64,000 nucleotides of DNA from assembly GCA_019752575.1 (NCBI GenBank), contig JAIELW010000001.1, forward strand, positions 310,001 through 374,000, given 5' to 3'. Position 1 is the stretch's first letter. Every line of letters starts with the position of its first letter. This DNA is from Xanthobacteraceae bacterium (lineage in GTDB: Bacteria > Pseudomonadota > Alphaproteobacteria > Rhizobiales > Xanthobacteraceae). The translations under genes were made by a program, and so were the position numbers. The notes beneath the pieces are model-generated. The model saw nothing but the letters and a program-made list of their open reading frames with translations, was not told the origin of the DNA and searched no databases. Shown piece by piece: positions 1-64,000 of the stretch.

Positions 1-366
1 AGCGGCGTCCATCTCGATCACATCGACGTGGCGGCTTTCGAGAATTTCCTGACAGTGCTTGCCGGGCTCCGGCATGTCGAGCGTAGGACCCGTGTCCTTG
101 CCGGACTTCGGTTCATAATTCAGGGCGCGTGCGAGAATGCGAGCGGTCGTGGTCTTGCCGACGCCGCGGACGCCGGTGAGCAGATAGGCCTGCGCAATGC
201 GGCTGCTCGCGAATGCATTCGAGAGCGTGCGGACCATCGCTTCCTGGCCGATGAGATCGTCGAAATTGCGCGGGCGGTATTTGCGCGCGAGCACCCGGTA
301 GCCGGTGTCCGTCTCACCGAACAGCGAAGCGCCGTCTGCCGCGTTTTTCCTGGGCGTATCGTCCAT
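1..366 (-). CDS. dnaX: DNA polymerase III subunit gamma/tau, N-terminal part (cut by window start)
   Basis: This is the clamp-loader ATPase subunit of the replicative polymerase. Reading the minus strand from the ATG at 366 gives 122 codons without a stop. They include YRVLARKYRPRNFDDLIGQ, typical of the DnaX N-terminus, then the Walker A loop GVRGVGKTT at about residues 71-79 and ILARALNYE. A short extension (about 23 residues, MDDTPRKNAADGASLFGETD...) precedes the conserved start of the domain, as is common in alphaproteobacterial DnaX. The remaining two thirds lie before base 1. The SRP RNA gene sits just upstream on the same strand, a frequent arrangement in this class. The family call is very secure; the start codon is the first ATG that keeps the whole domain. 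Confidence 0.96.
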   Translation of the reverse strand, partial: MDDTPRKNAADGASLFGETDTGYRVLARKYRPRNFDDLIGQEAMVRTLSNAFASSRIAQAYLLTGVRGVGKTTTARILARALNYEPKSGKDTGPTLDMPEPGKHCQEILESRHVDVIEMDAA

Positions 367-392
367 CCCGGCCGCGTTCCTTGGAATGAGGT

Positions 393-488
393 GGGAGGCT
401 GGAACGATGACCCAAACCGGTCTCGTTAGGGCTGCTTCCTTCCGGACCTGACCCGGTTGGCGAGTGGCTCGTCCACCGCCAACCTCCC
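393..488 (-). ncRNA. ffs: Signal recognition particle RNA (4.5S, small bacterial type)
   Basis: This is the RNA scaffold of the SRP, which binds Ffh and directs membrane proteins to the translocon. On the minus strand the universally conserved apical part GTCAGGTCCGGAAGGAAGCA is present around 424-445, with the GGAA tetraloop and the asymmetric internal loops bound by the Ffh M domain. The ends close on each other: GGGAGG at 483-488 pairs with CCTCCC (minus strand) at 393-398, and the neighbouring bases GTTGG/CCAGC extend the helix, giving one long hairpin of about 96 nt. No Alu domain is present, as expected for Gram-negative bacteria. It lies between dnaX and a HIT protein gene. Exact mature ends are inferred from the closing helix. 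Confidence 0.95.
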
Positions 489-579
489 GCTCTCTATATC
501 GGGCGACAGGCCAAGGAAGGCAAGCGCGCGGCGGAATTTCGCAATATTGTTCCGGGGGATTGGCAGGGATTCTAGGCAA

Positions 580-999
580 ATGACGAAGGAAATTTCGCTC
601 GACCCGCGTCTGGTTGCGGATTCGGTTGCGGTCGGCAGGCTCGCGCTTTGCGAAGTGCGGCTGCAGAACGATACGCGGTTTCCGTGGCTTGTACTCGTGC
701 CGCGACGCGAAGGCATAACTGAACTATTCGACTTGCCGGAAGCCGACCGAGCAGCCGCGATGGAAGAGATTTCGCAATGCGCGGCGGCGCTGCGCGCGGT
801 CACGCAATGCCTGAAGATCAATGTCGGCGTGCTCGGCAATATCGTGCGCCAGCTTCATATTCATATTGTTGCGCGGAATGAAAACGATGCCGCCTGGCCG
901 GGGCCGGTCTGGGGCTCCGGCACGCGTATTCCTTATGGCGAAACACAATGTGCCGATCTGATTGCACGAATCCGAAGCGCATTAGCCATGCGCGGCTGA
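580..999 (+). CDS. HIT domain protein
   Basis: This is a 139-residue member of the histidine triad nucleotide-binding superfamily, which hydrolyses or transfers nucleoside monophosphates. The signature near the C-terminal third reads Q91-L-H93-I-H95-I-V. The first histidine of the usual H-x-H-x-H triad is glutamine, while the second and third histidines, including the presumed catalytic one, are kept. The Q-L-H-x-H variant is common in a proteobacterial HIT subgroup of unknown substrate. The open frame extends upstream to 457, but that would read through the SRP RNA gene; the ATG at 580 gives a normal N-terminus. The gene is followed 54 bases later by nudC, another nucleotide hydrolase. Substrate is not predictable. 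Confidence 0.88.
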   Translation: MTKEISLDPRLVADSVAVGRLALCEVRLQNDTRFPWLVLVPRREGITELFDLPEADRAAAMEEISQCAAALRAVTQCLKINVGVLGNIVRQLHIHIVARNENDAAWPGPVWGSGTRIPYGETQCADLIARIRSALAMRG

Positions 1000-1053
1000 C
1001 GGATTGCCGGGCGCAATGCGCCGTGTCAGCGTTTAACAAACAAGACGCCATCC

Positions 1054-1992
1054 ATGTCCTCTTCCCGGGAAACGCAGCTTACATACGCGGGCTCCATGCT
1101 CGACCGCCTCAGCGAGCAGCGTGGCGACACCGCGCTCGTCGAATCGCTTCGCGCCAACGCACGAAACTTCGTGCTTGCGGGCGAGTCCTTCGTGCTCGCG
1201 AAACGCGGCGAGGGTTTCGACGCGGGCCTTACCAATGACGAAGCGGCAAGCACCGGCGATGCGCTGGAAACCGCGCTCCTCGGCAAAGACGGCAAAAGTC
1301 GCGGGCATTTTGCGCACGCGATTTCGCCTTCGCGCATCGACGGAATTAAAGCGCGCGGCGATTTCATCGTGGTCGATCTGCGTTCGATCGCGCTGCAAGG
1401 ATTGGTGCCGCCGGAAGATATGTCCGCGCTCGCGACCTCGAAAGCGCTTTTGTTCTGGCACGAACGCCACCGTTTCTGCTCGAACTGCGGCAAGCCGACC
1501 AGGCCCGCCCAGGCGGGCTGGCGGCGTGATTGCGCGGCATGCGGCGGCCAGCATTTCCCGCGCACCGATCCGTGCGTGATCATGCTCGCGGTCCGCGGCG
1601 AGCATTGTCTCCTGGCGCGCCAGACGCGCTTTCCGCCCGGCATGTGGTCGGCGCTCGCCGGCTTCGTCGAGCCCGGCGAAAGCATCGAGGAAGCGGTGCG
1701 GCGAGAAGCGCTCGAAGAAGCCGGAATTCCGGCCGGCCGTGTCGCCTATTTTGCTTCGCAGCCCTGGCCGTTTCCGATGTCGATCATGATCGGCTGCTTC
1801 GTCGAAGCGAAGACCGAAAAACTCAAGATCGACGAAGTGGAGCTGGAAGCCGCACGCTGGGTCACGAAAGACGAGTGCAGCTTATTGCTCACCGGCAAGC
1901 ACCCGGCGCGCTTCTTTGCGCCGCCCCCGCTCGCGATCGCGCATCACCTGATTAAGGGTTTCGTCGAACGTTGCGCCGAAGTTTTTGACTAG
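1054..1992 (+). CDS. nudC: NAD(+)/NADH diphosphatase (NudC-type, also a candidate RNA NAD-decapping enzyme)
   Basis: This 312-residue Nudix hydrolase cleaves NAD(H) to NMN(H) and AMP; E. coli NudC also removes NAD caps from RNA. Domains in order: an N-terminal NUDIX-like domain, a zinc ribbon with cysteines 142, 145, 160 and 163, and the catalytic Nudix domain with the full box G203-FVEPGES...REALEEAGI to about 225. SQPWPFP at 235-241 is the motif that separates NudC from other Nudix enzymes. The length is slightly above E. coli NudC (257 residues) because of a longer N-terminal part, usual in alphaproteobacteria. Its TAG stop shares the palindrome CTAG with the stop of the convergent pheA, so the two genes overlap tail to tail by four bases. 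Confidence 0.95.
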   Translation: MSSSRETQLTYAGSMLDRLSEQRGDTALVESLRANARNFVLAGESFVLAKRGEGFDAGLTNDEAASTGDALETALLGKDGKSRGHFAHAISPSRIDGIKARGDFIVVDLRSIALQGLVPPEDMSALATSKALLFWHERHRFCSNCGKPTRPAQAGWRRDCAACGGQHFPRTDPCVIMLAVRGEHCLLARQTRFPPGMWSALAGFVEPGESIEEAVRREALEEAGIPAGRVAYFASQPWPFPMSIMIGCFVEAKTEKLKIDEVELEAARWVTKDECSLLLTGKHPARFFAPPPLAIAHHLIKGFVERCAEVFD

Positions 1993-2849
1993 CCGGCTTC
2001 GTTGCGCGCTTTCATCCGGAACGGATGCGCCGGATAGACGCCGAGAATTTTCAGCTCTTCCGAGAAGAACTCCAGCTCTTCGAGCGCGAATTTCAACCCG
2101 CGGTCGTCCGGGTGGCCTTCGACGTCGGCATAAAACTGCGTCGCGAAAAAATTGCCGTCGATCTGATAGGATTCGAGCTTCGTCATATTGACGCCATTGG
2201 TCGCAAACCCGCCGAGCGCTTTATAAAGCGCCGCCGGGACGTTACGGACCTTGAAGACAAACGTGGTCACGACGACGTCGCCGTTCCGCCTCGTCCAAGC
2301 CTTGTCTTTCTGCAGGATGATGAAGCGCGTGGTGTTGTGGTCCTCGTCCTCGATGTTCTCGCGAATGATGTCGAGGCCGTAGATTTCGGCCGCGAGCCGC
2401 GACGCGATCGCCGATCGCGTCTTGTCGTTTGCATCCGCGATCTGCCGCGCAGACCCTGCCGTGTCCGCGCCGATCACCGAGGTCAGGCCCAGTTCGCGGA
2501 TCGCGTTGCGGCACTGGCCGAGCGCCATGATGTGGCTCTGCACCGTCTTCACCGTTTTCAGCGTGGCCCCCTTCGGCGCCATCAATTGATGGCTGAGCGG
2601 CAGGAAGAACTCGCCGATAATCTGCAGGCCCGAATGCGGCATCAAATGATGGATGTCGGCGACGCGACCTGCGACCGAATTCTCGATCGGAATCATCGCA
2701 AGATTCGCCTCGCCACTGGACACGGCAGAGAAAGCGTCCTCGAAGGTCGCACAAGGCACCGGCTCATAATCCGGAAAGCGCTCGCGGCAGGCGATATGCG
2801 AATTCGCGCCGGGTTCGCCCTGAAAGACGATGGTTGGTTTCTTGGCCAT
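1989..2849 (-). CDS. pheA: Prephenate dehydratase
   Basis: This converts prephenate to phenylpyruvate in phenylalanine synthesis. The 286-residue protein is the monofunctional type without chorismate mutase. The catalytic T-R-F triplet is at residues 174-176 in HNTTRFIIL. An ACT domain follows from about residue 193, with LYKALGGFATNGVNMTKLES in the usual phenylalanine-sensing position, so feedback inhibition by phenylalanine is likely. The N-terminal FQGEPGANSHIA is typical. The ATG lies one base after the stop of kdsB, so the two genes are probably translationally coupled and in one transcript. It meets nudC tail to tail. Confidence 0.96.
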   Translation of the reverse strand: MAKKPTIVFQGEPGANSHIACRERFPDYEPVPCATFEDAFSAVSSGEANLAMIPIENSVAGRVADIHHLMPHSGLQIIGEFFLPLSHQLMAPKGATLKTVKTVQSHIMALGQCRNAIRELGLTSVIGADTAGSARQIADANDKTRSAIASRLAAEIYGLDIIRENIEDEDHNTTRFIILQKDKAWTRRNGDVVVTTFVFKVRNVPAALYKALGGFATNGVNMTKLESYQIDGNFFATQFYADVEGHPDDRGLKFALEELEFFSEELKILGVYPAHPFRMKARNEAG

Positions 2850-2850
2850 G

Positions 2851-3618
2851 TCAGGATTTTCTCATTTTGCCCGCGAGCAGCGCACGGGCTTTCTCTAAGT
2901 CGGCGGGAGTATCGACACCGAGCGGAACCGCGTCAACGATAGCGACGTCGATGCGCATGCCGGCTTCGAGTGCGCGAAGCTGCTCCAACCGTTCGCGCTG
3001 CTCCAGCGTCGCCCGCGGCAGCTTCACGAAACGCTCCAGCGCAGCGCGGCGATACGCATAAATTCCGATGTGATGGTAAAGCGGCCCCGCATTCGCGGGT
3101 GCGGTCGCTCGCGTAAAGTAAAGTGCGCGAAGATGATTGTCCCCGGCCGGCGTGCCGACGACCTTCACGACGTTCGGATTGGTCTTTTCCTCTTCATCGG
3201 TGATTTCGACAGCGAGCGTTGCGATATCGACCGCGGGATCTGAGAGCGGCTCGACCACACGGCGGATCAATCCCGGTTCGATAGCCGGCAGATCGCCCTG
3301 CAAATTCACGACGATCGAAACCCTGCCTGCCGGATCAGCCTTGCCGAGCGCTTCGAAGATCCGGTCGGAGCCGGTCTGGTGATCGGCACTCGTCATCAAT
3401 ACGTGGCCGCCGGCGTCCTCGACTGCTTTGCGGATGGTGCCATCGTCGGTCGCAACCGCGACTTCGCCGATTCCAGCTTCATTCGCCCGATCGAGTACGT
3501 GAAGAATCATCGGTCGCCCGTGAATGTCGGCGAGCGGCTTTCCGGGCAGCCGGGTCGCCTGCATCCGCGCCGGAATCAGCACAATCAGATCGGTACGGGA
3601 CGCGCCTTTGGCAGCCAT
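2851..3618 (-). CDS. kdsB: 3-deoxy-manno-octulosonate cytidylyltransferase (CMP-KDO synthetase)
   Basis: KdsB activates KDO with CTP to CMP-KDO, which is used to build the inner core of lipopolysaccharide. The 255-residue protein carries the nucleotidyltransferase start [18 protein letters not shown] at about 15-32, the [10 protein letters not shown] motif and VNLQGDLP, all characteristic of KdsB. E. coli KdsB has 248 residues. The frame is open up to 3705, but the ATG at 3618 (MAAKGAS) gives the family length; the upstream 29 residues look non-conserved. It is the first gene of a two-gene unit with pheA and is divergent from cycM. Confidence 0.95.
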
Positions 3619-3788
3619 GAAACACCCGGAAAACCCGCTGTTTCCGGCGCCTTTTACGGCGGCAGAAGGTAGCAGCGGCGGCCGGGTTATACGGGTTGCC
3701 TCCAATCGGGCAAAGGGTTACGTCTGACCTCGATTAATGGGGCCTCACGCCGGGACGCCGGCGGCAAAAAATCCGGAATTGCTGCCCG

Positions 3789-4388
3789 ATGGACAGCTTC
3801 GAACTGAACAAGATCATGGGTGCCGTGCTCGGCACCCTTCTCTTCATCCTCTCGCTGAGCATCGTGTCGGGCGGCATCTTCGCGTCGCATCCGCCGAAGA
3901 AGGCAGGCTACGAAATCGCGGTCAAGGACGACAAGGCCGGTCCGGCACAGGGCCCAGCCGAGCCGCAGGTGCCGCTCGCGAATCTTCTGAACGAGGCCAA
4001 TGCCGAAAAAGGCGCGTCGGTCGCCCGCCAGTGCGTCGCCTGTCACGAGTTCGCAAAGGGCGGCGCCAATAAGGTCGGCCCCGGCCTCTACGGCGTCGTG
4101 AATAACGACGCCGGCACGCACGGCGGTTTCAACTATTCGAACGCCATGAAGAACAAGAAGGGCAAGTGGACCTTCGAAGCGCTCGATAAGTTCCTCGAAA
4201 ACCCAAGCAAGACCGTGCCGGGTACATCGATGACCTTCCTTGGCATCCGCCGCGCGGCCGACCGCGCCGCCGTCATCGTCTATCTGAACAAGCAGTCCGA
4301 CTCGCCGGCCCCGCTGCCGCCGCCGGTGGCTGCCGCGCCGGACCAGAAAAAGGACGGCGAGAAGAAAGACGCGCCGGCCAAGCAATAA
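3789..4388 (+). CDS. cycM: Membrane-anchored c-type cytochrome, CycM-like
   Basis: This is a class I cytochrome c held in the inner membrane by an uncleaved N-terminal helix (about residues 8-30), with the haem domain in the periplasm. The haem site C82-V-A-C-H86 is present, and M148 in GTSMTF is the expected sixth ligand. The protein has 199 residues, with an alanine/proline/lysine-rich tail. The Bradyrhizobium CycM homologue carries electrons from the bc1 complex to the aa3 oxidase; the same role is inferred here from family. It is divergent from kdsB with 170 bases between the starts, room for promoters of both. The membrane anchor makes an ordinary soluble cytochrome c2 unlikely. Confidence 0.9.
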   Translation: MDSFELNKIMGAVLGTLLFILSLSIVSGGIFASHPPKKAGYEIAVKDDKAGPAQGPAEPQVPLANLLNEANAEKGASVARQCVACHEFAKGGANKVGPGLYGVVNNDAGTHGGFNYSNAMKNKKGKWTFEALDKFLENPSKTVPGTSMTFLGIRRAADRAAVIVYLNKQSDSPAPLPPPVAAAPDQKKDGEKKDAPAKQ

Positions 4389-4506
4389 GACCGGGTTTTC
4401 CTCAAATCATCGCGAGATTGCGTGGCGCTTTGGCGCGTCCGCGCAAAACGGTCATAATCGCCGCCGAAATTAGCCCCTTATCGACGGGGGTTCGACGGAG
4501 GTTATT

Positions 4507-6354
4507 TTGACGCCGAATCTTGTCCGGACTCTCGTTCTCGCTGCTCTCGCCCTTGCCGCTCCGCTGCACTCGCAGGCGCAGGAAACGCCCTGGCGGCACG
4601 CGCTCTCGCTCATGGGCGATGTAAAGTATCAGCCCGGCTTCAAGCACTTCGACTATGTGAATCCAAAGGCGCCGAAAGGCGGGCTTCTGCGTCTCGGGCA
4701 GGACGGCACCTTCGACAGCTTCAATCACGTGATCACGCGCGGCACCTCCGCGGCCGGCGTCACCAATCTTTACGACACGCTGATGGTTGGATCGCTCGAC
4801 GAAGTCGCGACCGAATACGGACTGATCGCGGAGTCGGTGCGCTTTCCCGCCGACTATTCGTCGGTCACCTATCGCCTGCGCGCGAACGCACGCTGGCACG
4901 ACGGCAAGCCGATCACGCCCGAAGACGTGATCTGGACCTTCGAGATGCTCAAGGAGCACAACCCGACGCAGCGGTTCTATTACAATCACGTGGTGAAGGC
5001 TGAAAAAACCGGCGAGCGCGAGGTGACCTTCACCTTCGACAAGCCCGGCAACCGCGAGCTGCCGCAGATCGTCGGCCAGATCGCGCCGATGCCGAAGCAC
5101 TGGTGGACCGGCAAGGACGCGCAAGGCAAGGAGCGCAGCATCGCGAGCGGTACGCTCGAGCCGCCGCTCGGATCGAGCGCGTACAAGATCAAGAGTTTCA
5201 TTCCCGGCCGAACGGTGGTCTACGAGCGCGTGAAGGACTACTGGGCTACCTCGCTGCCGGTGAAAGTCGGCTCCGAGAACTTCGACGAAATTCGCTACGA
5301 ATATTTCCGTGACGACCAGGCCGAGCTGATCGCGTTCAAGGCGGACGAATACGATTTCCGTGTGGAAAACGTCGCGAAGAATTGGGCGACCGCCTACGAT
5401 ATTCCGGCCGTCAAGGAAAAACGGCTTCTGCTCGAAACCTTTCCGGATCGCGCGCGCGGCGTGATGCAAGGCTTCATTCTGAACCTGCGCCGCGAAAAGT
5501 TCTCGGACCCGCGCGTGCGCCTCGCGCTCAATTACGCGATGAACTTCGAGAACATGAACAAGAACTTCTTCTTCGATCAGTACCAGCGCGTTGCCTCCTA
5601 TTTCAGCGGCACGGAACTTTCCTTCTCGGGATTGCCGGAAGGAAAGGAGCTGGAAATGCTCGAAGCCGTTCGCGGCAAGGTGCCGCCGCAAATCTTCACA
5701 AGCGTCTACAAGAACCCGGTCTACGACACACAGGAATCTGTCCGCGCGAACCTGCGCGAGGCGGCAAAGCTGTTTCGCGAGGCGGGCTATGAAATCAAAG
5801 ACGGTAAACTCGTGAACGCTAAGACCGGAGAGCCGTTCACGATCGAATTCATGATTGCGAGTCCGAGCTTCGACCGCATTATTCTGTTCTATGGCGAAGA
5901 CCTGAAACGGCTCGGCATCCAGTTCACGATTCGTCAGATCGACGTTTCGCAATATCAAAACCGCGTGCGCACGCGCGACTTCGATGCCTTCGTCGGCGGC
6001 TGGGGGCAGTCGCTCTCGCCGGGCAATGAGCAGCGCGACTATTTCGGCATTGCAGCCGCAGACCGCCAAGGCTCGCGCAATTACGGCGGCATCAAGAACG
6101 AGGCGGTGGATGCGCTCATCGACCGCGTGGTTTTTGCCAAAGACCGCGCCGAGTTGATCGCGGCAACGCGCGCACTCGATCGCGTGCTGATGTGGAATCA
6201 CTATGTCGTGCCGATGTGGTCGATCGGCGTTTCGCGCGTCGCGCGCTGGGACCGCTTCGGAAAGCCGGACAAGCTGCCGGAATATTCGATCGGTTTCCCC
6301 GACATCTGGTGGTTCGACAAGGAACGCGCGGCGAAACTGGGACCGCAGAAGTGA
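4507..6354 (+). CDS. yejA: ABC transporter periplasmic peptide-binding protein (YejA-like), Sec-exported
   Basis: This is the first of two family 5 extracellular solute-binding proteins (615 residues) in a five-gene importer operon. Related YejA proteins bind peptides such as microcin C and, in some alphaproteobacteria, other oligopeptides. The TTG start at 4507 has a GGAGG ribosome site seven bases upstream. The N-terminus VRTLVLAALALAAPLHSQAQ is a Sec signal peptide with probable cleavage after SQA or AQ. HFDYVNPKAPKGG at about residues 48-60 is typical of the YejA subgroup. Its stop overlaps the start of the second binding protein. The ligand is not predictable from sequence alone. Confidence 0.92.
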   Translation: MTPNLVRTLVLAALALAAPLHSQAQETPWRHALSLMGDVKYQPGFKHFDYVNPKAPKGGLLRLGQDGTFDSFNHVITRGTSAAGVTNLYDTLMVGSLDEVATEYGLIAESVRFPADYSSVTYRLRANARWHDGKPITPEDVIWTFEMLKEHNPTQRFYYNHVVKAEKTGEREVTFTFDKPGNRELPQIVGQIAPMPKHWWTGKDAQGKERSIASGTLEPPLGSSAYKIKSFIPGRTVVYERVKDYWATSLPVKVGSENFDEIRYEYFRDDQAELIAFKADEYDFRVENVAKNWATAYDIPAVKEKRLLLETFPDRARGVMQGFILNLRREKFSDPRVRLALNYAMNFENMNKNFFFDQYQRVASYFSGTELSFSGLPEGKELEMLEAVRGKVPPQIFTSVYKNPVYDTQESVRANLREAAKLFREAGYEIKDGKLVNAKTGEPFTIEFMIASPSFDRIILFYGEDLKRLGIQFTIRQIDVSQYQNRVRTRDFDAFVGGWGQSLSPGNEQRDYFGIAAADRQGSRNYGGIKNEAVDALIDRVVFAKDRAELIAATRALDRVLMWNHYVVPMWSIGVSRVARWDRFGKPDKLPEYSIGFPDIWWFDKERAAKLGPQK

Positions 6355-8195
6355 CGGCTCGCAGCCGCCTGTCGCGCCGTTCGCTGCTGGCGCTGAGCGC
6401 TGCCGCCGGCGTGTCCGCGGCGCTTCCCCTTCGCGCGCAACAACCGCAAAGCGAGCGTCACGGCCTCTCGGCGTTCGGCGATCTGAAATACCCGCCGGAC
6501 TTCCCGCATTTCGACTACGTCAATCCGAACGCACCGAAAGGCGGTGTGTTTTCGCAGGTCGGCTCGTCGGGTCAGTTCAATCAGAATCTCGAAACCTTTA
6601 ATACGCTGAATATCTACTCGCAGCGCAATGACGGCGCGCTCGGTATGGAGTTGACGTTTGCGCCGTTGATGGTGCGCGCGCTGGACGAGCCCGACGCGAT
6701 GTATGGCCTAGCCGCACGCTCGGTCGCCGTCTCGGAAGACGGCCTCACTTACCGCTTTCGTATCCGTCCCGAAGCCCGCTTTCACGACGGCACGAAACTG
6801 ACCGCACAGGATTCGGCCTGGACCATCACGACGCTGAAAACAACCGGCCATAACCTGCTTCGCATCATCCTGAAGGATGTCGAGAGCGCGGAAGCCGAGG
6901 GCGACAACATCGTCGTGGTTCGCTTCGTCAAGGGCCGCGGACGCGAAACGCCGCTGATCGTCGCGGGATTGCCGGTTCTTGCCCGCAAGAGTTTCGAGGC
7001 AAAAAATTTCGACGAAGCGACGCTCACTCCGCCGCTCGGCTCCGGACCTTATCGCGTGGGCCGTCTCGAGCCCGGACGCTTCATCGAATACAGCCGCGTC
7101 GAAAACTGGTGGGGCGAGAAATTGAACGTCAGCCGCGGCCAGCACAACTTCGGCGCCGTGCGCTACGAATTCTATCGCGACCGCGACGTCGGCTTTCAGG
7201 GCTTCACTGCGCGCAATTATCTCTTCCGCGAGGAATTCACCTCGCGCATATGGGCGACGAGCTACGATTTTCCAGCGGCGCGCGACGGCCGCGTGAAGAA
7301 AGAAATTCTCCCGGACCAGACGCCTTCCGGCGCACAGGGCTGGTTTATCAATACCCGCCGCGAGAAATTTTCCGACAAGCGTGTTCGCGAAGCGCTCGCG
7401 CTCACCGTGGACTTCCCATGGATGAACAAGAATCTGATGTACGGTTCTTATGACCGCACTTATTCGTATTTCCAGAACACCGAGATGGCGGCACAGGGCA
7501 AACCCTCGCCGCAGGAGCTGGAGCTGCTCGAGCCGTTTCGCGGCAAGGTCGATGACGCGGTATTCGGCGAAGCCTACATGCCGCCCGAGGCGGACGGCTC
7601 TGGTTCCGACCGCAATCTCCTGCGGCGCGCCGGCTTGCTGCTTCGCGAAGCCGGCTGCGAGATTAAAGACGGCAAGCGCATGACGCCAAAGGGCGAGCCG
7701 ATCACGATTGAATTCCTGATCAATACGACTTCTTTCGAACCGCACCATTCCGCGATCATCTCCAACCTGCGACGGCTCGGCATCGAAGCCAACATGCGCG
7801 TCGTCGACCCGGCGCAATTCCAGCTACGGCTGCAAACCTTCGACTTCGACATCACCGTGCAGCGCTTTTCGACAAGCTCAACGCCCGGCGAATCCTTGCG
7901 CTCCTTCTTTTCGTCGGAAGCTTCAAAAATGCAGGGATCGCGCAACCTGTCGGGTATTTCCGACCCTGCGATCGATGCGCTGGTCGAGAAAATCGTCGGC
8001 GCGAATTCCCGCGAAGCGCTCACCTTAGCCTGCCGCGTGCTCGACCGTGTGCTTCGCACCAATCACTACTGGATTCCGCAGTGGAATAAGGGCACGCACT
8101 GGATCGCCTATTGGGACGTTTTCGCACGGCCCAAAGAAAAGCCGCGATACGGGCGCGCAATACCCGAGACATGGTGGCGCGCCCGGGCCGATTGA
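6351..8195 (+). CDS. Second ABC transporter peptide-binding protein (YejA-like), Tat-type signal
   Basis: This 614-residue family 5 binding protein is clearly a paralogue of the preceding one: FGDLKYPPDFPHFDYVNPNAPKGG aligns with the same region there. The GTG start overlaps the upstream TGA by three bases (GTGA), implying coupled translation; the frame is open further upstream, but that part lies inside the first gene. The N-terminus has SRRSLLAL followed by a moderately hydrophobic stretch ending near LRAQQ, a twin-arginine signal, whereas its neighbour has an ordinary Sec signal. Both probably deliver ligand to the same YejB/YejE permease. Different export routes suggest different folding needs or a bound cofactor, which is inference. 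Confidence 0.9.
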   Translation: MTARSRLSRRSLLALSAAAGVSAALPLRAQQPQSERHGLSAFGDLKYPPDFPHFDYVNPNAPKGGVFSQVGSSGQFNQNLETFNTLNIYSQRNDGALGMELTFAPLMVRALDEPDAMYGLAARSVAVSEDGLTYRFRIRPEARFHDGTKLTAQDSAWTITTLKTTGHNLLRIILKDVESAEAEGDNIVVVRFVKGRGRETPLIVAGLPVLARKSFEAKNFDEATLTPPLGSGPYRVGRLEPGRFIEYSRVENWWGEKLNVSRGQHNFGAVRYEFYRDRDVGFQGFTARNYLFREEFTSRIWATSYDFPAARDGRVKKEILPDQTPSGAQGWFINTRREKFSDKRVREALALTVDFPWMNKNLMYGSYDRTYSYFQNTEMAAQGKPSPQELELLEPFRGKVDDAVFGEAYMPPEADGSGSDRNLLRRAGLLLREAGCEIKDGKRMTPKGEPITIEFLINTTSFEPHHSAIISNLRRLGIEANMRVVDPAQFQLRLQTFDFDITVQRFSTSSTPGESLRSFFSSEASKMQGSRNLSGISDPAIDALVEKIVGANSREALTLACRVLDRVLRTNHYWIPQWNKGTHWIAYWDVFARPKEKPRYGRAIPETWWRARAD

Positions 8196-8248
8196 CCGGC
8201 AACCGGAAGCCGCGCAGTTTGTTTATAAGTATTGCCGCAGGAGCCTGA

Positions 8249-9373
8249 ATGCTCGCCTATATCGTTCGCCGCCTGCTTCTCATTATTCCTACCATTCTCG
8301 GGATCATGCTGGTCTCGTTTCTGGTGATTCAGTTTGCGCCCGGCGGCCCGGTCGAGCAGGCGATCGCGCAGCTTACCGGGGCGGATGTTTCGACCTCAGA
8401 CCGGCTCAACCGCAGCGGCGGCGAGCTCTACCGGCAGAACAATCCGAGCGGCTCGTTCGATACCACCAGTTCGCGCTATCGCGGCGCGCAAGGGCTGGAC
8501 CCGCAGATTATCAAAGACCTCGAAAAGCAGTTCGGCTTCGACAAGCCGGCACACGAGCGCTTTTTGCTTCTTCTGTGGAATTACGCGCGCTTCGATTTCG
8601 GCCGCAGCTATTTCCACGATGCGCAGGTGCTCGATCTCATCGTCCAGAAGATGCCGGTCTCGATCTCGCTCGGGTTGTGGCTGACGCTGCTCACTTATCT
8701 CATTTCGATTCCGCTCGGGATTGCAAAGGCCGTGCGCGACGGCACGCGCTTCGACGGCTGGACTTCGGTGATCGTCATCATCGGCTACGCGATCCCGGCT
8801 TTCATGTTCGCGATCTTCCTGATCGTCGTGTTCGCGGGTGGATCGCTGAACCTGCCCTGGGGCCTGAGCTCCGCCTTCCCGCTTCGCGGACTCACATCGC
8901 CGAACTGGGACGAGCTTTCATGGTTTGCCAAGATCGGAGACTATTTCTGGCATCTCACGCTGCCGATCACTGCAATGCTACTCGGGTCGTTCGCGACCAT
9001 GACGCTGCTCACGAAAAACTCGTTTCTCGACGAAATCCGCAAGCAATATGTCGTAACCGCGCGCATGAAGGGACTCTCGGAACGGCGCGTGCTTTACGGA
9101 CACGTTTTCCGGAATGCGATGCTCATCATCATCGCGGGCTTTCCCGGCGCCTTCATCGGCGCATTCTTCTCGGGCTCGTTGCTCATCGAGCAGATTTTTT
9201 CGCTCGACGGATTGGGACTTCTCGGCTTCGAGGCCGTGGAAAAACGCAACTATCCGGTCGTATTCGCGACTCTCTATATCTTTTCGCTCCTCGGCCTGGT
9301 CGTGAACCTGATCTCGGATCTCACCTACACTTGGGTCGATCCGCGCATCGACTTCGAATCGCGCGAGGTCTGA
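8249..9373 (+). CDS. yejB: ABC transporter permease YejB
   Basis: This is an inner-membrane permease of the oligopeptide (DppB/OppB) class, 374 residues. The N-terminus [20 protein letters not shown] is the usual first membrane helix of this class. A large periplasmic loop follows, then the conserved EAA region ([23 protein letters not shown]) that contacts the ATPase. The ATG is preceded by AGGAG six bases upstream. It lies 53 bases after the Tat-type binding protein and is followed three bases later by yejE, so it is an operon member. The insertion of about 40 residues after the first helix ([12 protein letters not shown]...) is a feature of YejB. Confidence 0.94.
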
Positions 9374-9376
9374 CGC

Positions 9377-10540
9377 ATGGATCAGATCACGCAGACCCCT
9401 GTGCTCGAACAGCACAAGGCAAATGTCGAGACGAAGAATGAGCGCCTGTCGCCGATCAACAAACGGCGTTGGCAAAACTTCAAGCGCCACCGCCGCGGAT
9501 ATTGGTCGCTCTGGCTTTTCTCGATCCTGTTCGTGCTTTCGCTCGGCGCCGAATTGATCGCGAACAGTAAACCCTTCCTCGTCTCCTATGACGGCAAATG
9601 GCACTATCCGATCTTCCAGTTCTATCCGGAGACCGTGTTCGGCGGCGACTTCGAGACGGAAGCGAATTATCGCGACCCCGAAGTGCAGAAGCTGATCAAA
9701 GAAAAGAACGGCTACATGTTGTGGCCGATCATTCCGTTCCATTACTCGACGATCAACTACGACGTTCCGACACCCGCGCCGTCGAAACCGACCTGGATGT
9801 ACACGGAAGAAGAGTGCAAGGCCGCTGTCGCGAAGAAAGCGGGCGCGAAAGGCTGCCGCGATCTCGACCAGAACTGGCTCGGCACCGACACCGCCGCGCG
9901 TGACGTCACCGCACGCATGATCTACGGTTTTCGAATCTCCGTGATCTTCGGGCTGACGCTTACGATCTTGTCCTCGATCATAGGAATCGCGGCCGGCGCG
10001 GTGCAGGGCTATTTCGGCGGCTGGGTCGATCTTACCTTCCAGCGCTTCATCGAAATCTGGACGTCAATTCCGACGCTATACGTGCTTCTCATCGTCGCTG
10101 CGGTGCTGCCGCAAGGATTCTTCATTCTACTTGGGATCCTGCTCCTGTTCTCCTGGACTTCGCTCGTTGGCGTGGTACGGGCGGAATTTCTGCGCACCCG
10201 CAACTTCGAGTATGTGCAGGCCGCGCGTGCGCTTGGCGTTTCCAATTCGGTCCTGATGTATCGCCACATCCTTCCAAACGCGATGGTAGCGACGCTCACC
10301 TTCATGCCCTTTATTCTTTCGGGCTCGGTGATGACGCTGACCGCACTCGACTATCTCGGTTACGGGCTGCCGCCCGGATCGCCCTCGCTCGGCGAACTCT
10401 TGAATCAGGGCCGTAACAATTTGCAGGCGCCGTGGCTCGGCATCACCGGATTCTTCACGGTTGCGACCCTGCTCACGCTTCTGATCTTCATCGGCGAAGC
10501 AATCCGCGATGCCTTCGATCCGCGAAAGACCTTCTCATGA
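9377..10540 (+). CDS. yejE: ABC transporter permease YejE
   Basis: This is the second permease of the importer (387 residues, DppC/OppC class). It has a cytoplasmic N-terminal segment rich in lysine and arginine, a first helix at about residues 46-64 (YWSLWLFSILFVLSLGAEL), a long periplasmic region of about 100 residues typical of YejE (YPETVFGGDFETEANYRDP), then five helices and the EAA loop FEYVQAARALGVSNSVLMYRH. DTAARDVTARMIYGFRIS marks the start of the binding-protein-dependent transport domain. Its stop overlaps the start of yejF (ATGA). Confidence 0.94.
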   Translation: MDQITQTPVLEQHKANVETKNERLSPINKRRWQNFKRHRRGYWSLWLFSILFVLSLGAELIANSKPFLVSYDGKWHYPIFQFYPETVFGGDFETEANYRDPEVQKLIKEKNGYMLWPIIPFHYSTINYDVPTPAPSKPTWMYTEEECKAAVAKKAGAKGCRDLDQNWLGTDTAARDVTARMIYGFRISVIFGLTLTILSSIIGIAAGAVQGYFGGWVDLTFQRFIEIWTSIPTLYVLLIVAAVLPQGFFILLGILLLFSWTSLVGVVRAEFLRTRNFEYVQAARALGVSNSVLMYRHILPNAMVATLTFMPFILSGSVMTLTALDYLGYGLPPGSPSLGELLNQGRNNLQAPWLGITGFFTVATLLTLLIFIGEAIRDAFDPRKTFS

Positions 10541-12141
10541 GCGGCGCGCTTCTCGAAGTCAAAGATTTCTCGGTTGTGTTCCGTCAGTCGGGACGCGAGA
10601 CGCTCGCGGTCGATCGCATTTCGTTCGATGTGAAGAAGGGGGAAACGGTTGCGGTGGTCGGCGAATCCGGCTCCGGAAAATCCGTGACCGGGCTTTCCGT
10701 GCTGCGGCTCTTGCCCGCTTCCGCCAGCCACCCAAGTGGAGAAATCCTGTTTCAGGGCCGCGATCTGCTAAAACTCACCGAGCAGGAAATGCGCGGCGTG
10801 CGCGGCAACGACATCACCATGGTGTTTCAGGAGCCGATGACCTCGCTCAATCCGCTGCACACTATCGGCCAGCAAATCTTGGAAATGCTGGAAGTCCACC
10901 GCGGCATGCGCGGTGAAGCCGCGAAAAAGCGCGTGATCGAGCTGCTCACCGAAGTTGGCATCCCGACACCGGAGGAACGGCTCGGCTCCTACCCGCACCA
11001 GCTTTCCGGAGGACAGCGCCAGCGCGTGATGATTGCGTTGGCGCTCGCGAACGAACCCGATCTATTTATCGCTGACGAACCGACGACGGCGCTCGATGTC
11101 ACCGTGCAGGCGCAGATTCTGAAGTTGCTTAAAGAACTGCAGGGCCGGCTCGGCATGGCAATGCTTTTCATCACGCACGACCTCAACATCGTGCGCAAGA
11201 TCGCGGATCGCGTTTGCGTGATGAAACAGGGCAAGATTGTCGAACAGGGTCCGGTCGAAGAAATCTTCAAAAATCCGCAGCACCCTTATACGAAGGCGCT
11301 GCTTGCGGCCGAGCCGAAAGTGCAACCTGCGCCGCCGCAACCGGACGCGCCGACGATGATCTCCACAGACGATCTCAAGATCTGGTACCCGATCAAGCGC
11401 GGTCTCTTCAAGAAGACCGTCGGACACATCAAGGCGGTGGATGGTGTCACGCTGAAAGTCCGGCGCGGCGAGACGCTCGGCGTGGTCGGCGAATCCGGCT
11501 CCGGCAAAACGACGCTCGGCCTCGCGCTTCTCCGGCTCATTTCCAGCGACGGCCCGATCGTATTTCTCGGCAAGCCGATTCAGAGTCTGAAGTTCAAGGC
11601 CATGCGCCTGTTCCGGCGCGATATGCAGATCGTGTTTCAGGACCCATACGGTTCGCTGTCCCCGCGCATGTCGATCACAGACATCGTCTCCGAAGGTTTG
11701 CGCGTGCATCAGCCAAAAATGAGCCCGGAAGAGCGAGACCAGCGCGCGGCGGCGGCGCTCAAGGATGTCGGTATCGACCCAGCGACGCGGCACCGTTATC
11801 CGCATGAATTTTCCGGTGGACAGCGCCAGCGCATCGCGGTCGCGCGCGCGATGGTGCTTGAGCCCTCGTTCGTCGTGCTCGACGAACCGACCAGCGCGCT
11901 CGATATGCTGGTTCAGTCGCAGATTGTCGATCTGCTGCGCGACCTGCAGAAAAAGCGCGGGCTTACCTATCTCTTCATCAGCCACGACCTGCGCGTGGTC
12001 GCGGCACTTGCAAGCCACGTCGTGGTGATGAAGGACGGCAAGATCGTCGAGCAGGGTCCGGCGGAAAAACTCTTCAAGAGTCCCGAGAGCAGCTATACGC
12101 GCGCGCTGTTCGCGGCGGCCTTCTCGCTAGAGACGGCGTAG
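10537..12141 (+). CDS. yejF: ABC transporter ATP-binding protein YejF (two nucleotide-binding domains)
   Basis: This cytoplasmic ATPase powers the YejBE permease. The 534-residue chain contains two complete ABC domains, each with Walker A (GESGSGKS near residue 44 and GESGSGKT near 318), a signature LSGGQRQR / FSGGQRQR and a Walker B ending in ADEPT / LDEPT. This replaces the separate DppD and DppF subunits of dipeptide transporters. The frame is open up to 10432, but the ATG at 10537 overlaps the yejE stop by four bases and starts with a normal ABC N-terminus (LLEVKDFSV). The operon ends here; it meets the convergent NlpC/P60 gene three bases later with no visible terminator. Confidence 0.95.
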
Positions 12142-12144
12142 TAA

Positions 12145-12993
12145 CTACGTTCTTCGCACTTCCAGGATTTCGAGGCCGCTTGCGCGGATCCGCATGATCG
12201 CCTCGGCCAACGGCTCCTCGGCAACCGCCATGTGAAATGCATTGGCATGCAGTAGTTTCCCGCTGCCTGTGTAAAAACCGACATGGCCTTTCCAAAAAAT
12301 CAGATCGCCGCGAGAGAGCGCTTTCTCGTCGCCTTTGAACGAAACCGGACTTCCATTTTTTTGCTGCATGTCGCTGTCACGCGGACACTCGTGCCCGGCG
12401 CTTTGCAGCGCAAGTTGTACGAGACCGGAGCAGTCGAGCCCTGCGGACGTCTTGCCACCCCAGAGATACGGCGTGCCAAGGAAACGGCGCGCGACTTCGA
12501 CCGGGTCGCTTTCGCGGAAATCGATAACCGCGATATGCTGCTTTGCAATGAAGCCCCCGTTCTCGGCGACGATGAAACTTTCTTCCTCGCGCTTCGCCGC
12601 GAATTCGCTACCGAAGGAAAGCGAAGCGATCGGCGGCGATTTGATGTCGGACTTCGGAAAGACGAAAGTCCGCAACGCGCGAACGCGATGCGTCGGTGTT
12701 GCCGACTGTTTCGCAAGCGCATTTGAAGACAACCAGCCGACATAACCGTCACGCGCAAGTTGGCCCCACGACCAGCCCTCCTCGTTAGCTTCATAAACGA
12801 TCACGCGCTCGCCATGCAGTGCTTCGGTGTCGAGCAGAGCTTCCGGCGAAGGCGTTTGTCTCAACGGTGCGGAGACGTCGATCACCTGCATTATTTCGCC
12901 GTCTACGAAACGCGGGGCATCGACCTGGCCTCGCAGATAAGAGGCCGCGAGATCGGGTCGCGCCGGCGTAAGACGTTTGTCGAAACCGCTCAC
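12145..12993 (-). CDS. NlpC/P60 family cysteine hydrolase with SH3-like domains
   Basis: This is a 282-residue probable cell-wall peptide hydrolase of the gamma-D-glutamyl-diamino acid endopeptidase type. The N-terminal half forms bacterial SH3-like domains (about residues 35-95 and 100-160). The C-terminal catalytic domain has C188 in DCSGLVQ, H237 in GHVGFYTG and a third polar residue H249 in KLLHANAF, the complete NlpC/P60 triad. The opening YLWGGKTSAGLDCSG is classical. I see no signal peptide, so export by an unknown route or a cytoplasmic role in recycling muropeptides is possible. Its ATG overlaps the stop of the MarR gene, so the two are co-translated. It may process peptides imported by the neighbouring Yej system, which is inference from position. 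Confidence 0.9.
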   Translation of the reverse strand: MSGFDKRLTPARPDLAASYLRGQVDAPRFVDGEIMQVIDVSAPLRQTPSPEALLDTEALHGERVIVYEANEEGWSWGQLARDGYVGWLSSNALAKQSATPTHRVRALRTFVFPKSDIKSPPIASLSFGSEFAAKREEESFIVAENGGFIAKQHIAVIDFRESDPVEVARRFLGTPYLWGGKTSAGLDCSGLVQLALQSAGHECPRDSDMQQKNGSPVSFKGDEKALSRGDLIFWKGHVGFYTGSGKLLHANAFHMAVAEEPLAEAIMRIRASGLEILEVRRT

Positions 12994-13340
12994 AACGGAA
13001 GCTCTCTGGATTTTGCGACCATAAGATCCGCCAAGCGCTCGACATATAGCGCGCCCTTCACCGTGCGCTGGACGAGCACGTTTCTGCGGTCGGCGAGGTC
13101 GCGCCGGCGTTGCAGAAGCTCCATGCGTCCCATCGTGTCGAGCGCGCGCGTGATGACGGGTTTTGTGACGTTCAACTTGGCCGCAAGCCCTCGCACGGTA
13201 TGCGGCGGAGTCTCGAGATAGACGGTGAGCAGAATGGTGATCTGCCGCGCGGAAAGATCGCGGTCGTCATCGCGAACCATCTCATAATTGAAGTCGTGCA
13301 GGAGCTTTAGCGCCTGCGACGGGCGGAGATCGATGGCCAC
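12990..13340 (-). CDS. MarR family transcriptional regulator, short form
   Basis: This is a winged-helix DNA-binding protein of 116 residues, shorter than the usual 140-150 of the MarR family because one dimerisation helix is reduced. The recognition region reads TVRGLAAKLNVTKPVITRALDTMGRMELLQRR, followed by the wing DLADRRNVLV. It ends in a four-base overlap with the NlpC/P60 hydrolase gene. Regulation of that gene or of itself is plausible; no ligand can be inferred. There are no obvious repeated operators in the 61 bases between it and the aminopeptidase gene. Confidence 0.85.
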   Translation of the reverse strand: MAIDLRPSQALKLLHDFNYEMVRDDDRDLSARQITILLTVYLETPPHTVRGLAAKLNVTKPVITRALDTMGRMELLQRRRDLADRRNVLVQRTVKGALYVERLADLMVAKSRELPL

Positions 13341-13401
13341 GGCTCGCTCAACAATCGTTTCGGAGCCGTATCATTTCAGGCCGCGGCAGCGCGCGCAAGC
13401 C

Positions 13402-14829
13402 TCAGCGGTAGCGTTCGGTTAACAGCGCATACAAAGCGCGTACCGAATGCGCTTCGCCACCTTCTGGCCGTCCCGGACGCTCTTTCGGATTCCAGGCGAA
13501 GATGTCGAGGTGTAGCCAGCTCTTTGCAGTGACAAACTTCGAGAGAAACAGCGCGGCCGTGATCGCGCCGGCATGCCCGCCACCCACGTTGTTCGTATCC
13601 GCGACTTTCGAGCTGAGCATTTCCATATAAGGCTGCCATAAGGGCATGCGCCAAAGCGGATCGGATTCCTTCGCCGAATGTTTTGCGAGCGTGTTCCAGA
13701 GCGCGTCGTCATTCGTGAATGCCGGCGGGATTTCCGGGCCGAGCGCCACGCGCGCGGCGCCCGTGAGCGTCGCGAAATCGATCACAAGCTCGGGTTTTTC
13801 CTCGTCGGCGAGCGCGAGCGCATCGGCGAGCACGAGACGGCCCTCGGCGTCGGTATTGCCGATCTCGACCGTGATGCCCTTGCGGCTCTTGAAAATATCG
13901 CCCGGCCGGAATGCGATTCCGGAAATCGAATTCTCCACCGCTGGAATAATCACGCGCAGCCGCACCTTCAGCTTCGCGTCCATAATCATGTGCGCAAGCG
14001 CAAGCGAGGCTGCCGCACCGCCCATGTCTTTTTTCATAAGCAGCATCGCAGTATCGGGTTTGATGTCGAGGCCGCCGGTGTCGAAGCACACGCCCTTGCC
14101 GACCAGCGTCAGCTTCGGATGCGAGGGCTTTCCCCAAGTGAACTCGACGAGACGCGGGGCGCGCTCGCTACCTTGCCCGACGGCATAAACGAGCGGGAAG
14201 TTTTTCTTGAGCAGGCCCTTGCCGACGACACTCGAAACTTTCGCGCCGTGCTTCTTCGCAAGCGCGCGGATCGCGGCTTCGAGCTCAGCAGGTCCGAGAT
14301 CGTTGGCAGGCGTATTCACGAGATCGCGTGCGAGCGTCATGCCTTCTGCGATCCGTGCGATCTCCTTTGCATCGACCCCCGCAGGAACGACAAGTCGCGG
14401 CCGCTTTCTCTTGCTCTCCCGATACTTTCCAAAGCGGTAGGAGCCGAGCGCAAAGGCAAGTGTCGCAAGCCGCGCATCTGCCGGCGCTTCCGCAAATTTC
14501 CAGTCACCTTCCGGCAGAACGCTTGCGAGTTTTCCGGCGAGCAACGGATCGCTGTTCTTGTCCCCACGTTTGCCAAGGCCGAACAGACACCCGGCAACGC
14601 CTCCGCTCGCGTCGGGCACGATCAGATGCCGCCCGGTATCCGGCTTGAAAGCCGACGCATCGGCGAAGGCACGCGCGGCAACAGGCAGCTTGGGGCGTAT
14701 CGATTTCCAGGTCTGGTCGTCCACGCACCAGATAGGCTTCGCGGCGGCAGCTGAGGCGGATAGAGCGGGATGCAGGGGCAAGGGAAAAATTCCGGTGGTT
14801 TCGCCGTCTAACACGCCCAAAAACCCCAT
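13402..14829 (-). CDS. Leucyl aminopeptidase family protein (M17 metallopeptidase)
   Basis: This cytoplasmic aminopeptidase of 475 residues removes N-terminal amino acids from peptides using two metal ions. The metal-binding and catalytic motifs are present: GKGVCFDTGGLDIKP, MKKDMGGAA and NTDAEGRLVLADAL. The N-terminal domain is less conserved than in E. coli PepA, and the sequence belongs to the PepB-like branch common in alphaproteobacteria. It lies upstream of marR and nlpC on the same strand and is divergent from tadD. Together with the Yej importer and the NlpC hydrolase it suggests a local peptide-utilisation theme, though that is not proven by position. Confidence 0.93.
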   Translation of the reverse strand: MGFLGVLDGETTGIFPLPLHPALSASAAAAKPIWCVDDQTWKSIRPKLPVAARAFADASAFKPDTGRHLIVPDASGGVAGCLFGLGKRGDKNSDPLLAGKLASVLPEGDWKFAEAPADARLATLAFALGSYRFGKYRESKRKRPRLVVPAGVDAKEIARIAEGMTLARDLVNTPANDLGPAELEAAIRALAKKHGAKVSSVVGKGLLKKNFPLVYAVGQGSERAPRLVEFTWGKPSHPKLTLVGKGVCFDTGGLDIKPDTAMLLMKKDMGGAAASLALAHMIMDAKLKVRLRVIIPAVENSISGIAFRPGDIFKSRKGITVEIGNTDAEGRLVLADALALADEEKPELVIDFATLTGAARVALGPEIPPAFTNDDALWNTLAKHSAKESDPLWRMPLWQPYMEMLSSKVADTNNVGGGHAGAITAALFLSKFVTAKSWLHLDIFAWNPKERPGRPEGGEAHSVRALYALLTERYR

Positions 14830-14921
14830 GAAAGCGGGCTTAACGGGGCGTTAGGGTTAATTCTCTATTGCTTCTCCCCGGCATTCCGGCGTCCGCGCCG
14901 GGCTGCGCGCGGAGTTTTTGT

Positions 14922-15725
14922 ATGCAGTGTAATCCCGCCATCTCGAAACAGCGCCTGCGCAACAGCGTATCGCGCCTCGCGCTCGTAGCGGCGCTCGCAA
15001 CCTCACTCGGGGCGTGCGCGAACAAACCGAACAGCGGGGACATTACCGGCTCGATCCGGAATCCTTTCGCAGCCACCGAAACCAATCCGCAAAGCGAAAT
15101 CGAGCGGCTCGGTGAGCGCTATAAGCAGAACCCGTCGGACACCGAGGCCGCAATTTCTTATGCCCAGGCGCTGCGCCGCAACGAGCAGAACGCCCAGGCG
15201 GTCGCCGTACTCGAACAGGCGACGATCAAGAACCCGCAGCACAAGGCGCTTGCAGGCGAGTATGGCCGTGCGCTGGCCGAGGCCGGTCGCCTGCAACAGG
15301 CCCTCGAAGTACTTTCCCGCGCCCATACGCCGGACCAGCCGGATTGGCGCATCTTGAACGCGCAGGGCGCGATCCACGACCAGCTCGGCAACTACAAGGC
15401 CGCGCGCCGCTATTATCAATCGGCGCTCAAAATCGCGCCGGAAGAACCCTCGGTGCTTTCCAACCTCGGTCTTTCCTACATTCTGTCCAAGGAATTGAAG
15501 CTCGCGGAAAGCACGTTGCGCCGCGCTTCCGCCAATCCGCGTGCGGAAAAGCGCGTGCGGCAGAATCTGGCGCTTTCGCTCGCGCTGCAAGGCAAGTTCG
15601 ACGAGGCGGAAAAGATCGCCGCCGGCGACCTGCCGCCGGAGGAAGCCCGCGCTAATATCGCGGCGCTGCGTGACCTCATCAAGCAGCAACAGCAGCCGCG
15701 GAATATGCAGCGCTCCCAGTCGTAA
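14922..15725 (+). CDS. tadD: Tad pilus assembly lipoprotein TadD (TPR protein)
   Basis: This 267-residue TPR protein is the pilotin-like partner of the Tad secretin. The ATG at 14922 has GGAG eight bases upstream; a TTG at 14868 would add 18 unconserved residues ahead of the signal. The signal ends in the lipobox L-G-A-C (about residue 33), so the protein is probably an outer-membrane lipoprotein. Residues from about 60 to 240 contain tandem tetratricopeptide units such as YAQALRRNEQNAQAVAVLEQA and NLGLSYILSKELKLAESTLRRA. It converges on tadC, with a hairpin terminator between them. Placing it in the Tad system rests on context and on matches to TadD family features. Confidence 0.88.
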   Translation: MQCNPAISKQRLRNSVSRLALVAALATSLGACANKPNSGDITGSIRNPFAATETNPQSEIERLGERYKQNPSDTEAAISYAQALRRNEQNAQAVAVLEQATIKNPQHKALAGEYGRALAEAGRLQQALEVLSRAHTPDQPDWRILNAQGAIHDQLGNYKAARRYYQSALKIAPEEPSVLSNLGLSYILSKELKLAESTLRRASANPRAEKRVRQNLALSLALQGKFDEAEKIAAGDLPPEEARANIAALRDLIKQQQQPRNMQRSQS

Positions 15726-15750
15726 AAAATTTCCGGATCGAATGTCAGAT

Positions 15751-15779
15751 ACGCCCGCCTCGCGCGGGCGTTCTTATTT
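15751..15779. terminator. Bidirectional hairpin terminator between tadD and tadC
   Basis: An inverted repeat ACGCCCGC / GCGGGCGT (15751-15758 and 15764-15771) with a five-base loop is followed on the plus strand by the T-rich TTCTTATTT. It fits a Rho-independent terminator for tadD. The opposite strand also has a T/A-rich flank, so it could stop tadC as well, whose stop codon lies at its edge. Confidence 0.8.
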
Positions 15780-16748
15780 GATTTCCATCACGCGTATCGC
15801 GGCCGGGCCCATAATCACGATGAAAAGCACCGGCAGGAAAAAGAGGATCATCGGCACGGTGAGCTTCGGCGGCAGCGCTGCCGCCTTCTTCTCGGCTTCG
15901 GACATGCGCTGGTCGCGGATTTCCTGCGCGAGCACGCGCAGCGCCTGTGCGAGCGGCGTGCCATAGCGCTCGGCCTGAATCAGCGCGGTACAGACGGCTT
16001 TGACGCCGTCGATCCCGGTGCGGGCCGCGAGATTCTCGAATGCCTGCCGGCGATCCTGCAAATAGGAAAGCTCGGCGGTCGTAAGCGTGAGTTCTTCCGC
16101 AAGCGGAACCGACTGCGAACCGACTTCCTGACTGACACGCTTGAAAGCGGCGTCGATCGACATGCCGGATTCGACGCAGATCAAGAGAAGATCGAGCGCG
16201 TCGGGAAACGCACGGCGAATCGACTGCTGGCGCCGCGTGATCACATTTCGCAGGAACAACTGCGGCAGCTTGATACCGAGATAGGCGGCGGCGATGCACA
16301 TGCCGATTTTCATCATGAACGGCTGACTGATCGGCACCAGCACGAATACATAGAACAGTGCGAAGATAAACATCCCGATCGGCACGACCATGCGGAAGAA
16401 CAGGAACGTCACCTGCGGTCCCTGCCCGCGATAGCCGGCTTGCATCAGCGTCGCCTTCACTTCCTCCTCGCCGAGCCACTTCTTCAGGTCGAGGCTCTCG
16501 ACGATATTCTGCATGAAGGCTTTCGGCGTCGGGCGCAGGTTCACCTTCTCGCCGCGCGCAAGCTTTTCGCGTTCGCGCGTGCGGATCTGGCCGCGTTCGA
16601 CGGCAAGCGTCTTCATGCGGCGGTCGAGGCCGTCGCCGGAAATAAAGGGCATGGCAATCGTGTAGATCGTCGCGACCACCGCAATCGCGATGAACACCGT
16701 CGTCATGAAGCGACCGTCGGAGAGCCGTTCGTAGATTAGTTCGACCAT
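15774..16748 (-). CDS. tadC: Tad pilus inner-membrane platform protein TadC
   Basis: This is a 324-residue integral membrane protein with a type II secretion F domain. TadB and TadC form the inner-membrane platform that couples the CpaF ATPase to pilin insertion. There is one N-terminal membrane helix (about 15-34), two central helices, the cytoplasmic T2SSF helical bundle (RRAFPDALDLLLICVESGMSI is diagnostic) and a C-terminal helix near 293-318. It is the last gene of the minus-strand cpa/tad operon, 13 bases after tadB. Confidence 0.95.
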   Translation of the reverse strand: MVELIYERLSDGRFMTTVFIAIAVVATIYTIAMPFISGDGLDRRMKTLAVERGQIRTREREKLARGEKVNLRPTPKAFMQNIVESLDLKKWLGEEEVKATLMQAGYRGQGPQVTFLFFRMVVPIGMFIFALFYVFVLVPISQPFMMKIGMCIAAAYLGIKLPQLFLRNVITRRQQSIRRAFPDALDLLLICVESGMSIDAAFKRVSQEVGSQSVPLAEELTLTTAELSYLQDRRQAFENLAARTGIDGVKAVCTALIQAERYGTPLAQALRVLAQEIRDQRMSEAEKKAAALPPKLTVPMILFFLPVLFIVIMGPAAIRVMEIK

Positions 16749-16761
16749 TTTACCGGCGCCT

Positions 16762-17739
16762 CTAGAAATCGAAATTGATCATGCGGCGCATAACAAGCAC
16801 GCCCATGGTCATCCACATCGCGGAGCCCGCCATGAGCACGCGGCCTGTCGGCGTCGTCCACAAAAGCTCGATATATCCGGGGCTCGTCAGATAGACGAGT
16901 ATCATTACCGCGAACGGCAGCGACGCGATGATGCTGGCGGATGCCTTCGCTTCCATCGACATCGCCTTGATCTTCGCAGACATCTTCTTGCGTTCGCGAA
17001 GCACGCGCGAAAGATTGCCGAGCGCTTCCGAGAGATTGCCGCCCGCCTGCTGCTGAATCGCAAGCACGATGCCGAAGAAATTGGCCTCGGGTAGCGGTAC
17101 GCGCTCGTACATTTTCGCAGCCGAATCGGAAAGCGACATGCCGATCGCCTGACCTTCAGCGATCTGGCGGAATTCGCCTTTTACCGGCTCGGAAGTTTCG
17201 TTCGCAATGATACGGATACAGTCGCCGATCGGCAGGCCCGCCTTCACGCCGCGCACGATTACGTCGATCGCGTTCGGCAGTTCGAGAATGAATTTGTTCT
17301 CGCGCTTCTTCTTCAGATAGCCGATCACCCAGCGCGGGATGCCGAAACCGCCGGCAATGATGGCCGGGATCGCGAGAATAAGACCCATCCCCGACAGGTA
17401 CATCAGCACGAAGGACATAAGACCTGCGACGGCGCTGAACATGTAGAACTGCTTCTTCGAGATCGAAAGGCCGGCCTGTTGCAGCCTGATCTCTATCGGC
17501 GGGTTCTTCGCGTTCTTCTGCTTCGCTTCGAGCTGCTTCAGCGTGTCTTCGACCTGCTGCCTGCGCGAAGACGAGTTATCCGCGGCTTTCTTGCTCCGCT
17601 TTGCCTGAATTTCATCAACCGAAATTTCTTTCAGCCGCTGCTCGGCGCGCTTCTCGCCCGAAATCATCGGGTAGATGAAAACGTAGAGCACGCCGGCGAC
17701 GGCGACTGTGATCAGGAATGCAAAAGCCATCGAACTCAT
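16762..17739 (-). CDS. tadB: Tad pilus inner-membrane platform protein TadB
   Basis: This 325-residue paralogue of TadC has an N-terminal membrane helix (AFAFLITVAVAGVLYVFIYP), a basic and glutamine-rich cytoplasmic stretch, two membrane helices around 100-140, and the T2SSF domain with ELPNAIDVIVRGVKAGLPIG and QQQAGGNLSEALGNLSRVLR. The start ATG overlaps the stop of cpaF (ATGA), so synthesis of the ATPase and its platform is coupled. Membrane helices close the C-terminus. Confidence 0.95.
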   Translation of the reverse strand: MSSMAFAFLITVAVAGVLYVFIYPMISGEKRAEQRLKEISVDEIQAKRSKKAADNSSSRRQQVEDTLKQLEAKQKNAKNPPIEIRLQQAGLSISKKQFYMFSAVAGLMSFVLMYLSGMGLILAIPAIIAGGFGIPRWVIGYLKKKRENKFILELPNAIDVIVRGVKAGLPIGDCIRIIANETSEPVKGEFRQIAEGQAIGMSLSDSAAKMYERVPLPEANFFGIVLAIQQQAGGNLSEALGNLSRVLRERKKMSAKIKAMSMEAKASASIIASLPFAVMILVYLTSPGYIELLWTTPTGRVLMAGSAMWMTMGVLVMRRMINFDF

Positions 17740-19241
17740 GACCGGCCCAGAATGTCGTCGATCTCGGCGCCGTCGAGCGCCGAGGCCAGCTTGTTCTGCT
17801 CGCCATAGTACTTCGCGCGATCCCAGAAGCGGGGCTGGCCGATGCCGGTCGAGCGGTGGCGGCCGAGCATGTTGCCGTTCTGGTCCTCACCGAGATAGTC
17901 GAAGACGTAAAGATCCTGCGTCGTCACGACTTCACCTTCCATGCCGACCACTTCGGTGACATGGGTGATGCGGCGCGAGCCGTCGCGCATACGCGACGCC
18001 TGAATGATGACGTCGATCGAAGACACCACCATCTCGCGAATCGTGCGCGGCGGCAGCGAGAAGCCGCCCATGGTGATCATGGATTCGAGACGGGAAAGCG
18101 CTTCACGCGGAGAGTTGGCGTGCAGTGTTCCCATCGAGCCGTCGTGACCCGTGTTCATGGCCTGCAACAAGTCGAACGCTTCGGGGCCGCGGACTTCGCC
18201 GACGATGATGCGCTCGGGACGCATGCGCAGACAGTTACGCACGAGATCGCGCATCGTCACCTGGCCTTCGCCTTCGAGATTTGGCGGGCGGGTTTCGAGG
18301 CGGACGACATGCGGCTGCTGAAGCTGCAATTCGGCGGCATCTTCGCAGGTGATGATGCGCTCGTCGTTGTCGATGTGCGCGGTGAGGCAGTTCAAAAGCG
18401 TCGTTTTGCCGGAGCCAGTACCGCCGGAGATCAGCGTGTTCACGCGGCAGCGGCCGATAATCCGGAGGAGTTCGGCGCCCTGCTCCGAAACCGATCCGTA
18501 CTTGATCAGATCGGAGAGCTTGAGCTTGTCCTTCCTGAACTTACGAATGGTGAGCGCAGGGCCATCGATCGAAAGCGGCGGCACAATCACGTTGACGCGC
18601 GAGCCGTCCGGCAGGCGGGCGTCGCATATCGGCGAGGATTCGTCGACCCGGCGGCCGATCTGGCTCACGATGCGCTGGCAGATGTTGTGAAGCTGCTGGT
18701 TGTCGCGGAAGCGGATGCCGGTCTGCTGAATCTTGCCTTTGACTTCGATGTAAACCGTGTTCGCGCCGTTCACCATGATGTCGGCGATGTCGTCGCGCGC
18801 GAGCAACGGCTCAAGTGGGCCGTAGCCGAGCACGTCGTTGCAGATGTCGTCGAGCAGTTCTTCCTGCTCGGAAATCGACATCACGACGTTCTTGATCGTG
18901 ATAATCTCGATCACGATGTCGCGGATTTCTTCGCGCGCGGCGATGGGCTCGAGCTTCGCAAGCTGCGTGAGATCTATCGCCTCGATCAGCGCACCGAAAA
19001 TCTGGCCTTTGACTTCATAGAAGGTTTCCGAGCGCTGATTGCTCATCATCGGCGGCGGCGGAGCCGCTGGCGCGAGCGGTGGCGACGCCATCGCAGGCGC
19101 TTTCGCTCCCGTTTTCGGCGCAAAATCGGAGACGGTCGCGGGCGGCAGCATCTGCGTGGATGCAGGCGGCGGCGCGGGCTGAGCCGGCGCGCGCGGCATT
19201 TCCCGGACGGCGCTGTCGCTGTTTCCTCTTTTACCGAACAT
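17736..19241 (-). CDS. cpaF: Tad pilus assembly ATPase CpaF/TadA
   Basis: This cytoplasmic secretion ATPase powers Flp pilus extension and retraction. The 501-residue protein has an alanine/proline-rich N-terminal linker (1-70), an N-terminal domain with [18 protein letters not shown], and the RecA-like domain with Walker [11 protein letters not shown] at about 272-281 and Walker [13 protein letters not shown]. The histidine box [19 protein letters not shown] is intact. Length and motifs match CpaF. It lies 21 bases downstream of cpaE and overlaps tadB. A very long antisense open frame over this gene is a GC artefact. Confidence 0.97.
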
Positions 19242-19262
19242 TCCGGACCTCGGACCCGTGAA

Positions 19263-20528
19263 TTACTTCCGCAAGCCTCTGATCTTGGAGAGCAGCGGCG
19301 AGAGAAGATCGTTCTTCTGCTTTTTCGATTCCGTGCGGCCGGTGATCGATTTTGCGATCTGCAGAAAGGTGTCCGCGGTTTTATGCTTCGCGGCGACTTC
19401 AGCGATCATCTGGCCGTTGTTCGACGCGGTGCCGAAGAGCTGCGGTTCGAACGGAATCTGCGCGACAGGTTCGGCGCCGAGCGCTTTCGCAAAATCTCCG
19501 GCCTTCACTTCCGGGCGTTTCGGTATACCGACCTGATTCAGGAGATACATCGGTGCGCGGTCGTTCGGCCGCGCGGATTTTGCGAGATCGAACATGTTTT
19601 TCGCATTGCGGAGATTGGCGAGATCGGGTGCCGCCACGATCAGAATATCGTCGGCGCCGAGAATCGCACGCTTGGCCCAGCCGCTCCACACGTGCGGCAG
19701 ATCGAGCACGATATAAGGTACCGAAGCGCGGAGCGTATCGAAGATCGGCTCGAAGCCTTCCGGCGAAATGTCGTATTCGCGATCGAGCGTCGCGGGCGCC
19801 GCAAGCAGGCTCAGATGATCGGTGCACTTGGAGAGCAGGCGGTCGATAAAGGCGCCGTCCACGCGATCCGGCGAGAACACGGCGTCCGCGATGCCCTGCG
19901 GCGGGTCCTGATTGAAGTCGAGGCCGGCAGTGCCGAAGGCGAGATCGAGGTCAGCGACCACCGCGTCGATTGCAAGATCCCGCGCAATCGCAAAACCGAT
20001 GTTGTGCGCGACCGTCGATGCGCCGACACCGCCCTTCGCGCCGATCACACCCACGATCTTGCCGACCGGCTTTGCGTCCGCCGAGCCGTAGAGACCGGAG
20101 ATCGACGCAACGAGGTCGAGCGGCCCGAGCGGCGCGACCAGATAGTCGCTGACGCCACGGCGCACGAGCTCGCGATAGAGAATGATGTCGTTCACACGGC
20201 CGACGACGACGACCTTGGTGCCGGCATCGCAGCTTTCCGAGAGACGGTCGAGGCCTTCGAGCAGCGCATTGCCGTGACCGTTATACTCGATGAAGATCAC
20301 GTTCGGCGTGGCCGAGACGCGATAGGCTTCTTCCGCAGCGGGAAGCCCGCCCATCGAAACCTTCACATGCGCGCGTGCCATGCGCCGGTCGGCGGCGCAG
20401 TTCTGGACGGCGTGCGCAAGCTCCGGCGTTTCGCAGAACGCCTGAATCGTAATGCGCGGCACCGGAGCGATGTGGCGCTCCGGTTCGGCAGCAGGAATAT
20501 TATGATCGAGTACGGGCGCGGATCTCAT
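19263..20528 (-). CDS. cpaE: Tad pilus localisation protein CpaE/TadZ, atypical ParA/MinD-like ATPase
   Basis: This 421-residue protein has an N-terminal receiver-like domain (about 25-150, VVVVGRVNDIILYRELVRRGVSDYLVAPL) followed by a ParA/MinD-like ATPase domain from about 156. CpaE/TadZ proteins position the pilus machine at the pole. The deviant Walker A reads KGGVGAST (165-172): the second lysine of the usual KGGVGKT is replaced, as in other TadZ proteins, so ATP hydrolysis may be weak or absent. The ATG at 20528 overlaps the cpaD stop by one base; the frame stays open to 21173, but that region codes for CpaD in another frame. Confidence 0.94.
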   Translation of the reverse strand: MRSAPVLDHNIPAAEPERHIAPVPRITIQAFCETPELAHAVQNCAADRRMARAHVKVSMGGLPAAEEAYRVSATPNVIFIEYNGHGNALLEGLDRLSESCDAGTKVVVVGRVNDIILYRELVRRGVSDYLVAPLGPLDLVASISGLYGSADAKPVGKIVGVIGAKGGVGASTVAHNIGFAIARDLAIDAVVADLDLAFGTAGLDFNQDPPQGIADAVFSPDRVDGAFIDRLLSKCTDHLSLLAAPATLDREYDISPEGFEPIFDTLRASVPYIVLDLPHVWSGWAKRAILGADDILIVAAPDLANLRNAKNMFDLAKSARPNDRAPMYLLNQVGIPKRPEVKAGDFAKALGAEPVAQIPFEPQLFGTASNNGQMIAEVAAKHKTADTFLQIAKSITGRTESKKQKNDLLSPLLSKIRGLRK

Positions 20529-21250
20529 CAGTTGCCTACGTTGCTTGCCTTGGTCTGCGTCGGATAGGTCGTGGATGGATCCTGACCCTGGCGATATTTT
20601 TCGAGCACGGTCTTGCGGCGCGCCGCATAGCTCGGCTGCTCCGCGCGCGGCTGCACGAGGTCTTCCGGATTGGCGACGGAAGCCGCGAGATTGTGCTGGG
20701 TCGCGCAACCGAAGTTCCGCGACGAATAATTCTGCGCCCAGTCCGGGCTCGGCGTGGGGCCGAGATTTTCCTGACCAACGTGGCAGCGGTTCGCCACCTG
20801 CGCCGTGATCGCCGCGAAGGTGAGACGGATCGGGGCGACGTTCGAAGGCGCGTCGGACTGATAGGCCTGAACCTGGATCGCGCGGGCGGGCACGCCCGAG
20901 GAAACAAGAAGGCTGCGGAGTTCGCGCAGCGTGCGGCTCGACGCCACTTCGTTTGCGACATTCGCTGGCAGTTCGATCGTCAGCGGGCCGGAGCCGTGGC
21001 GGCGCCACTGCGAGGCGAAGCCGCCGGCGAGCGCGCGCTGTTCCGGCGTAAGACCGATGCGGCCAGTGCCCACGAACATCTGCACTGAGCGCGTGCCTTC
21101 GTTGACCTGGATCGGATGACGATCGCGATAGTCGGCCGGCACCGTGCCGGTCACGATGCGGTCGGTCTGGCAACCGGCTACGGCAATCGAGACGGCTCCG
21201 ATAAAGAGCGCGGCGCGAAGACGGGCGGGAAGGACGCTTATTACTGACAT
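20528..21250 (-). CDS. cpaD: Tad pilus lipoprotein CpaD
   Basis: This 240-residue CpaD-family protein helps assemble or stabilise the pilus secretin in the outer membrane. The start is the ATG at 21250 (MSVISVLPARLRAALFIGAV), followed by the lipobox V-A-G-C near residue 27, so it is a probable lipoprotein. The upstream frame to 21319 would place extra residues before the signal peptide. SPDWAQNYSSRNFGCATQHNLAASVANPEDLV is the hallmark of the CpaD family C-terminal half. It lies between cpaC (16 bases upstream) and cpaE (one-base overlap). Confidence 0.94.
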   Translation of the reverse strand: MSVISVLPARLRAALFIGAVSIAVAGCQTDRIVTGTVPADYRDRHPIQVNEGTRSVQMFVGTGRIGLTPEQRALAGGFASQWRRHGSGPLTIELPANVANEVASSRTLRELRSLLVSSGVPARAIQVQAYQSDAPSNVAPIRLTFAAITAQVANRCHVGQENLGPTPSPDWAQNYSSRNFGCATQHNLAASVANPEDLVQPRAEQPSYAARRKTVLEKYRQGQDPSTTYPTQTKASNVGN

Positions 21251-21266
21251 CTTACGCTCCAAACAC

Positions 21267-22739
21267 TCAATCCAGAATGAAACCGTAGTTACCCTTGAGG
21301 CGCTTCTGATCGTTGGCACCGGCCACGCCGTAGATGCGATTGAGACGGCCGAGCAGAACCGCCGACTGATCGGAGGGATTGGAGAAGCCGTCGTCCGGTC
21401 GCACCAGTTCCTGCTGCGCGGTGCCCTTCACGACATAAGGCGTCACCATGATCATCAATTCGGTCTGGCCGGTGAGATAGTCCCGGCTCTTGAACAACGT
21501 GCCGAGCACCGGAAGATTCATCAGACCCGGAAGGCCGTTGATGTTGTGCTTGGTCTGCTCCTGCAAGAGACCCGCCATCACGAGGGACGCGCCGGACGAG
21601 AGTTCGACCGTGGAGTTGGCGCGGCGCACGCGCAGCGCCGGAATGGTCACGGTCGAAAGACGGATCGCGCCTTCGGAGGAGAGTTCGCTGACTTCGGTGC
21701 CGACGCGCAGGCTGATCTTGCCTTCGGAAAGCACGACCGGCGTGAATTCGAGCGCGACACCGAACTGTTTGAACTGAATCTGCACCTGGCACTGGCCGGT
21801 CGTCGGATCGCAGCTCTGGCCGGCGGGAATCGGGAATTCGCCGCCTGCGAGGAATTTCGCGGATTCGCCGCTGATCGCGGTGAGGTTCGGCTCGGCGAGC
21901 GTGCGCATGACGCCGGCCTGCTCCATTGCGCGAATGGTCGCCTGCACCGTACCGCCGTTCGGCAACGTGAAGGACGGCCGGATGTTGCTCGTGGAGAGCA
22001 GCGTGTTCTGCGCCGAGAACGGGTTGGTGTTCTCGAAATTCACAACCGCAGCGCCGACATTGACGTTGCTGCCGCTCAGATCGACGCCGAGTTGCTTCAG
22101 GATATTACGCTGCACTTCCGCAACCGTGACCTTCAGCATGACCTGCTCGCGGTCGCGGATGGTCAGGCCGTTCACGACCTTGTTGGCGTCACCCACCATG
22201 CGCGCGGCGGTATCGAAGATGTGCTGCGCTTCGGCCGCGGAAGCGACCGTGCCGGAGAGCACGATACTGTCGCCGATCGCATCGACCTTGACCTGGGCCG
22301 AGGGCGCGAGGCGCTGGATCGTCGCGCGAACTCCGACAGCGTCGAGCGCGACCTCGATGTCGTAAGCCGCGATCTGCTGGCCGCTTTCGTCGAAGAACAC
22401 GATATTGGTTTGCCCGGCTTTCACCCCGATGAGATAGGCCCGGCGCGCGGATCGGATCACGGCGTTTGCGACCGCGGGATTCGCAATCAGCACGTCCTTG
22501 GCGTCACGCGGCAGATCGACCACGATGGACTTGCCGACACCGAGCGCGAGGAAGTTGCCGCGTGCGTGGATCACGGGAATTTGCGGCTGCGCACGTTGAA
22601 AGGCCGGAGCATTATTCGGCGGACCCACGAGCTGCGGCTCGGCGGCGTGCACCGCTACGGGCAACGTCATCGCGGCGGCTGTGAAAGCCGCAAGGAAAGC
22701 GAATATTAACCCTGCTTTTGCGGCTAGTGGCTTTTGCAT
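21267..22739 (-). CDS. cpaC: Tad pilus outer-membrane secretin CpaC
   Basis: This 490-residue protein forms the outer-membrane channel for the Flp pilus. It begins with a Sec signal peptide (FAFLAAFTAAAMTLPVAVHA), then the pilus-specific N-domain (about 50-120; SIVVDLPRDAKDVLIANPAVANAV), a BON-like domain (about 120-190) and the secretin core, with VPILGTLFK-type sequence represented by LPVLGTLFKSRDYLTGQTELMIMVTPYVV near 400-430. GAAGGATCGAGG upstream of the ATG supplies the ribosome site. A separate gene at 25190 encodes a second copy of the N-domain alone. Confidence 0.96.
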   Translation of the reverse strand: MQKPLAAKAGLIFAFLAAFTAAAMTLPVAVHAAEPQLVGPPNNAPAFQRAQPQIPVIHARGNFLALGVGKSIVVDLPRDAKDVLIANPAVANAVIRSARRAYLIGVKAGQTNIVFFDESGQQIAAYDIEVALDAVGVRATIQRLAPSAQVKVDAIGDSIVLSGTVASAAEAQHIFDTAARMVGDANKVVNGLTIRDREQVMLKVTVAEVQRNILKQLGVDLSGSNVNVGAAVVNFENTNPFSAQNTLLSTSNIRPSFTLPNGGTVQATIRAMEQAGVMRTLAEPNLTAISGESAKFLAGGEFPIPAGQSCDPTTGQCQVQIQFKQFGVALEFTPVVLSEGKISLRVGTEVSELSSEGAIRLSTVTIPALRVRRANSTVELSSGASLVMAGLLQEQTKHNINGLPGLMNLPVLGTLFKSRDYLTGQTELMIMVTPYVVKGTAQQELVRPDDGFSNPSDQSAVLLGRLNRIYGVAGANDQKRLKGNYGFILD

Positions 22740-22759
22740 CGTCAGCCTCGATCCTTCGC

Positions 22760-23548
22760 TTACTTCGCGGTCTGCGTTGAGTTGATGCCGAAGCGGACGA
22801 AATTCACGCGGCTCGAATTCCGCTCGGGCTCGTCGGTTTCGGTGGCGACATTCGGCTTAGCGTCAGCGAGCGAGCGGAGCGCGAGAGAGATGGTGCCGCG
22901 CTGACGCGACATCGCAAGCGTTTCAGCCTGCTGCGGCCCAAGTTCGAGCGTCGCGGTCTTGCCGACGACGACCTTCTGGCCGTTCTTTTCTTCAACCGTC
23001 TGGTCGATCGCGAGTATACGGATATTGCGCAGAATGGTTTCGGTCGTGATCGCGTCCGCGTTCTGCTGGCTCTGCTCGCGCCGCGTTAGCATCACATCGA
23101 CGCGGTCGTTCGGCAGGATGAACCCGCCGGCGCCGGTTTCGACGGAAATTTCGGTCGATACCGCGCGCATGCCGGCGGGCAGAATCGCCGACATGAAGCC
23201 GGAGCCGTCGGCGCGGACGAGTTTTTGTTCGCGGATCGGTTCGCCCGCGATGAAGGGCGAGCGCGCAACCGCACCCTTGAATTCATTCAGCGCATCGGGG
23301 CGGTCGGGCCTGCGGATGAAAAGCGGGCCTGCGGCCGCGATCGGCCACGCCTGCCAGGAGAGATCTTCCGGCGATACGGCGCGACCGACTGCGATGTCGG
23401 TCTTCGCGACGAGAATTTCCACGGTTTCGGAAACAGGTCTGACGATCTGCTGCACTGGCGCGGGCACTCGTTCGCCGCCAGAAAACATAAAGGCGGCGGC
23501 GCCAGCCGTTACGGCGATGCCGAGAACAATTAGACGCGCGGGTTTCAT
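22760..23548 (-). CDS. cpaB: Tad pilus assembly protein CpaB (SAF domain)
   Basis: This 262-residue periplasmic protein has one N-terminal membrane helix or signal (ARLIVLGIAVTAGAAAFMFSG) and an SAF domain at about 45-110 (VEILVAKTDIAVGRAVSPEDLSWQAWP). CpaB/RcpC proteins work with the secretin. The ATG at 23548 begins right before the hydrophobic segment; the longer frame to 23620 would add 24 polar residues. It is the first gene of the cpaB-to-tadC operon. The 140 bases upstream contain AT-rich sequence, including a TTAACCAT-type half-site for the cell-cycle regulator CtrA on the minus strand near 23640, suggestive only. Confidence 0.93.
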   Translation of the reverse strand: MKPARLIVLGIAVTAGAAAFMFSGGERVPAPVQQIVRPVSETVEILVAKTDIAVGRAVSPEDLSWQAWPIAAAGPLFIRRPDRPDALNEFKGAVARSPFIAGEPIREQKLVRADGSGFMSAILPAGMRAVSTEISVETGAGGFILPNDRVDVMLTRREQSQQNADAITTETILRNIRILAIDQTVEEKNGQKVVVGKTATLELGPQQAETLAMSRQRGTISLALRSLADAKPNVATETDEPERNSSRVNFVRFGINSTQTAK

Positions 23549-23688
23549 ACGCTCACTCTTCCACTCGTGCTGAACCGGGACCGGGATATGGTCGCGGGGC
23601 TGCCACGTGCCGGATTTCACCAGCTAAGGGTCAACTTATGGTTAATGAGCAGTAGCGGAATTTAATTAATAAGAACTTGCACTTAGCG

Positions 23689-24195
23689 TCAGAGTGCAAT
23701 CGCCTTCATGAAAGGTGTTTCCGGGTAAACCATGAGGCCGGCAAGCGCGAGCGCGATGCCGTAGGGAATCCCGGTCTGGAAATCGTGCAGCCGCGCGATC
23801 CATTTCTGTCTCGCGAGAATCGCCGGCATCGGTAGCGTGCGGAGTTGCAAAAGGATCAGCGTTAGCGCGCCGCCGGCAACGGATGCGATCAGCAGATATT
23901 CCAAGAGATGCGAGAAACCGAGCCACAGCGCGGTCGCAGCCGCAAGCTTCGCATCGCCGCCGCCGATCCAGCCGCGCGCAAAGAAGCCGAACGCGGCCAC
24001 AAGTACGATGGTGCCCGCAAGCAAGTGACGGCCGACATCGCTCCAGCCCATGCCGGTGAGCCATGCCATGAGAAAGAAACCAATTATTAACGCAAGCGAA
24101 ACGCGGTTCGAGATCGTCATCGAGACGAGATCGCTCGCAGCGGCAAACGCCATCGCCGCCGGGAAAAGGCCGAGAACGAGAATTTCGAGAACCAT
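23689..24195 (-). CDS. cpaA: Tad prepilin peptidase CpaA/TadV (A24 aspartic protease)
   Basis: This 168-residue membrane protease cleaves the Flp prepilins and the TadE-like pseudopilins. The two catalytic aspartates are visible: D22 in AASDLVSMTISN and D81 in the GGGD motif (78-81, followed by AKL). There are about five to six membrane helices and no N-methylation domain, as usual for TadV. I prefer the ATG at 24195; a GTG three codons upstream (24204) is also possible, and neither has a strong ribosome site. It lies between cpaB and the first pilin gene. Confidence 0.93.
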   Translation of the reverse strand: MVLEILVLGLFPAAMAFAAASDLVSMTISNRVSLALIIGFFLMAWLTGMGWSDVGRHLLAGTIVLVAAFGFFARGWIGGGDAKLAAATALWLGFSHLLEYLLIASVAGGALTLILLQLRTLPMPAILARQKWIARLHDFQTGIPYGIALALAGLMVYPETPFMKAIAL

Positions 24196-24280
24196 CGGGA
24201 ACACGCCGGCTTTCGCGGAATATACCGCCGATTTAATCGGTAAAGCCTAAGCGAAGCATGAATCGGAAGGCATAAAACAG

Positions 24281-24308
24281 AAAGACCCCGGCCTTAGCCG
24301 GGGTCTTT
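24281..24308 (-). terminator. Rho-independent terminator after the first Flp pilin gene
   Basis: A perfect 12-bp stem (AAAGACCCCGGC at 24281-24292 against 24297-24308) with the loop CTTA is followed on the minus strand by CTGTTTTATG. It sits 42 bases after the pilin stop and would insulate the abundant pilin transcript from cpaA. Confidence 0.92.
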
Positions 24309-24350
24309 CGTTGCAGAGAACGCAGAAACAAGGAGTCTTGGAAAGAAGCC

Positions 24351-24512
24351 TTACTTCAGAGCGCTTTCGACCGAGGTGAAAGTCGACGTGAGCTTGGTGC
24401 CGACGCCTTGCACGACGGCGATGATGGCAACCGAGATACAGGCGGCGATCAGACCGTATTCGATGGCAGTCGCACCCGACTCGTCTTTCAGAAAGCGAAC
24501 AAGATTCTTCAT
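24351..24512 (-). CDS. Flp family type IVb pilin, copy 1
   Basis: This is the major structural subunit of the Tad pilus, only 53 residues: MKNLVRFLKDESG, then ATAIEYGLIAACISVAII and a short tail ending in SALK. CpaA should cleave after the glycine in ESG|ATAIEY; the glutamate and tyrosine after the cut form the Flp motif. The mature protein would have about 40 residues, nearly all hydrophobic helix. It differs from the second copy at only four residues (L4/I, V5/A, E49/S, S50/N). It was found by direct translation. It is followed by its own strong terminator. Confidence 0.95.
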   Translation of the reverse strand: MKNLVRFLKDESGATAIEYGLIAACISVAIIAVVQGVGTKLTSTFTSVESALK

Positions 24513-24666
24513 TGACGGCTCCCTCAGAGGTTGAACGGACCGGCTCTTCTGTCCGGTCGCGGACGGAAGCTACAAAGAAGTTCCTGCGCTCACGTAAAGT
24601 CTGCTACCTAAAATTGAAACGAAAGTTCCGGCGTTCTGCAAGAGTTGCATTCGGGAATTAGAAACG

Positions 24667-24698
24667 CGAAAGGCTCCGGCTTGCGCCGGAGCCTTTCG
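24667..24698 (-). terminator. Rho-independent terminator after the second Flp pilin gene
   Basis: A perfect 14-bp stem (CGAAAGGCTCCGGC at 24667-24680 against 24685-24698) with the loop TTGC follows the pilin stop by 21 bases on the minus strand. A weak T-rich tail (GTTTCTAATT) follows. The stem sequence differs from the terminator of copy 1, so it did not arise simply as part of the same recent duplication or has since diverged. Confidence 0.9.
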
Positions 24699-24719
24699 TA
24701 CTTTCGAGTTCGCGAACGC

Positions 24720-24881
24720 TTACTTGAGGGCGTTCGAAACCGAGGTGAACGTCGAGGTCAGCTTGGTGCCGACACCCTGCACGACCGCGATGATGGCGAC
24801 CGAAATGCAGGCGGCGATCAGGCCATATTCGATGGCAGTCGCGCCGGACTCGTCCTTCAGGAAACGAGCGATATTCTTCAT
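24720..24881 (-). CDS. Flp family type IVb pilin, copy 2
   Basis: This is a second 53-residue Flp prepilin, starting MKNIARFLKDESG and with the same cleavage and helix region (ATAIEYGLIAACISVAII) as copy 1. The ATG is preceded by AGGAGCCTTGAAAC on the minus strand, an adequate ribosome site. It is the first pilin after the divergent intergenic region at 24882-25189, so its promoter should lie there. With a terminator behind each pilin, the two copies are probably separate transcripts. Confidence 0.95.
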   Translation of the reverse strand: MKNIARFLKDESGATAIEYGLIAACISVAIIAVVQGVGTKLTSTFTSVSNALK

Positions 24882-25189
24882 GTTTCAAGGCTCCTTGAAC
24901 CTAGTTGGCTCTCTGCATGTCCGCCGGACTTTTTTGTCCGATCGAACGTGTGTGAACCTATCGCGAGCGGATTGCGTCACGGTTAATTCGATCGCAGAAA
25001 CCCCGTGTTTTCAGGGCGAAATGAAACACGGTTAACGTTCCGCTGCGCGATTCGAAGAACCGTTACAGCGCAAAGCCTCATCCCGTGCGGCGCGCAAAAG
25101 ATGCGTCCGGCAGCCGCGGGACGTTTGGATTTCATTCACCAATTTCGGCGAGAGTCCCGTCATCCGTTGCGTTCGTGTTGGAGGCGTTT
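24882..25189. promoter_or_regulatory. Divergent control region between Flp pilin and secretin-domain gene
   Basis: This 308-base gap has no credible gene. It must hold the promoter of the second pilin (minus strand) and of the gene at 25190 (plus strand). The exact nine-base direct repeat CACGGTTAA occurs at 24978-24986 and 25027-25035, 49 bases apart, each ending in the TTAA half-site used by CtrA-type regulators. An inverted repeat CCGTGTTT / AAACACGG (25003-25010, 25024-25031) overlaps the second one. I find no full TTAA-N7-TTAA box here. Function is inferred from position. Confidence 0.45.
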
Positions 25190-25657
25190 GTGCTGCGTCA
25201 TCAGATCAGGACCTTGCTTGTGCTGTGCGGTCTTGTGATCGCACCGAACCTCGCTTTGGCCGATGCTATCTCCGTCATCCTGGATCAGGCCAAACTGATG
25301 CGCCTGCCCGACCGCGTCTCGACCATTATTATCGGCAATCCCTCGATCGCCGACGGCACGCTGCAAGCCGGCGGTCTTATGGTCGTAACCGGCAAGGGCT
25401 ATGGCACGACCAATCTGATGGTTCTGGATTCTAAAGGTACCGTGCTCGCGGAGCACACGATCACGGTGACTGCGCCGGTGCACGGCCTCACCGTTTTCCG
25501 CGGCTCCGACCGCGAAACCTTGAGCTGCGCTCCGAATTGCCAGCGGACCCTGGTGCCGGGCGACGCTTCGGCCGTTTTCGACGCCGTCGTCGCCCAGAAC
25601 GGCACGCGTAACGGCCTTTCCGCCGGTAGTCCGCAGGCCGCAGCTCCCGCTCGCTGA
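25190..25657 (+). CDS. Stand-alone secretin N-domain protein of the Tad locus
   Basis: This is a 155-residue periplasmic protein. The GTG at 25190 has GGAGG exactly five bases upstream, far better than the in-frame start at 25085. A Sec signal peptide (IRTLLVLCGLVIAPNLALAD) precedes a domain (about 28-105) that matches the N-terminal pilus domain of CpaC: LMRLPDRVSTIIIGNPSIAD corresponds to the SIVVDLPRDAKDVLIANPAVAN region there, followed by GKGYGTTNLMVLDSKGTVLAEH. There is no BON or secretin core. Two cysteines (CAPNC) follow and may form a disulphide. It could act as an adaptor or decoy of the secretin N-ring. It is divergent from the pilins and upstream of the pseudopilins. Confidence 0.85.
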   Translation: MLRHQIRTLLVLCGLVIAPNLALADAISVILDQAKLMRLPDRVSTIIIGNPSIADGTLQAGGLMVVTGKGYGTTNLMVLDSKGTVLAEHTITVTAPVHGLTVFRGSDRETLSCAPNCQRTLVPGDASAVFDAVVAQNGTRNGLSAGSPQAAAPAR

Positions 25658-25667
25658 TCGCTTTTAG

Positions 25668-25682
25668 TTAACCGCTTGCTAA
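25668..25682 (+). promoter_or_regulatory. Near-consensus CtrA-type box upstream of the TadE-like genes
   Basis: The sequence TTAA-CCGCTTG-CTAA matches the TTAA-N7-TTAA full box of the alphaproteobacterial cell-cycle regulator CtrA with one mismatch. It lies 91 bases before the first TadE-like gene. Pilin genes are CtrA targets in Caulobacter, so the placement is sensible, but a single near-match is weak evidence. Confidence 0.35.
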
Positions 25683-25773
25683 CGGCGGGCCGCGCCTTCT
25701 GAGCGCGCAGTTCAACGAATTTTCAAGCGATAAAAGCTACAAACGCGGCACGATAGAGCGCGGACCTCAACCC

Positions 25774-26349
25774 ATGTTCGGTATTTCATTCCGTAAGGAA
25801 AAAGCCTCCGGAACGACGCGCGGCCTGCGCCGCCTGGTCGTGCGTTTCGGACGCAAGAACGACGGTGCCGCCGCGGTCGAGTTCGCGATGGTCGTCGTGC
25901 CGTTTTTCGCGATTCTGTTTGCAATCATCGAGCTCGCACTTGTGTTCTGGGCGGGTCAGGTGCTCGAAACCGCGGTGAACGATACCAGCCGTCTCGTCAT
26001 GACCGGCCAGGCGCAGAAGCAGAACTTCGATCAGACGCGATTCAAGACCGAGCTTTGTGCGCGTGTACTCGGCCTGTTCAACTGCACTACCGGCATGCTG
26101 ATCGACGTTCGCACCTCGGGCGCTTTTGCGAGCGCAAACCTCGGCAAGCCCGCCTTCAAGGCGAACGGTCAGGTCGACGACACCGGCTTCCAGTACCAGA
26201 CTGGCGGACCCGGCGACATCGTCGTCGTTCGCGTGATGTACGAGTGGCCGCTCATTCTCCGCACCTTCGGCCTCGATCTCGCCGATACGCCGAGCGGCAA
26301 GCGCCTCATTATGTCGGCGGTCGCATTCCGCAACGAGCCTTATCAATGA
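25774..26349 (+). CDS. TadE-like pseudopilin, first copy
   Basis: This 191-residue protein has a basic cytoplasmic N-terminus (about 30 residues), then the TadE segment DGAAAVEFAMVVVPFFAILF, whose G-A and E are the expected prepilin peptidase site and +5 glutamate, and one membrane helix. The rest (about 65-191) is periplasmic and contains C-rich LCARVLGLFNC. TadE and TadF are minor pseudopilins processed by CpaA/TadV and needed for pilus assembly. The next gene overlaps it by four bases. Which copy corresponds to TadE or TadF cannot be decided from sequence alone. Confidence 0.88.
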   Translation: MFGISFRKEKASGTTRGLRRLVVRFGRKNDGAAAVEFAMVVVPFFAILFAIIELALVFWAGQVLETAVNDTSRLVMTGQAQKQNFDQTRFKTELCARVLGLFNCTTGMLIDVRTSGAFASANLGKPAFKANGQVDDTGFQYQTGGPGDIVVVRVMYEWPLILRTFGLDLADTPSGKRLIMSAVAFRNEPYQ

Positions 26350-26921
26350 GCATGATCGCGATTTCGGAATTCTTCGCTTCGCTGCGCGGCAAACTTTCGC
26401 GCTTTTCGCACGACAAGCGCGGCGTTTCGGCCGTCGAATTCGCGATCATTCTGCCGTTCATGGCGATGCTCTATCTCGGCGGCACCGCGATCACGCAGGC
26501 GATCATCGTCAAGCGCAAGGTCGTGCTGGTAACGCACACCGTGGGCGACCTCGTCGCGCGCGACAACAGCATCACCAATGCGGAAGTCACTGCGATTTTC
26601 GATGCCGCGAAAGCGGTGTTCGCGCCCTATACTTGGAATTCCCTGCTCAAGATCAAGGTGACGAGCGTCAACATCAACGCAGCCGGTACCGCGACGGTCG
26701 GCTGGGGCGAAGCCTTTCAGGATACGGCGCGTGTGCCGAACGCAACTGTCACGCTTCCGACCGGCCTGAACACGCCGAATACGTCGATCATCTGGACGGA
26801 AGTCAGCTACAATTTCACGCCGCCGGTTGGCGGCGCCTTCACCGGTGGCACGCTCACATTGACCGACCAGCTCTATATCCGCCCGCGCCTCGTCACTACG
26901 ATCACGCGCACGGCAAACTGA
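26346..26921 (+). CDS. TadE/TadG-like pseudopilin, second copy
   Basis: This 191-residue protein starts at ATG 26346, overlapping the previous stop (ATGA). Its N-terminus has KRGVSAVEFAIILPFMAMLYLGGTAITQAIIVKRK: a prepilin-like G-V-S-A-V-E site and a single membrane helix, followed by a periplasmic domain of about 140 residues without cysteines, rich in threonine and asparagine. The similarity to its neighbour is confined to the N-terminal TadE segment. It lacks the von Willebrand domain of full-length TadG. It is convergent with the phosphomutase gene. Confidence 0.87.
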   Translation: MSMIAISEFFASLRGKLSRFSHDKRGVSAVEFAIILPFMAMLYLGGTAITQAIIVKRKVVLVTHTVGDLVARDNSITNAEVTAIFDAAKAVFAPYTWNSLLKIKVTSVNINAAGTATVGWGEAFQDTARVPNATVTLPTGLNTPNTSIIWTEVSYNFTPPVGGAFTGGTLTLTDQLYIRPRLVTTITRTAN

Positions 26922-26926
26922 GCCGC

Positions 26927-28426
26927 CTAGATCTTCTGATTATATTCGCCGACTTCGGGATGGGTGCGGATCACCGCATCCACGGCCTTGAACATATCCT
27001 TCAAGCGCGCTTCCGAGGCCGGGCTTTCTACCACGACGACGAGCTCGGGCTTGTTCGATGACGCGCGCACAAGGCCCCAGGTGCCGTCTTCGACGGTGAC
27101 ACGCACGCCATTCACGGTCACAAGATCGCGGATCGCCTGCCCGGCAACCTTGTCGCCCTTCGCTTTCGCCGCCTCGAAGTGCTTCACGATCTTATCGACG
27201 ATGCCGTACTTCTTTTCGTCATCGCAATGCGGCGACATGGTCGGCGACTGCCAGGTGCGCGGGAGTGCCGCCCGCAGGTCCGACATCTTCTTATCCGGAT
27301 TGCGGTCGAGCATTTCGCAGACCGCGATTGCCGAGAGCAGGCCATCGTCATAGCCGCGGCCGAACGGCGGGCCGAAGAAGAAGTGGCCGGACTTCTCGAA
27401 GCCTGCAATCGCGTTCAACTCGTTCGCGCGCCGCTTGATGTAAGAATGACCGGTCTTCCAGAAATCGACTTTGACGCCGTTCTGCTTCAGGACCGGATCG
27501 GTCAGAAAGAGGCCAGTCGATTTGACATCGACGATGAACTGGCCGCCCTTGCCGCCCGCTGACATGTCGCGCGCCAGCATCACGCCGACCTTGTCCGCGA
27601 AGATTTCCTCGCCGAGATCGTCGACGACGCCGCAGCGGTCGCCGTCGCCGTCGAAGGCAAGGCCAACATCGGCCTTGTGTGCGAGTACGGCATCGCGCAC
27701 GGCGTGCAGCATCTTCAGATCTTCGGGATTGGGATTGTATTTCGGGAAGGTGTGGTCGAGTTCGGTATCGAGCGGCACGACCTCGCAGCCGATCGCTTCC
27801 AACACTTTCGGCGCGAACGCGCCGGCGGTGCCGTTGCCGCAAGCCGCAATGACTTTCAGCTTGCGCCTTAGCTTCGGACGCTTGGCGAGATCGGCCATGT
27901 AGCGTTCGGCGAAGCCTGTAATGAACTTGTAAGCGCCGCCGTCTTTGGTTTTCGATTTCGCTTCGAGCACGATTTCCTTGAGACGGCCCATTTCGTCGGG
28001 ACCGAAGGTGAGCGGGCGCGCGGCGCCCATCTTCACGCCGGTCCAGCCGTTGTCGTTATGCGAGGCGGTGACCATCGCGACGCAGGGGCAGTCGAGCTCG
28101 AACTGCGCAAAGTACGCCATCGGAGAAAGTGCCAGACCGACATCGTGGACGCGCATGCCGCCCGCCATGAGGCCGCTCGTGAGCGCTGCTTTGACGGACA
28201 TCGAATAGCCGCGGAAGTCGTGGCCTACGACGATGTCGGGCCGCACGCCAAGCTCGTGAAAAAGCGTCGCCATGCCGAGGCCCAGCGCCTGAATACCGAT
28301 CAGGTTGATCTCTTTTTCCAGCACCCACCGCGCGTCGTACTCGCGGAAGCCGGTGGGCTTCACGAGCGGGGTCGTCTCATACTCGTAGGTGTTCGGCGCG
28401 ATCGCCGCTTTCGGCTTGGGAAACAT
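26927..28426 (-). CDS. Phosphomannomutase/phosphoglucomutase family protein
   Basis: This 499-residue alpha-D-phosphohexomutase interconverts hexose 1- and 6-phosphates for exopolysaccharide, LPS or glycogen pathways. The phosphoserine loop is TASHN at residues 120-124 with S122 as the phosphorylated serine. The magnesium loop DGDGDRCG (about 285) and the sugar-binding loop EKSGHFFF (ATG-strand translation FEKSGHFFFG, about 357) are intact, as is the phosphate-binding C-terminal segment RASSNKPELVV. The EKSGH loop argues for a PMM/PGM of the AlgC/ManB branch rather than glucosamine mutase GlmM. The ATG at 28426 is chosen; 19 more residues upstream are open but unconserved. Confidence 0.92.
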   Translation of the reverse strand: MFPKPKAAIAPNTYEYETTPLVKPTGFREYDARWVLEKEINLIGIQALGLGMATLFHELGVRPDIVVGHDFRGYSMSVKAALTSGLMAGGMRVHDVGLALSPMAYFAQFELDCPCVAMVTASHNDNGWTGVKMGAARPLTFGPDEMGRLKEIVLEAKSKTKDGGAYKFITGFAERYMADLAKRPKLRRKLKVIAACGNGTAGAFAPKVLEAIGCEVVPLDTELDHTFPKYNPNPEDLKMLHAVRDAVLAHKADVGLAFDGDGDRCGVVDDLGEEIFADKVGVMLARDMSAGGKGGQFIVDVKSTGLFLTDPVLKQNGVKVDFWKTGHSYIKRRANELNAIAGFEKSGHFFFGPPFGRGYDDGLLSAIAVCEMLDRNPDKKMSDLRAALPRTWQSPTMSPHCDDEKKYGIVDKIVKHFEAAKAKGDKVAGQAIRDLVTVNGVRVTVEDGTWGLVRASSNKPELVVVVESPASEARLKDMFKAVDAVIRTHPEVGEYNQKI

Positions 28427-28510
28427 CAAGAATTCCGTGCTGGCACAAGTCCGGCGGACGCCGGCCGGCAAGCGATCTAGCACGAAAGCGGGCGGAATTG
28501 AGAAGCGGAG

Positions 28511-29047
28511 TTAGCGCTCGAGCTCCAGCACGCCCTTTTTGAACTCGAAACGGGCGAGGCGCTTCAAGAAGCTCATACCGAGAAGGTTCTGGCCGAGCAT
28601 GCCTTCGTCGAGCACCATGGCTTCGACATTCTCGATCTGGATCGAGCCGATGCGAACCGAGCGAAGCGTGATACGCTTCGCCCGCGCGGTGCCGTTTGCG
28701 GTGCTCACCTTGATATCGAAGCGGTCGCTCGGGGTAATCAGCCCGAGCGCGCGGGCGTCTTCATAGCGCAGCGCAATCAGGGTCGCGCCGGTATCGACGA
28801 TCGCGCGGAGGCGGCGGCCGTTGAAATCGACCTCGGTTACATAATGACCTGAGCGGTCCGAACGAATGCGGACATAGCCGCCGGCGTCGTTATCCTTGGC
28901 GCTCTGCTCGACCTGAATCGGCTCCGGGCCTTGCTGAAAGGCAACGAAGGCATCGCGGCCACGGCGCATCAGCTCCTGCGCGGTATCCGGCGCATAGACC
29001 GAAAGCACGAAAAAGCCTGCGGCGACGAGAATGAGAAATCGAAGCAT
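28511..29047 (-). CDS. Membrane-anchored retropepsin-like aspartic protease (TIGR02281 family)
   Basis: This 178-residue single-domain aspartic protease has an N-terminal membrane helix (FLILVAAGFFVLSVYA) and a periplasmic domain with the single catalytic motif I-V-DTGAT-L-I (about residues 86-94). Clan AA proteases of this size must dimerise to build one active site. The C-terminal part contains VEAMVLDEGMLGQNLLGMSFLKRL, a hallmark of the TIGR02281 family. Similar proteins in alphaproteobacteria have little characterised function; SpoIVB-like or RC1339/APRc proteins are relatives. It lies 84 bases before the phosphomutase on the same strand. Confidence 0.88.
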   Translation of the reverse strand: MLRFLILVAAGFFVLSVYAPDTAQELMRRGRDAFVAFQQGPEPIQVEQSAKDNDAGGYVRIRSDRSGHYVTEVDFNGRRLRAIVDTGATLIALRYEDARALGLITPSDRFDIKVSTANGTARAKRITLRSVRIGSIQIENVEAMVLDEGMLGQNLLGMSFLKRLARFEFKKGVLELER

Positions 29048-29143
29048 GGCATACCCAGCGAACGCGATCTTCGCGCAAAGACAGTGTGAAGCCCGTTAAC
29101 GCGAAATAGGTGGGTAGGATTGCGGCTTTTTCAATAAACTCGA

Positions 29144-31627
29144 TCAAGTTCCGCGCGGTTTCGCGCGGCGCGTCGGGGTGGCGGACGCCGGATCGTCCGG
29201 CCAGACATGTTTCGGATAGCGGCCGCGCATTTCCTTTTTCACGTCGGCCCAGGAGCCGCGCCAGAAGGCGGGCAGATCGCGCGTGACCTGGATCGGCCGT
29301 CCGGCAGGCGACAGAAGCGATAGCACGAGCGGAATTTTTCCCGCGGCGACGGAAGGGTGCTTTGCGAGACCGAACAGCTCCTGCACTTTGACGGAGATCG
29401 TCGGGCCGGCCTCGGCGGAATAATCGATTGCGAGTTCGGAGCCGGTCGGCGCAATAAAACGATCCGGCGCTTCCGTGTCGAGACGGCGTGACAAATCGTG
29501 CGGAAGCAGCGCGTGGAGCGCGTTCGAAACATCGCCTGCGGAAATTTCACTGAGCGAAGTTTTCCCGGCAAGAAACGGCGCGAGCCAGCTTTCGATATTC
29601 GTTGTGAGCGCCGACGGCGAAACGTCAGGCCATTCGTCGCCTTCGGCTGCACGCAGGAAGCGCAGGCGCTCAAGCCAGCGCTTGGCCGCCGTGGAAAATG
29701 GAAGTATTTCGATGCCGAGGGAGACGATTCCGGCGGCGAGCGCTTTGGCGGTTTCGTCGCTCGCCTGAACTTTCAGCGGACGCTCGGCTAAAACCAGCGA
29801 CATATATCTTCGCGCCGAGCGGCCACGTACCGCACGCGCCTTCGGATCGAACACAGCCTCTTCAGTTTGGACGATCTTGTCCGCGAAGCGCGAGGCGATT
29901 TCCGTTTCACTGATCTTCGCGGCGAGCAGAATGCGGCCTTCCTGCCCCACGCCGGCGATTTCGGCGACGGCGAGATAATCTTCGCGCGCGAGCGCGCTGG
30001 TTTGCTCGAGTTTCGCGCCCCGTCCGTTCGCAAGCAGGAATGTGCCGCCACGCTCGGGTCTCGTTTTAGCGACGCGGTCAGGATAAGCGAGCGCGAGCAG
30101 GTTGCCCGCATACACGGGCGCCACTTCGCGGATTTTTCCGCCTGCGGACTCCGCCCAGCGTCTGGCAAGATTGCGCGCTTCCTCGCCACGGCGGGATTTG
30201 TCACGGCGGAACTCGGCAATGCGATACGAAAGATCAACGTCATTCCCGCCAAGGCCGCGCTCGGAAACGACCGCCGCGATTTCGGCCGCGAGCAACCCGT
30301 TATCCTCTTCCGCTGCCGCGACGATCATCGCGGCAAGCCGTGGATGCAGCGGGAGCCTTGCGAGCTTCTTACCGAGCGGTGTGATCGCGCCTTTGCCGTC
30401 AATCGCGCCGAGCGAGGCGAGCAGCGATTTCGCTTCATTGATCGCGGCGGCAGGAGGCGGATCGAGCCAAGTTAGCGTCATCGGGTCTTGCACACCCCAT
30501 TGCGCAAGATCGAGTACGAGACTCGTAAGATCGGCGGCAAGAATTTCGGGTGTTGCGAAAGGCAGAAGACTTCGCGTCTGCTCTTCGTCCCACAAACGAT
30601 AGCAGACACCGGGCTCGGTGCGGCCGGCGCGGCCGCGGCGCTGATCGGCAGAGGCGCGCGATACGCGCACGGTTTCCAACCGCGTCAGACCTAGATCGGG
30701 CTCGAAGCGTGGCACGCGGGCGAGACCGGAATCGGCCACAACACGCACGCCCTTGATCGTGATCGAGGTCTCCGCAATCGAAGTCGCAAGCACGATCTTG
30801 CGGCGGCCCGGCGGCGAAGGTTCGATCGCCTTATCCTGTACGTCGCTGTCGAGCGCACCGTAAAGCGGGACTATATCAATCGTCTTGTCGCGGATGCGCT
30901 CGCCCAGAAAATCCGCAGTCCGGCGGATTTCGCCTGCGCCCGGCAGGAAAGCGAGCAGCGAGCCATCTTCGTTCGATGCGACACGAGCGAGCGCGTCCGC
31001 CATCTCTTGATGAATGGGCGTGCGCGCATCGCGGCCGAGATATTTCGTCTCGACCGGATAAGCGCGGCCTTCGCTTTCGATCACCGTCGCATCGTCAAGC
31101 AGTTTTGCGACCCGCGCGCCGTCGAGGGTCGCAGACATTACGAGAATCCTGAGATCGTCGCGAAGCCCGCGCTGCGCATCCAGCGCGAGCGCCAGACCTA
31201 AATCCGCGTCGAGCGAGCGCTCGTGAAACTCGTCGAAGATGACTGCCGCAATTCCCTTCAGCTCCGGATCGTCGAGCACGAGCCGCGTGAAGATGCCCTC
31301 GGTGATCATTTCGATCCGCGTTTTTGCACTCACCTTCGAACCGAAACGCACACGCAGACCAACCGTGTCGCCCAGCTTCTCTCGAATAGAATTCGCCATG
31401 AACTGCGCGGCGGCACGTGCCGCAATCCTTCGCGGTTCCAGAACGAGAATTTTCTTAGCCCCGACCCAGGGCTGATTAAGCAGCGCGAGCGGCACGCGGG
31501 TGGTCTTGCCGGCGCCGGGAGGAGCCACGAGCACAGCCGCATTGCGCGCGCGCAAGGCGTCTTTCAGCGCAGGCAGCACCTCATCGACCGGAAAGACGCC
31601 GTTCAACGGTTCTCGTGGTGAATTCAT
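29144..31627 (-). CDS. hrpB: ATP-dependent helicase HrpB
   Basis: This is an 827-residue DEAH-type RNA helicase. P-loop PPGAGKTTR spans about 36-44, the DEFH box 132-135 (DEFHER), MSATLDG motif III follows, and motif VI QRRGRAGRTEPG is present. After the helicase core come the helicase-associated winged-helix and ratchet region and the HrpB-specific C-terminal domain (ISVKVQELFGLAKHPSVAAGKIPLVLSLLSPAGRPIQ). HrpB is widespread in proteobacteria, yet its RNA substrate is poorly defined. The ATG at 31627 gives the family length. The C-terminus is slightly extended and basic. Confidence 0.95.
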   Translation of the reverse strand: MNSPREPLNGVFPVDEVLPALKDALRARNAAVLVAPPGAGKTTRVPLALLNQPWVGAKKILVLEPRRIAARAAAQFMANSIREKLGDTVGLRVRFGSKVSAKTRIEMITEGIFTRLVLDDPELKGIAAVIFDEFHERSLDADLGLALALDAQRGLRDDLRILVMSATLDGARVAKLLDDATVIESEGRAYPVETKYLGRDARTPIHQEMADALARVASNEDGSLLAFLPGAGEIRRTADFLGERIRDKTIDIVPLYGALDSDVQDKAIEPSPPGRRKIVLATSIAETSITIKGVRVVADSGLARVPRFEPDLGLTRLETVRVSRASADQRRGRAGRTEPGVCYRLWDEEQTRSLLPFATPEILAADLTSLVLDLAQWGVQDPMTLTWLDPPPAAAINEAKSLLASLGAIDGKGAITPLGKKLARLPLHPRLAAMIVAAAEEDNGLLAAEIAAVVSERGLGGNDVDLSYRIAEFRRDKSRRGEEARNLARRWAESAGGKIREVAPVYAGNLLALAYPDRVAKTRPERGGTFLLANGRGAKLEQTSALAREDYLAVAEIAGVGQEGRILLAAKISETEIASRFADKIVQTEEAVFDPKARAVRGRSARRYMSLVLAERPLKVQASDETAKALAAGIVSLGIEILPFSTAAKRWLERLRFLRAAEGDEWPDVSPSALTTNIESWLAPFLAGKTSLSEISAGDVSNALHALLPHDLSRRLDTEAPDRFIAPTGSELAIDYSAEAGPTISVKVQELFGLAKHPSVAAGKIPLVLSLLSPAGRPIQVTRDLPAFWRGSWADVKKEMRGRYPKHVWPDDPASATPTRRAKPRGT

Positions 31628-31780
31628 TCTTAATTCGATCGCTAAAATCGTCTGCGAAATAGCGGCTCGCGCCTAGCCGGTCAAAGCCGCGAAATCCGGC
31701 CCTTCCCTTGCACTTCAAGTTAACAGGCGGCGGCTAGTGTCCCGGACAGGCACAGCCGCGCCTTTGGCGCGGAGACGGTT

Positions 31781-32818
31781 ATGAGCGCGATGGCAACATA
31801 CGAAAAGCCGCGGGTCGACTGGGTCGATTACGCCAAGGGCTTCTGCATCATCATGGTGGTGATGATGCATTCGACGCTGGGCGTCGAACACGCCGCCGGC
31901 AAGGAAAGCTGGATGGGCTATTTCGTCGCTTTCGCGAAACCGTTCCGCATGCCCGACTTCTTCCTGATCTCCGGCCTGTTTCTCGCGCGCGTAATCGATC
32001 GCAACTGGCGCGATTACCTCGACAAGAAGGCCGTGCACTTCCTCTATTTCTACGTGCTTTGGGTCACGATCCAGTTCGTGTTCAAGGCGCCCGGCTTTCT
32101 CGCGCAGGGCGGGCTGACGAACGTGGCAGCGCAATATGCGCTCGCTTTCGTCGAGCCCTTCGGCACGCTCTGGTTCATTTACATTCTTCCCTTTTTCTTC
32201 GTGTTGACGAAACTCACGAAACGCATACCGCCGCTTGCGATCTTCGCAGCCGCCGCTGCGCTCGAAATCGCGCCGATCCACACCGGCTGGATCGTGATCG
32301 ACGAGTTCGCTGCGCGCTTCGTCTATTTCTTCGCGGGCTATTGGCTCGCGCAGCATTTCTTCAGCTTCGCCTCGGGCGTACAAAAGGACCCGTGGCTCGC
32401 GCTTGCCGGTCTCGGCGGCTGGGCGATCGTGAACGACCTTCTTGTTGTCAAAGGTTACAGCGATCTGCCCTTCGTCTCGCTCGCGCTCGGCTTCGCGGGG
32501 GCCGCAGCGATCGTCGCGCTTGCCGCGCTGCTCGCCAAAGTGAACTGGTTCTCGCTCCTGCGCTATGCGGGCGAGAATTCCATCGTGGTCTATCTCGCGT
32601 TCTTCCTGCCGATGGCTGCGACCCGCGCGGCGCTGCTCAAGACCGGCGCGATTCCCGATCTCGGTACGGTCGCGCTGATCGTCACCGCGATGGGCGTCAT
32701 CGTGCCGCTCCTGTTCCACGCGATCGTGCGCGGAACGCGCCTCGACTTCCTGTTCGTGCGGCCTACCGCATTCCAGATCGGCGGCAAGCGCAAAGCGCCG
32801 CTTCAACCAGCGGAATAA
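31781..32818 (+). CDS. Acyltransferase family 3 integral membrane protein
   Basis: This 345-residue protein has about ten membrane helices. It starts with VDWVDYAKGFCIIMVVMMHS, the typical first helix of acyltransferase-3 proteins; the histidine in MMHS and the arginine in the RMPDFFLISGLF segment are the expected conserved polar residues. Members transfer acetyl or other acyl groups to sugars of LPS, exopolysaccharide or Nod factors; some export osmoprotectants. GGAGA lies five bases upstream of the ATG. A second in-frame ATG (31790) is nine bases on. Substrate unknown; neighbours give no strong hint. Confidence 0.85.
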   Translation: MSAMATYEKPRVDWVDYAKGFCIIMVVMMHSTLGVEHAAGKESWMGYFVAFAKPFRMPDFFLISGLFLARVIDRNWRDYLDKKAVHFLYFYVLWVTIQFVFKAPGFLAQGGLTNVAAQYALAFVEPFGTLWFIYILPFFFVLTKLTKRIPPLAIFAAAAALEIAPIHTGWIVIDEFAARFVYFFAGYWLAQHFFSFASGVQKDPWLALAGLGGWAIVNDLLVVKGYSDLPFVSLALGFAGAAAIVALAALLAKVNWFSLLRYAGENSIVVYLAFFLPMAATRAALLKTGAIPDLGTVALIVTAMGVIVPLLFHAIVRGTRLDFLFVRPTAFQIGGKRKAPLQPAE

Positions 32819-32914
32819 GCCCTTTTTCGAAGTGCGGACTGTCCCCATCTATGGGGGCGGTTGCGCTTGCCGGGCCCGCCTCGCTTCGGCATCGTGCCGC
32901 TCTCGCGAGGTTCC

Positions 32915-35875
32915 ATGTCCGAAATTCGTCCCCTGAAGAAGGGCGACCGCGTTTTTCTGATCGACGGTTCGTCTTTCATCTTCCGCGCCTATTTTGCCAT
33001 GTTCAAAGCCGCGCAGTCGCGCGGCAAGGCTTTCACGCGCTCCGACGGCCTGCCGGTCGGCGCGATCATGACGTTCTCGTCGATGATGTGGAAACTCATG
33101 CGCGAAGGCATCGACGGCAAGAAGCCGACGCATGTCGGCTGCGTATTCGACGCGCCAGGCGACGGATTCCGGAACGAAATCTATCCAGAATATAAAGCGA
33201 ACCGCGAAGACCCGCCGGAAGACCTGATCCCGCAGTTTCCGCTGATGCGCGATGCGGTCAAAGCCTTCGGCCTGAAACCGATCGAGGAGCAAGGTTACGA
33301 GGCGGACGACCTGATTGCGGCCTATTCGCGAGAAGCGCGCGAGAAAGGCGCGGAGGTTCTTATCATCGCCGGCGACAAGGACCTGATGCAGCTCGTGCGC
33401 AAGGGTGTCACCATGTACGACCCAATGCCGGGCAACGAACGCAAGATCGGCGAGAAAGAAGTAGAAGAAAAATTCGGCGTCGAGCCGGAGCGCGTTCCGG
33501 ACGTGCAGGCGCTCTGCGGCGATAGCACCGACAACGTGCCGGGCGTGCCGGGCATCGGCATCAAGACCGCGGCACTCCTCATTCAGGAATATGGCGACCT
33601 CGAAACGCTCCTGAAGAACGCCGAGAAGATCAAACAGGACAAGCGCCGCCAGACCCTGATCGACAATGCGGAGCTAGCGCGCGTTTCGAAGAAGCTCGTG
33701 CTTCTCGACGACCGTGCGCCTTTGAAAGTACCGCTCGATCAACTCGGCTTCGATGGCGGCGATCCGGCAAAGGTGGTCGCGTTCCTGAAGGCGATGGAAT
33801 TTACGCGGCTGACTGAGAGCGTTGCGAAGGCTGCGGACATCGATCCCGAGAGCGTGAAGGCGGACCCCAAGCTTGCGGCGGGGGCAGCGACTGCGAAGAG
33901 TAAAGCCGCGACAAAAGAAACAGCGCCTGCTGCCGTCGGCAAAAAAGGAGCTGCGCCTTCCGGCGAGCTTACGCCGCATGCGTTGTTCGCCCGGCGTGAG
34001 TCGCAGCTCAAGGACATCCCGTTCGCACATAAAAAATACGAAACGGTCACGACACCGAAGCAGCTTGATTCATGGATCGCACGCGCGCGCGAGCAAGGCT
34101 ATGTCGCTGTCGACACCGAAACTAGCGCGCTCGATTCGATGCAGGCCGAGCTCTGCGGCGTGTCGCTTTCCGTCGTTCCCGGCGAAGCCTGTTACATTCC
34201 GCTTACGCATCGCAGCGAAGGCGAAGGCCTGTTCGAAGGCGGATTGCTCAAAGGGCAGCTTGGTGTTGATGAGACAATCAAGAAGCTGAAGCCGCTTCTC
34301 GAAGACAAGAGCATTCTGAAGATCGGACAGAATCTCAAATACGATACCGTCGTATTGTCGCGCTACGGCATCCGTATCGCGCCCTATGACGACACCATGC
34401 TGATGTCCTATGCGTTGGACGCCGGACGCTCCAACGGCGGGCACGGCATGGACAATCTCTCGCAGAAATTTTTCGGCCATAAGCCGATCGCGTTCGAGGA
34501 TGTAGCGGGCAAGGGCAAAGGCGCGGTCTCTTTTGCGCGCGTACCGCTCGACCGCGCCACCGAATACGCCGCGGAAGACGCCGACGTAACGCTGCGGCTC
34601 TGGCTTTACCTGAAAGCGCGGCTCACCGCCGAGAGCATGAACAATGTCTACGAGTCGCTCGAACGCCCGCTGGTGCAGGTGCTCGCGGACATGGAGAAAC
34701 GCGGCATTGCGATCGACCGGCAGATGCTCTCGCGTCTGTCCGGCGATTTCGCACAATCGACCGCGCGGTTAGAGGACGAAATTTCGAAACTCGCGGGCGA
34801 GCAATTCAATCCCGGCAGCCCGAAGCAGCTCGGCGACATTCTGTTCGGCAAGATGGGGCTACCCGGCGGCACCAAGACCGCAACCGGAGCCTGGGCCACC
34901 GGCGCGAAGGTGCTCGAGGATTTGGCCGAAGAAGGCCACGAATTGCCGAAGAAAATTCTCGAGTGGCGGCAATTGTCGAAGCTGAAATCGACTTATACCG
35001 ACGCGCTGCCCGAATATGTGAACAAAGACACCAACCGGGTTCACACTTCTTATTCGCTCGCGGCGACGCCGACCGGGCGTCTCGCCTCCTCAGAGCCGAA
35101 TTTGCAAAACATTCCCGTCCGCACGGAAGCGGGCCGCAAAATCCGCAAAGCCTTCGTTGCGGAAAAAGGTAATCAGCTCGTCTCCGCGGACTATTCGCAG
35201 ATCGAGTTGCGCCTGCTCGCAGAAATCGGCGACGTGCCGCAACTGAAAAAAGCGTTCCGCGAAAACCTCGACATTCACGCGATGACGGCGAGCGAGATGT
35301 TCGGCGTGCCGGTGAAGGACATGCCGGGCGAAGTGCGCCGACGCGCGAAGGCGATCAACTTCGGCATCATTTACGGCATCTCGGCTTTCGGGCTCGCGAA
35401 CCAGCTCGGAATCGGCCGCGAGGAAGCGGGCGCTTACATCAAAAAATACTTCGAGCGCTTCCCCGGCATCCAGGACTACATGGAAGAGACCAAGAAATTC
35501 GCGCGCACGAACGGCTACGTGACGACGCTGTTCGGACGCAAGTGCCATTACCCCGGTATCAAGGATCAAAATCCATCGGTGCGCGGCTTCAACGAGCGCG
35601 CGGCGATCAACGCGCGTCTCCAAGGCACCGCCGCCGACATCATACGACGCGCAATGATCCGCATGGACGCCGCGCTCGGACGCGCGAAAGTCGACGCAAA
35701 AATGCTCCTGCAAGTCCACGACGAGTTGGTCTTCGAAGTCGCCGAGAAGGACGTGAAGAAGACATTGCCGATCGTGACCAAGGTGATGGAAGAAGCGCCG
35801 CTGCCGGCGGTCGCGCTTTCGATTCCGCTTTCCGTCGATGCGCGTGCCGCGCATAACTGGGAAGAGGCGCACTAA
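32915..35875 (+). CDS. polA: DNA polymerase I
   Basis: PolA (986 residues) fills gaps and removes RNA primers in replication and repair. Domains: 5'-3' exonuclease (about 10-300, with FLIDGSSFIFRAYFA and YEADDLIA), a 3'-5' exonuclease domain (about 385-580) whose metal-binding residues are kept in VAVDTETSALD and DTMLMSYALD, and the polymerase domain with DYSQIELRLLAEIG (motif A), RRRAKAINFGIIYGIS (motif B) and QVHDELVFE (motif C). An alanine/lysine-rich linker of about 40 residues separates the first two domains. The ATG at 32915 has GAGG seven bases upstream; earlier in-frame codons read into noncoding sequence. Confidence 0.97.
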   Translation: MSEIRPLKKGDRVFLIDGSSFIFRAYFAMFKAAQSRGKAFTRSDGLPVGAIMTFSSMMWKLMREGIDGKKPTHVGCVFDAPGDGFRNEIYPEYKANREDPPEDLIPQFPLMRDAVKAFGLKPIEEQGYEADDLIAAYSREAREKGAEVLIIAGDKDLMQLVRKGVTMYDPMPGNERKIGEKEVEEKFGVEPERVPDVQALCGDSTDNVPGVPGIGIKTAALLIQEYGDLETLLKNAEKIKQDKRRQTLIDNAELARVSKKLVLLDDRAPLKVPLDQLGFDGGDPAKVVAFLKAMEFTRLTESVAKAADIDPESVKADPKLAAGAATAKSKAATKETAPAAVGKKGAAPSGELTPHALFARRESQLKDIPFAHKKYETVTTPKQLDSWIARAREQGYVAVDTETSALDSMQAELCGVSLSVVPGEACYIPLTHRSEGEGLFEGGLLKGQLGVDETIKKLKPLLEDKSILKIGQNLKYDTVVLSRYGIRIAPYDDTMLMSYALDAGRSNGGHGMDNLSQKFFGHKPIAFEDVAGKGKGAVSFARVPLDRATEYAAEDADVTLRLWLYLKARLTAESMNNVYESLERPLVQVLADMEKRGIAIDRQMLSRLSGDFAQSTARLEDEISKLAGEQFNPGSPKQLGDILFGKMGLPGGTKTATGAWATGAKVLEDLAEEGHELPKKILEWRQLSKLKSTYTDALPEYVNKDTNRVHTSYSLAATPTGRLASSEPNLQNIPVRTEAGRKIRKAFVAEKGNQLVSADYSQIELRLLAEIGDVPQLKKAFRENLDIHAMTASEMFGVPVKDMPGEVRRRAKAINFGIIYGISAFGLANQLGIGREEAGAYIKKYFERFPGIQDYMEETKKFARTNGYVTTLFGRKCHYPGIKDQNPSVRGFNERAAINARLQGTAADIIRRAMIRMDAALGRAKVDAKMLLQVHDELVFEVAEKDVKKTLPIVTKVMEEAPLPAVALSIPLSVDARAAHNWEEAH

Positions 35876-35882
35876 TACTACT

Positions 35883-35929
35883 CGTCATTGCCGGGCTTGC
35901 GCGAGGGCCGGTGCGGCCCGGTGATGACG
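35883..35929. repeat. Short REP-like palindrome after polA
   Basis: A 47-base element runs from CGTCATTGCCGGGC to GCCCGGTGATGACG. Its two ends pair with two G-T wobbles, and the centre holds a second small stem (GGGCC/GGCCC). It ends in the same CGTCAT...ATGACG boundary as the long repeats at 51482 and 53060, so it may be a shortened member of that family. It begins seven bases after the polA stop and could act as a transcript 3' end. Confidence 0.65.
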
Positions 35930-36026
35930 AAATAAAGTTCACTGTTGATGAGATCGCCAATCGCGTTGGCGGCAGGCGGCTCAGGGTGATAGCTAGTTTC
36001 ATTCATCTGCACCGGACGAAAATCCC

Positions 36027-36611
36027 GTGACCAAACCGATCTCTCTTCCGGAATCAAAAGTTGCCCGCGCGCGCCTCAAAGAGATCATCGCCGCGCGCTC
36101 GTTCGGGCTTGGCGAGGTCACGCTCGCCTCCGGCCGCAAGAGCCACTTCTATTTCAACCTGAAGCCGACCATGCTCGACCCCGAAGGTGCGGCACTGCTC
36201 GCGCAGCTTTCGCTCGAAGCGCTGGCCAAAGAAAATCTGGATGCCATCGGCGGCCTAGAAATGGGCGCGGTGCCGATCTCCGGCGCGGTCGCGGCGATGA
36301 GCTGGATTTCCGGAAAGCCGCTCCCGAATTTCTTTGTCCGCAAGAAGCCGAAAGAGCATGGCGCGAAACTCCTGGTCGAGGGCTTGAAGAAAGGCGAGAG
36401 CCTCGCCGGAAAAACGGTCGCCATCGTCGAGGATGTCACTACCACCGGCGAATCCGCGCTGAAAGCCGCGGTTGCCGCGCAGGAGTCCGGTGCCAAGGTC
36501 TCGCTGGTACTGACCATCGTGGACCGGCAGGAAGGCGCCACTGAAAACTTCCAGAAAGCCGGCTTCCGCTTTCAGGCCCTGTTTACGGCTGACGAATTCT
36601 TGAAGAAGTAA
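36027..36611 (+). CDS. pyrE: Orotate phosphoribosyltransferase
   Basis: PyrE joins orotate to PRPP, giving orotidine 5'-phosphate in pyrimidine synthesis. The 194-residue protein shows the PRPP-binding motif [13 protein letters not shown] (about 130-142), the flexible catalytic loop with the lysines in [10 protein letters not shown] (about 104-113) and [12 protein letters not shown] near the N-terminus. A GTG start at 36027 is used; no strong ribosome site is visible. It is a single gene about 97 bases after the repeat that follows polA. Confidence 0.94.
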
Positions 36612-36742
36612 AATCTAGCCAAAAGTGGCGCCGTCAGGTGGAATGTGATTTGCAACTTTCCATCGGATCATGCGTTTAATCCGGCGGTCATACGAACGGC
36701 CTGATAGGCCGCCAAGAAAAGAGCGCGGGAGACTCGGTACCA

Positions 36743-37558
36743 GTGAAGGCGCTTCGCAGAGCGGCCCGCTATCTTTGCCCCGCGCTTTTCGCGGCCGCCT
36801 TCGCAATTGCGCTCAACTTACCTGCTCCGGCGCCCGCCAAAGCGCAGGTCTATTACAGCATCTATGGCGGATACCGGACCTCGCCGCCCGCGCCCTATCG
36901 CGACGAGCGCAATCGCTCGACCGGAAATCCGTTTTCCGATTTTTTCGGCTCGCTGTTCGGGCGCCATGAAGAAGAGGAAAGGAAGCCGGATGCCTTCGCG
37001 CATCATTGCGTGCGGACCTGCGACGGAAAGTTTTTTCCGTTCAGCCGCGGCGAGCGCAAGGAGATTTCGCTGGATAAGGTTTGCGCCGCGATGTGTCCGG
37101 CGGCGCAAACCAAGGTCTTCAGCGGGCGCGGTATCGATTATTCGGCGGCGGCCGACGGCCAACGCTACACCGCGATGCCGAACGCCTTCGCCTACCGCAC
37201 CAAGATCGTGGAGAACTGCACCTGCAATGGCCGCGATCCCTTCGGTGTGGTCAACGTCCCGCTCGAGGAAGACCTGACGCTCGAAGGAGGCGATCTCGTC
37301 GTGCGCGAAACCGGCTTCAACATCTATCGTGGAGCGAAAACCTTCGTGCCGATCGAGAAAGCCGGCATGGGCTCTGCGTTCGTGAAGCAGTTGCAAGCAA
37401 TCAAGATCCTGCCGAACAATCCGCACGCGGCCTTCGCGAAAACGATGCCTGTGATGCAGACCGCGCCAAACCAGGCGCCGCCCGCGACGACGCAGGTTAT
37501 TCAGGAGCCAGATACGAATACGCCGGCGGCCAACCAGCCCCCGGCGCAAACGAACTAA
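36743..37558 (+). CDS. Secreted DUF2865 family protein
   Basis: This is a 271-residue protein of unknown function, seen mainly in Hyphomicrobiales. A signal peptide (YLCPALFAAAFAIALNLPAPAPAKAQ) is followed by the family core: C89 and C93 in HCVRTCDGKFFPFS, C114 and C118 in KVCAAMCPAAQTKVFSG, and a later C159-T-C161. The paired cysteines in the periplasm suggest disulphides. The C-terminus (about 235-271) is low-complexity, rich in proline, alanine and glutamine, without fixed structure. A GTG start is used. It is convergent with pckA, 18 bases away. I can offer no function; cell-wall association is possible but only a guess. Confidence 0.83.
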   Translation: MKALRRAARYLCPALFAAAFAIALNLPAPAPAKAQVYYSIYGGYRTSPPAPYRDERNRSTGNPFSDFFGSLFGRHEEEERKPDAFAHHCVRTCDGKFFPFSRGERKEISLDKVCAAMCPAAQTKVFSGRGIDYSAAADGQRYTAMPNAFAYRTKIVENCTCNGRDPFGVVNVPLEEDLTLEGGDLVVRETGFNIYRGAKTFVPIEKAGMGSAFVKQLQAIKILPNNPHAAFAKTMPVMQTAPNQAPPATTQVIQEPDTNTPAANQPPAQTN

Positions 37559-37576
37559 CCGAAATCTTTAGCGCGG

Positions 37577-39196
37577 CTATTCCGCAGCCAACCTGATCTG
37601 CGGCGCTGCCTGCTTCACGGCCGCATCCACGTGGCTCTCGAACTTCTGGAAATTTTTCTGGAACATACCGACGAGATTCTTCGCGGTCTCGTCGAACTCG
37701 GCTTTGTTATTCCAGGTCTTCGACGGATAGAGCAGATGCGGCTCGACGCCCGGCACCGAGTTCGGCACGGCGAAGCCGAAATACGGGTCGGTGTGGAAGT
37801 CCGCGTTCTTGAGCGAGCCGTTGAGCGCGGCAGTCAAAAGCGTGCGCGTCGCCTTGATCGGCATGCGGCGGCCGATGCCGTACTTGCCGCCGGTCCAGCC
37901 CGAGTTCACGAGCCAGCAGTCGACGTTGTGCTTGGCGATGTATTCCTTGAGGAGCTTCGCATATTCCGACGGATGCAGCGGCAGGAACGGCGAGCCGAAG
38001 CAGGTCGAGAATTCCGGCTGGACGCCGGTGAGGCCTTTCTCGGTGCCCGCGACCTTCGCGGTATAGCCGGAAAGGAAGTGATACATCGCTTGCTCCGACG
38101 TGAGCTTGGCGATCGGCGGCATCACGCCATAGGCGTCCGCCGTCAGCATGATGATATTTTTCGGGTGACCTGCGGTACCGGTGCGTGAGGCATTCGGGAT
38201 GAATTCGAGCGGATAAGCCGAGCGCGTGTTCTCGGTCTTCGAGATGTCGGTGTAGTCGGGCTTGCGCGTCGTCGAGTCGAAGCCGACGTTTTCGAGGATC
38301 GCACCGAAGCGGTTGGTCGCGTCCCAGATCATCGGCTCGTTTTCGCGCGACAGGTTCACCGTCTTCGCGTAGCAGCCGCCCTCGAAATTGAAGATGCCGT
38401 CCGGACCCCAGCCGGTTTCGTCGTCGCCGATCAGCGTGCGGTGCGGGTCTGCCGACAACGTGGTCTTGCCGGTGCCGGAGAGGCCAAAGAACAGCGCGCT
38501 CTCCTTGCCGTCGTTAGACACATTCGCCGAGCAGTGCATCGGCATCACACCCTGCTGCGGCAGATAGAAGTTCAGCGTCGTGAAGACCGATTTCTTCATC
38601 TCGCCCGCATAGGACGAGCCGCAGATCAGTACGATCTTACGGGTGAAGTCGATCGCGACCATCGTGTCGGAGCCCTCACGGCTGCCGTGACGCTTCGGGT
38701 CCGGCTTGAACGACGGGAAATCGAGAATGGTGAGTTCGGGTGTGAAGCTCGCAAGCTCATCGATCTCGGGACGGATCAGGAGCGTGCGGATGAAAAGCGA
38801 GTGCCAGGCGAGTTCGGTGAAGACGCGAACCTTGATGCGGTAGTTTTTATGGGCGCCGCCGTAGAGGTCCTGCGCAAACAGCTCTTTGCCTTTGGCGTGA
38901 GCGATGAAGTCGGCGAGCAGATTGTCGAAGTGCGCTTTTGAAACTTTCTTGTTGTTGTCCCACCAGACTTTTTTCTCGGTGAGTTCGTCGACCACGGTGT
39001 GCTTGTCTTTGGGCGAACGGCCGGTGTGGTGACCCGTTTCCGCGCACAACGCGCCGTCGGCCACGATCTGCGCTTCGCCGCGTTTGAGCGACTGCTCGTA
39101 GAGCCCGGCGGTCTGGAGATTCCAATACACGCCCTTGAGGCCCGAAAAGCCGAATTTGTCGGCGCCATGCGCGCTTCTGATACCGGACTCGTTCAC
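37577..39196 (-). CDS. pckA: Phosphoenolpyruvate carboxykinase (ATP)
   Basis: PckA converts oxaloacetate and ATP to PEP, the entry to gluconeogenesis. The 539-residue protein contains the kinase-specific P-loop [14 protein letters not shown] (about 243-256), the metal-binding [13 protein letters not shown] and the substrate region [12 protein letters not shown]. The GTG start at 39196 has GGGAGGAAG about nine bases upstream on the minus strand. It neighbours chvI/chvG, as in Agrobacterium and Sinorhizobium, where ChvI influences pckA. Here an FMN-binding protein gene lies between. Confidence 0.97.
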
Positions 39197-39406
39197 GAAA
39201 CTTCCTCCCGACCGCCCGGCCTCCCGCCGGGGCTACGATCGCATTGCTTTTCTCGAACAAGAGGGCGGCAAATGGGCGAAACAGCTCTTCCCCAGTGGCC
39301 TGCCCCCGGAAAGCGCGGGACCATAGTGACCGGCTCCTGCCTTGTGAAGACCGGATGACGGTGCCGGACCTCCAATTTTCTTTTCGCGTTGTTGCAGCGC
39401 GGGGCG

Positions 39407-39889
39407 TTAACCCTTCGGCCAGCTCAGACCCCCGGTACCGAGCAGTTCCTCCGCAGTCAGGTCGAATATCTTGCCAAAGGTCGCGACCAAATGACCATGC
39501 TGAATCGCGAGGCCCCAGAAGCCGAAATCGGCGAAATTCACGTATTTCGCGGCTTCCGGATGGCGGATCAGATAGCGCGCGCGGATCTCGCTCTTTTCGA
39601 CCGGGGCCACCTTACCGGTAACCGTCAGGCGCGCCGTAACCAGAGGGTCCGGGGCATTCGGTTTTTCTGTCAACAGCAGCGAAACCCTAGGGTCCTTGCG
39701 GATGTTGATGGTGTGGCGCGCGAGGTTCGAAAGGAGCATTACGGGGGCGCCACTCGCCATAGCGGCAACACCGACTAGCGAGACATAGGGGTATCCGCCC
39801 TCGCCTTCGGTCGCGAGCGACCCGAAAAGGGCCTCGCGCAGGATGAAGCGTCCAAGGGCCCTGGGAGACTGAAATTCGTCCTGCGGCAT
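39407..39889 (-). CDS. Pyridoxamine 5'-phosphate oxidase-like split-barrel protein (HugZ-related)
   Basis: This is a 160-residue flavin- or haem-binding split-barrel protein. The start (ALGRFILREALFGSLATEGEGGYPYVSLVGVA) and LLSNLARHTINIRKDPRVSLLL are characteristic of HugZ-type haem utilisation and related FMN proteins. It is shorter than full HugZ (about 250 residues) because the C-terminal DUF2470 domain is missing, so haem degradation is not assured. It lies divergent from chvI with 179 bases between the starts and is transcribed toward pckA. A general FMN oxidoreductase is an equal possibility. Confidence 0.82.
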   Translation of the reverse strand: MPQDEFQSPRALGRFILREALFGSLATEGEGGYPYVSLVGVAAMASGAPVMLLSNLARHTINIRKDPRVSLLLTEKPNAPDPLVTARLTVTGKVAPVEKSEIRARYLIRHPEAAKYVNFADFGFWGLAIQHGHLVATFGKIFDLTAEELLGTGGLSWPKG

Positions 39890-40068
39890 CGGGAATCTGG
39901 AGAAAATGTAATCTTTCTCGGGGGTTACGTTTCGTTTAGCCAGCCGCTAGGTTGTAGCGGGCTCGTGGGTCGCCCCGTCACATTTCGGCCCTGCCATAAT
40001 TGTTTGAACGGCCCAACACGTTCCAGTTTCACCGATTCCGGGGCCCGAAGGTCCGGACAGGAGATTGT

Positions 40069-40770
40069 ATGCCGACCATCGCGCTTGTTGATGACGACCG
40101 CAACATTCTGACTTCCGTGTCGATCGCCCTCGAAGCCGAAGGCTACCGGATTCTCACCTTTACGGACGGCGCTTCCGCTATCGAAGGCTTCAAATCGAGC
40201 CCGCCGGATCTCGCGATCCTCGATATCAAGATGCCGCGCATGGACGGCATGGAACTGCTTCGACGCATCCGGCAGAAATCCGATTTGCCGGTGATCTTCC
40301 TCACCTCGAAAGACGAGGAAATCGACGAATTGTTCGGCCTGAAAATGGGCGCCGACGACTTCATCCGGAAACCCTTCTCGCAGCGCCTTCTCGTCGAGCG
40401 CGTCAAAGCCGTGCTGCGCCGCTTCATCCCGAAGGATCAGCTTCCGCAGAAGGAAACCGATTCTGCGAAGGTTCTGGAACGCGGCCAGCTCAAGATGGAC
40501 CCCGAGCGCCACACCTGCACCTGGAAGAACGATCCAGTCACGCTCACTGTCACCGAATTCCTGATCCTGCAGGCGCTCGCACAACGTCCCGGCGTCGTGA
40601 AAAGCCGCAACGCGCTGATGGACGCCGCCTATGACGATCAGGTCTACGTGGACGATCGCACCATCGACAGCCACATCAAGCGGCTGCGCAAGAAGTTCAA
40701 AGCCGTCGACGACGATTTCGAAATGATCGAAACGTTGTACGGTGTGGGCTACCGCTTCAAGGAAGCCTAA
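40069..40770 (+). CDS. chvI: Response regulator ChvI
   Basis: This 233-residue OmpR/PhoB-type regulator has a receiver domain (about 1-120) with acidic residues D8-D10, phospho-acceptor D52 in [13 protein letters not shown] and conserved K in FIRKPFS, followed by a winged-helix output domain ([18 protein letters not shown]). ChvI responds to acid and envelope stress and controls exopolysaccharide, motility and virulence in rhizobia and relatives. The ATG at 40069 has AGGAGA six bases upstream; the frame reaches 40000 but those residues are unconserved. It is followed 40 bases later by chvG. Confidence 0.95.
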
Positions 40771-40810
40771 CGAAAGCGCGGGCTTGGCCCGCGCCCGCCA
40801 CCGGCTGGGT

Positions 40811-42694
40811 ATGAAGGCAGACGTTGAAAAGCCCGCGCAAAGTCCGTCCGAAGTATCGGGCAGCCGCGGCATACGCTCGCTGATCCCGCGCATCCTCGAC
40901 CCGCTCGGGCTGCGCTACTGGCTCGGCTACGCGAAGCGTCCTGAGAACGAGCCGCGGCCGGAAGCGGCGTTGCCCGAGAACGCGGGCTGGCTGCGCCGCT
41001 TCAGAAGTTTTCTCGCCTATCAGGGCTTCTCGTCGCTGCGCCGGCGCATCGTTCTCCTGAATCTGGTCGGCCTCGCCTCGCTCGTCGCCGGCATTCTATA
41101 TCTTTCGGAATATCGCGCGGGGCTGATCGAAGCCCGCGTGCAGTCGCTCTTGACACAGGGCGAGATCATGGCCGCCGCGATCGCGAGCACAACGCGCTCC
41201 GACGCAAGCAACATTCCGATCGATCCCGACAAATTGCTCGAGCTGCAGGCGGGCGAAGGCTACACGCCGAGCGACGACTACACGGCGCTGGAATTCCCGA
41301 TCAATCCCGAAACCGTAGCCCCGCTTCTGCGCCGGCTAATCGTGCCGACCAATACGCGGGCACGACTTTACGACCGCGACGGCGGGCTCCTGCTCGACTC
41401 CCGCACGCTCAGCGTGACCGGCGAAATCCTCCGCTTCGATCTGCCCGGTGTTACCGAACAGCCGCAGATCAATCCCGTGCGCGCGTGGTGGCGCCGCGTG
41501 CGGCTCTATTTCCGCTCCGGCGGGTTACCGATCTATCGCGAAATCGGTGCAGCGAACGGCAAGGAATACACGGAAGTCGCGGCAGCGATTACCGGGCAGA
41601 GCGACTCGGAAGTACGCGTGAACGAGCGCGGCGAAGTTATCATCTCGGTCGCCATCCCGGTGCAGCGCTTCCGCGGCGTACTTGGCGTGCTCATGCTGCA
41701 AACGCAGAGCGGCGAAATCGATAACGCAGTCGAAGCCGAGCGCCTCGTGATCGTGCGCGTGTTTCTGGTCGCCGCCGCGGTCATGATCGTGCTTTCGCTT
41801 TTCCTTGCTGGAACGATTGCGCGCCCGATGCGGCGGCTTGCCGAGGCCGCGGAGCACGTGCGCCGCCGCACGCGCTCGCGCGTGGAAATTCCCGATATGA
41901 CCGCGCGCGCCGACGAGATCGGACATCTTTCCGGTGCGTTCCGCGAAATGACCAACTCACTCTATTCGCGGATCGAAGCAATCGAAAGCTTCGCCGCCGA
42001 CGTCGCGCACGAATTGAAGAACCCGCTGACCTCGCTGCGCTCCGCGATCGAGACGCTGCCGCTGGCGAAAACCGAAGAGTCGCGCCAGAAACTCCTGAAC
42101 GTCATTCAGCACGACATCAAACGTCTGGACCGGCTGATCTCCGACATTTCCGACGTGAGCCGTCTCGACGCCGATCTTCTGCGTCACGAAGCTGAGCCGC
42201 TGGATCTCAAGAAACTGCTCACTGCCGTCTCGGACATCGCGAACGATGTGCCGCGCGACGACGGCGTGAAGGTGGAAGTCGTGTTCGAGCCGAATGACGC
42301 TCCGGTTCCGCAATTCACGATTCTGGGCAACGACTCCAGGCTCGGTCAGGTCATTGACAATCTCGTTGAGAACGCCCGCTCGTTCTCGCCGCAGCACGGC
42401 AAGGTTCGCGTGCTCTGCAAGCGGCTCGGCGGCGAAATCGAAATCGCGATCGAGGACGAAGGTCCGGGCGTTCGACCCGAAGCGCTCACGCGCATCTTCG
42501 AGCGCTTCTACACCGACCGGCCGGAGCATCGCTTCGGTCAGAATTCCGGCCTCGGTCTTTCGATCTCGAAGCAGATCGTCGAAGCGCATAACGGTCGCAT
42601 CTGGGCGGAGAATCGACTCGCCGCCGAAAAAGCAGGCGATGCGCCGCGAATTGCAGGCGCACGTTTCGTCATGCGCCTTCCGGCGGCCAAGTAA
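40811..42694 (+). CDS. chvG: Sensor histidine kinase ChvG
   Basis: This is the membrane kinase partner of ChvI, 627 residues. It has a basic cytoplasmic start, helix 1 (about 81-100), a periplasmic sensing domain of about 230 residues (stimulation domain of the ChvG type), helix 2 (about 315-337), a HAMP linker, the dimerisation/phosphoacceptor helix with H400 in DVAHELKNPLTSL, and the ATPase domain with DNLVENARSFS, EDEGPGV and GLGLSISKQI. Related kinases are held inactive by periplasmic ExoR; no exoR is visible in this window. Its stop overlaps the hprK start by one base. Confidence 0.95.
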   Translation: MKADVEKPAQSPSEVSGSRGIRSLIPRILDPLGLRYWLGYAKRPENEPRPEAALPENAGWLRRFRSFLAYQGFSSLRRRIVLLNLVGLASLVAGILYLSEYRAGLIEARVQSLLTQGEIMAAAIASTTRSDASNIPIDPDKLLELQAGEGYTPSDDYTALEFPINPETVAPLLRRLIVPTNTRARLYDRDGGLLLDSRTLSVTGEILRFDLPGVTEQPQINPVRAWWRRVRLYFRSGGLPIYREIGAANGKEYTEVAAAITGQSDSEVRVNERGEVIISVAIPVQRFRGVLGVLMLQTQSGEIDNAVEAERLVIVRVFLVAAAVMIVLSLFLAGTIARPMRRLAEAAEHVRRRTRSRVEIPDMTARADEIGHLSGAFREMTNSLYSRIEAIESFAADVAHELKNPLTSLRSAIETLPLAKTEESRQKLLNVIQHDIKRLDRLISDISDVSRLDADLLRHEAEPLDLKKLLTAVSDIANDVPRDDGVKVEVVFEPNDAPVPQFTILGNDSRLGQVIDNLVENARSFSPQHGKVRVLCKRLGGEIEIAIEDEGPGVRPEALTRIFERFYTDRPEHRFGQNSGLGLSISKQIVEAHNGRIWAENRLAAEKAGDAPRIAGARFVMRLPAAK

Positions 42695-43149
42695 TGCATA
42701 AAGGAAGCGGCAGCGAGCACGCGACCGCGGTTCTCGCGGGTTCGCATGCAGTTCTCATTCGCGGGCCTTCCGGCTCCGGAAAATCGAAACTCGCCTGGGA
42801 CCTTCTGGAAGCCGCGCGCGCTGGAAAGATTCACTTCGCGAGACTCGTTGCCGACGATCGCGCAGCACTTTCCACCGTGAACGGGAAGCTGATCGTGTCC
42901 GCGCCAAAGACGATCGAAGGCAAGATCGAATTGCGCGGCTCGGGAATACAGAGTGTGGAGTTCGAGCCGTTCGCGGCGGTAGGAATCGTGATCGATCTCG
43001 CCGCCGACGACGCCGGGCGGATGCCGGCATTCGAAACCGCGCAGACCGAAATTCTGGGCGTCAGATTGCCGCGCGTTCCGGTCGCCAAAGGCAGCGATCC
43101 GCTTCCGCTGGTCCTGCAGGCTTTGGGCACCAAGGACGGCGGCGGCTGA
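42694..43149 (+). CDS. hprK: HPr kinase/phosphorylase, short alphaproteobacterial form
   Basis: HprK phosphorylates a serine of HPr. This 151-residue version consists of the catalytic core only: P-loop GPSGSGKS at 24-31, LVADDRAAL for the metal/catalytic aspartates, and GKIELRGSGIQSVEF matching the family signature. The N-terminal domain of the Gram-positive enzyme (about 130 residues) is absent, as is normal for alphaproteobacteria. The ATG overlaps the chvG stop (TAATG). Linked to chvG/chvI and to the PTS-related genes downstream, it connects nutrient state with envelope signalling; the mechanism is not established here. Confidence 0.92.
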   Translation: MHKGSGSEHATAVLAGSHAVLIRGPSGSGKSKLAWDLLEAARAGKIHFARLVADDRAALSTVNGKLIVSAPKTIEGKIELRGSGIQSVEFEPFAAVGIVIDLAADDAGRMPAFETAQTEILGVRLPRVPVAKGSDPLPLVLQALGTKDGGG

Positions 43150-43245
43150 CCGCTTGCATTCCGCAATGCACCTAACCAATATCCGCCTCCCGCGCAGGAC
43201 GCGGAGGAGCCGGGGTTCCCATCGTACCCTCCCCGGCGGAGCCTG

Positions 43246-43653
43246 ATGATCGGTCTCGTTCTCGTCACCCATGGCCGGCTTGCCGTCGAGTTCCGCTCGG
43301 CGCTCGAGCATGTTGTCGGCCCGCAGAAGCAGATCGAAACGGTCACGATCGGGCCCGACGACGACATCGAGGGTTGCCGCAAACAGATCATCGAAGCGGT
43401 CAAGAAAGTGGACAGCGGCAACGGCGTCGCCATTCTGACCGACATGTTCGGCGGCACGCCTTCGAATCTCGCAATCTCGGTGATGAACACGCCGAATGTC
43501 GAGGTTGTCGCCGGCATCAACCTGCCGATGCTGGTAAAACTCGCGAAAGTTCGCGACGACACGCCGCTCATTCAGGCTGTCGCACACGCGCAGGACGCCG
43601 GCCGCAAGTACATCAACATCGCAAGCCGCGTGCTTGCCGGCACGGGCAAATAA
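43246..43653 (+). CDS. manX: PTS EIIA component, mannose family (regulatory EIIA)
   Basis: This 135-residue protein receives a phosphate from HPr on H9 (VLVTHGR). DMFGGTPSNLAI is a strong signature of the EIIA(Man) family. No EIIB, EIIC or EIID genes are seen nearby, so as in other Hyphomicrobiales it probably regulates (for example through kinases or RNases) rather than transports sugar. It precedes ptsH by one base, so the two are one unit. A hairpin of unknown role (GCCGGGG / CCCCGGC) lies in its leader around 43210-43240. Confidence 0.92.
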   Translation: MIGLVLVTHGRLAVEFRSALEHVVGPQKQIETVTIGPDDDIEGCRKQIIEAVKKVDSGNGVAILTDMFGGTPSNLAISVMNTPNVEVVAGINLPMLVKLAKVRDDTPLIQAVAHAQDAGRKYINIASRVLAGTGK

Positions 43654-43654
43654 A

Positions 43655-43987
43655 GTGGTGAACTCCGAACTGCCGCCGGAAGACGACTGCAAGCCGAGCG
43701 CGACCGTGCCCGCGGGCGCAGTCTCGAAGGAATTGCCGGTCATCAACAAGCGCGGCCTGCATGCACGCGCGTCCGCGAAATTCGTGCAGATGGCGGAAAA
43801 ATTCGACGCCAAGATTCAGGTCACACGCTGCGGCGAGACCGTGAACGGCGACTCGATCATGGGCCTCTTGATGCTCGCGGCCGGTCCCGGCACCACGATT
43901 CAGGTGACCTGTTCCGGCATGCAAGCGAAGGAAGCGCTTGCCGCACTCGAAACCCTGCTCGCGACCAAGTTCGGCGAAGACGAGTAA
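43655..43987 (+). CDS. ptsH: Phosphocarrier protein HPr with N-terminal extension
   Basis: HPr (110 residues) passes phosphate from EI(Ntr) to EIIA. The active histidine is H36 in RGLHARAS and the HprK target is S67 in NGDSIMGLL; the 31-residue spacing equals that of H15 and S46 in standard HPr. The N-terminus is about 21 residues longer than standard (VNSELPPEDDCKPSATV...), acidic and with one cysteine. Two GTG codons (43655, 43658) can start it; an earlier TTG lies inside the EIIA gene. EI is not in the window. Confidence 0.93.
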   Translation: MVNSELPPEDDCKPSATVPAGAVSKELPVINKRGLHARASAKFVQMAEKFDAKIQVTRCGETVNGDSIMGLLMLAAGPGTTIQVTCSGMQAKEALAALETLLATKFGEDE

Positions 43988-43991
43988 GCGT

Positions 43992-45194
43992 TTAGACGCG
44001 CTTATCGGCGGCGTCGCCGACGTGACCTTTTCTTCCCGCATACCAGCCGGCAATTGCCTGCAAGACCGCGCAGACTGCGATCAGCCAGAGCGGTGCGATC
44101 CAGCTATGGGTCCAGTCGTGCATTGCACCGAACAGCACCGGCCCGACGGCGGCGATGCCGTAGCCGACCGACTGCGCCATGCCGGAAAGTGCCGCCGCCT
44201 GCTGCGTGTTTGAGGCGCGGAGCGCAAAGAAAGCGAGCGCGATCGGAAAGCAAAAGCCGAGCGCGATACCGGAAACGATCACCCAGAAAACCGTGAACTG
44301 CGGCAAGAAGATCATGCCGACGTAGCCCGCGAGCATAATCACGCTCCACAGCACGCTCATGGACCGCTGATCGGCAAAGCGCGACATCATCAGCGGAAAA
44401 ACTAACCCGACCGGGATGCCGAGCGCAGGAAACAACGCGACGATCCAGCCCGCGGCGAGCGGCGTGTAGCCCTGATCCTGCAGGATCGAGGAGAGCCAGC
44501 TCAAGACCGTGTAGAAACTCATCGACTGCAAGCCCATGAACAGCGTCACGTGCCAGCCGAGCTTCGAGCGCCACACGCTCTGCACCGCTTTGTCGCCTGC
44601 TTGCGCGAGTGGCTTCGCCGCGTTCTTCAACTGCGGAAGCAGAATAAGCGCGGTGATAATCGCCGGAATGAACCAGACTGCGAGTGCTGCGCGCCAGCCG
44701 CCGGGAAGATTCTGCGCGAGCGGCACCGAGATTCCCGACGAGAGCGAAGCGAAGGTCGCGAGCGTCGTCGCGTAGACGCTCGTCATCAGACCCACTTTGT
44801 CCGGAAAATCGCGCTTGATGAGACCCGGCACGAGCACGTTGCCGACGGCAATCGCCGCCGCGAGCAGAATCGAGCCCGCATAAAGCGCAATGAGCGATGG
44901 CACCGAGCGCAAGAGCACGCCGGCCGCGAGCACGATCAGCGAAATGAAGATCGCGCGCTCCATGCCGAGCTTGCCGCCGATCGTGGCGGCCCAGGGCGAC
45001 ATCAGGGCAAAGGCGGCCAGCGGGATTGAGGTCAGCACGCCCGCGAGCAGCGCCGAGAGCCCGGTATCCGCGCGGATGAACTCGAGCAGCGGTCCGACGC
45101 CCGTGATCGCGGGCCGGAGATTCATCGAGATCAGGAAGATCGCAGTCACCAGCAGAAAGCTGCCGGCGGCCAGTTTTTTAGGGGATTTTGTCAC
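43992..45194 (-). CDS. MFS transporter, CynX/NimT family
   Basis: This 400-residue protein has twelve predicted membrane helices. SMNLRPAITGVGPLLEFIRADTGLS at the start is typical of the CynX (cyanate) / NimT (2-nitroimidazole) branch; the substrate of this one is unknown. It lies on the opposite strand between ptsH and ahcY, genes that are often near each other in related genomes, so it may be a later insertion. It converges with ptsH four bases away and is divergent from ahcY, so its start region shares the spacer with the ahcY control site. Confidence 0.87.
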   Translation of the reverse strand: MTKSPKKLAAGSFLLVTAIFLISMNLRPAITGVGPLLEFIRADTGLSALLAGVLTSIPLAAFALMSPWAATIGGKLGMERAIFISLIVLAAGVLLRSVPSLIALYAGSILLAAAIAVGNVLVPGLIKRDFPDKVGLMTSVYATTLATFASLSSGISVPLAQNLPGGWRAALAVWFIPAIITALILLPQLKNAAKPLAQAGDKAVQSVWRSKLGWHVTLFMGLQSMSFYTVLSWLSSILQDQGYTPLAAGWIVALFPALGIPVGLVFPLMMSRFADQRSMSVLWSVIMLAGYVGMIFLPQFTVFWVIVSGIALGFCFPIALAFFALRASNTQQAAALSGMAQSVGYGIAAVGPVLFGAMHDWTHSWIAPLWLIAVCAVLQAIAGWYAGRKGHVGDAADKRV

Positions 45195-45258
45195 GGAAGG
45201 GCCTTCAGGGACGCAGTTTCGGTGCGCTTATAGCCCTATCCACTCTAGAATATGCGAC

Positions 45259-45274
45259 ATAAAGAAATCTTTAT
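45259..45274. promoter_or_regulatory. Palindromic operator upstream of ahcY (SahR-like)
   Basis: ATAAAG-AAAT-CTTTAT is a perfect six-base-arm palindrome 98 bases before the ahcY start; adding two bases each side (AC.../...AT) extends it with one mismatch. AT-rich ATAAAGATATCTTTAT-type sites are known in front of S-adenosylhomocysteine cycle genes bound by ArsR-family regulators of the SahR type. Here the call rests on the palindrome and position only; no such regulator gene is in the window. Confidence 0.5.
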
Positions 45275-45372
45275 ATCCCTGTTGCCTCCGCCGGAAGGGG
45301 CTGCTATAGCCACGCCCGAATTCGCGGCTTGTCCGCGCCGCTCCCTTTTCAAAGCAACATCGAAGGATCGTC

Positions 45373-46794
<1,422 letters not shown>

Positions 46795-46800
46795 ATCACG

Positions 46801-46892
46801 CGTCATGGCCGGGCTTGTCCCGACCATCCACGCCTTCTCTGCTGCGCTTTTTTGATAAGGCGTGGATGCCCGCGACGAGCGCGGGCATGACG
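46801..46892. repeat. 92-base double-hairpin REP element, copy 1
   Basis: This element runs from CGTCATGG to CATGACG. It consists of two hairpins facing each other: ATGGCCGGG-loop-CCCGACCAT (one C-A mismatch) and ATGCCCGCG-ACGAG-CGCGGGCAT. Flanks CGTC and CCACGCCTT are inverted at the two ends. A second copy of exactly the same length is at 51671. It follows ahcY immediately and resembles the intergenic palindromic repeats of Rhizobiales. Confidence 0.85.
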
Positions 46893-47057
46893 AGAAAAGG
46901 TTTATCGACTCCATTCGTTAACTTTCGTGATCGCGGAGCGCCGAAAACGCTCCGCGATTTCGTTTTGTTCGGGTCACAACTTCGCCGGTTTGGAGTACAA
47001 TATGAGTCGCGAGGGGCTGGCAGAACTTAATCGCGCGCTTGCGCGTTGGACTAGAGA

Positions 47058-47858
47058 ATGTGCCGCTGGATTGCCTACCGGGGCGAAGAGACTGCGCTCG
47101 AGCGCTACGTCACCGCGCCTGATCACTCCCTCATCCATCAAAGTCTGCACGCGCTGGAGTCGGAAGGCTCCACGAACGGCGACGGCTTCGGCCTTGGCTG
47201 GTATTCCGCGCGCGATACCGAGCCCGGCATCTATCGCGAAATCCGTCCGGCGTGGTCGGACGACAACGTGCGCAATCTCTGCCGCCATATCCGTTCGAAA
47301 CTCTTCTTCGCGCATATCCGCGCCTCCACCGGCACGGCAACGACGAGGCCGAACTGCCACCCTTTTTCCTACGGGCCGTGGATGTTCATGCATAACGGCT
47401 CGATCGGCGAGTGGCCGCTGATCCGCCGCCAGGTCGAGAACATGATCGAGGACCAGTTTTACGGACGCCGCATCGGCACAACGGATTCCGAAGCTGTGTT
47501 TCTGGCGATGCTTTCGGCGGGTCTCGAAAACGATCCGGTCGGCGCCACTGCGCGCGTCATGACGACCGTTACCGATCTCGTGAAAAAAAGCGGGACCGAG
47601 AAGCCGGTACGTTTCACCGCGGCGCTTTCGGACGGGAAGAATCTTTTCGCCTTCCGCTACGCCTCCGACGACACTGCGACTTCGCTTTATTACCGCGACA
47701 TCGGCGACGCTTCGCTGATCGTGTCCGAGCCTTTGGACATGGATCGCACGTTCTGGAATCCGGTGCCGGCGAATTCGCTGATCATCGCGAGCGAAGGCAA
47801 GAAGCTCGTGGTGCAGCCCTTCGCAGTCGAGCCGCCGCAGTTGCGGGCCGTTGGTTGA
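47058..47858 (+). CDS. Class II glutamine amidotransferase domain protein (YafJ-like)
   Basis: This 266-residue N-terminal nucleophile amidohydrolase begins with M-C-RWIAYRG: removal of Met1 exposes the catalytic C2. The glutamine-binding features HIRASTGT and NCHPFSYGPWMFMHNGSIGEW follow at the correct distance. The family includes E. coli YafJ and EgtC of ergothioneine synthesis; no ergothioneine genes are nearby, so the specific reaction is open. The stop lies two bases before a palindromic repeat whose first hairpin could end the transcript. It starts 165 bases after the 92-base repeat. Confidence 0.88.
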   Translation: MCRWIAYRGEETALERYVTAPDHSLIHQSLHALESEGSTNGDGFGLGWYSARDTEPGIYREIRPAWSDDNVRNLCRHIRSKLFFAHIRASTGTATTRPNCHPFSYGPWMFMHNGSIGEWPLIRRQVENMIEDQFYGRRIGTTDSEAVFLAMLSAGLENDPVGATARVMTTVTDLVKKSGTEKPVRFTAALSDGKNLFAFRYASDDTATSLYYRDIGDASLIVSEPLDMDRTFWNPVPANSLIIASEGKKLVVQPFAVEPPQLRAVG

Positions 47859-47860
47859 TC

Positions 47861-47982
47861 GTCGTCCCCGCGAAAGCGGGGACCCATAACCACCCGAGTA
47901 AAAGATAAACTACAGCCTCAGGAAAATTTCTAACTCAGGGATTATGGGTCCCCGATCGCCGCTTCGCGGCATCGAGGACGAC
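47861..47982. repeat. 122-base inverted palindromic element between amidotransferase and GNAT genes
   Basis: The left end GTCGTCCCCGC-GAAA-GCGGGGACCCATAA and the right end TTATGGGTCCCC...GAGGACGAC are inverted copies. Each end folds by itself: the left is a perfect eight-bp stem with a GAAA loop, the right a longer stem with a TTCG-type loop (GCCGCTTCGCGGC). The roughly 40 bases between them are AT-rich. It separates two convergent genes and probably also works as a bidirectional transcript end. Confidence 0.75.
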
Positions 47983-47987
47983 AAAAA

Positions 47988-48485
47988 TCACAACACCTTC
48001 TGCATCAGCACGAGATCGAGCGGACGCCCGAATTTCGTGCCGACGCCGGGCATGCGGCCGACTTCCTCGAAACCGAACTTCACATGCAGCGCGATCGACG
48101 GCGCGTTCGAAGCGTCGATGCCGCCGATCATGTTGTGCTTTTTCAACTTCTGCGCTTCGGCGATCAGCGCTTCGAGGAGCGCTTCGCCTGCGCCCTGCCC
48201 GCGCGCTTGCCTGTCGACATAGACCGAATGCTCGACGGTCACCCGATAGCCCTCGAACGGGCGGAAGTCGCCGAACGAGCCATAACCAATCACGCCGCCG
48301 CGCTCGGCGACCAGAACCGGGAAGCCTTTGCCGGTCCGCTCTGCAAACCACGCCTTGCGGTTCGCGAGATCGACCCGCGTCTCGTTCCAAATCGCGGTCG
48401 TGTTTTCTACCGCGTCGTTATAGATCGCGAGAATCGCCGGCAGGTCGGATCCGGTGGCGGGGCGAATCTTGGGGGGTGATTTCAT
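47988..48485 (-). CDS. GNAT family N-acetyltransferase (phosphinothricin acetyltransferase-like)
   Basis: This 165-residue enzyme acetylates an amine with acetyl-CoA. The start IRPATGSDLPAILAIYNDAVENTTAIW and the core EHSVYVDRQARGQGAGEALLEALI (pyrophosphate-binding RGQGAG) match the Pat/YncA/MddA group, whose members act on phosphinothricin, methionine sulphone/sulphoximine and similar compounds. NAPSIALHVKFGFEEVG is the conserved C-terminal acetyl-CoA region. The gene is flanked on both sides by repeat elements (47861 and 48505). True substrate unknown. Confidence 0.88.
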   Translation of the reverse strand: MKSPPKIRPATGSDLPAILAIYNDAVENTTAIWNETRVDLANRKAWFAERTGKGFPVLVAERGGVIGYGSFGDFRPFEGYRVTVEHSVYVDRQARGQGAGEALLEALIAEAQKLKKHNMIGGIDASNAPSIALHVKFGFEEVGRMPGVGTKFGRPLDLVLMQKVL

Positions 48486-48504
48486 ATAGCCACTCTAGCC
48501 GATT

Positions 48505-48570
48505 CCCCCACCCGCTCGCTGACGCTCGCTTCCCTCCCCCGCTTGCGGGGGAGGGATTCAGGGTGGGGGT
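48505..48570. repeat. 66-base palindromic element upstream of lepA, copy 1
   Basis: This element runs from CCCCCACCC to GGGTGGGGG, with the inner perfect stem TCCCTCCCCCGC-TT-GCGGGGGAGGGA and a side arm CGCTCGCTGACGCTCGCTT. A second copy lies in the opposite orientation at 52111-52178, nearly identical over its length. It stands between the starts of two divergent genes (GNAT and lepA), leaving little room for other promoters: the lepA start is 56 bases away. Confidence 0.82.
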
Positions 48571-48625
48571 TCGGACATTCTGCGCACTTTGCCTTGCCGA
48601 CCGCAGGTGCTAACACCCGCGCGCC

Positions 48626-50434
48626 ATGTCCACGCCCATCGAAAATATCCGCAACTTCTCCATCGTCGCGCATATCGACCACGGCAAATCCACACTCGCC
48701 GACCGGCTGATCCAGCTCACCGGCGCGATGGACGCGCGCGAAATGGCAGGCAAGGAGCAGGTGCTCGACAACATGGACATCGAGCGCGAGCGCGGCATCA
48801 CCATCAAGGCGCAGACCGTGCGCCTGAACTATCACGCGAAGAACGGACAGAATTACGTTCTGAACCTGATCGACACGCCGGGGCATGTCGACTTCGCTTA
48901 CGAAGTGAACCGCTCGCTCGCGGCCTGCGAGGGTTCGCTGCTCGTGGTCGATGCAAGCCAAGGCGTGGAAGCGCAGACGCTCGCGAACGTCTATCAGGCG
49001 ATCAACAACAATCACGAGATCGTGCCGGTCCTGAACAAGATCGACCTTCCGGCCGCCGAGCCGGAAAAGGTCAAAGCGCAGATCGAGGAAGTGATCGGGA
49101 TCGATGCGTCGGGCGCAATCGGCATTTCCGCAAAAACCGGCGAAGGCGTGCCGGATGTCTTGGAAGCCATTGTCGAGAGGCTCCCGGCGCCAAAAGGCGA
49201 CCGCAACGCACCGCTGAAAGCCTTGCTCGTCGATAGCTGGTACGACGCCTATCTCGGCGTCGTCGTGCTCGTGCGCATCATCGACGGCACCATGCGCAAA
49301 AACCAGCGCATCCGCATGATGGGCGCGCGCGCGGCCTACGATCTGGATCGTGTTGGTGTGATCAATCCGAAGAAGGTTGAGGTCGATGAGCTCGGCCCCG
49401 GCGAGATCGGGTTTTTCACCGCCTCCATTAAAGAAGTCGCCGACACGCGCGTCGGCGACACCATCACCGACGACCGGAAGCCCATCGAAAAAGCGCTTCC
49501 CGGTTTCCGCCCGGCGCAGCCGGTCGTGTTCTGCGGGCTGTTTCCGGTCGATGCCGCGCAATTCGAAAACCTTCGCGCGGCGATGTCGAAGCTGCGTTTG
49601 AACGACGCAAGTTTCTCGTTCGAGATGGAAACCAGCGCTGCATTGGGTTTCGGCTTCCGCTGCGGCTTCCTCGGGCTCCTGCATCTCGAAATCATTCAGG
49701 AGCGGCTTTCGCGCGAATTCGATCTCGAACTGATCGCAACAGCGCCCTCGGTGATCTACGAAATTCGCCAGACCGACGGCAGCGTGATGGAGCTGCACAA
49801 TCCGGTCGATATGCCGGATGTCGTGAAGATCGAGGAAATTCACGAGCCCTGGATCAAAGCGACGATTCTGACGCCCGACGAATATCTCGGCTCGGTCATC
49901 AAGCTCTGTCAGGACCGCCGCGGGGCGCAGAAAAATCTCGCTTATGTCGGCGCGCGCGCGATGGTGGAATACGAATTGCCGCTCAACGAGGTTGTGTTCG
50001 ATTTCTACGACCGGCTGAAATCGATCTCCAAGGGCTACGCTTCGTTCGACTACAAGCTGGACGACCGCCGGCCCGGCGATCTGGTGCGGCTATCGATCCT
50101 CGTCAACAACGAGCCGGTCGATGCGCTCGCGATGTTGGTCCACCGCACGCGCGCCGAACAGCGCGGCCGCGCCATGTGCGAGAAGCTGAAAGAGCTGATC
50201 CCGCCGCATATGTTCCAGGTGCCGATCCAGGCCGCGATCGGCGGCAAGGTGATCGCGCGCGAAACCGTGCGCGCGCTCCGCAAGGACGTGACGGCGAAAT
50301 GTTACGGCGGCGACGCCACCCGCAAGCGCAAACTTCTGGACAAGCAGAAGGAAGGCAAAAAGAAAATGCGCCAGTACGGCAAGGTCGACATTCCGCAGGA
50401 AGCGTTCATCGCCGCGCTGAAGGTGGATGGGTAA
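48626..50434 (+). CDS. lepA: Translation elongation factor 4 (LepA)
   Basis: LepA is a ribosome-bound GTPase linked to initiation and back-translocation. The 602-residue protein has G1 [14 protein letters not shown] (about 14-27), G2/G3 RGITIKAQT and [13 protein letters not shown]4 NKIDLP, then domains II, III and V and the LepA-specific C-terminal domain ending with [28 protein letters not shown]. No clear ribosome site precedes the ATG. It is followed 13 bases later by the convergent nuclease gene, with no hairpin between. Confidence 0.97.
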
Positions 50435-50447
50435 TCAGTAATCGCCT

Positions 50448-51374
50448 CTAAATCTTGGAGGGATCGCGAAGCTCGAAATCTATCTTGTAGTGCCTCACCT
50501 CGACACCACTCGTCATACTTAAAGCGTATGTGAGCCTCTTGTCCGCATCCCGAGTAATGATGAGGCCTCTCACCCCTTGCCCGTCTTTACACAGATTCTC
50601 TTTAACCCATCCCATATATCGAAGTGTTTGGCCTACCACCCTGTCGGAGTGGCGACCCTTTTTCAATTCGATAACTACAAAATCGCCTGAGCTTTTCTCA
50701 ATCGCAAGTATGTCGATTGAGCCAACATCGGTAGTGAATTGCTGTCCTTCGAATTCTTCCGATTCTTCGTAAACCTTTAGCGTCCCTTTGAAGATCGATT
50801 GAAAGTTATCGACTATAAAATCTTCCAAATACTTTTCGAGAAAAAACGCCTGAGGATCAATCTGATCGTCCTCTTGAATTGCTAACTCTACCGCGACCTT
50901 GTCAACCTCCGTCAGTCGGCGTGCCGCTTCTTCGGTCGTCTGGCTGATCGTCTGCATAGGAAATACTATAGAGCCAAATTGCTTATCGCGAGGAGACGAC
51001 CTCCATGCGACTTCTAAAAAGTTTGCATGATCGACAGCCTCATTTCGGCCCGGCGTGTACTGTGCCTTTGCGGTTACGTCTCCAACACCGACTAGAGTTT
51101 TGCGCCCACGCCTCGCAAGCACTACGTCGCCAACTTCTATCTCATGATAAAAATTCCAGAATGTATTGACTATGTGGGCCTGACTGCGAGGAGAATTGTT
51201 TGGATATTTCTTCGCGACTGTCTCAATTAAATTTTCTCGTTCTGAGCTAGACACATTGCCAAGCTCGTTCCACCCGATTGAAATTACATTGTTGGAAAGG
51301 TCGAAGCGCCAAACCCGATCGAACACTTCTACAGGATTGGCTTCAACTGGCGCGATAATCCACGTTTTCGGCAT
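50448..51374 (-). CDS. PUA/EVE-like domain fused to NucS-like PD-(D/E)XK nuclease; candidate modification-dependent nuclease
   Basis: This 308-residue protein has two parts. The N-terminal half (about 1-140) looks like a PUA/EVE-type reader: VISIGWNELGNVSS and FYHEIEVGDVVLARRGRKTLVGVGDV are the conserved strands seen in such domains of restriction proteins. The C-terminal half (about 168-300) is a NucS/DUF91-like nuclease core: D221 in TDVGSIDILAIE, E236-L-K238 in VVIELKKG and Q249 in VVGQTLRYMGW form a complete active site. The gene is much AT-richer than its neighbours (sampled lines about 35-52% GC), so it was probably acquired recently. It lies between lepA and a repeat-rich block. Defence against modified DNA is inferred, not shown. 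Confidence 0.75.
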   Translation of the reverse strand: MPKTWIIAPVEANPVEVFDRVWRFDLSNNVISIGWNELGNVSSSERENLIETVAKKYPNNSPRSQAHIVNTFWNFYHEIEVGDVVLARRGRKTLVGVGDVTAKAQYTPGRNEAVDHANFLEVAWRSSPRDKQFGSIVFPMQTISQTTEEAARRLTEVDKVAVELAIQEDDQIDPQAFFLEKYLEDFIVDNFQSIFKGTLKVYEESEEFEGQQFTTDVGSIDILAIEKSSGDFVVIELKKGRHSDRVVGQTLRYMGWVKENLCKDGQGVRGLIITRDADKRLTYALSMTSGVEVRHYKIDFELRDPSKI

Positions 51375-51433
51375 TTGTCTTCGCTAATGTCTAAAGAACT
51401 GCTCCAAGTATTATCGATAGGCCGTCCAAAGCC

Positions 51434-51459
51434 AAACGCCCCGCTATCGCGGGGCGTTT
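51434..51459 (+). terminator. Orphan Rho-independent terminator
   Basis: An 11-bp perfect stem (AAACGCCCCGC at 51434-51444 against 51449-51459) with loop TATC is followed on the plus strand by TTTTCGTTTC. No plus-strand gene ends here: lepA stops about 1 kb earlier and the nuclease gene runs the other way and starts at 51374. It may be a remnant of a lost gene or the end of a small RNA. Confidence 0.75.
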
Positions 51460-51475
51460 TCGTTTCACGGGTTTC
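51456..51475 (+). repeat. Left copy of an exact 20-bp direct repeat
   Basis: The bases GTTTTCGTTTCACGGGTTTC recur unchanged at 52082-52101. The two copies bound a gene-free block of 646 bases (including both copies) that holds two REP-type elements and a hairpin array. The left copy overlaps the tail of the orphan terminator. Such exact flanking repeats can mark an insertion or a recombination site. Confidence 0.7.
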
Positions 51476-51481
51476 CAATTT

Positions 51482-51638
51482 CGTCATCACCGGGCGGCAA
51501 ACGTCCCGCGAGCGAAGTGAGCGGCTGACGTTTGCCTGACCCGGTGATCCATGAAGCCTTTGCAACGCCGTCTGGATTACCGGGTCTCGTCACGCCATCG
51601 GCTCGTTCCTCGCCGTGCGTGACGGCCCGGTAATGACG
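51482..51638. repeat. 157-base double-palindrome repeat, copy A
   Basis: Two hairpins in tandem form this element. The first pairs ATCACCGGG with CCCGGTGAT and encloses GGCAAACGTC/GACGTTTGCC. The second pairs ATTACCGGG with CCCGGTAAT and encloses GTCACGC/GCGTGAC. The ends are CGTCAT and ATGACG. Copy B is at 53060-53213 in the same orientation and about 85% alike by eye. It belongs to no coding sequence. Confidence 0.85.
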
Positions 51639-51670
51639 AAGAAAAATAATAGAAGCGCCTTTTTTTACTC

Positions 51671-51762
51671 GTCATGCCCGGCCTTGTGCCGGGCATCCAC
51701 GCCTTCGCTACTCATCAACGCCGTAAAGACGTGGATGGCCGGGACAAGCCCGGCCATGACGA
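51671..51762. repeat. 92-base double-hairpin REP element, copy 2
   Basis: This copy has the same length and ends as the element at 46801. Its hairpins are ATGCCCGGC-CTTGT-GCCGGGCAT and ATGGCCGGG-ACAAG-CCCGGCCAT, both perfect nine-bp stems. Where it differs from copy 1, the partner bases usually change too. It sits just before the promoter-like sequence at 51784. Confidence 0.85.
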
Positions 51763-51783
51763 AAAGAACGCGCGATTAAAATC

Positions 51784-51811
51784 TTGACTTTCGCCGTTCT
51801 AGGAATATATT
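51784..51811 (+). promoter_or_regulatory. Promoter-like sequence in front of the hairpin array
   Basis: TTGACT and TATATT are separated by 16 bases, close to the housekeeping sigma consensus. A transcript would begin near 51818 and run into the hairpin array at 51850-51973. There is no convincing coding sequence behind it. A match of this quality in a GC-rich genome is uncommon but could arise by chance in this AT-rich spot. Confidence 0.5.
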
Positions 51812-51849
51812 CTCCGTCACAAACTCTGCGGCAGGTACCTTGCCGCGGG

Positions 51850-51973
51850 GTGGAGCGCCCGGAGGCGCCGCCCCTGTCCACGCAGGGGTGGAACGCTTCG
51901 CAAGCGTTCCGGCGGAGTTCGCTGCTCCGTCAAGAGCGTCTCGCAAACGCTCTGGCGCCTCCCGGCGCTCCAC
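51850..51973 (+). other. Nested hairpin array, possible structured RNA or mobile palindrome
   Basis: An outer inverted repeat of 20 bp (51850-51869 against 51954-51973, 19 of 20 paired) encloses four hairpins in a row: CCCCTG/CAGGGG (51871-51888), GGAACGCTT/AAGCGTTCC (51890-51910), CGGAG/CTCCG (51913-51929) and AGAGCGT/ACGCTCT (51933-51953). Each outer arm can also fold alone (GCGCC/GGCGC). The downstream stretch to 52060 adds smaller stems, for example CAAGCG/CGCTTG at 52031-52046. In effect every base from 51850 to 51973 can be paired. Short open frames cross it on both strands but share the low complexity of the palindromes. Function unknown. Confidence 0.6.
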
Positions 51974-52081
51974 TCCTCTTTGGAGCAAAGGAAAATGGGT
52001 GCGGCGGCGCGGCGCCGAAAAAATACTCCGCAAGCGAAGACGCTTGGCTGTTTGAAGGTTTGAATCAGCGATGTGTCGGCG

Positions 52082-52101
52082 GTTTTCGTTTCACGGGTTT
52101 C
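52082..52101 (+). repeat. Right copy of the exact 20-bp direct repeat
   Basis: This is identical over 20 bases to 51456-51475. The following bases GTGTGAAAC allow its GTTTCAC part to form a small hairpin that the left copy cannot form. The 66-68-base palindrome starts ten bases later. Confidence 0.7.
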
Positions 52102-52110
52102 GTGTGAAAC

Positions 52111-52178
52111 ACCCCCACCCTGAATCCCTCCCCCGCAAGCGGGGGAGGGAAGCGAGCGATTAGCGAGCGGGTGGGGGT
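52111..52178. repeat. 68-base palindromic element, copy 2 (inverted relative to the lepA copy)
   Basis: Read on the minus strand it repeats the element at 48505: CCCCCACCCGCTCGCT, a short variable arm, TTCCCTCCCCCGC and the paired right side. The variable arm differs (CTAATCGCTCG here, CTGACGCTCG there). It ends five bases before the stop of the PRC-barrel gene and may act as its terminator. Confidence 0.82.
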
Positions 52179-52182
52179 TGGA

Positions 52183-52578
52183 TCACGCCCAATAGGTCGG
52201 CACGCCGTAGTGGCCGTAGATCTTCTGGCCCTGCACGGTGTCCCAGGAATATTCCTTGCCCGGATCGAAGTGCGGCGCGGCTTTGAGTTCCGCTTCCGAA
52301 ATGTTCACCTCGTAGCCCTGAAGCTTCGGATTGTAGTCGAGCTTGGCCCACGGCACCGGATAGTGATCGTGGCCGAGGCCGAGGAACCCGCCGAAGCTCA
52401 TCACAGCGTAAGCCACCTGCCCGGAATATTTGTCGATCATCAGCCGTTCGATCGAGCCGATTTTGGTTCCGTCCGAGCGATAGACATTGGTGCCTTCGAC
52501 GCGATCGCTCTCTATCAGGTCGTGGGTGAGCTTGGTGTGCGTGGTATCGGCCATTGCGCGCGGTGCTGCTGTCGCCAT
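52183..52578 (-). CDS. PRC-barrel domain protein
   Basis: This 131-residue protein has one PRC-barrel domain (about 25-85): VEGTNVYRSDGTKIGSIERLMIDKYSGQVAYAVMSFGG is the classical strand pattern. Such stand-alone PRC proteins occur in rhizobia, often linked to stress, and their role is unclear. The ATG at 52578 has GGAGGA four to five bases upstream; the ATG at 52590 used by the longer frame overlaps that ribosome site and is unlikely. It is divergent from the small basic protein gene at 52722. Confidence 0.87.
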   Translation of the reverse strand: MATAAPRAMADTTHTKLTHDLIESDRVEGTNVYRSDGTKIGSIERLMIDKYSGQVAYAVMSFGGFLGLGHDHYPVPWAKLDYNPKLQGYEVNISEAELKAAPHFDPGKEYSWDTVQGQKIYGHYGVPTYWA

Positions 52579-52721
52579 CGTCTCCTCCATGAATGCGTAA
52601 GGTCCGCCCTCCTCGTGAAGCGAGAACGGCGGAACGAAAGCCTTGTTCCGCGCGCCGCAGGAACAAACGTCACATGGCCGCGTTCGCGCCAGACGGCGGA
52701 CAAATTCTCAGGGAGATGACA

Positions 52722-53048
52722 ATGCCTCGCGGCGACAAGTCGGCCTACACCGACAAGCAGAAACGCAAGGCCGGATACATCGAGGAAAGCTACAAGCAGC
52801 GCGGCTTATCCGACGAGGAAGCCGAGCGGCGCGCCTGGGCGATCGTGAACAAGATTCACGGCGGCGGCGAATTAAGCGGGTCCGGGCGCGGCAAGAAGGA
52901 AAATCGTTCCGCCTCGCGCAAAGGCGGGCGCTTGAGCGGTCGCGCAGCGGGTTCGCGCTCGAAAGCGGCAAAGCGGCGCTCGGCCAAGAAGGCGGCGAAG
53001 ACGCGCGCGAGAAAATCGAAATCCAAATCGCGCAAGCGCCGCGCGTAA
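52722..53048 (+). CDS. Small basic protein with lysine/arginine/serine-rich tail
   Basis: This 108-residue protein starts PRGDKSAYTDKQKRKAGYIEES and continues with YKQRGLSDEEAERRAWAIVNKIHGGG, a short helical module common in rhizobial proteins labelled 'plasmid stabilization protein', without proven function. From about residue 52 the chain is almost only K, R, S, A and G (SGRAAGSRSKAAKRRSAKKAAK), like the tail of histone H1. Nucleic-acid binding is likely on charge alone. Of the two nearby ATGs, 52722 lies six bases after GGGAG, while 52716 touches it. A 154-base repeat begins 12 bases after the stop. Confidence 0.8.
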   Translation: MPRGDKSAYTDKQKRKAGYIEESYKQRGLSDEEAERRAWAIVNKIHGGGELSGSGRGKKENRSASRKGGRLSGRAAGSRSKAAKRRSAKKAAKTRARKSKSKSRKRRA

Positions 53049-53059
53049 CCTCTTACTTT

Positions 53060-53213
53060 GTCATTACCGGACGGCAAACGTCCGCGAGCGTGGCGAGCGG
53101 CTGACGTTTGCCTGATCCGGTAATCCATACAGCGTCGCAATACCTCATGGATTACCGGGTCTCGTCACGCCATCGGCTCGTTCCTCGCCGGGCGTGAGGG
53201 CCCGGTAATGACG
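53060..53213. repeat. 154-base double-palindrome repeat, copy B
   Basis: This copy matches the element at 51482 along its whole length, in the same orientation 1.58 kb away. In the first hairpin the closing stem is ATTACCGGA/TCCGGTAAT instead of ATCACCGGG/CCCGGTGAT: two pairs changed on both sides together. The second hairpin is almost unchanged. It lies between the basic protein gene and the L,D-transpeptidase stop, eight bases away. Confidence 0.85.
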
Positions 53214-53220
53214 AGGTTTT

Positions 53221-53724
53221 TTAGCGCACCAGCGACGTGCTCGATACAAACCGGTCTTCGCGGACGACGACGACCCGCAGGCTCTGCGGACCCCGCGCCT
53301 TCACCATCTCGAAAAGAATCTTCGCGTTGTCCGGATGCAGCCGCGTGCACCCCATCGAGGCGGTGCGGCCGAGCATATGGATCGCCATGGTGCCGTGGAT
53401 GGCGTAGTGGCCGTCATAGAAGATCGAATACGGCATCGGCGCATTGTTGAAGAGGCGCGAATAGGTGATCACATGCATCGACTGCACCTTGAAGGTGCCG
53501 GCCGGCGTGATGGCGACGCCGTCGCGGCCGGTCGAAACCGGCCACACATATTGCTCGACGCCATCGACCACGACGCGCATTTCCTGCTTCGGCACCAGAA
53601 TCGTGACCACGATCGACGGCGGCACATCGGCGGCGCTAGCTGCGACCAGTGCGGCGCTGCTCTGCGCGCTCGCGGGTGCTGCGAACGCAGCAAGGAACGC
53701 GGCGGCGGCAAAAAGACGTTTCAT
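53221..53724 (-). CDS. L,D-transpeptidase (YkuD family)
   Basis: This 167-residue periplasmic enzyme crosslinks peptidoglycan through L,D bonds or anchors proteins to it. It has a Sec signal peptide (LFAAAAFLAAFAAPASA) followed directly by the YkuD domain. The catalytic motif is complete: H116 in IHMLGR, then S-x-G-C126-x-R128 (ASMGCTRLH); H110 lies in YAIHGTM. There is no LysM or other binding domain. The next gene on the other strand, mepA, is also a cell-wall enzyme; the two are divergent with 158 bases between. Confidence 0.92.
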   Translation of the reverse strand: MKRLFAAAAFLAAFAAPASAQSSAALVAASAADVPPSIVVTILVPKQEMRVVVDGVEQYVWPVSTGRDGVAITPAGTFKVQSMHVITYSRLFNNAPMPYSIFYDGHYAIHGTMAIHMLGRTASMGCTRLHPDNAKILFEMVKARGPQSLRVVVVREDRFVSSTSLVR

Positions 53725-53882
53725 TGAATAGCCCCGTAACTTTCGATTCAGCCCGGAACATTTATTGAGGGGGCCGCGACTTTCCGCAAGTGCGGGGGGG
53801 CCACACCGGCCCGATGTCGCGGGTTTGTTACCGAAAGAAGCCCATTTTTGGCGGCAGGAAGCGTTTCAGATAGGGTTTCGAC

Positions 53883-54755
53883 ATGACGCGCCGCTTCGCC
53901 TTTTACGCTCTGGCTATCCTCCTTGCCGGTCCGGCTGCCGCGCAGACCCCCGCGCCCAACGCGCCCGCCAAGGAGCTGTTCGGGAAGAAGTCGGACGCGG
54001 CCCCGTTGAAGGCCCGCGCCATCGGCTTCTATTCCAAGGGGTGCCTCGCCGGCGGTATCGCGCTGCCGGTAAACGGCCAGACTTGGCAGGTGATGCGGCT
54101 CTCGCGCAACCGCAACTGGGGCCACCCGGACCTGATCGCTTTTCTTGAGCGCTTCGCCGCGAAGGTGCCGCAGGTCGCGGGCTGGAACGGAATTCTCGTG
54201 GGCGATCTCGCGCAGCCGCGCGGCGGGCCGATGCTCACCGGCCATGCCTCGCACCAGGTGGGCCTGGACGCCGACATCTGGCTAACGCCGATGCCCGAGC
54301 GCACGCTCAACACCGAAGAGCGCGAATCCTTCCCGCCGCAATTGATGGTGCGCGCCGACCGCCGCGACGTGGATCCGAAAATCTTCACACCCGGCCATGT
54401 GCAGCTGATCCGCGCGGCGGCGGAGGACAAGGAGGTCGAGCGCATTTTCGTGAACGCTGCGATCAAAAAGGCGCTATGCCGCGAAGCGCCGAACCAGCTC
54501 TGGCAATCGAAGGTGCGCGCTTACTGGGGCCACGACTATCACATGCATGTCCGCCTGCGCTGCCCGAAGGACAGCCCGGACTGCACGCCGCAAACGCCGC
54601 CCGGCAACGACGACGGCTGTGGCAGGGAACTCGATTTCTGGTTTCAGGATGCGATCCTGAATCCGCCGCCGCCTAAGGTGAAACCGAAGCCGAAGCCCCC
54701 GATCACGATGGCGGAGCTGCCGCCATCGTGCCGGGATGTCCTGATTGCGAAGTAG
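53883..54755 (+). CDS. mepA: Penicillin-insensitive murein endopeptidase MepA
   Basis: MepA cleaves D-Ala-meso-DAP (and DAP-DAP) crosslinks in peptidoglycan in the periplasm. The 290-residue protein has a signal peptide ending near AAAQ and the LAS-type zinc site: H121 and D131 in GHASHQVGLDAD, and HDYHMHVR near 213-220, all with the same spacing as in E. coli MepA. Cysteines expected to form disulphides are present (for example C54). A proline/lysine-rich stretch (PPPPKVKPKPKPP) near the C-terminus may span the wall. It meets the Yip1-like gene four bases on. Confidence 0.95.
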   Translation: MTRRFAFYALAILLAGPAAAQTPAPNAPAKELFGKKSDAAPLKARAIGFYSKGCLAGGIALPVNGQTWQVMRLSRNRNWGHPDLIAFLERFAAKVPQVAGWNGILVGDLAQPRGGPMLTGHASHQVGLDADIWLTPMPERTLNTEERESFPPQLMVRADRRDVDPKIFTPGHVQLIRAAAEDKEVERIFVNAAIKKALCREAPNQLWQSKVRAYWGHDYHMHVRLRCPKDSPDCTPQTPPGNDDGCGRELDFWFQDAILNPPPPKVKPKPKPPITMAELPPSCRDVLIAK

Positions 54756-54758
54756 CGC

Positions 54759-55331
54759 CTAGCGCGCGACCAGTGCCGCGAGCGGGAACAGCAACAGCCC
54801 GCCGATCACCGCAGTGATGACGATCGAAACCACGATCGCGCAGATCAGGGCGACGATGAAGTAGCCCATGACCTTTTCCTGCGGGGTCCGCATCAGCGTC
54901 GGCAGACCGATATAGAGCAGGTACAGGCTGTAGATGCCGCCGGCGAGCGCGATCAGGCCGCCGAGCACCGGGATCACCGCGAAGAAGCCCGCGACCCACG
55001 AAGCGGTATAGGCATAAGCCGTCAGCTTCAGCGCGCTCGGGAAGTGCTTCTCGCTCGAGAAGGTCGGGGCGAGCGCATCGATGATGAAGGCGACGACATA
55101 GACCACGACGAAGGCAAGCACGTAGCCGACGATCGCTGCGAAGATGACATAGACCAGCGGCAGCGGTCCGGCGAGCAGGCCGCCGATAATGCCGCCGACC
55201 AGCGGCAGCAGCGCGAGGATCGCGACATAAGTGAAGACTTCCTTGGTGTCGCCGGGTTCACCGTCGATGACCGGCCACTCGGTCTTTGGAGTCAGCAGAA
55301 TATTTTTTACGCGATCGACGATACCGGCCAT
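54759..55331 (-). CDS. Yip1 domain integral membrane protein
   Basis: This 190-residue protein has five probable membrane helices and begins with the conserved cytoplasmic segment VDRVKNILLTPKTEWPVIDGEPGD, typical of bacterial Yip1-domain proteins. Function in bacteria is not known. The ATG at 55331 is preceded by GGAGG five bases upstream, which decides it over the start seven codons earlier. It is convergent with mepA. Confidence 0.87.
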   Translation of the reverse strand: MAGIVDRVKNILLTPKTEWPVIDGEPGDTKEVFTYVAILALLPLVGGIIGGLLAGPLPLVYVIFAAIVGYVLAFVVVYVVAFIIDALAPTFSSEKHFPSALKLTAYAYTASWVAGFFAVIPVLGGLIALAGGIYSLYLLYIGLPTLMRTPQEKVMGYFIVALICAIVVSIVITAVIGGLLLFPLAALVAR

Positions 55332-55508
55332 GTGAACCTCCTGCCCCGTCACCTCGACCCCCGAGGCGATTCGAATGCGCGGCGGATATAGCCGCCGGAC
55401 ACATATAAAGTCACGCGGAACGAGCCGCAGATCAACGGCTTTTCGGGCATTTCACAACGGCGTGCTCCGGCCTGTCATCGGCGTCCGAATCCCTGCAATT
55501 TTCGACGC

Positions 55509-56339
55509 ATGCGAAGCTTTCCGCCCCGCCGCATCGTCTGCCTGACCGAAGAGACGGTAGAAACGCTCTATTTAATGGGCGAGGACGCCCGGATCGTGGG
55601 CGTTTCGGGCTATGCGGTGCGGCCGCCGCGGGTGCGGAAAGAAAAGCCGCGGGTCGCAGCCTTCATCTCGGCGGATGTGCCGAAAATTCTCGCGCTTGAG
55701 CCGGACCTCGTGCTGACCTTTTCCGATCTGCAGGCCGGGATCGTCGCCGATCTCGTCAAGGCCGGGATCGCGGTCCACGCCTTCAACCAGCGGGATGTCG
55801 CCGGCATCTTTGCGATGATCGAGACGCTCGGCGGACTGATCGGCGCGCCCGGAAAAAGCGCTACGCTTTGTGCCGGTCTACGGAAGCGGCTCGACGACGC
55901 GCGTACAAGAGGCGCCGCCCTGCCGGTGCGGCCACGCATCTACTTCGAGGAATGGGATAAGCCGATGATCTCGGGCATCGGCTGGGTATCGGAACTGATC
56001 GAGATCGCGGGCGGCATCGAAATCTTTCCCGAACTTGCGACGAAAAAATCGGCGCCCGAGCGCGTCGTGACGGGCGAGCAGGTGATCGCAGCAAAGCCCG
56101 ACATCGTGATCGGTTCCTGGTGCGGAAAGAAATTCCGGCCGGAGTATTTCGCAGCGCGCCCCGGCTTCGATGCCATCCCCGCCGTGCGCGACAATTTTCT
56201 CCGCGAGATCAAATCGGCGATTATCCTTCAGCCCGGCCCCGCGGCGCTGACCGACGGGCTGGCTGCGATCGAAGCCATCGTCGCCGAATGGGTCGCGGCA
56301 CAGGGACAGGGTAAACGCACCCTTGCCGCGAAAAGCTGA
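55509..56339 (+). CDS. BtuF-like (cobalamin/iron-chelate) binding protein without signal peptide
   Basis: This 276-residue protein has the bilobal fold signature of class III binding proteins: RIVCLTEETVETLYLMGEDARIVGVSGYAV at the start and EPDLVLTFSDLQAGIVADLVKAGIAVHAF, followed by a second lobe with ISGIGWVSELIEIAGG. No signal peptide or lipobox precedes the domain, and no transport genes adjoin. It is therefore likely cytoplasmic, or its true start was missed; the frame gives no better start upstream. It may be a cytosolic cobalamin- or chelate-sequestering protein, a guess. Confidence 0.8.
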   Translation: MRSFPPRRIVCLTEETVETLYLMGEDARIVGVSGYAVRPPRVRKEKPRVAAFISADVPKILALEPDLVLTFSDLQAGIVADLVKAGIAVHAFNQRDVAGIFAMIETLGGLIGAPGKSATLCAGLRKRLDDARTRGAALPVRPRIYFEEWDKPMISGIGWVSELIEIAGGIEIFPELATKKSAPERVVTGEQVIAAKPDIVIGSWCGKKFRPEYFAARPGFDAIPAVRDNFLREIKSAIILQPGPAALTDGLAAIEAIVAEWVAAQGQGKRTLAAKS

Positions 56340-56410
56340 AGCGCGAGTGCGCTCTTTGCGATTTGGCGCCGCATTTGTTTTATTGGTCTTCCCAGCCGAA
56401 GAAGAATGCC

Positions 56411-59323
56411 GTGGCAGCCAACAAGAGCTTTTTGAGCGATCTCTTTCAGACGATCTCGGAACGCGGCCGAGATCTGATGGCGCGTGCGCGGGGGCGCACG
56501 AAGCCTGTCGGCGAGGTGCGCACCGAGAATCTGGTCGAACTTTGCGAGCATCTCCTCTCGGGCCGTGGCGAGGCATCCGGTGTTGCGCTGGCGGCTGAGA
56601 TTCTCGAGGACTATCGCGAACTGAAAACCGGCGAGCGGGTCGCCTTCTTCGAGGCGCTCGCGCACCGCTTCGGACCGGATCGCGAGCGGCTGAAGCAGGC
56701 CGCGCAGCATTATATCGACAAGCAGAGCGAAGACGCCGAAGCGGAATTGCACGACGCCGCCGAGCCAAGGCGTCAGGAAATCGTGCGGCGGCTCAACCTC
56801 GCGCCGGACGGCACCGAGACACTGGTTTCGATGCGCGCAAATCTCCTCGACGCCCTCGAGCGGCGTTCGGATCTGGAGTCGGTGGACCGCGATTTCGTGC
56901 ATCTGTTCTCGTCGTGGTTCAATCGCGGCTTTCTGGTGCTGAAAAGGATCGACTGGTCATCGCCTGCGATCGTGCTCGAAAAAATTATCCGCTATGAAGC
57001 GGTGCACGAAATTCGGGACTGGAACGACCTGCGTGCGCGCATCGACCCGCCAGACCGGCGCTGCTACGCCTTCTTTCATCCCGCGCTCACGGACGAGCCG
57101 CTGATCTTCGTCGAAGTCGCGCTGACGAAGGAGATTCCGGGCGCGATCGGCCCGATCCTGACGCACGGGAGAAAACAGCTCGACCCGCGCGAAGCGACGA
57201 CTGCCGTGTTCTACTCGATCTCAAACACGCAGCGGGGGCTTGCCGGCGTTTCCTTCGGCAGCTTTTTGATCAAGCAGGTCGCCGAGGAAATTTCCCGCGA
57301 GTTTCCGAAGCTCGATGCGTTCGTTACCCTCTCGCCTGTGCCTGGCTTTGCGAAATGGCTTGCGCGCGAACGCAAGAATGAATCATCTGATACGATCCGC
57401 GATGCCGACCGGGCGGCGCTCGCGCTGCTCGACCGTCCTGGTTGGGAACAGAGCGAAAAGAGCCGCAGCGAAGCCGCCGGCGCGCTGACCGCCCTCGCCG
57501 CGCATTACTTTCTGCATGGAAAAACCAGCTACGGACGTCCGCTCGATCCGGTCGCGCGTTTCCATCTTGGCAACGGCGCCGCGCTCGCGCATATCCACGC
57601 TTCCGCCGATCTTTCGCCGCGCGGCATCGCGCAATCGCATGGCGTTATGGTGAACTACCGTTATGACCTTTCTCAAATCGAGCAGAACCACGAAGCCTAT
57701 GCGGAGGATAGCGAAGTCGTCGCAAGCAAGGATGTCAGGAAACTTCTGCGGCAACCACAATCTGCGCGAGCGGCACCTGCGAGAATACCTGTCATGAGTG
57801 GCGGCAATTATCTCTTTGGCGCGCTCGAAGGCGCGATCCCGTCGCGCGATAAAACGCTGATCGAATTGCCGGACGGCAAGATAATTACTTATCGCGAGGT
57901 GTTCGATCTCGCGGCGAAGATCTCCGCGTATCTCGTTCGCTGCAAGGTAATGCCCGGGGACCGGGTCGCGGTGCAGGTCGAAAAGTCCTGGCAGAACCTC
58001 GCGCTCTATCTCGGCGTGGTGCGCGCGGGCGGCGTCTATCTGCCGCTCAATACCGCCTATCCGCTTGCGGAACTCGAATACTTCCTTAGCGACGCCGAGC
58101 CGCGCGTCGTCGTCTGCAAGCCGGAAACGGAAAGCGGCGTAAATGCGCTCGCCGCGAAACTGAAAATCGCGACCGTCGAAACGCTCGGCGTTAACGGCGA
58201 CGGCACGCTGATCGCAAACGCGAAGGACGCCACACCGCTCGCGCCGGCTGCCCGCGCGGCAAAAGACCTAGCCGCAATTCTTTATACGTCCGGCACCACC
58301 GGCCGATCGAAAGGAGCGATGCTCTCGCACGAGAACCTGCTCTCGAATGCGATGACGCTGAAAGACTACTGGCGCTTCACCGAAAAAGACGTGGTCCTGC
58401 ACGCGCTGCCGATCTATCACACGCACGGACTTTTCGTTGCAATGAACGTGGTGCTGCTCGCCGGCGCGTCCATGCTGTTCTTCGGCAAGTTCGAAGCCGA
58501 CGAGATGATCCGGCTCATGCCGAAGGCGACTTCGATGATGGGTGTGCCGACCTTCTATGTGCGCTTCGCGGATCATCCGAAGGTCACGAAAGAAACGACG
58601 AAGCACATGCGCCTGTTCGTTTCCGGTTCGGCGCCGCTGCTCGCGGAAACCCATCGCGCATTCTCGGAGAAAACCGGCCACGCGATCCTCGAGCGCTACG
58701 GCATGACCGAAACCAATATGAATACGTCGAACCCTTATGACGGTGACCGCATTCCGGGCACGGTCGGCTTTCCGCTGCCGGGCGTCGAATTGCGCATCGC
58801 CGATCCCGAGAGCGGCAAGGTTCTCGCGCAGGGCGAAATCGGCGTGATCGAAGTCAAAGGCCCGAATGTGTTTCAGGGCTACTGGCGCATGCCGGAGAAG
58901 ACGGCCGCCGAATTCCGCGCCGACGGCTTCTTCATCACCGGCGATCTCGGCAAAATCGACGAGCGCGGCTACGTGCACATCGTCGGCCGCGGCAAGGATC
59001 TCGTGATCTCGGGCGGCTTCAACGTCTATCCGAAGGAAGTCGAAGGCGAGATCGACGCGATCCCGGGTGTCGTCGAATCCGCCGTGATCGGCGTGGCGCA
59101 CCCTGATCTTGGGGAAGCCGTGACCGCTGTCGTGGTGAAGGCCAAGGGTTCGGCGCTGTCCGAAGCCGAAATTCTGGGTGCGCTCGAGGGCCGCATCGCC
59201 CGCTTCAAGCAACCCAAGCACGTGTTTTTCGTGGATGACCTGCCACGCAACGCGATGGGCAAGGTGCAGAAGAACGTGCTGCGCGAAACTTACGCAAAGA
59301 CCTATTCGAAGAACCTGGCCTGA
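56411..59323 (+). CDS. Fused malonyl-CoA decarboxylase / malonyl-CoA synthetase (MatA-MatB)
   Basis: One uninterrupted frame encodes two enzymes that are separate genes (matA, matB) in Rhizobium. Residues about 15-450 match malonyl-CoA decarboxylase: FVHLFSSWFNRGFLVLKRIDW and GRPLDPVARFHLGNGA, which includes the catalytic region. A short linker (PQSARAAPARIPV) leads to an acyl-CoA ligase from about 462 (SGGNYLFGALEG) with YTSGTTGRSKGAM (about 624), ERYGMTETNMNT and FVDDLPRNAMGKVQKN, all MatB signatures. Malonate plus CoA would become malonyl-CoA, then acetyl-CoA and CO2. GTG 56411 gives 970 residues; the ATG at 57794 (residue 462) could start MatB alone but has no ribosome site. Confidence 0.9.
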   Translation: MAANKSFLSDLFQTISERGRDLMARARGRTKPVGEVRTENLVELCEHLLSGRGEASGVALAAEILEDYRELKTGERVAFFEALAHRFGPDRERLKQAAQHYIDKQSEDAEAELHDAAEPRRQEIVRRLNLAPDGTETLVSMRANLLDALERRSDLESVDRDFVHLFSSWFNRGFLVLKRIDWSSPAIVLEKIIRYEAVHEIRDWNDLRARIDPPDRRCYAFFHPALTDEPLIFVEVALTKEIPGAIGPILTHGRKQLDPREATTAVFYSISNTQRGLAGVSFGSFLIKQVAEEISREFPKLDAFVTLSPVPGFAKWLARERKNESSDTIRDADRAALALLDRPGWEQSEKSRSEAAGALTALAAHYFLHGKTSYGRPLDPVARFHLGNGAALAHIHASADLSPRGIAQSHGVMVNYRYDLSQIEQNHEAYAEDSEVVASKDVRKLLRQPQSARAAPARIPVMSGGNYLFGALEGAIPSRDKTLIELPDGKIITYREVFDLAAKISAYLVRCKVMPGDRVAVQVEKSWQNLALYLGVVRAGGVYLPLNTAYPLAELEYFLSDAEPRVVVCKPETESGVNALAAKLKIATVETLGVNGDGTLIANAKDATPLAPAARAAKDLAAILYTSGTTGRSKGAMLSHENLLSNAMTLKDYWRFTEKDVVLHALPIYHTHGLFVAMNVVLLAGASMLFFGKFEADEMIRLMPKATSMMGVPTFYVRFADHPKVTKETTKHMRLFVSGSAPLLAETHRAFSEKTGHAILERYGMTETNMNTSNPYDGDRIPGTVGFPLPGVELRIADPESGKVLAQGEIGVIEVKGPNVFQGYWRMPEKTAAEFRADGFFITGDLGKIDERGYVHIVGRGKDLVISGGFNVYPKEVEGEIDAIPGVVESAVIGVAHPDLGEAVTAVVVKAKGSALSEAEILGALEGRIARFKQPKHVFFVDDLPRNAMGKVQKNVLRETYAKTYSKNLA

Positions 59324-59501
59324 CGCTCCGTACCGCTTTGCGGGCCTGCAAGAGCTTTATCGCATTTCAGCCTACATAGAACGGCGCGCCTTCGTATTGC
59401 GGCGCAATAAGTTCAAGGCGTCCCTCAAAGGTACTGTTGGAAGTCCAATGGTTTCATTTCATGATGGACCGATAAGAAAAGTCTTAGGGAGGAGACTACC
59501 A

Positions 59502-60704
59502 ATGCTGAAACGAATTCTTTGCGGGCTTGCCGCGATCGGCCTGATCGCCGGCTCGACGCAGATGCTGACGGCGCAGGACGCGCCGAAATCGATCAAGGTC
59601 GGCTACGTCATTTCGCTGTCGGGTCCGCAGGCCGCGGGCGCGCTGCTCACCACCGTTCCGAATTACCGGCTCTGGATCGACGAAGTGAACAAAGCCGGCG
59701 GAATCATGCTGAAAAAATACGGCAAGCGCATTCCGATCGAGGTCACCGAGGTCGACGACCGCTCGAACAACGAAGACATGGTTCGCCTGGTCGAGCGCCT
59801 GATGACCGTCGATAAGATGGACATCGTGCTCTCGCCGTGGGGCACCGGCCCGAACCTGCAGGTGCTGCCGGTGTTCAACAAGTACGGCTATCCGCACGTC
59901 ATGGGCACGGCCGCGACCGACCGCATCAACGATCTCGCGCCGAAGTTCGACAACGCGTTCTGGATGCTCGGCCGTCCGACCGAAGGCGTGAAGGCGCTCG
60001 TCGATATGCTGAACGACCTGCGCAAGAAGGGTCAGATCAAGGACACCGTCGCACTGTTCTCAGTGCAGCATCCGTTCGGTGCTGAATTCCTGGCGCCCGC
60101 GAAAGCCGCGCTCGCCGCGAACAATTACAAGGTCGTATATGAGACGACCTATCCGCTCGGCTCCGCCGATCTTTCGGCGCAGATCAAGGCGGCGAAGGCG
60201 GCGAACCCGGATATCATGCTCGCCTTCTCCTATCCGCCGGATACCTTCATGCTGACGGAACAGGCGCTCGCCAACGACTTCAATCCGAAGGTGATGTTCC
60301 TTTCGGTCGGCGCCGCGTTCCCGAGTTACCGCGGCAAGTTCGGCGACAAGATCAACGGCGTATTCGGTCTCGGCGCGTGGGATCCGACCGGACCCGGCGT
60401 GCAGGACTGGGTCAAGCGCCACCAAGACGTGAACAAGGGTCAGGTCCCCGATCGCTGGGCGAGCTCGAACACTTATGCAGGCCTGCAAATTTTGCAGCAG
60501 GCGATCGAGCGCGTCGGCGAGATCGACAACAAGAAGATCATCGCCGAAATGAAGACCGGCACCTTCAAGACCATCCTCGGCGACGTGAAGCTGGAAAATA
60601 ACCAGTTAACCAAGCTGTGGTGGGTCGGCCAGTATCAGGGCGGCGAATATAAAGGCGTCGCGCCTGCGAACCTGCCGGGCGCCGTCGCTCCGCAAGTAAA
60701 GTAA
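59502..60704 (+). CDS. Branched-chain amino acid-type ABC transporter substrate-binding protein
   Basis: This 400-residue periplasmic protein of the LivJ/LivK family starts at the ATG at 59502, with a very strong ribosome site (GGGAGGAG, seven bases away) and a signal peptide (ILCGLAAIGLIAGSTQMLTAQ). The type I periplasmic binding fold is recognisable from IKVGYVISLSGPQAAGAL and IPIEVTEVDDRSNNEDMVRLVERLM. Its real ligand may be an amino acid, amide, or carboxylate. It lies 178 bases downstream of the malonate enzyme fusion and is separated from its permease by a terminator. Confidence 0.9.
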   Translation: MLKRILCGLAAIGLIAGSTQMLTAQDAPKSIKVGYVISLSGPQAAGALLTTVPNYRLWIDEVNKAGGIMLKKYGKRIPIEVTEVDDRSNNEDMVRLVERLMTVDKMDIVLSPWGTGPNLQVLPVFNKYGYPHVMGTAATDRINDLAPKFDNAFWMLGRPTEGVKALVDMLNDLRKKGQIKDTVALFSVQHPFGAEFLAPAKAALAANNYKVVYETTYPLGSADLSAQIKAAKAANPDIMLAFSYPPDTFMLTEQALANDFNPKVMFLSVGAAFPSYRGKFGDKINGVFGLGAWDPTGPGVQDWVKRHQDVNKGQVPDRWASSNTYAGLQILQQAIERVGEIDNKKIIAEMKTGTFKTILGDVKLENNQLTKLWWVGQYQGGEYKGVAPANLPGAVAPQVK

Positions 60705-60720
60705 GGTTAAGCAAAAGCTT

Positions 60721-60750
60721 ACGGGCCCGCGTCACACAACGCGGGCCCGT
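60721..60750 (+). terminator. Terminator/attenuator between binding protein and permease genes
   Basis: A perfect 12-bp stem (ACGGGCCCGCGT at 60721-60732 against 60739-60750) with loop CACACA is followed by TTCTATAAAAT. It lies 16 bases after the binding protein stop. Such hairpins usually let most transcripts end after the binding protein, giving it an excess over the membrane parts. Confidence 0.88.
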
Positions 60751-60818
60751 TTCTATAAAATCTGCGGCGAGTAAACGGGCGCGCATTGTTCCGCGCGCAC
60801 GAACGGAGTTCGCGTAGC

Positions 60819-62657
60819 GTGACGCTGTTTTTCGACTTCATGATCGCTGGCCTCGTAATCGGCGGCATCTATGCGCTGATCGCGATCGGCTTGAACCTGC
60901 AATACGGCGTCGCGCGCGTGCTCAATCTCGCTTACGGCGAGTTTCTGATGCTCGCGGGCTACGCGGCGTTCTGGGGATTTACGCTTCTCAACGCGCCGCC
61001 GTTCGTGACGCTTCTCTTCGGCGTTCCGGCGGCGTTCGCCGCGAGCTGGCTGCTCTTTATGTATGTGTTGCACCCGCTGCTATCGCGCACGCGCGACCCG
61101 GGCAAACGCGAAATCGATTCGATCATTTCGACGTTCGGTCTTCTGTTCGTGCTGCAGGGCGTAGCGCTTGTGCTCTGGACCGGCACCGACCGCGCCTACA
61201 CGTATCTTGCCGATATCGTGCGGCTCGGCCCGCTCGCGCTCTCCGCTAATCGCATTGTTACACTTGTCGCAGCGCTCGCGCTCGCTTTCGGCGTCTATGC
61301 GGCATTGCGTTACTCGAAAACAGGACGTGCCTTGCGCTCGATTGCGAGTAATCCGGAAGCGGCGCCGCTCGTCGGCGTGGACGTGAAGCGCTACAGCGCG
61401 CTCGCGTTCGCCTCGGGTGGCGCGTTGGCTGCCTGCGCCGGCATTCTGATTTCCATGTTCTTCGGCATGAACCCGACCACGGGTGCTGCCTTCACGATGA
61501 AGGCGCTGATCGTCGTCGTGATGGGCGGTATCGGGCACGTCATGGGCGGCTTCGTCGCCGGCATCCTGCTCGGGCTCGCTGAGCAGTTCGGTGCGCTGCT
61601 TTTGAACTCCGGCCTGATCACGGTCGTTTCCTTCACGCTGTTTTCGATCGTGCTTCTGTGGAAGCCGGAAGGCCTGTTCGGCGGCTCGACGCGAACCGGC
61701 AGCGGCCGCTTGATCCGGATTCCGAAAGAGATCATCGCGCTCGTGGTGCTCGCGGCGTTAATCGTCGCTCCGCGCTACATCGACAGTTATCGCCTCGCGC
61801 AGCTCTTGGACATTTTCAAATACGTCGCGCTCGCGACCGGCTGGGCCTTTTTCTCCGGTCCTACGCGCTACATCTCGCTCGCGGCGTCGGCTTTCTACGG
61901 GGTCGGCAACTACACGATCGCTGTGCTCGCACCGGACTACGGCTATCTCTATGCGCTCGGTGCCGCAGCTCTAATTGGAATATTGCTCTCGGCTTTCGTC
62001 GGGCTCGCCACGCTGCGCCTGAAGGGCATGTATTTCGTGATCTTCACCTTCGGGTTAGCCACACTCGTGCGCGAAATCGTCACCTGGTACGAAGCGAGCA
62101 TCGAACTGAAGGCCGGGCGCTATCTCTACGGCCTCGAAGTATTCACGAACGACGTTGCGCGCGACATTTATTATCAGCTGCTCGCGCTTTCCGTATTCAT
62201 CATCGTGCTGTGGCTGATCCGCGACCGTACCCGCATGGGCTTTGCGATGAAGACGCTCGGTGCCGACGAAACGGTCGCGCGGCAAATCGGCATCAACACG
62301 ACGGCCTTGAAAATCGGCACCTTCGTCATCAGCGCGCTCGTGATGACGCTCGCGGGCGCAATCATGGCGCCGCGCGCGAGTTACATCGATCCGACCACCG
62401 CTTTCAATCCGACCGTCTCATTTCTCACCGTCATCATGGCGCTTCTCGGTGGTGCCACGTCGGTCTGGGGTCCGATGCTCGGCGTGATCCCGCTTGTACT
62501 GATCCAGGACTGGATCTCGATCAATTTCCCGAACTACTTCTCGATCGTACTCGGGCTCTGTTTCCTCGGCATCGTATTCTTCATTCCGAACGGATTGCTC
62601 GGGCTGTTGCAGGACTGGCGGCGCAAGTGGCGCGCGCGGCGAGGATATGACGCATGA
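60819..62657 (+). CDS. Fused branched-chain amino acid ABC permease (LivH-LivM)
   Basis: This 612-residue protein joins the two permeases that are usually separate. Residues about 1-285 are LivH-like (GLVIGGIYALIAIGLNLQYGV; RAIASNPEAA-type loop at RSIASNPEAAPLVGVD), and residues about 300-612 are LivM-like (RYISLAASAFYGVGNYTIAVL; GADETVARQIGINTTALKIGTF). About 17 membrane helices result. The frame is continuous through the joint (KPEGLFGGSTRTGSGRLIRIPKEI). The GTG at 60819 follows CGGAG by about nine bases. The 3' end overlaps the livG start by four bases. Natural LivHM fusions are known in alphaproteobacteria. Confidence 0.9.
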   Translation: MTLFFDFMIAGLVIGGIYALIAIGLNLQYGVARVLNLAYGEFLMLAGYAAFWGFTLLNAPPFVTLLFGVPAAFAASWLLFMYVLHPLLSRTRDPGKREIDSIISTFGLLFVLQGVALVLWTGTDRAYTYLADIVRLGPLALSANRIVTLVAALALAFGVYAALRYSKTGRALRSIASNPEAAPLVGVDVKRYSALAFASGGALAACAGILISMFFGMNPTTGAAFTMKALIVVVMGGIGHVMGGFVAGILLGLAEQFGALLLNSGLITVVSFTLFSIVLLWKPEGLFGGSTRTGSGRLIRIPKEIIALVVLAALIVAPRYIDSYRLAQLLDIFKYVALATGWAFFSGPTRYISLAASAFYGVGNYTIAVLAPDYGYLYALGAAALIGILLSAFVGLATLRLKGMYFVIFTFGLATLVREIVTWYEASIELKAGRYLYGLEVFTNDVARDIYYQLLALSVFIIVLWLIRDRTRMGFAMKTLGADETVARQIGINTTALKIGTFVISALVMTLAGAIMAPRASYIDPTTAFNPTVSFLTVIMALLGGATSVWGPMLGVIPLVLIQDWISINFPNYFSIVLGLCFLGIVFFIPNGLLGLLQDWRRKWRARRGYDA

Positions 62658-63382
62658 GCGCGCATGTTCTCAACATTTCGAGCGTTTCGCGCCGTTTCGG
62701 CGGCCTGAAAGCGGTCGACCGCGTCTCCTTCTCGGTGCCGCGCGGCGAGATCATGGGCCTGATCGGCCCGAACGGCTCTGGCAAAACGACGCTCTTGAAC
62801 GTGATCATGGGCCGGCTGAGCCCTAGCGACGGCACCATTTTGAAAGACGGCAAGCGCATTTCCGGCCGCACGCCCGAGCAAATCTGCCGCCTCGGCGTTG
62901 CGGGCACGTTCCAGCTCGTGCGGGTTCCCGACGCGCTGAACGCGCGCGATAACGTCGCGGTCGCGGCTATGTACGGCAAGCGCAAAATCGGCGTATCGGC
63001 CGCGCGCGCAGAAGCGGAGCGGCTACTCGACCGCGTACAGTTCGAAGGCAGCCTCGAGGCGCACGCCGACCAGCTTACCTATTTCGACCAGAAGCGGATC
63101 GAGCTTGCGCGCGCGCTCGCCTGCGCGCCGGACGTGCTTTTGCTCGACGAATGGCTCGCGGGCCTCAATCCTTCGGAGCTCGAGCGCGGCATCGAACTCG
63201 TGCAGTCGCTGCGCGGCGAAGGCATCACCATCGTGATGGTCGAGCATGTGATGCACGCGATCCGCTCGCTGTGCTCGCACGTCGTGGTCTTGAGCGCTGG
63301 CAAGGTGATCGCTTCCGGCACGCCTGACGACGCGCTTGCCCATCCCGACGTCATCCGCGTCTATCTCGGAGACGAGCAATGA
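62654..63382 (+). CDS. livG: Branched-chain amino acid-type ABC transporter ATP-binding protein LivG
   Basis: This ATPase has 242 residues. Walker A GPNGSGKTT is near residue 40 and Walker B VLLLDEWLAGLNPSE near 165. The signature before the basic segment is LTYFDQKRIELARAL instead of the common LSGGQ or LivG LPYGQQRRLEIARAL; the family tolerates such changes, but the loss of the glycine is marked. GTFQLVRVPDALNARDNV corresponds to the LivG Q-loop region. The ATG overlaps the permease stop, and the gene overlaps livF. Confidence 0.92.
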   Translation: MSAHVLNISSVSRRFGGLKAVDRVSFSVPRGEIMGLIGPNGSGKTTLLNVIMGRLSPSDGTILKDGKRISGRTPEQICRLGVAGTFQLVRVPDALNARDNVAVAAMYGKRKIGVSAARAEAERLLDRVQFEGSLEAHADQLTYFDQKRIELARALACAPDVLLLDEWLAGLNPSELERGIELVQSLRGEGITIVMVEHVMHAIRSLCSHVVVLSAGKVIASGTPDDALAHPDVIRVYLGDEQ

Positions 63383-64000
63383 TCGAGGCGAAGAATCTCT
63401 CGGTCTCCTACGGACGGCACATCGCGCTCGAAGACGTCTCGATTAAGCTTGAGCGCGGCGATCTGACGGTCGTGCTTGGCGCAAACGGCGCGGGCAAGAC
63501 CACGCTCGTCAACGCGATCGCAGGCACGGTGCCGCTCAGCACAGGCTCGATCACGCTCGACGGCAGGAACATCACGCACGAGCCCGCGCATAACCGCGTG
63601 AAATTCCGGCTCGCGACGGTCCCGCAGGGGCGCGGCCTTTTCCCGGACATGTCGGTCGAGGACAATCTCGCGCTCGGCAGCTTCGTTTCCGACGACAAGG
63701 ACGAGATCGAATTCCGCCGTGCGGAAATTTTCCGCGTGTTCCCGCGTCTCAAAGAGCGCGCGAAACAGGCGTCGAGCACGATGTCCGGCGGCGAGCAGCA
63801 GATGCTGGCGATCGGCCGCGCACTGATGTCATCGCCTGCTTATCTTCTGCTGGACGAACCCTCGCTCGGCTTGAGCCCGGTGCTAACCAGCGAGCTATTC
63901 AAGACGATCCGCAAGATCGCAGATAAAGGCGTCGGCGTGCTGCTGGTCGAACAGAACGCGCTGCAGTCCTTGAAGATCGCGGAGCATGCCTATCTCGTCG
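63379..64000 (+). CDS. livF: Branched-chain amino acid-type ABC transporter ATP-binding protein LivF (cut by window end)
   Basis: The second ATPase of the importer starts at ATG 63379, overlapping the livG stop (ATGA), and 207 codons are visible. Walker A GANGAGKTT (about 35-43), PQGRGLFPDMSVEDNL, the signature MSGGEQQMLAIGRAL and Walker B LLLDEPSLGLSP are all present, as in LivF. About 30 residues at the C-terminus lie beyond base 64000. Its signature is intact, unlike that of LivG, so the pair forms one canonical and one altered composite site. Confidence 0.93.
   Translation, partial: MIEAKNLSVSYGRHIALEDVSIKLERGDLTVVLGANGAGKTTLVNAIAGTVPLSTGSITLDGRNITHEPAHNRVKFRLATVPQGRGLFPDMSVEDNLALGSFVSDDKDEIEFRRAEIFRVFPRLKERAKQASSTMSGGEQQMLAIGRALMSSPAYLLLDEPSLGLSPVLTSELFKTIRKIADKGVGVLLVEQNALQSLKIAEHAYLV

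Follow-up and report, generated by a model that had tools for sequence, protein, structure and literature searches.

A candidate stand-alone, modification-dependent restriction nuclease behind lepA in a Xanthobacteraceae bacterium

Why does a single gene of unusually low GC content lie directly behind lepA in a bacterium of the family Xanthobacteraceae, where did it come from, and what might its product do? We analysed it within a stretch of 64,000 nucleotides (the window; all positions are counted in it). The gene had been picked out in a preliminary description as a laterally acquired reader joined to a nuclease.

A low-GC gene in a variable pocket behind lepA

The following features define the locus.

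48626-50434, plus strand: lepA, the upstream border of the insertion (ORF list, congener comparison)
50435-51433, no strand: inserted segment of about 1.0 kb with one gene, from the lepA stop to the hairpin, missing in congener G006
50448-51374, minus strand: reader-nuclease gene of PDC-S02 type, 308 aa (ORF list, PADLOC, AlphaFold2 (AF2) model)
51434-51475, plus strand: hairpin block, directly 3' of lepA in G006, terminator-like by eye
51480-51645, no strand: copy 1 of a dispersed 166-nt intergenic repeat (repeat search of window and genome)
53057-53214, no strand: copy 2 of the same repeat, 87% (same search)

A low-GC ORF of 308 residues, adjoining lepA in repeat-rich surroundings, had been proposed here, and all of this held. 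The ORF starts with ATG, has 308 codons and runs towards lepA; the lepA stop codon, ending at 50434, and the 3' end of the ORF are 13 nt apart. Its GC content is 47.0%, against 60.8% for the whole window, and falls into 55/36/50% by codon position; third-position GC in neighbouring ORFs is 80% (lepA), 78% (52183-52590) and 87% (45373-46794). This is the lowest-GC region of the 64 kb: the ten lowest-GC intervals of 927 nt (step 50) all start within 50301-50751. In the ORF list nothing else within the inserted segment made a convincing second gene (an antitoxin, for instance), and no tRNA that could have been an insertion target was found at 40000-60000. The hairpin was judged terminator-like by eye and is absent from the terminator/hairpin scan listing. 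The 166-nt repeat is not part of the inserted segment. Across the genome it has 19 matches, many of them partial, spread over about 13 separate places, and it also matches its own reverse complement. The stretch 51778-52040 is single-copy in the genome.

Comparison of the lepA site in five of seven congeners (the other two had no lepA match at the threshold used) showed contents that vary, with the gene in none of the five. In G006 the lepA stop runs straight into the hairpin, leaving an empty junction. The pocket holds about 140 bases and no clear gene in G003, a 255-aa ORF (secreted by eye) in G002, and in G001 (L119) a 44%-GC orphan ORF (168-177 aa) that spans roughly nt 6-539 past lepA. 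This orphan, with no Pfam match at E 0.01 and no PADLOC match at 0.001 for its 168-aa form, is a candidate accessory or defence gene. In G007 a 50%-GC gene (L121:1897-3213) encodes a 439-aa DUF4041/T5orf172 protein which by sequence matches a PD-Lambda-1/SNIPE-type defence gene (PADLOC, E 1e-107); PD-Lambda-1 is the SNIPE nuclease, for which passages of PMC13190303 describe a transmembrane segment. Given these contents, the pocket is a variable site, with another type of defence in one sister genome, and the suggestion of a hot spot is borne out. A literature search without preprints returned no paper on lepA as a hot spot by title.

lepA matched in 56 other family genomes, and we read the locus in 28 of them, one of which (L170) has only 89 bases downstream. 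Small accessory genes lie there, including DUF2442 (L154) and DUF4258 (L161), and other ORFs are metabolic-looking or without assignment, so the site does not serve defence alone. A 285-aa ORF (L159) and a 113-aa ORF (L176) had no match at 0.001, and a 286-aa methyltransferase-like ORF (L171) gave a weak mad2 match as its sole PADLOC result.

Two homologues, from Afipia (L031) and Bradyrhizobium (L039), likewise sit behind lepA and point towards it as in the window, beginning 712 and 211 bases after its last sense codon, compared with 17 in the window. PemK/MazF-like genes are near both (L031:7034-7360 and L039:5377-5945), with a MazE-like antitoxin gene in L039 as well. Separate arrivals at the lepA site and an old arrival followed by many losses both fit this pattern. 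The contig with the Acidobacteria homologue (L030) starts 193 bases ahead of this gene, and inspection of its ORFs by eye revealed no lepA.

The gene itself is rare among close relatives. It matched in none of seven congeners (72-100% complete), the opposite of a normal-GC gene present in all relatives, and at full length in two of 391 family genomes, its own and G696; the coordinates of the latter match those of the Afipia record. Among GTDB contigs a scan turned up 291 relatives, of which we retained the best 80. Among these 80, nine loci have the full-length architecture of the window protein: Acidobacteria (L030), Afipia (L031), Chloroflexus (L032), a Thermoplasmata archaeon (L033), HR23 (L034), a proteobacterium (L035), two Dehalococcoidia (L037, L038) and Bradyrhizobium (L039, frameshifted); L036 is a cut copy. 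Within the best 80 of 291, same-architecture relatives are thus scattered over archaea, Chloroflexi, Acidobacteria and Proteobacteria, and the eight unbroken ones are 41-56% identical to the window protein. In a tree of ten rows the Afipia and Bradyrhizobium homologues group at 100/98, the window protein joins the Acidobacteria homologue at 87/87, which is not strong, and the four come together at 99/99.

Foreign composition, absence from congeners, patchy spread and the tree support the proposed lateral acquisition. Phage or plasmid origin was considered and rejected. None of 50,697 phage records matched at E 1e-5; of 72,556 plasmid records 28 did, all under 60% identity and none reaching 80% query coverage as counted by the tool; and the three viral-contig loci belong, by their first residues, to a sister subfamily described below.

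The Bradyrhizobium homologue (L039:6001-6952) is split by a frameshift into frames of 220 and 121 aa, and therefore the gene can be lost. This loss, together with the unrelated genes found at the site in congeners, would suit a passenger gene that is inactive or decaying and has stayed by chance where insertions are tolerated. The window copy, however, is intact with all four catalytic residues present, and same-architecture homologues occur in several phyla; we consider a passenger improbable.

Two predicted folds in one chain

The encoded protein divides as follows.

50901-51374, minus strand: N-domain, residues 1-158, predicted EVE/YTH-like fold of the PUA superfamily (AF2, VIA-align 2, alignment)
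51270-51272, minus strand: W35 codon, candidate base-pocket aromatic (conservation; pocket role conjectural)
50862-50897, minus strand: disordered linker, residues 160-171, pLDDT under 50 (AF2)
50469-50858, minus strand: C-domain, residues 173-302, NucS/EndoMS-like PD-(D/E)XK nuclease (Pfam, phmmer, AF2, VIA-align 2)
50712-50714, minus strand: D221 codon, aligned with D160 of 2vld (phmmer alignment, hand count)
50661-50669, minus strand: E236-x-K238 codons, aligned with E174 and K176 of 2vld (same basis)
50628-50630, minus strand: Q249 codon, aligned with Q187 of 2vld (same basis)

The AlphaFold2 model, built on a 30-row alignment of the window protein and 29 relatives picked by hand, had a mean pLDDT of 88 and a pTM of 0.58, and the placing of the two domains relative to each other in it is uncertain. 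By Foldseek alone, NucS/EndoMS ranked first and YTHDF2 fourth; the best viral fold match was an uncharacterised Myoviridae protein (E 8e-10, TM 0.39 of query).

By predicted structure the C-terminal half is NucS-like, as had been claimed. Pfam recognised this half alone, as NucS_C (E 1.3e-5, 25.6 bits, cut-off 24), with YhcG_C, PDDEXK_1 and DUF234 below their own cut-offs. In VIA-align 2 the C-domain aligned with EndoMS 5gke (Z 13.4, rmsd 2.7, 109 aligned) and NucS 2vld (Z 13.2, rmsd 2.5, 108 aligned). D160, E174, K176 and Q187 of 2vld are what we take to be the NucS catalytic residues, and their counterparts D221, E236, K238 and Q249 are all retained, identical in 30/30 rows (the window protein and the 29 picked relatives), as are E180, E184, N190, R252 and Y253.

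A DNA-repair or mismatch nuclease of NucS/EndoMS function, steered by the reader, had been offered as a second reading. The closest solved folds of the C-domain are indeed NucS/EndoMS, and the NucS_C score lies just above its cut-off. Against this, the NCBIfam NucS equivalogs scored 33.5 bits against a cut-off of 216 and 18.4 against 252, neither reached; the N-domain aligns with EVE/YTH chains; and patchy spread and a variable site are unlike a repair gene. Mismatch repair was rejected as the main reading on the equivalog scores, and we regard it as most improbable.

For the N-terminal half, the predicted structure agrees with the PUA/EVE-like reader that had been proposed. In VIA-align 2 the modelled N-domain aligned with the archaeal EVE structures 2p5d (Z 11.0, rmsd 2.4, 113 aligned) and 1wmm (Z 10.9, rmsd 2.5, 113 aligned), with YTH domains (Z about 9.3-10.3 among the rows listed) and with the EVE domain of VcaM4I, 6yex (Z 10.1, rmsd 3.2, 120 aligned). 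Pfam EVE (PF01878) gave no row for the window protein at E up to 10, under filters that drop most weak matches; hhalign against five alphaproteobacterial EVE proteins gave a probability of only 51-53%; and an N-domain profile run against the PDB found no reader, its sole match being pelota at E 0.1. An EVE assignment by sequence was rejected on these three results. Since the link to EVE is out of reach of sequence methods, we use "PUA-superfamily, EVE/YTH-like" as a description of the predicted structure, and because the fold is similar yet lacks a Pfam match, we call the domain EVE-like and do not file it as EVE. The N-domain is thus predicted from its model to have a PUA-superfamily reader fold.

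YTH domains, many of which read m6A in RNA, rank beside EVE for this domain, which would suit a nuclease that reads an RNA modification, or an abortive (suicidal) effector, in place of a restriction enzyme. The C-domain, however, resembles DNA nucleases and the inserted segment has no convincing second gene such as an antitoxin, which makes this alternative very unlikely.

The same N-domain occurs on other effectors. It precedes an Mrr_cat nuclease in 3/3 proteins scanned (L014, L017, L019) and is present in 5/5 AAA_5 McrB-type proteins scanned (L002, L011, L015, L018 and P0003, the last a hair under the AAA_5 cut-off), both sets having been picked because they looked so. MrcB_N was present in two of the five McrB-type proteins and a separate Pfam EVE in one. 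In L028 (P0003, Microvirga plasmid pMVF16-5), MrcB_N, Pfam EVE and a window-type N-domain stand in tandem before AAA_5, so that this chain apparently holds three reader domains. In L018:67-2610 the N-domain (about residues 480-595) seems to be inserted between the two halves of the AAA module, as if into the motor. Across 19 N-domains from three architectures, G34, W35, G82, G98 and W124 were identical in 19/19, W5 and D83 were kept in 18/19, and these seven and F75 were each present in at least 17/19. W35, found in 22/30 rows once the sister subfamily is included, may sit in a base pocket. The N-domain profile matched ten of 198 family genomes, its own included and no congener among them. A class-level search, matching 22 of 385 genomes (own included), yielded proteins that share one half only. 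The C-domain, for its part, also follows DUF7669 domains (2/2 scanned) and adjoins a methyltransferase gene on plasmid pTK7.

Family membership and the type I restriction context

PADLOC assigned the window protein to PDC-S02 (PDLC04824; E 2.1e-56, 189 bits), over residues 42-303 of the protein and 43-306 of the 308-position profile. The label extends to Mrr-type proteins bearing the N-domain (2/2 scanned). Most relatives belong to a sister subfamily of about the same length with an MKxYYRxMLG-like start, assigned by eye from the first residues: 64 of the best 80 of 291 relatives. Adding the three viral-contig loci gives a sister set of 67. The remaining six of the best 80 differ in their N-terminal part or are truncated by a contig end. 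One sister protein, L055, matches PDLC04824 over its full length (510 bits), and its model (mean pLDDT 85) has the same two folds as the window protein, aligning with 2vld (Z 14.7, rmsd 2.1), the PH1033 EVE structure 2hd9 (Z 10.8, rmsd 2.6) and VcaM4I (Z 10.5, rmsd 3.0).

We searched the fetched flanks for type I genes with HsdR, HsdS and HsdM seeds, two taken from loci of the set (L055, L101) and three from an A. pittii plasmid. A type I gene was present at 36/67 sister-subfamily loci versus 0/10 window-type loci (Fisher p 0.0013, with flank lengths that vary with contig ends and loci that are not independent). The six loci in neither group had none, and the same seeds found none in the 64-kb window. 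Many of the sister loci (L042-L112) have hsdR directly adjacent, and the A. pittii copy is embedded in an hsdS-hsdM-hsdS-x-Abi-hsdR run. Among 91 ORFs of 110-1100 aa within 600 nt of 64 sister loci, a scan that covered sister-adjacent ORFs alone, HSDR_N was found in 18, Methylase_S in 11 and N6_Mtase in three.

This context would suit a helper of type I restriction-modification (R-M) enzymes that clears DNA they cannot cut or trims their products, the solo copy working with R-M enzymes elsewhere in the genome. Besides the sister loci, the adjacent ORFs and the A. pittii run, such a role gains from a proposal, in passages of PMC7641849, that EVE proteins encoded next to HsdRMS extend restriction to modified DNA. 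Yet all ten window-type loci are free of type I genes in the fetched DNA, as is the window, and for the solo protein we think a helper role unlikely.

Proposed action and comparison with known systems

We favour the reading of the window protein as a candidate stand-alone, laterally acquired, modification-dependent (type IV-like) restriction nuclease, at a probability of about 0.6. The predicted PUA-superfamily N-domain would flip out a modified base of invading phage DNA and bind it. Binding would release or position the NucS-like PD-(D/E)XK domain (D221, E236, K238, Q249, metal dependent), which, on its flexible linker and probably as a dimer, would cut the DNA. Host DNA would be spared if it carries no such modification, and because of that lack no methyltransferase partner would be needed. 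This type IV-like reading is the most economical because reader and nuclease form one chain, no convincing second gene accompanies them, the spread is patchy and the kin have defence-type neighbours. Counting against it are the failure of sequence comparison to tie the N-domain to EVE, the uncertain placing of the two domains, the unvalidated status of PDCs, the lack of type I neighbours at the ten window-type loci, the broken Bradyrhizobium copy and the non-defence genes at the site in other genomes. The preliminary description is partly supported: its single-gene defence module stands as a single-gene candidate (PDC-S02) at a site with a defence gene in G007, and modified-base binding and DNA cutting, which it also proposed, stay predictions.

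The host genome has two PF01555 methyltransferase matches, so any marks of its own must escape the reader. GANTC methylation is usual for one such methyltransferase in this bacterial group; should one of the two enzymes act on GANTC, a reader of 6mA in general would be toxic to its own cell. By analogy, VcaM4I offers a working precedent for base flipping by an EVE domain controlling a nuclease: passages of PMC7897488 report that its EVE domain flips 5mC or 5hmC and that removing EVE leaves a toxic nuclease.

Much of this places the protein within a known candidate kind. PDC-S02 is a named candidate family that occurs in four papers of the literature searched, without preprints, which yielded no test of it; PDCs are described as unvalidated in PMC12988326, whose main text does not name S02. 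Fusions of EVE and PD(D/E)XK domains were predicted to be type IV restriction enzymes by Bell et al. 2020 (in passages of PMC7641849). Because the PDC-S02 label is established and these fusions were predicted in 2020, the window protein is a further member of this kind. A search without preprints found no paper joining an EVE domain, NucS and restriction, and a single one, on Haloferax, for NucS with type IV restriction. In a search mostly of titles, also without preprints, we met no account in print of the solo window-type subgroup, of this N-domain on three kinds of effector or of the lepA pocket.

A wider reading is speculative, and we hold it as doubtful. The N-domain could be an unnamed branch of base readers beside EVE/YTH, traded among NucS-like, Mrr-type and McrB-type effectors and reading one phage DNA modification that the host lacks. 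Its solo form would travel as a single-gene cassette that targets the lepA-hairpin pocket or is retained there time and again, the pocket being a family docking site for single-gene phage defence (this nuclease, the SNIPE-type nuclease, MazEF-like pairs). If the type IV-like reading is right, a candidate family contains a compact single-chain enzyme against modified phage DNA, and if the same reader serves three effector types, one assay would bear on all three. In this bacterial family, a search for more one-gene defences could start at the lepA pocket.

Among known systems, NucS/EndoMS has the C-domain fold and the D, E-x-K and Q residues in common with the window protein, which differs in an N-domain that matches EVE/YTH and in missing the equivalog cut-off. 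VcaM4I (EVE-HNH) likewise combines an N-terminal EVE-like reader and a C-terminal nuclease in one chain, but there the nuclease is HNH and not NucS-like PD-(D/E)XK. The EVE-PD(D/E)XK fusions of Bell et al. 2020 also pair a reader with PD-(D/E)XK, in a paper (PMC7641849) whose main text does not use the word NucS. The Mrr- and McrB-type proteins share the N-domain, down to its five invariant residues, and differ in their effector, Mrr_cat or an AAA_5 motor. With PDC-S02 the window protein shares its length, a match over most of the protein, from residue 42 on, and the two predicted folds, which L055 has as well; within this family the window protein belongs to a divergent solo subgroup with a WVIAP...IGW start, in contrast to the YYRIMLG type found near type I R-M genes.
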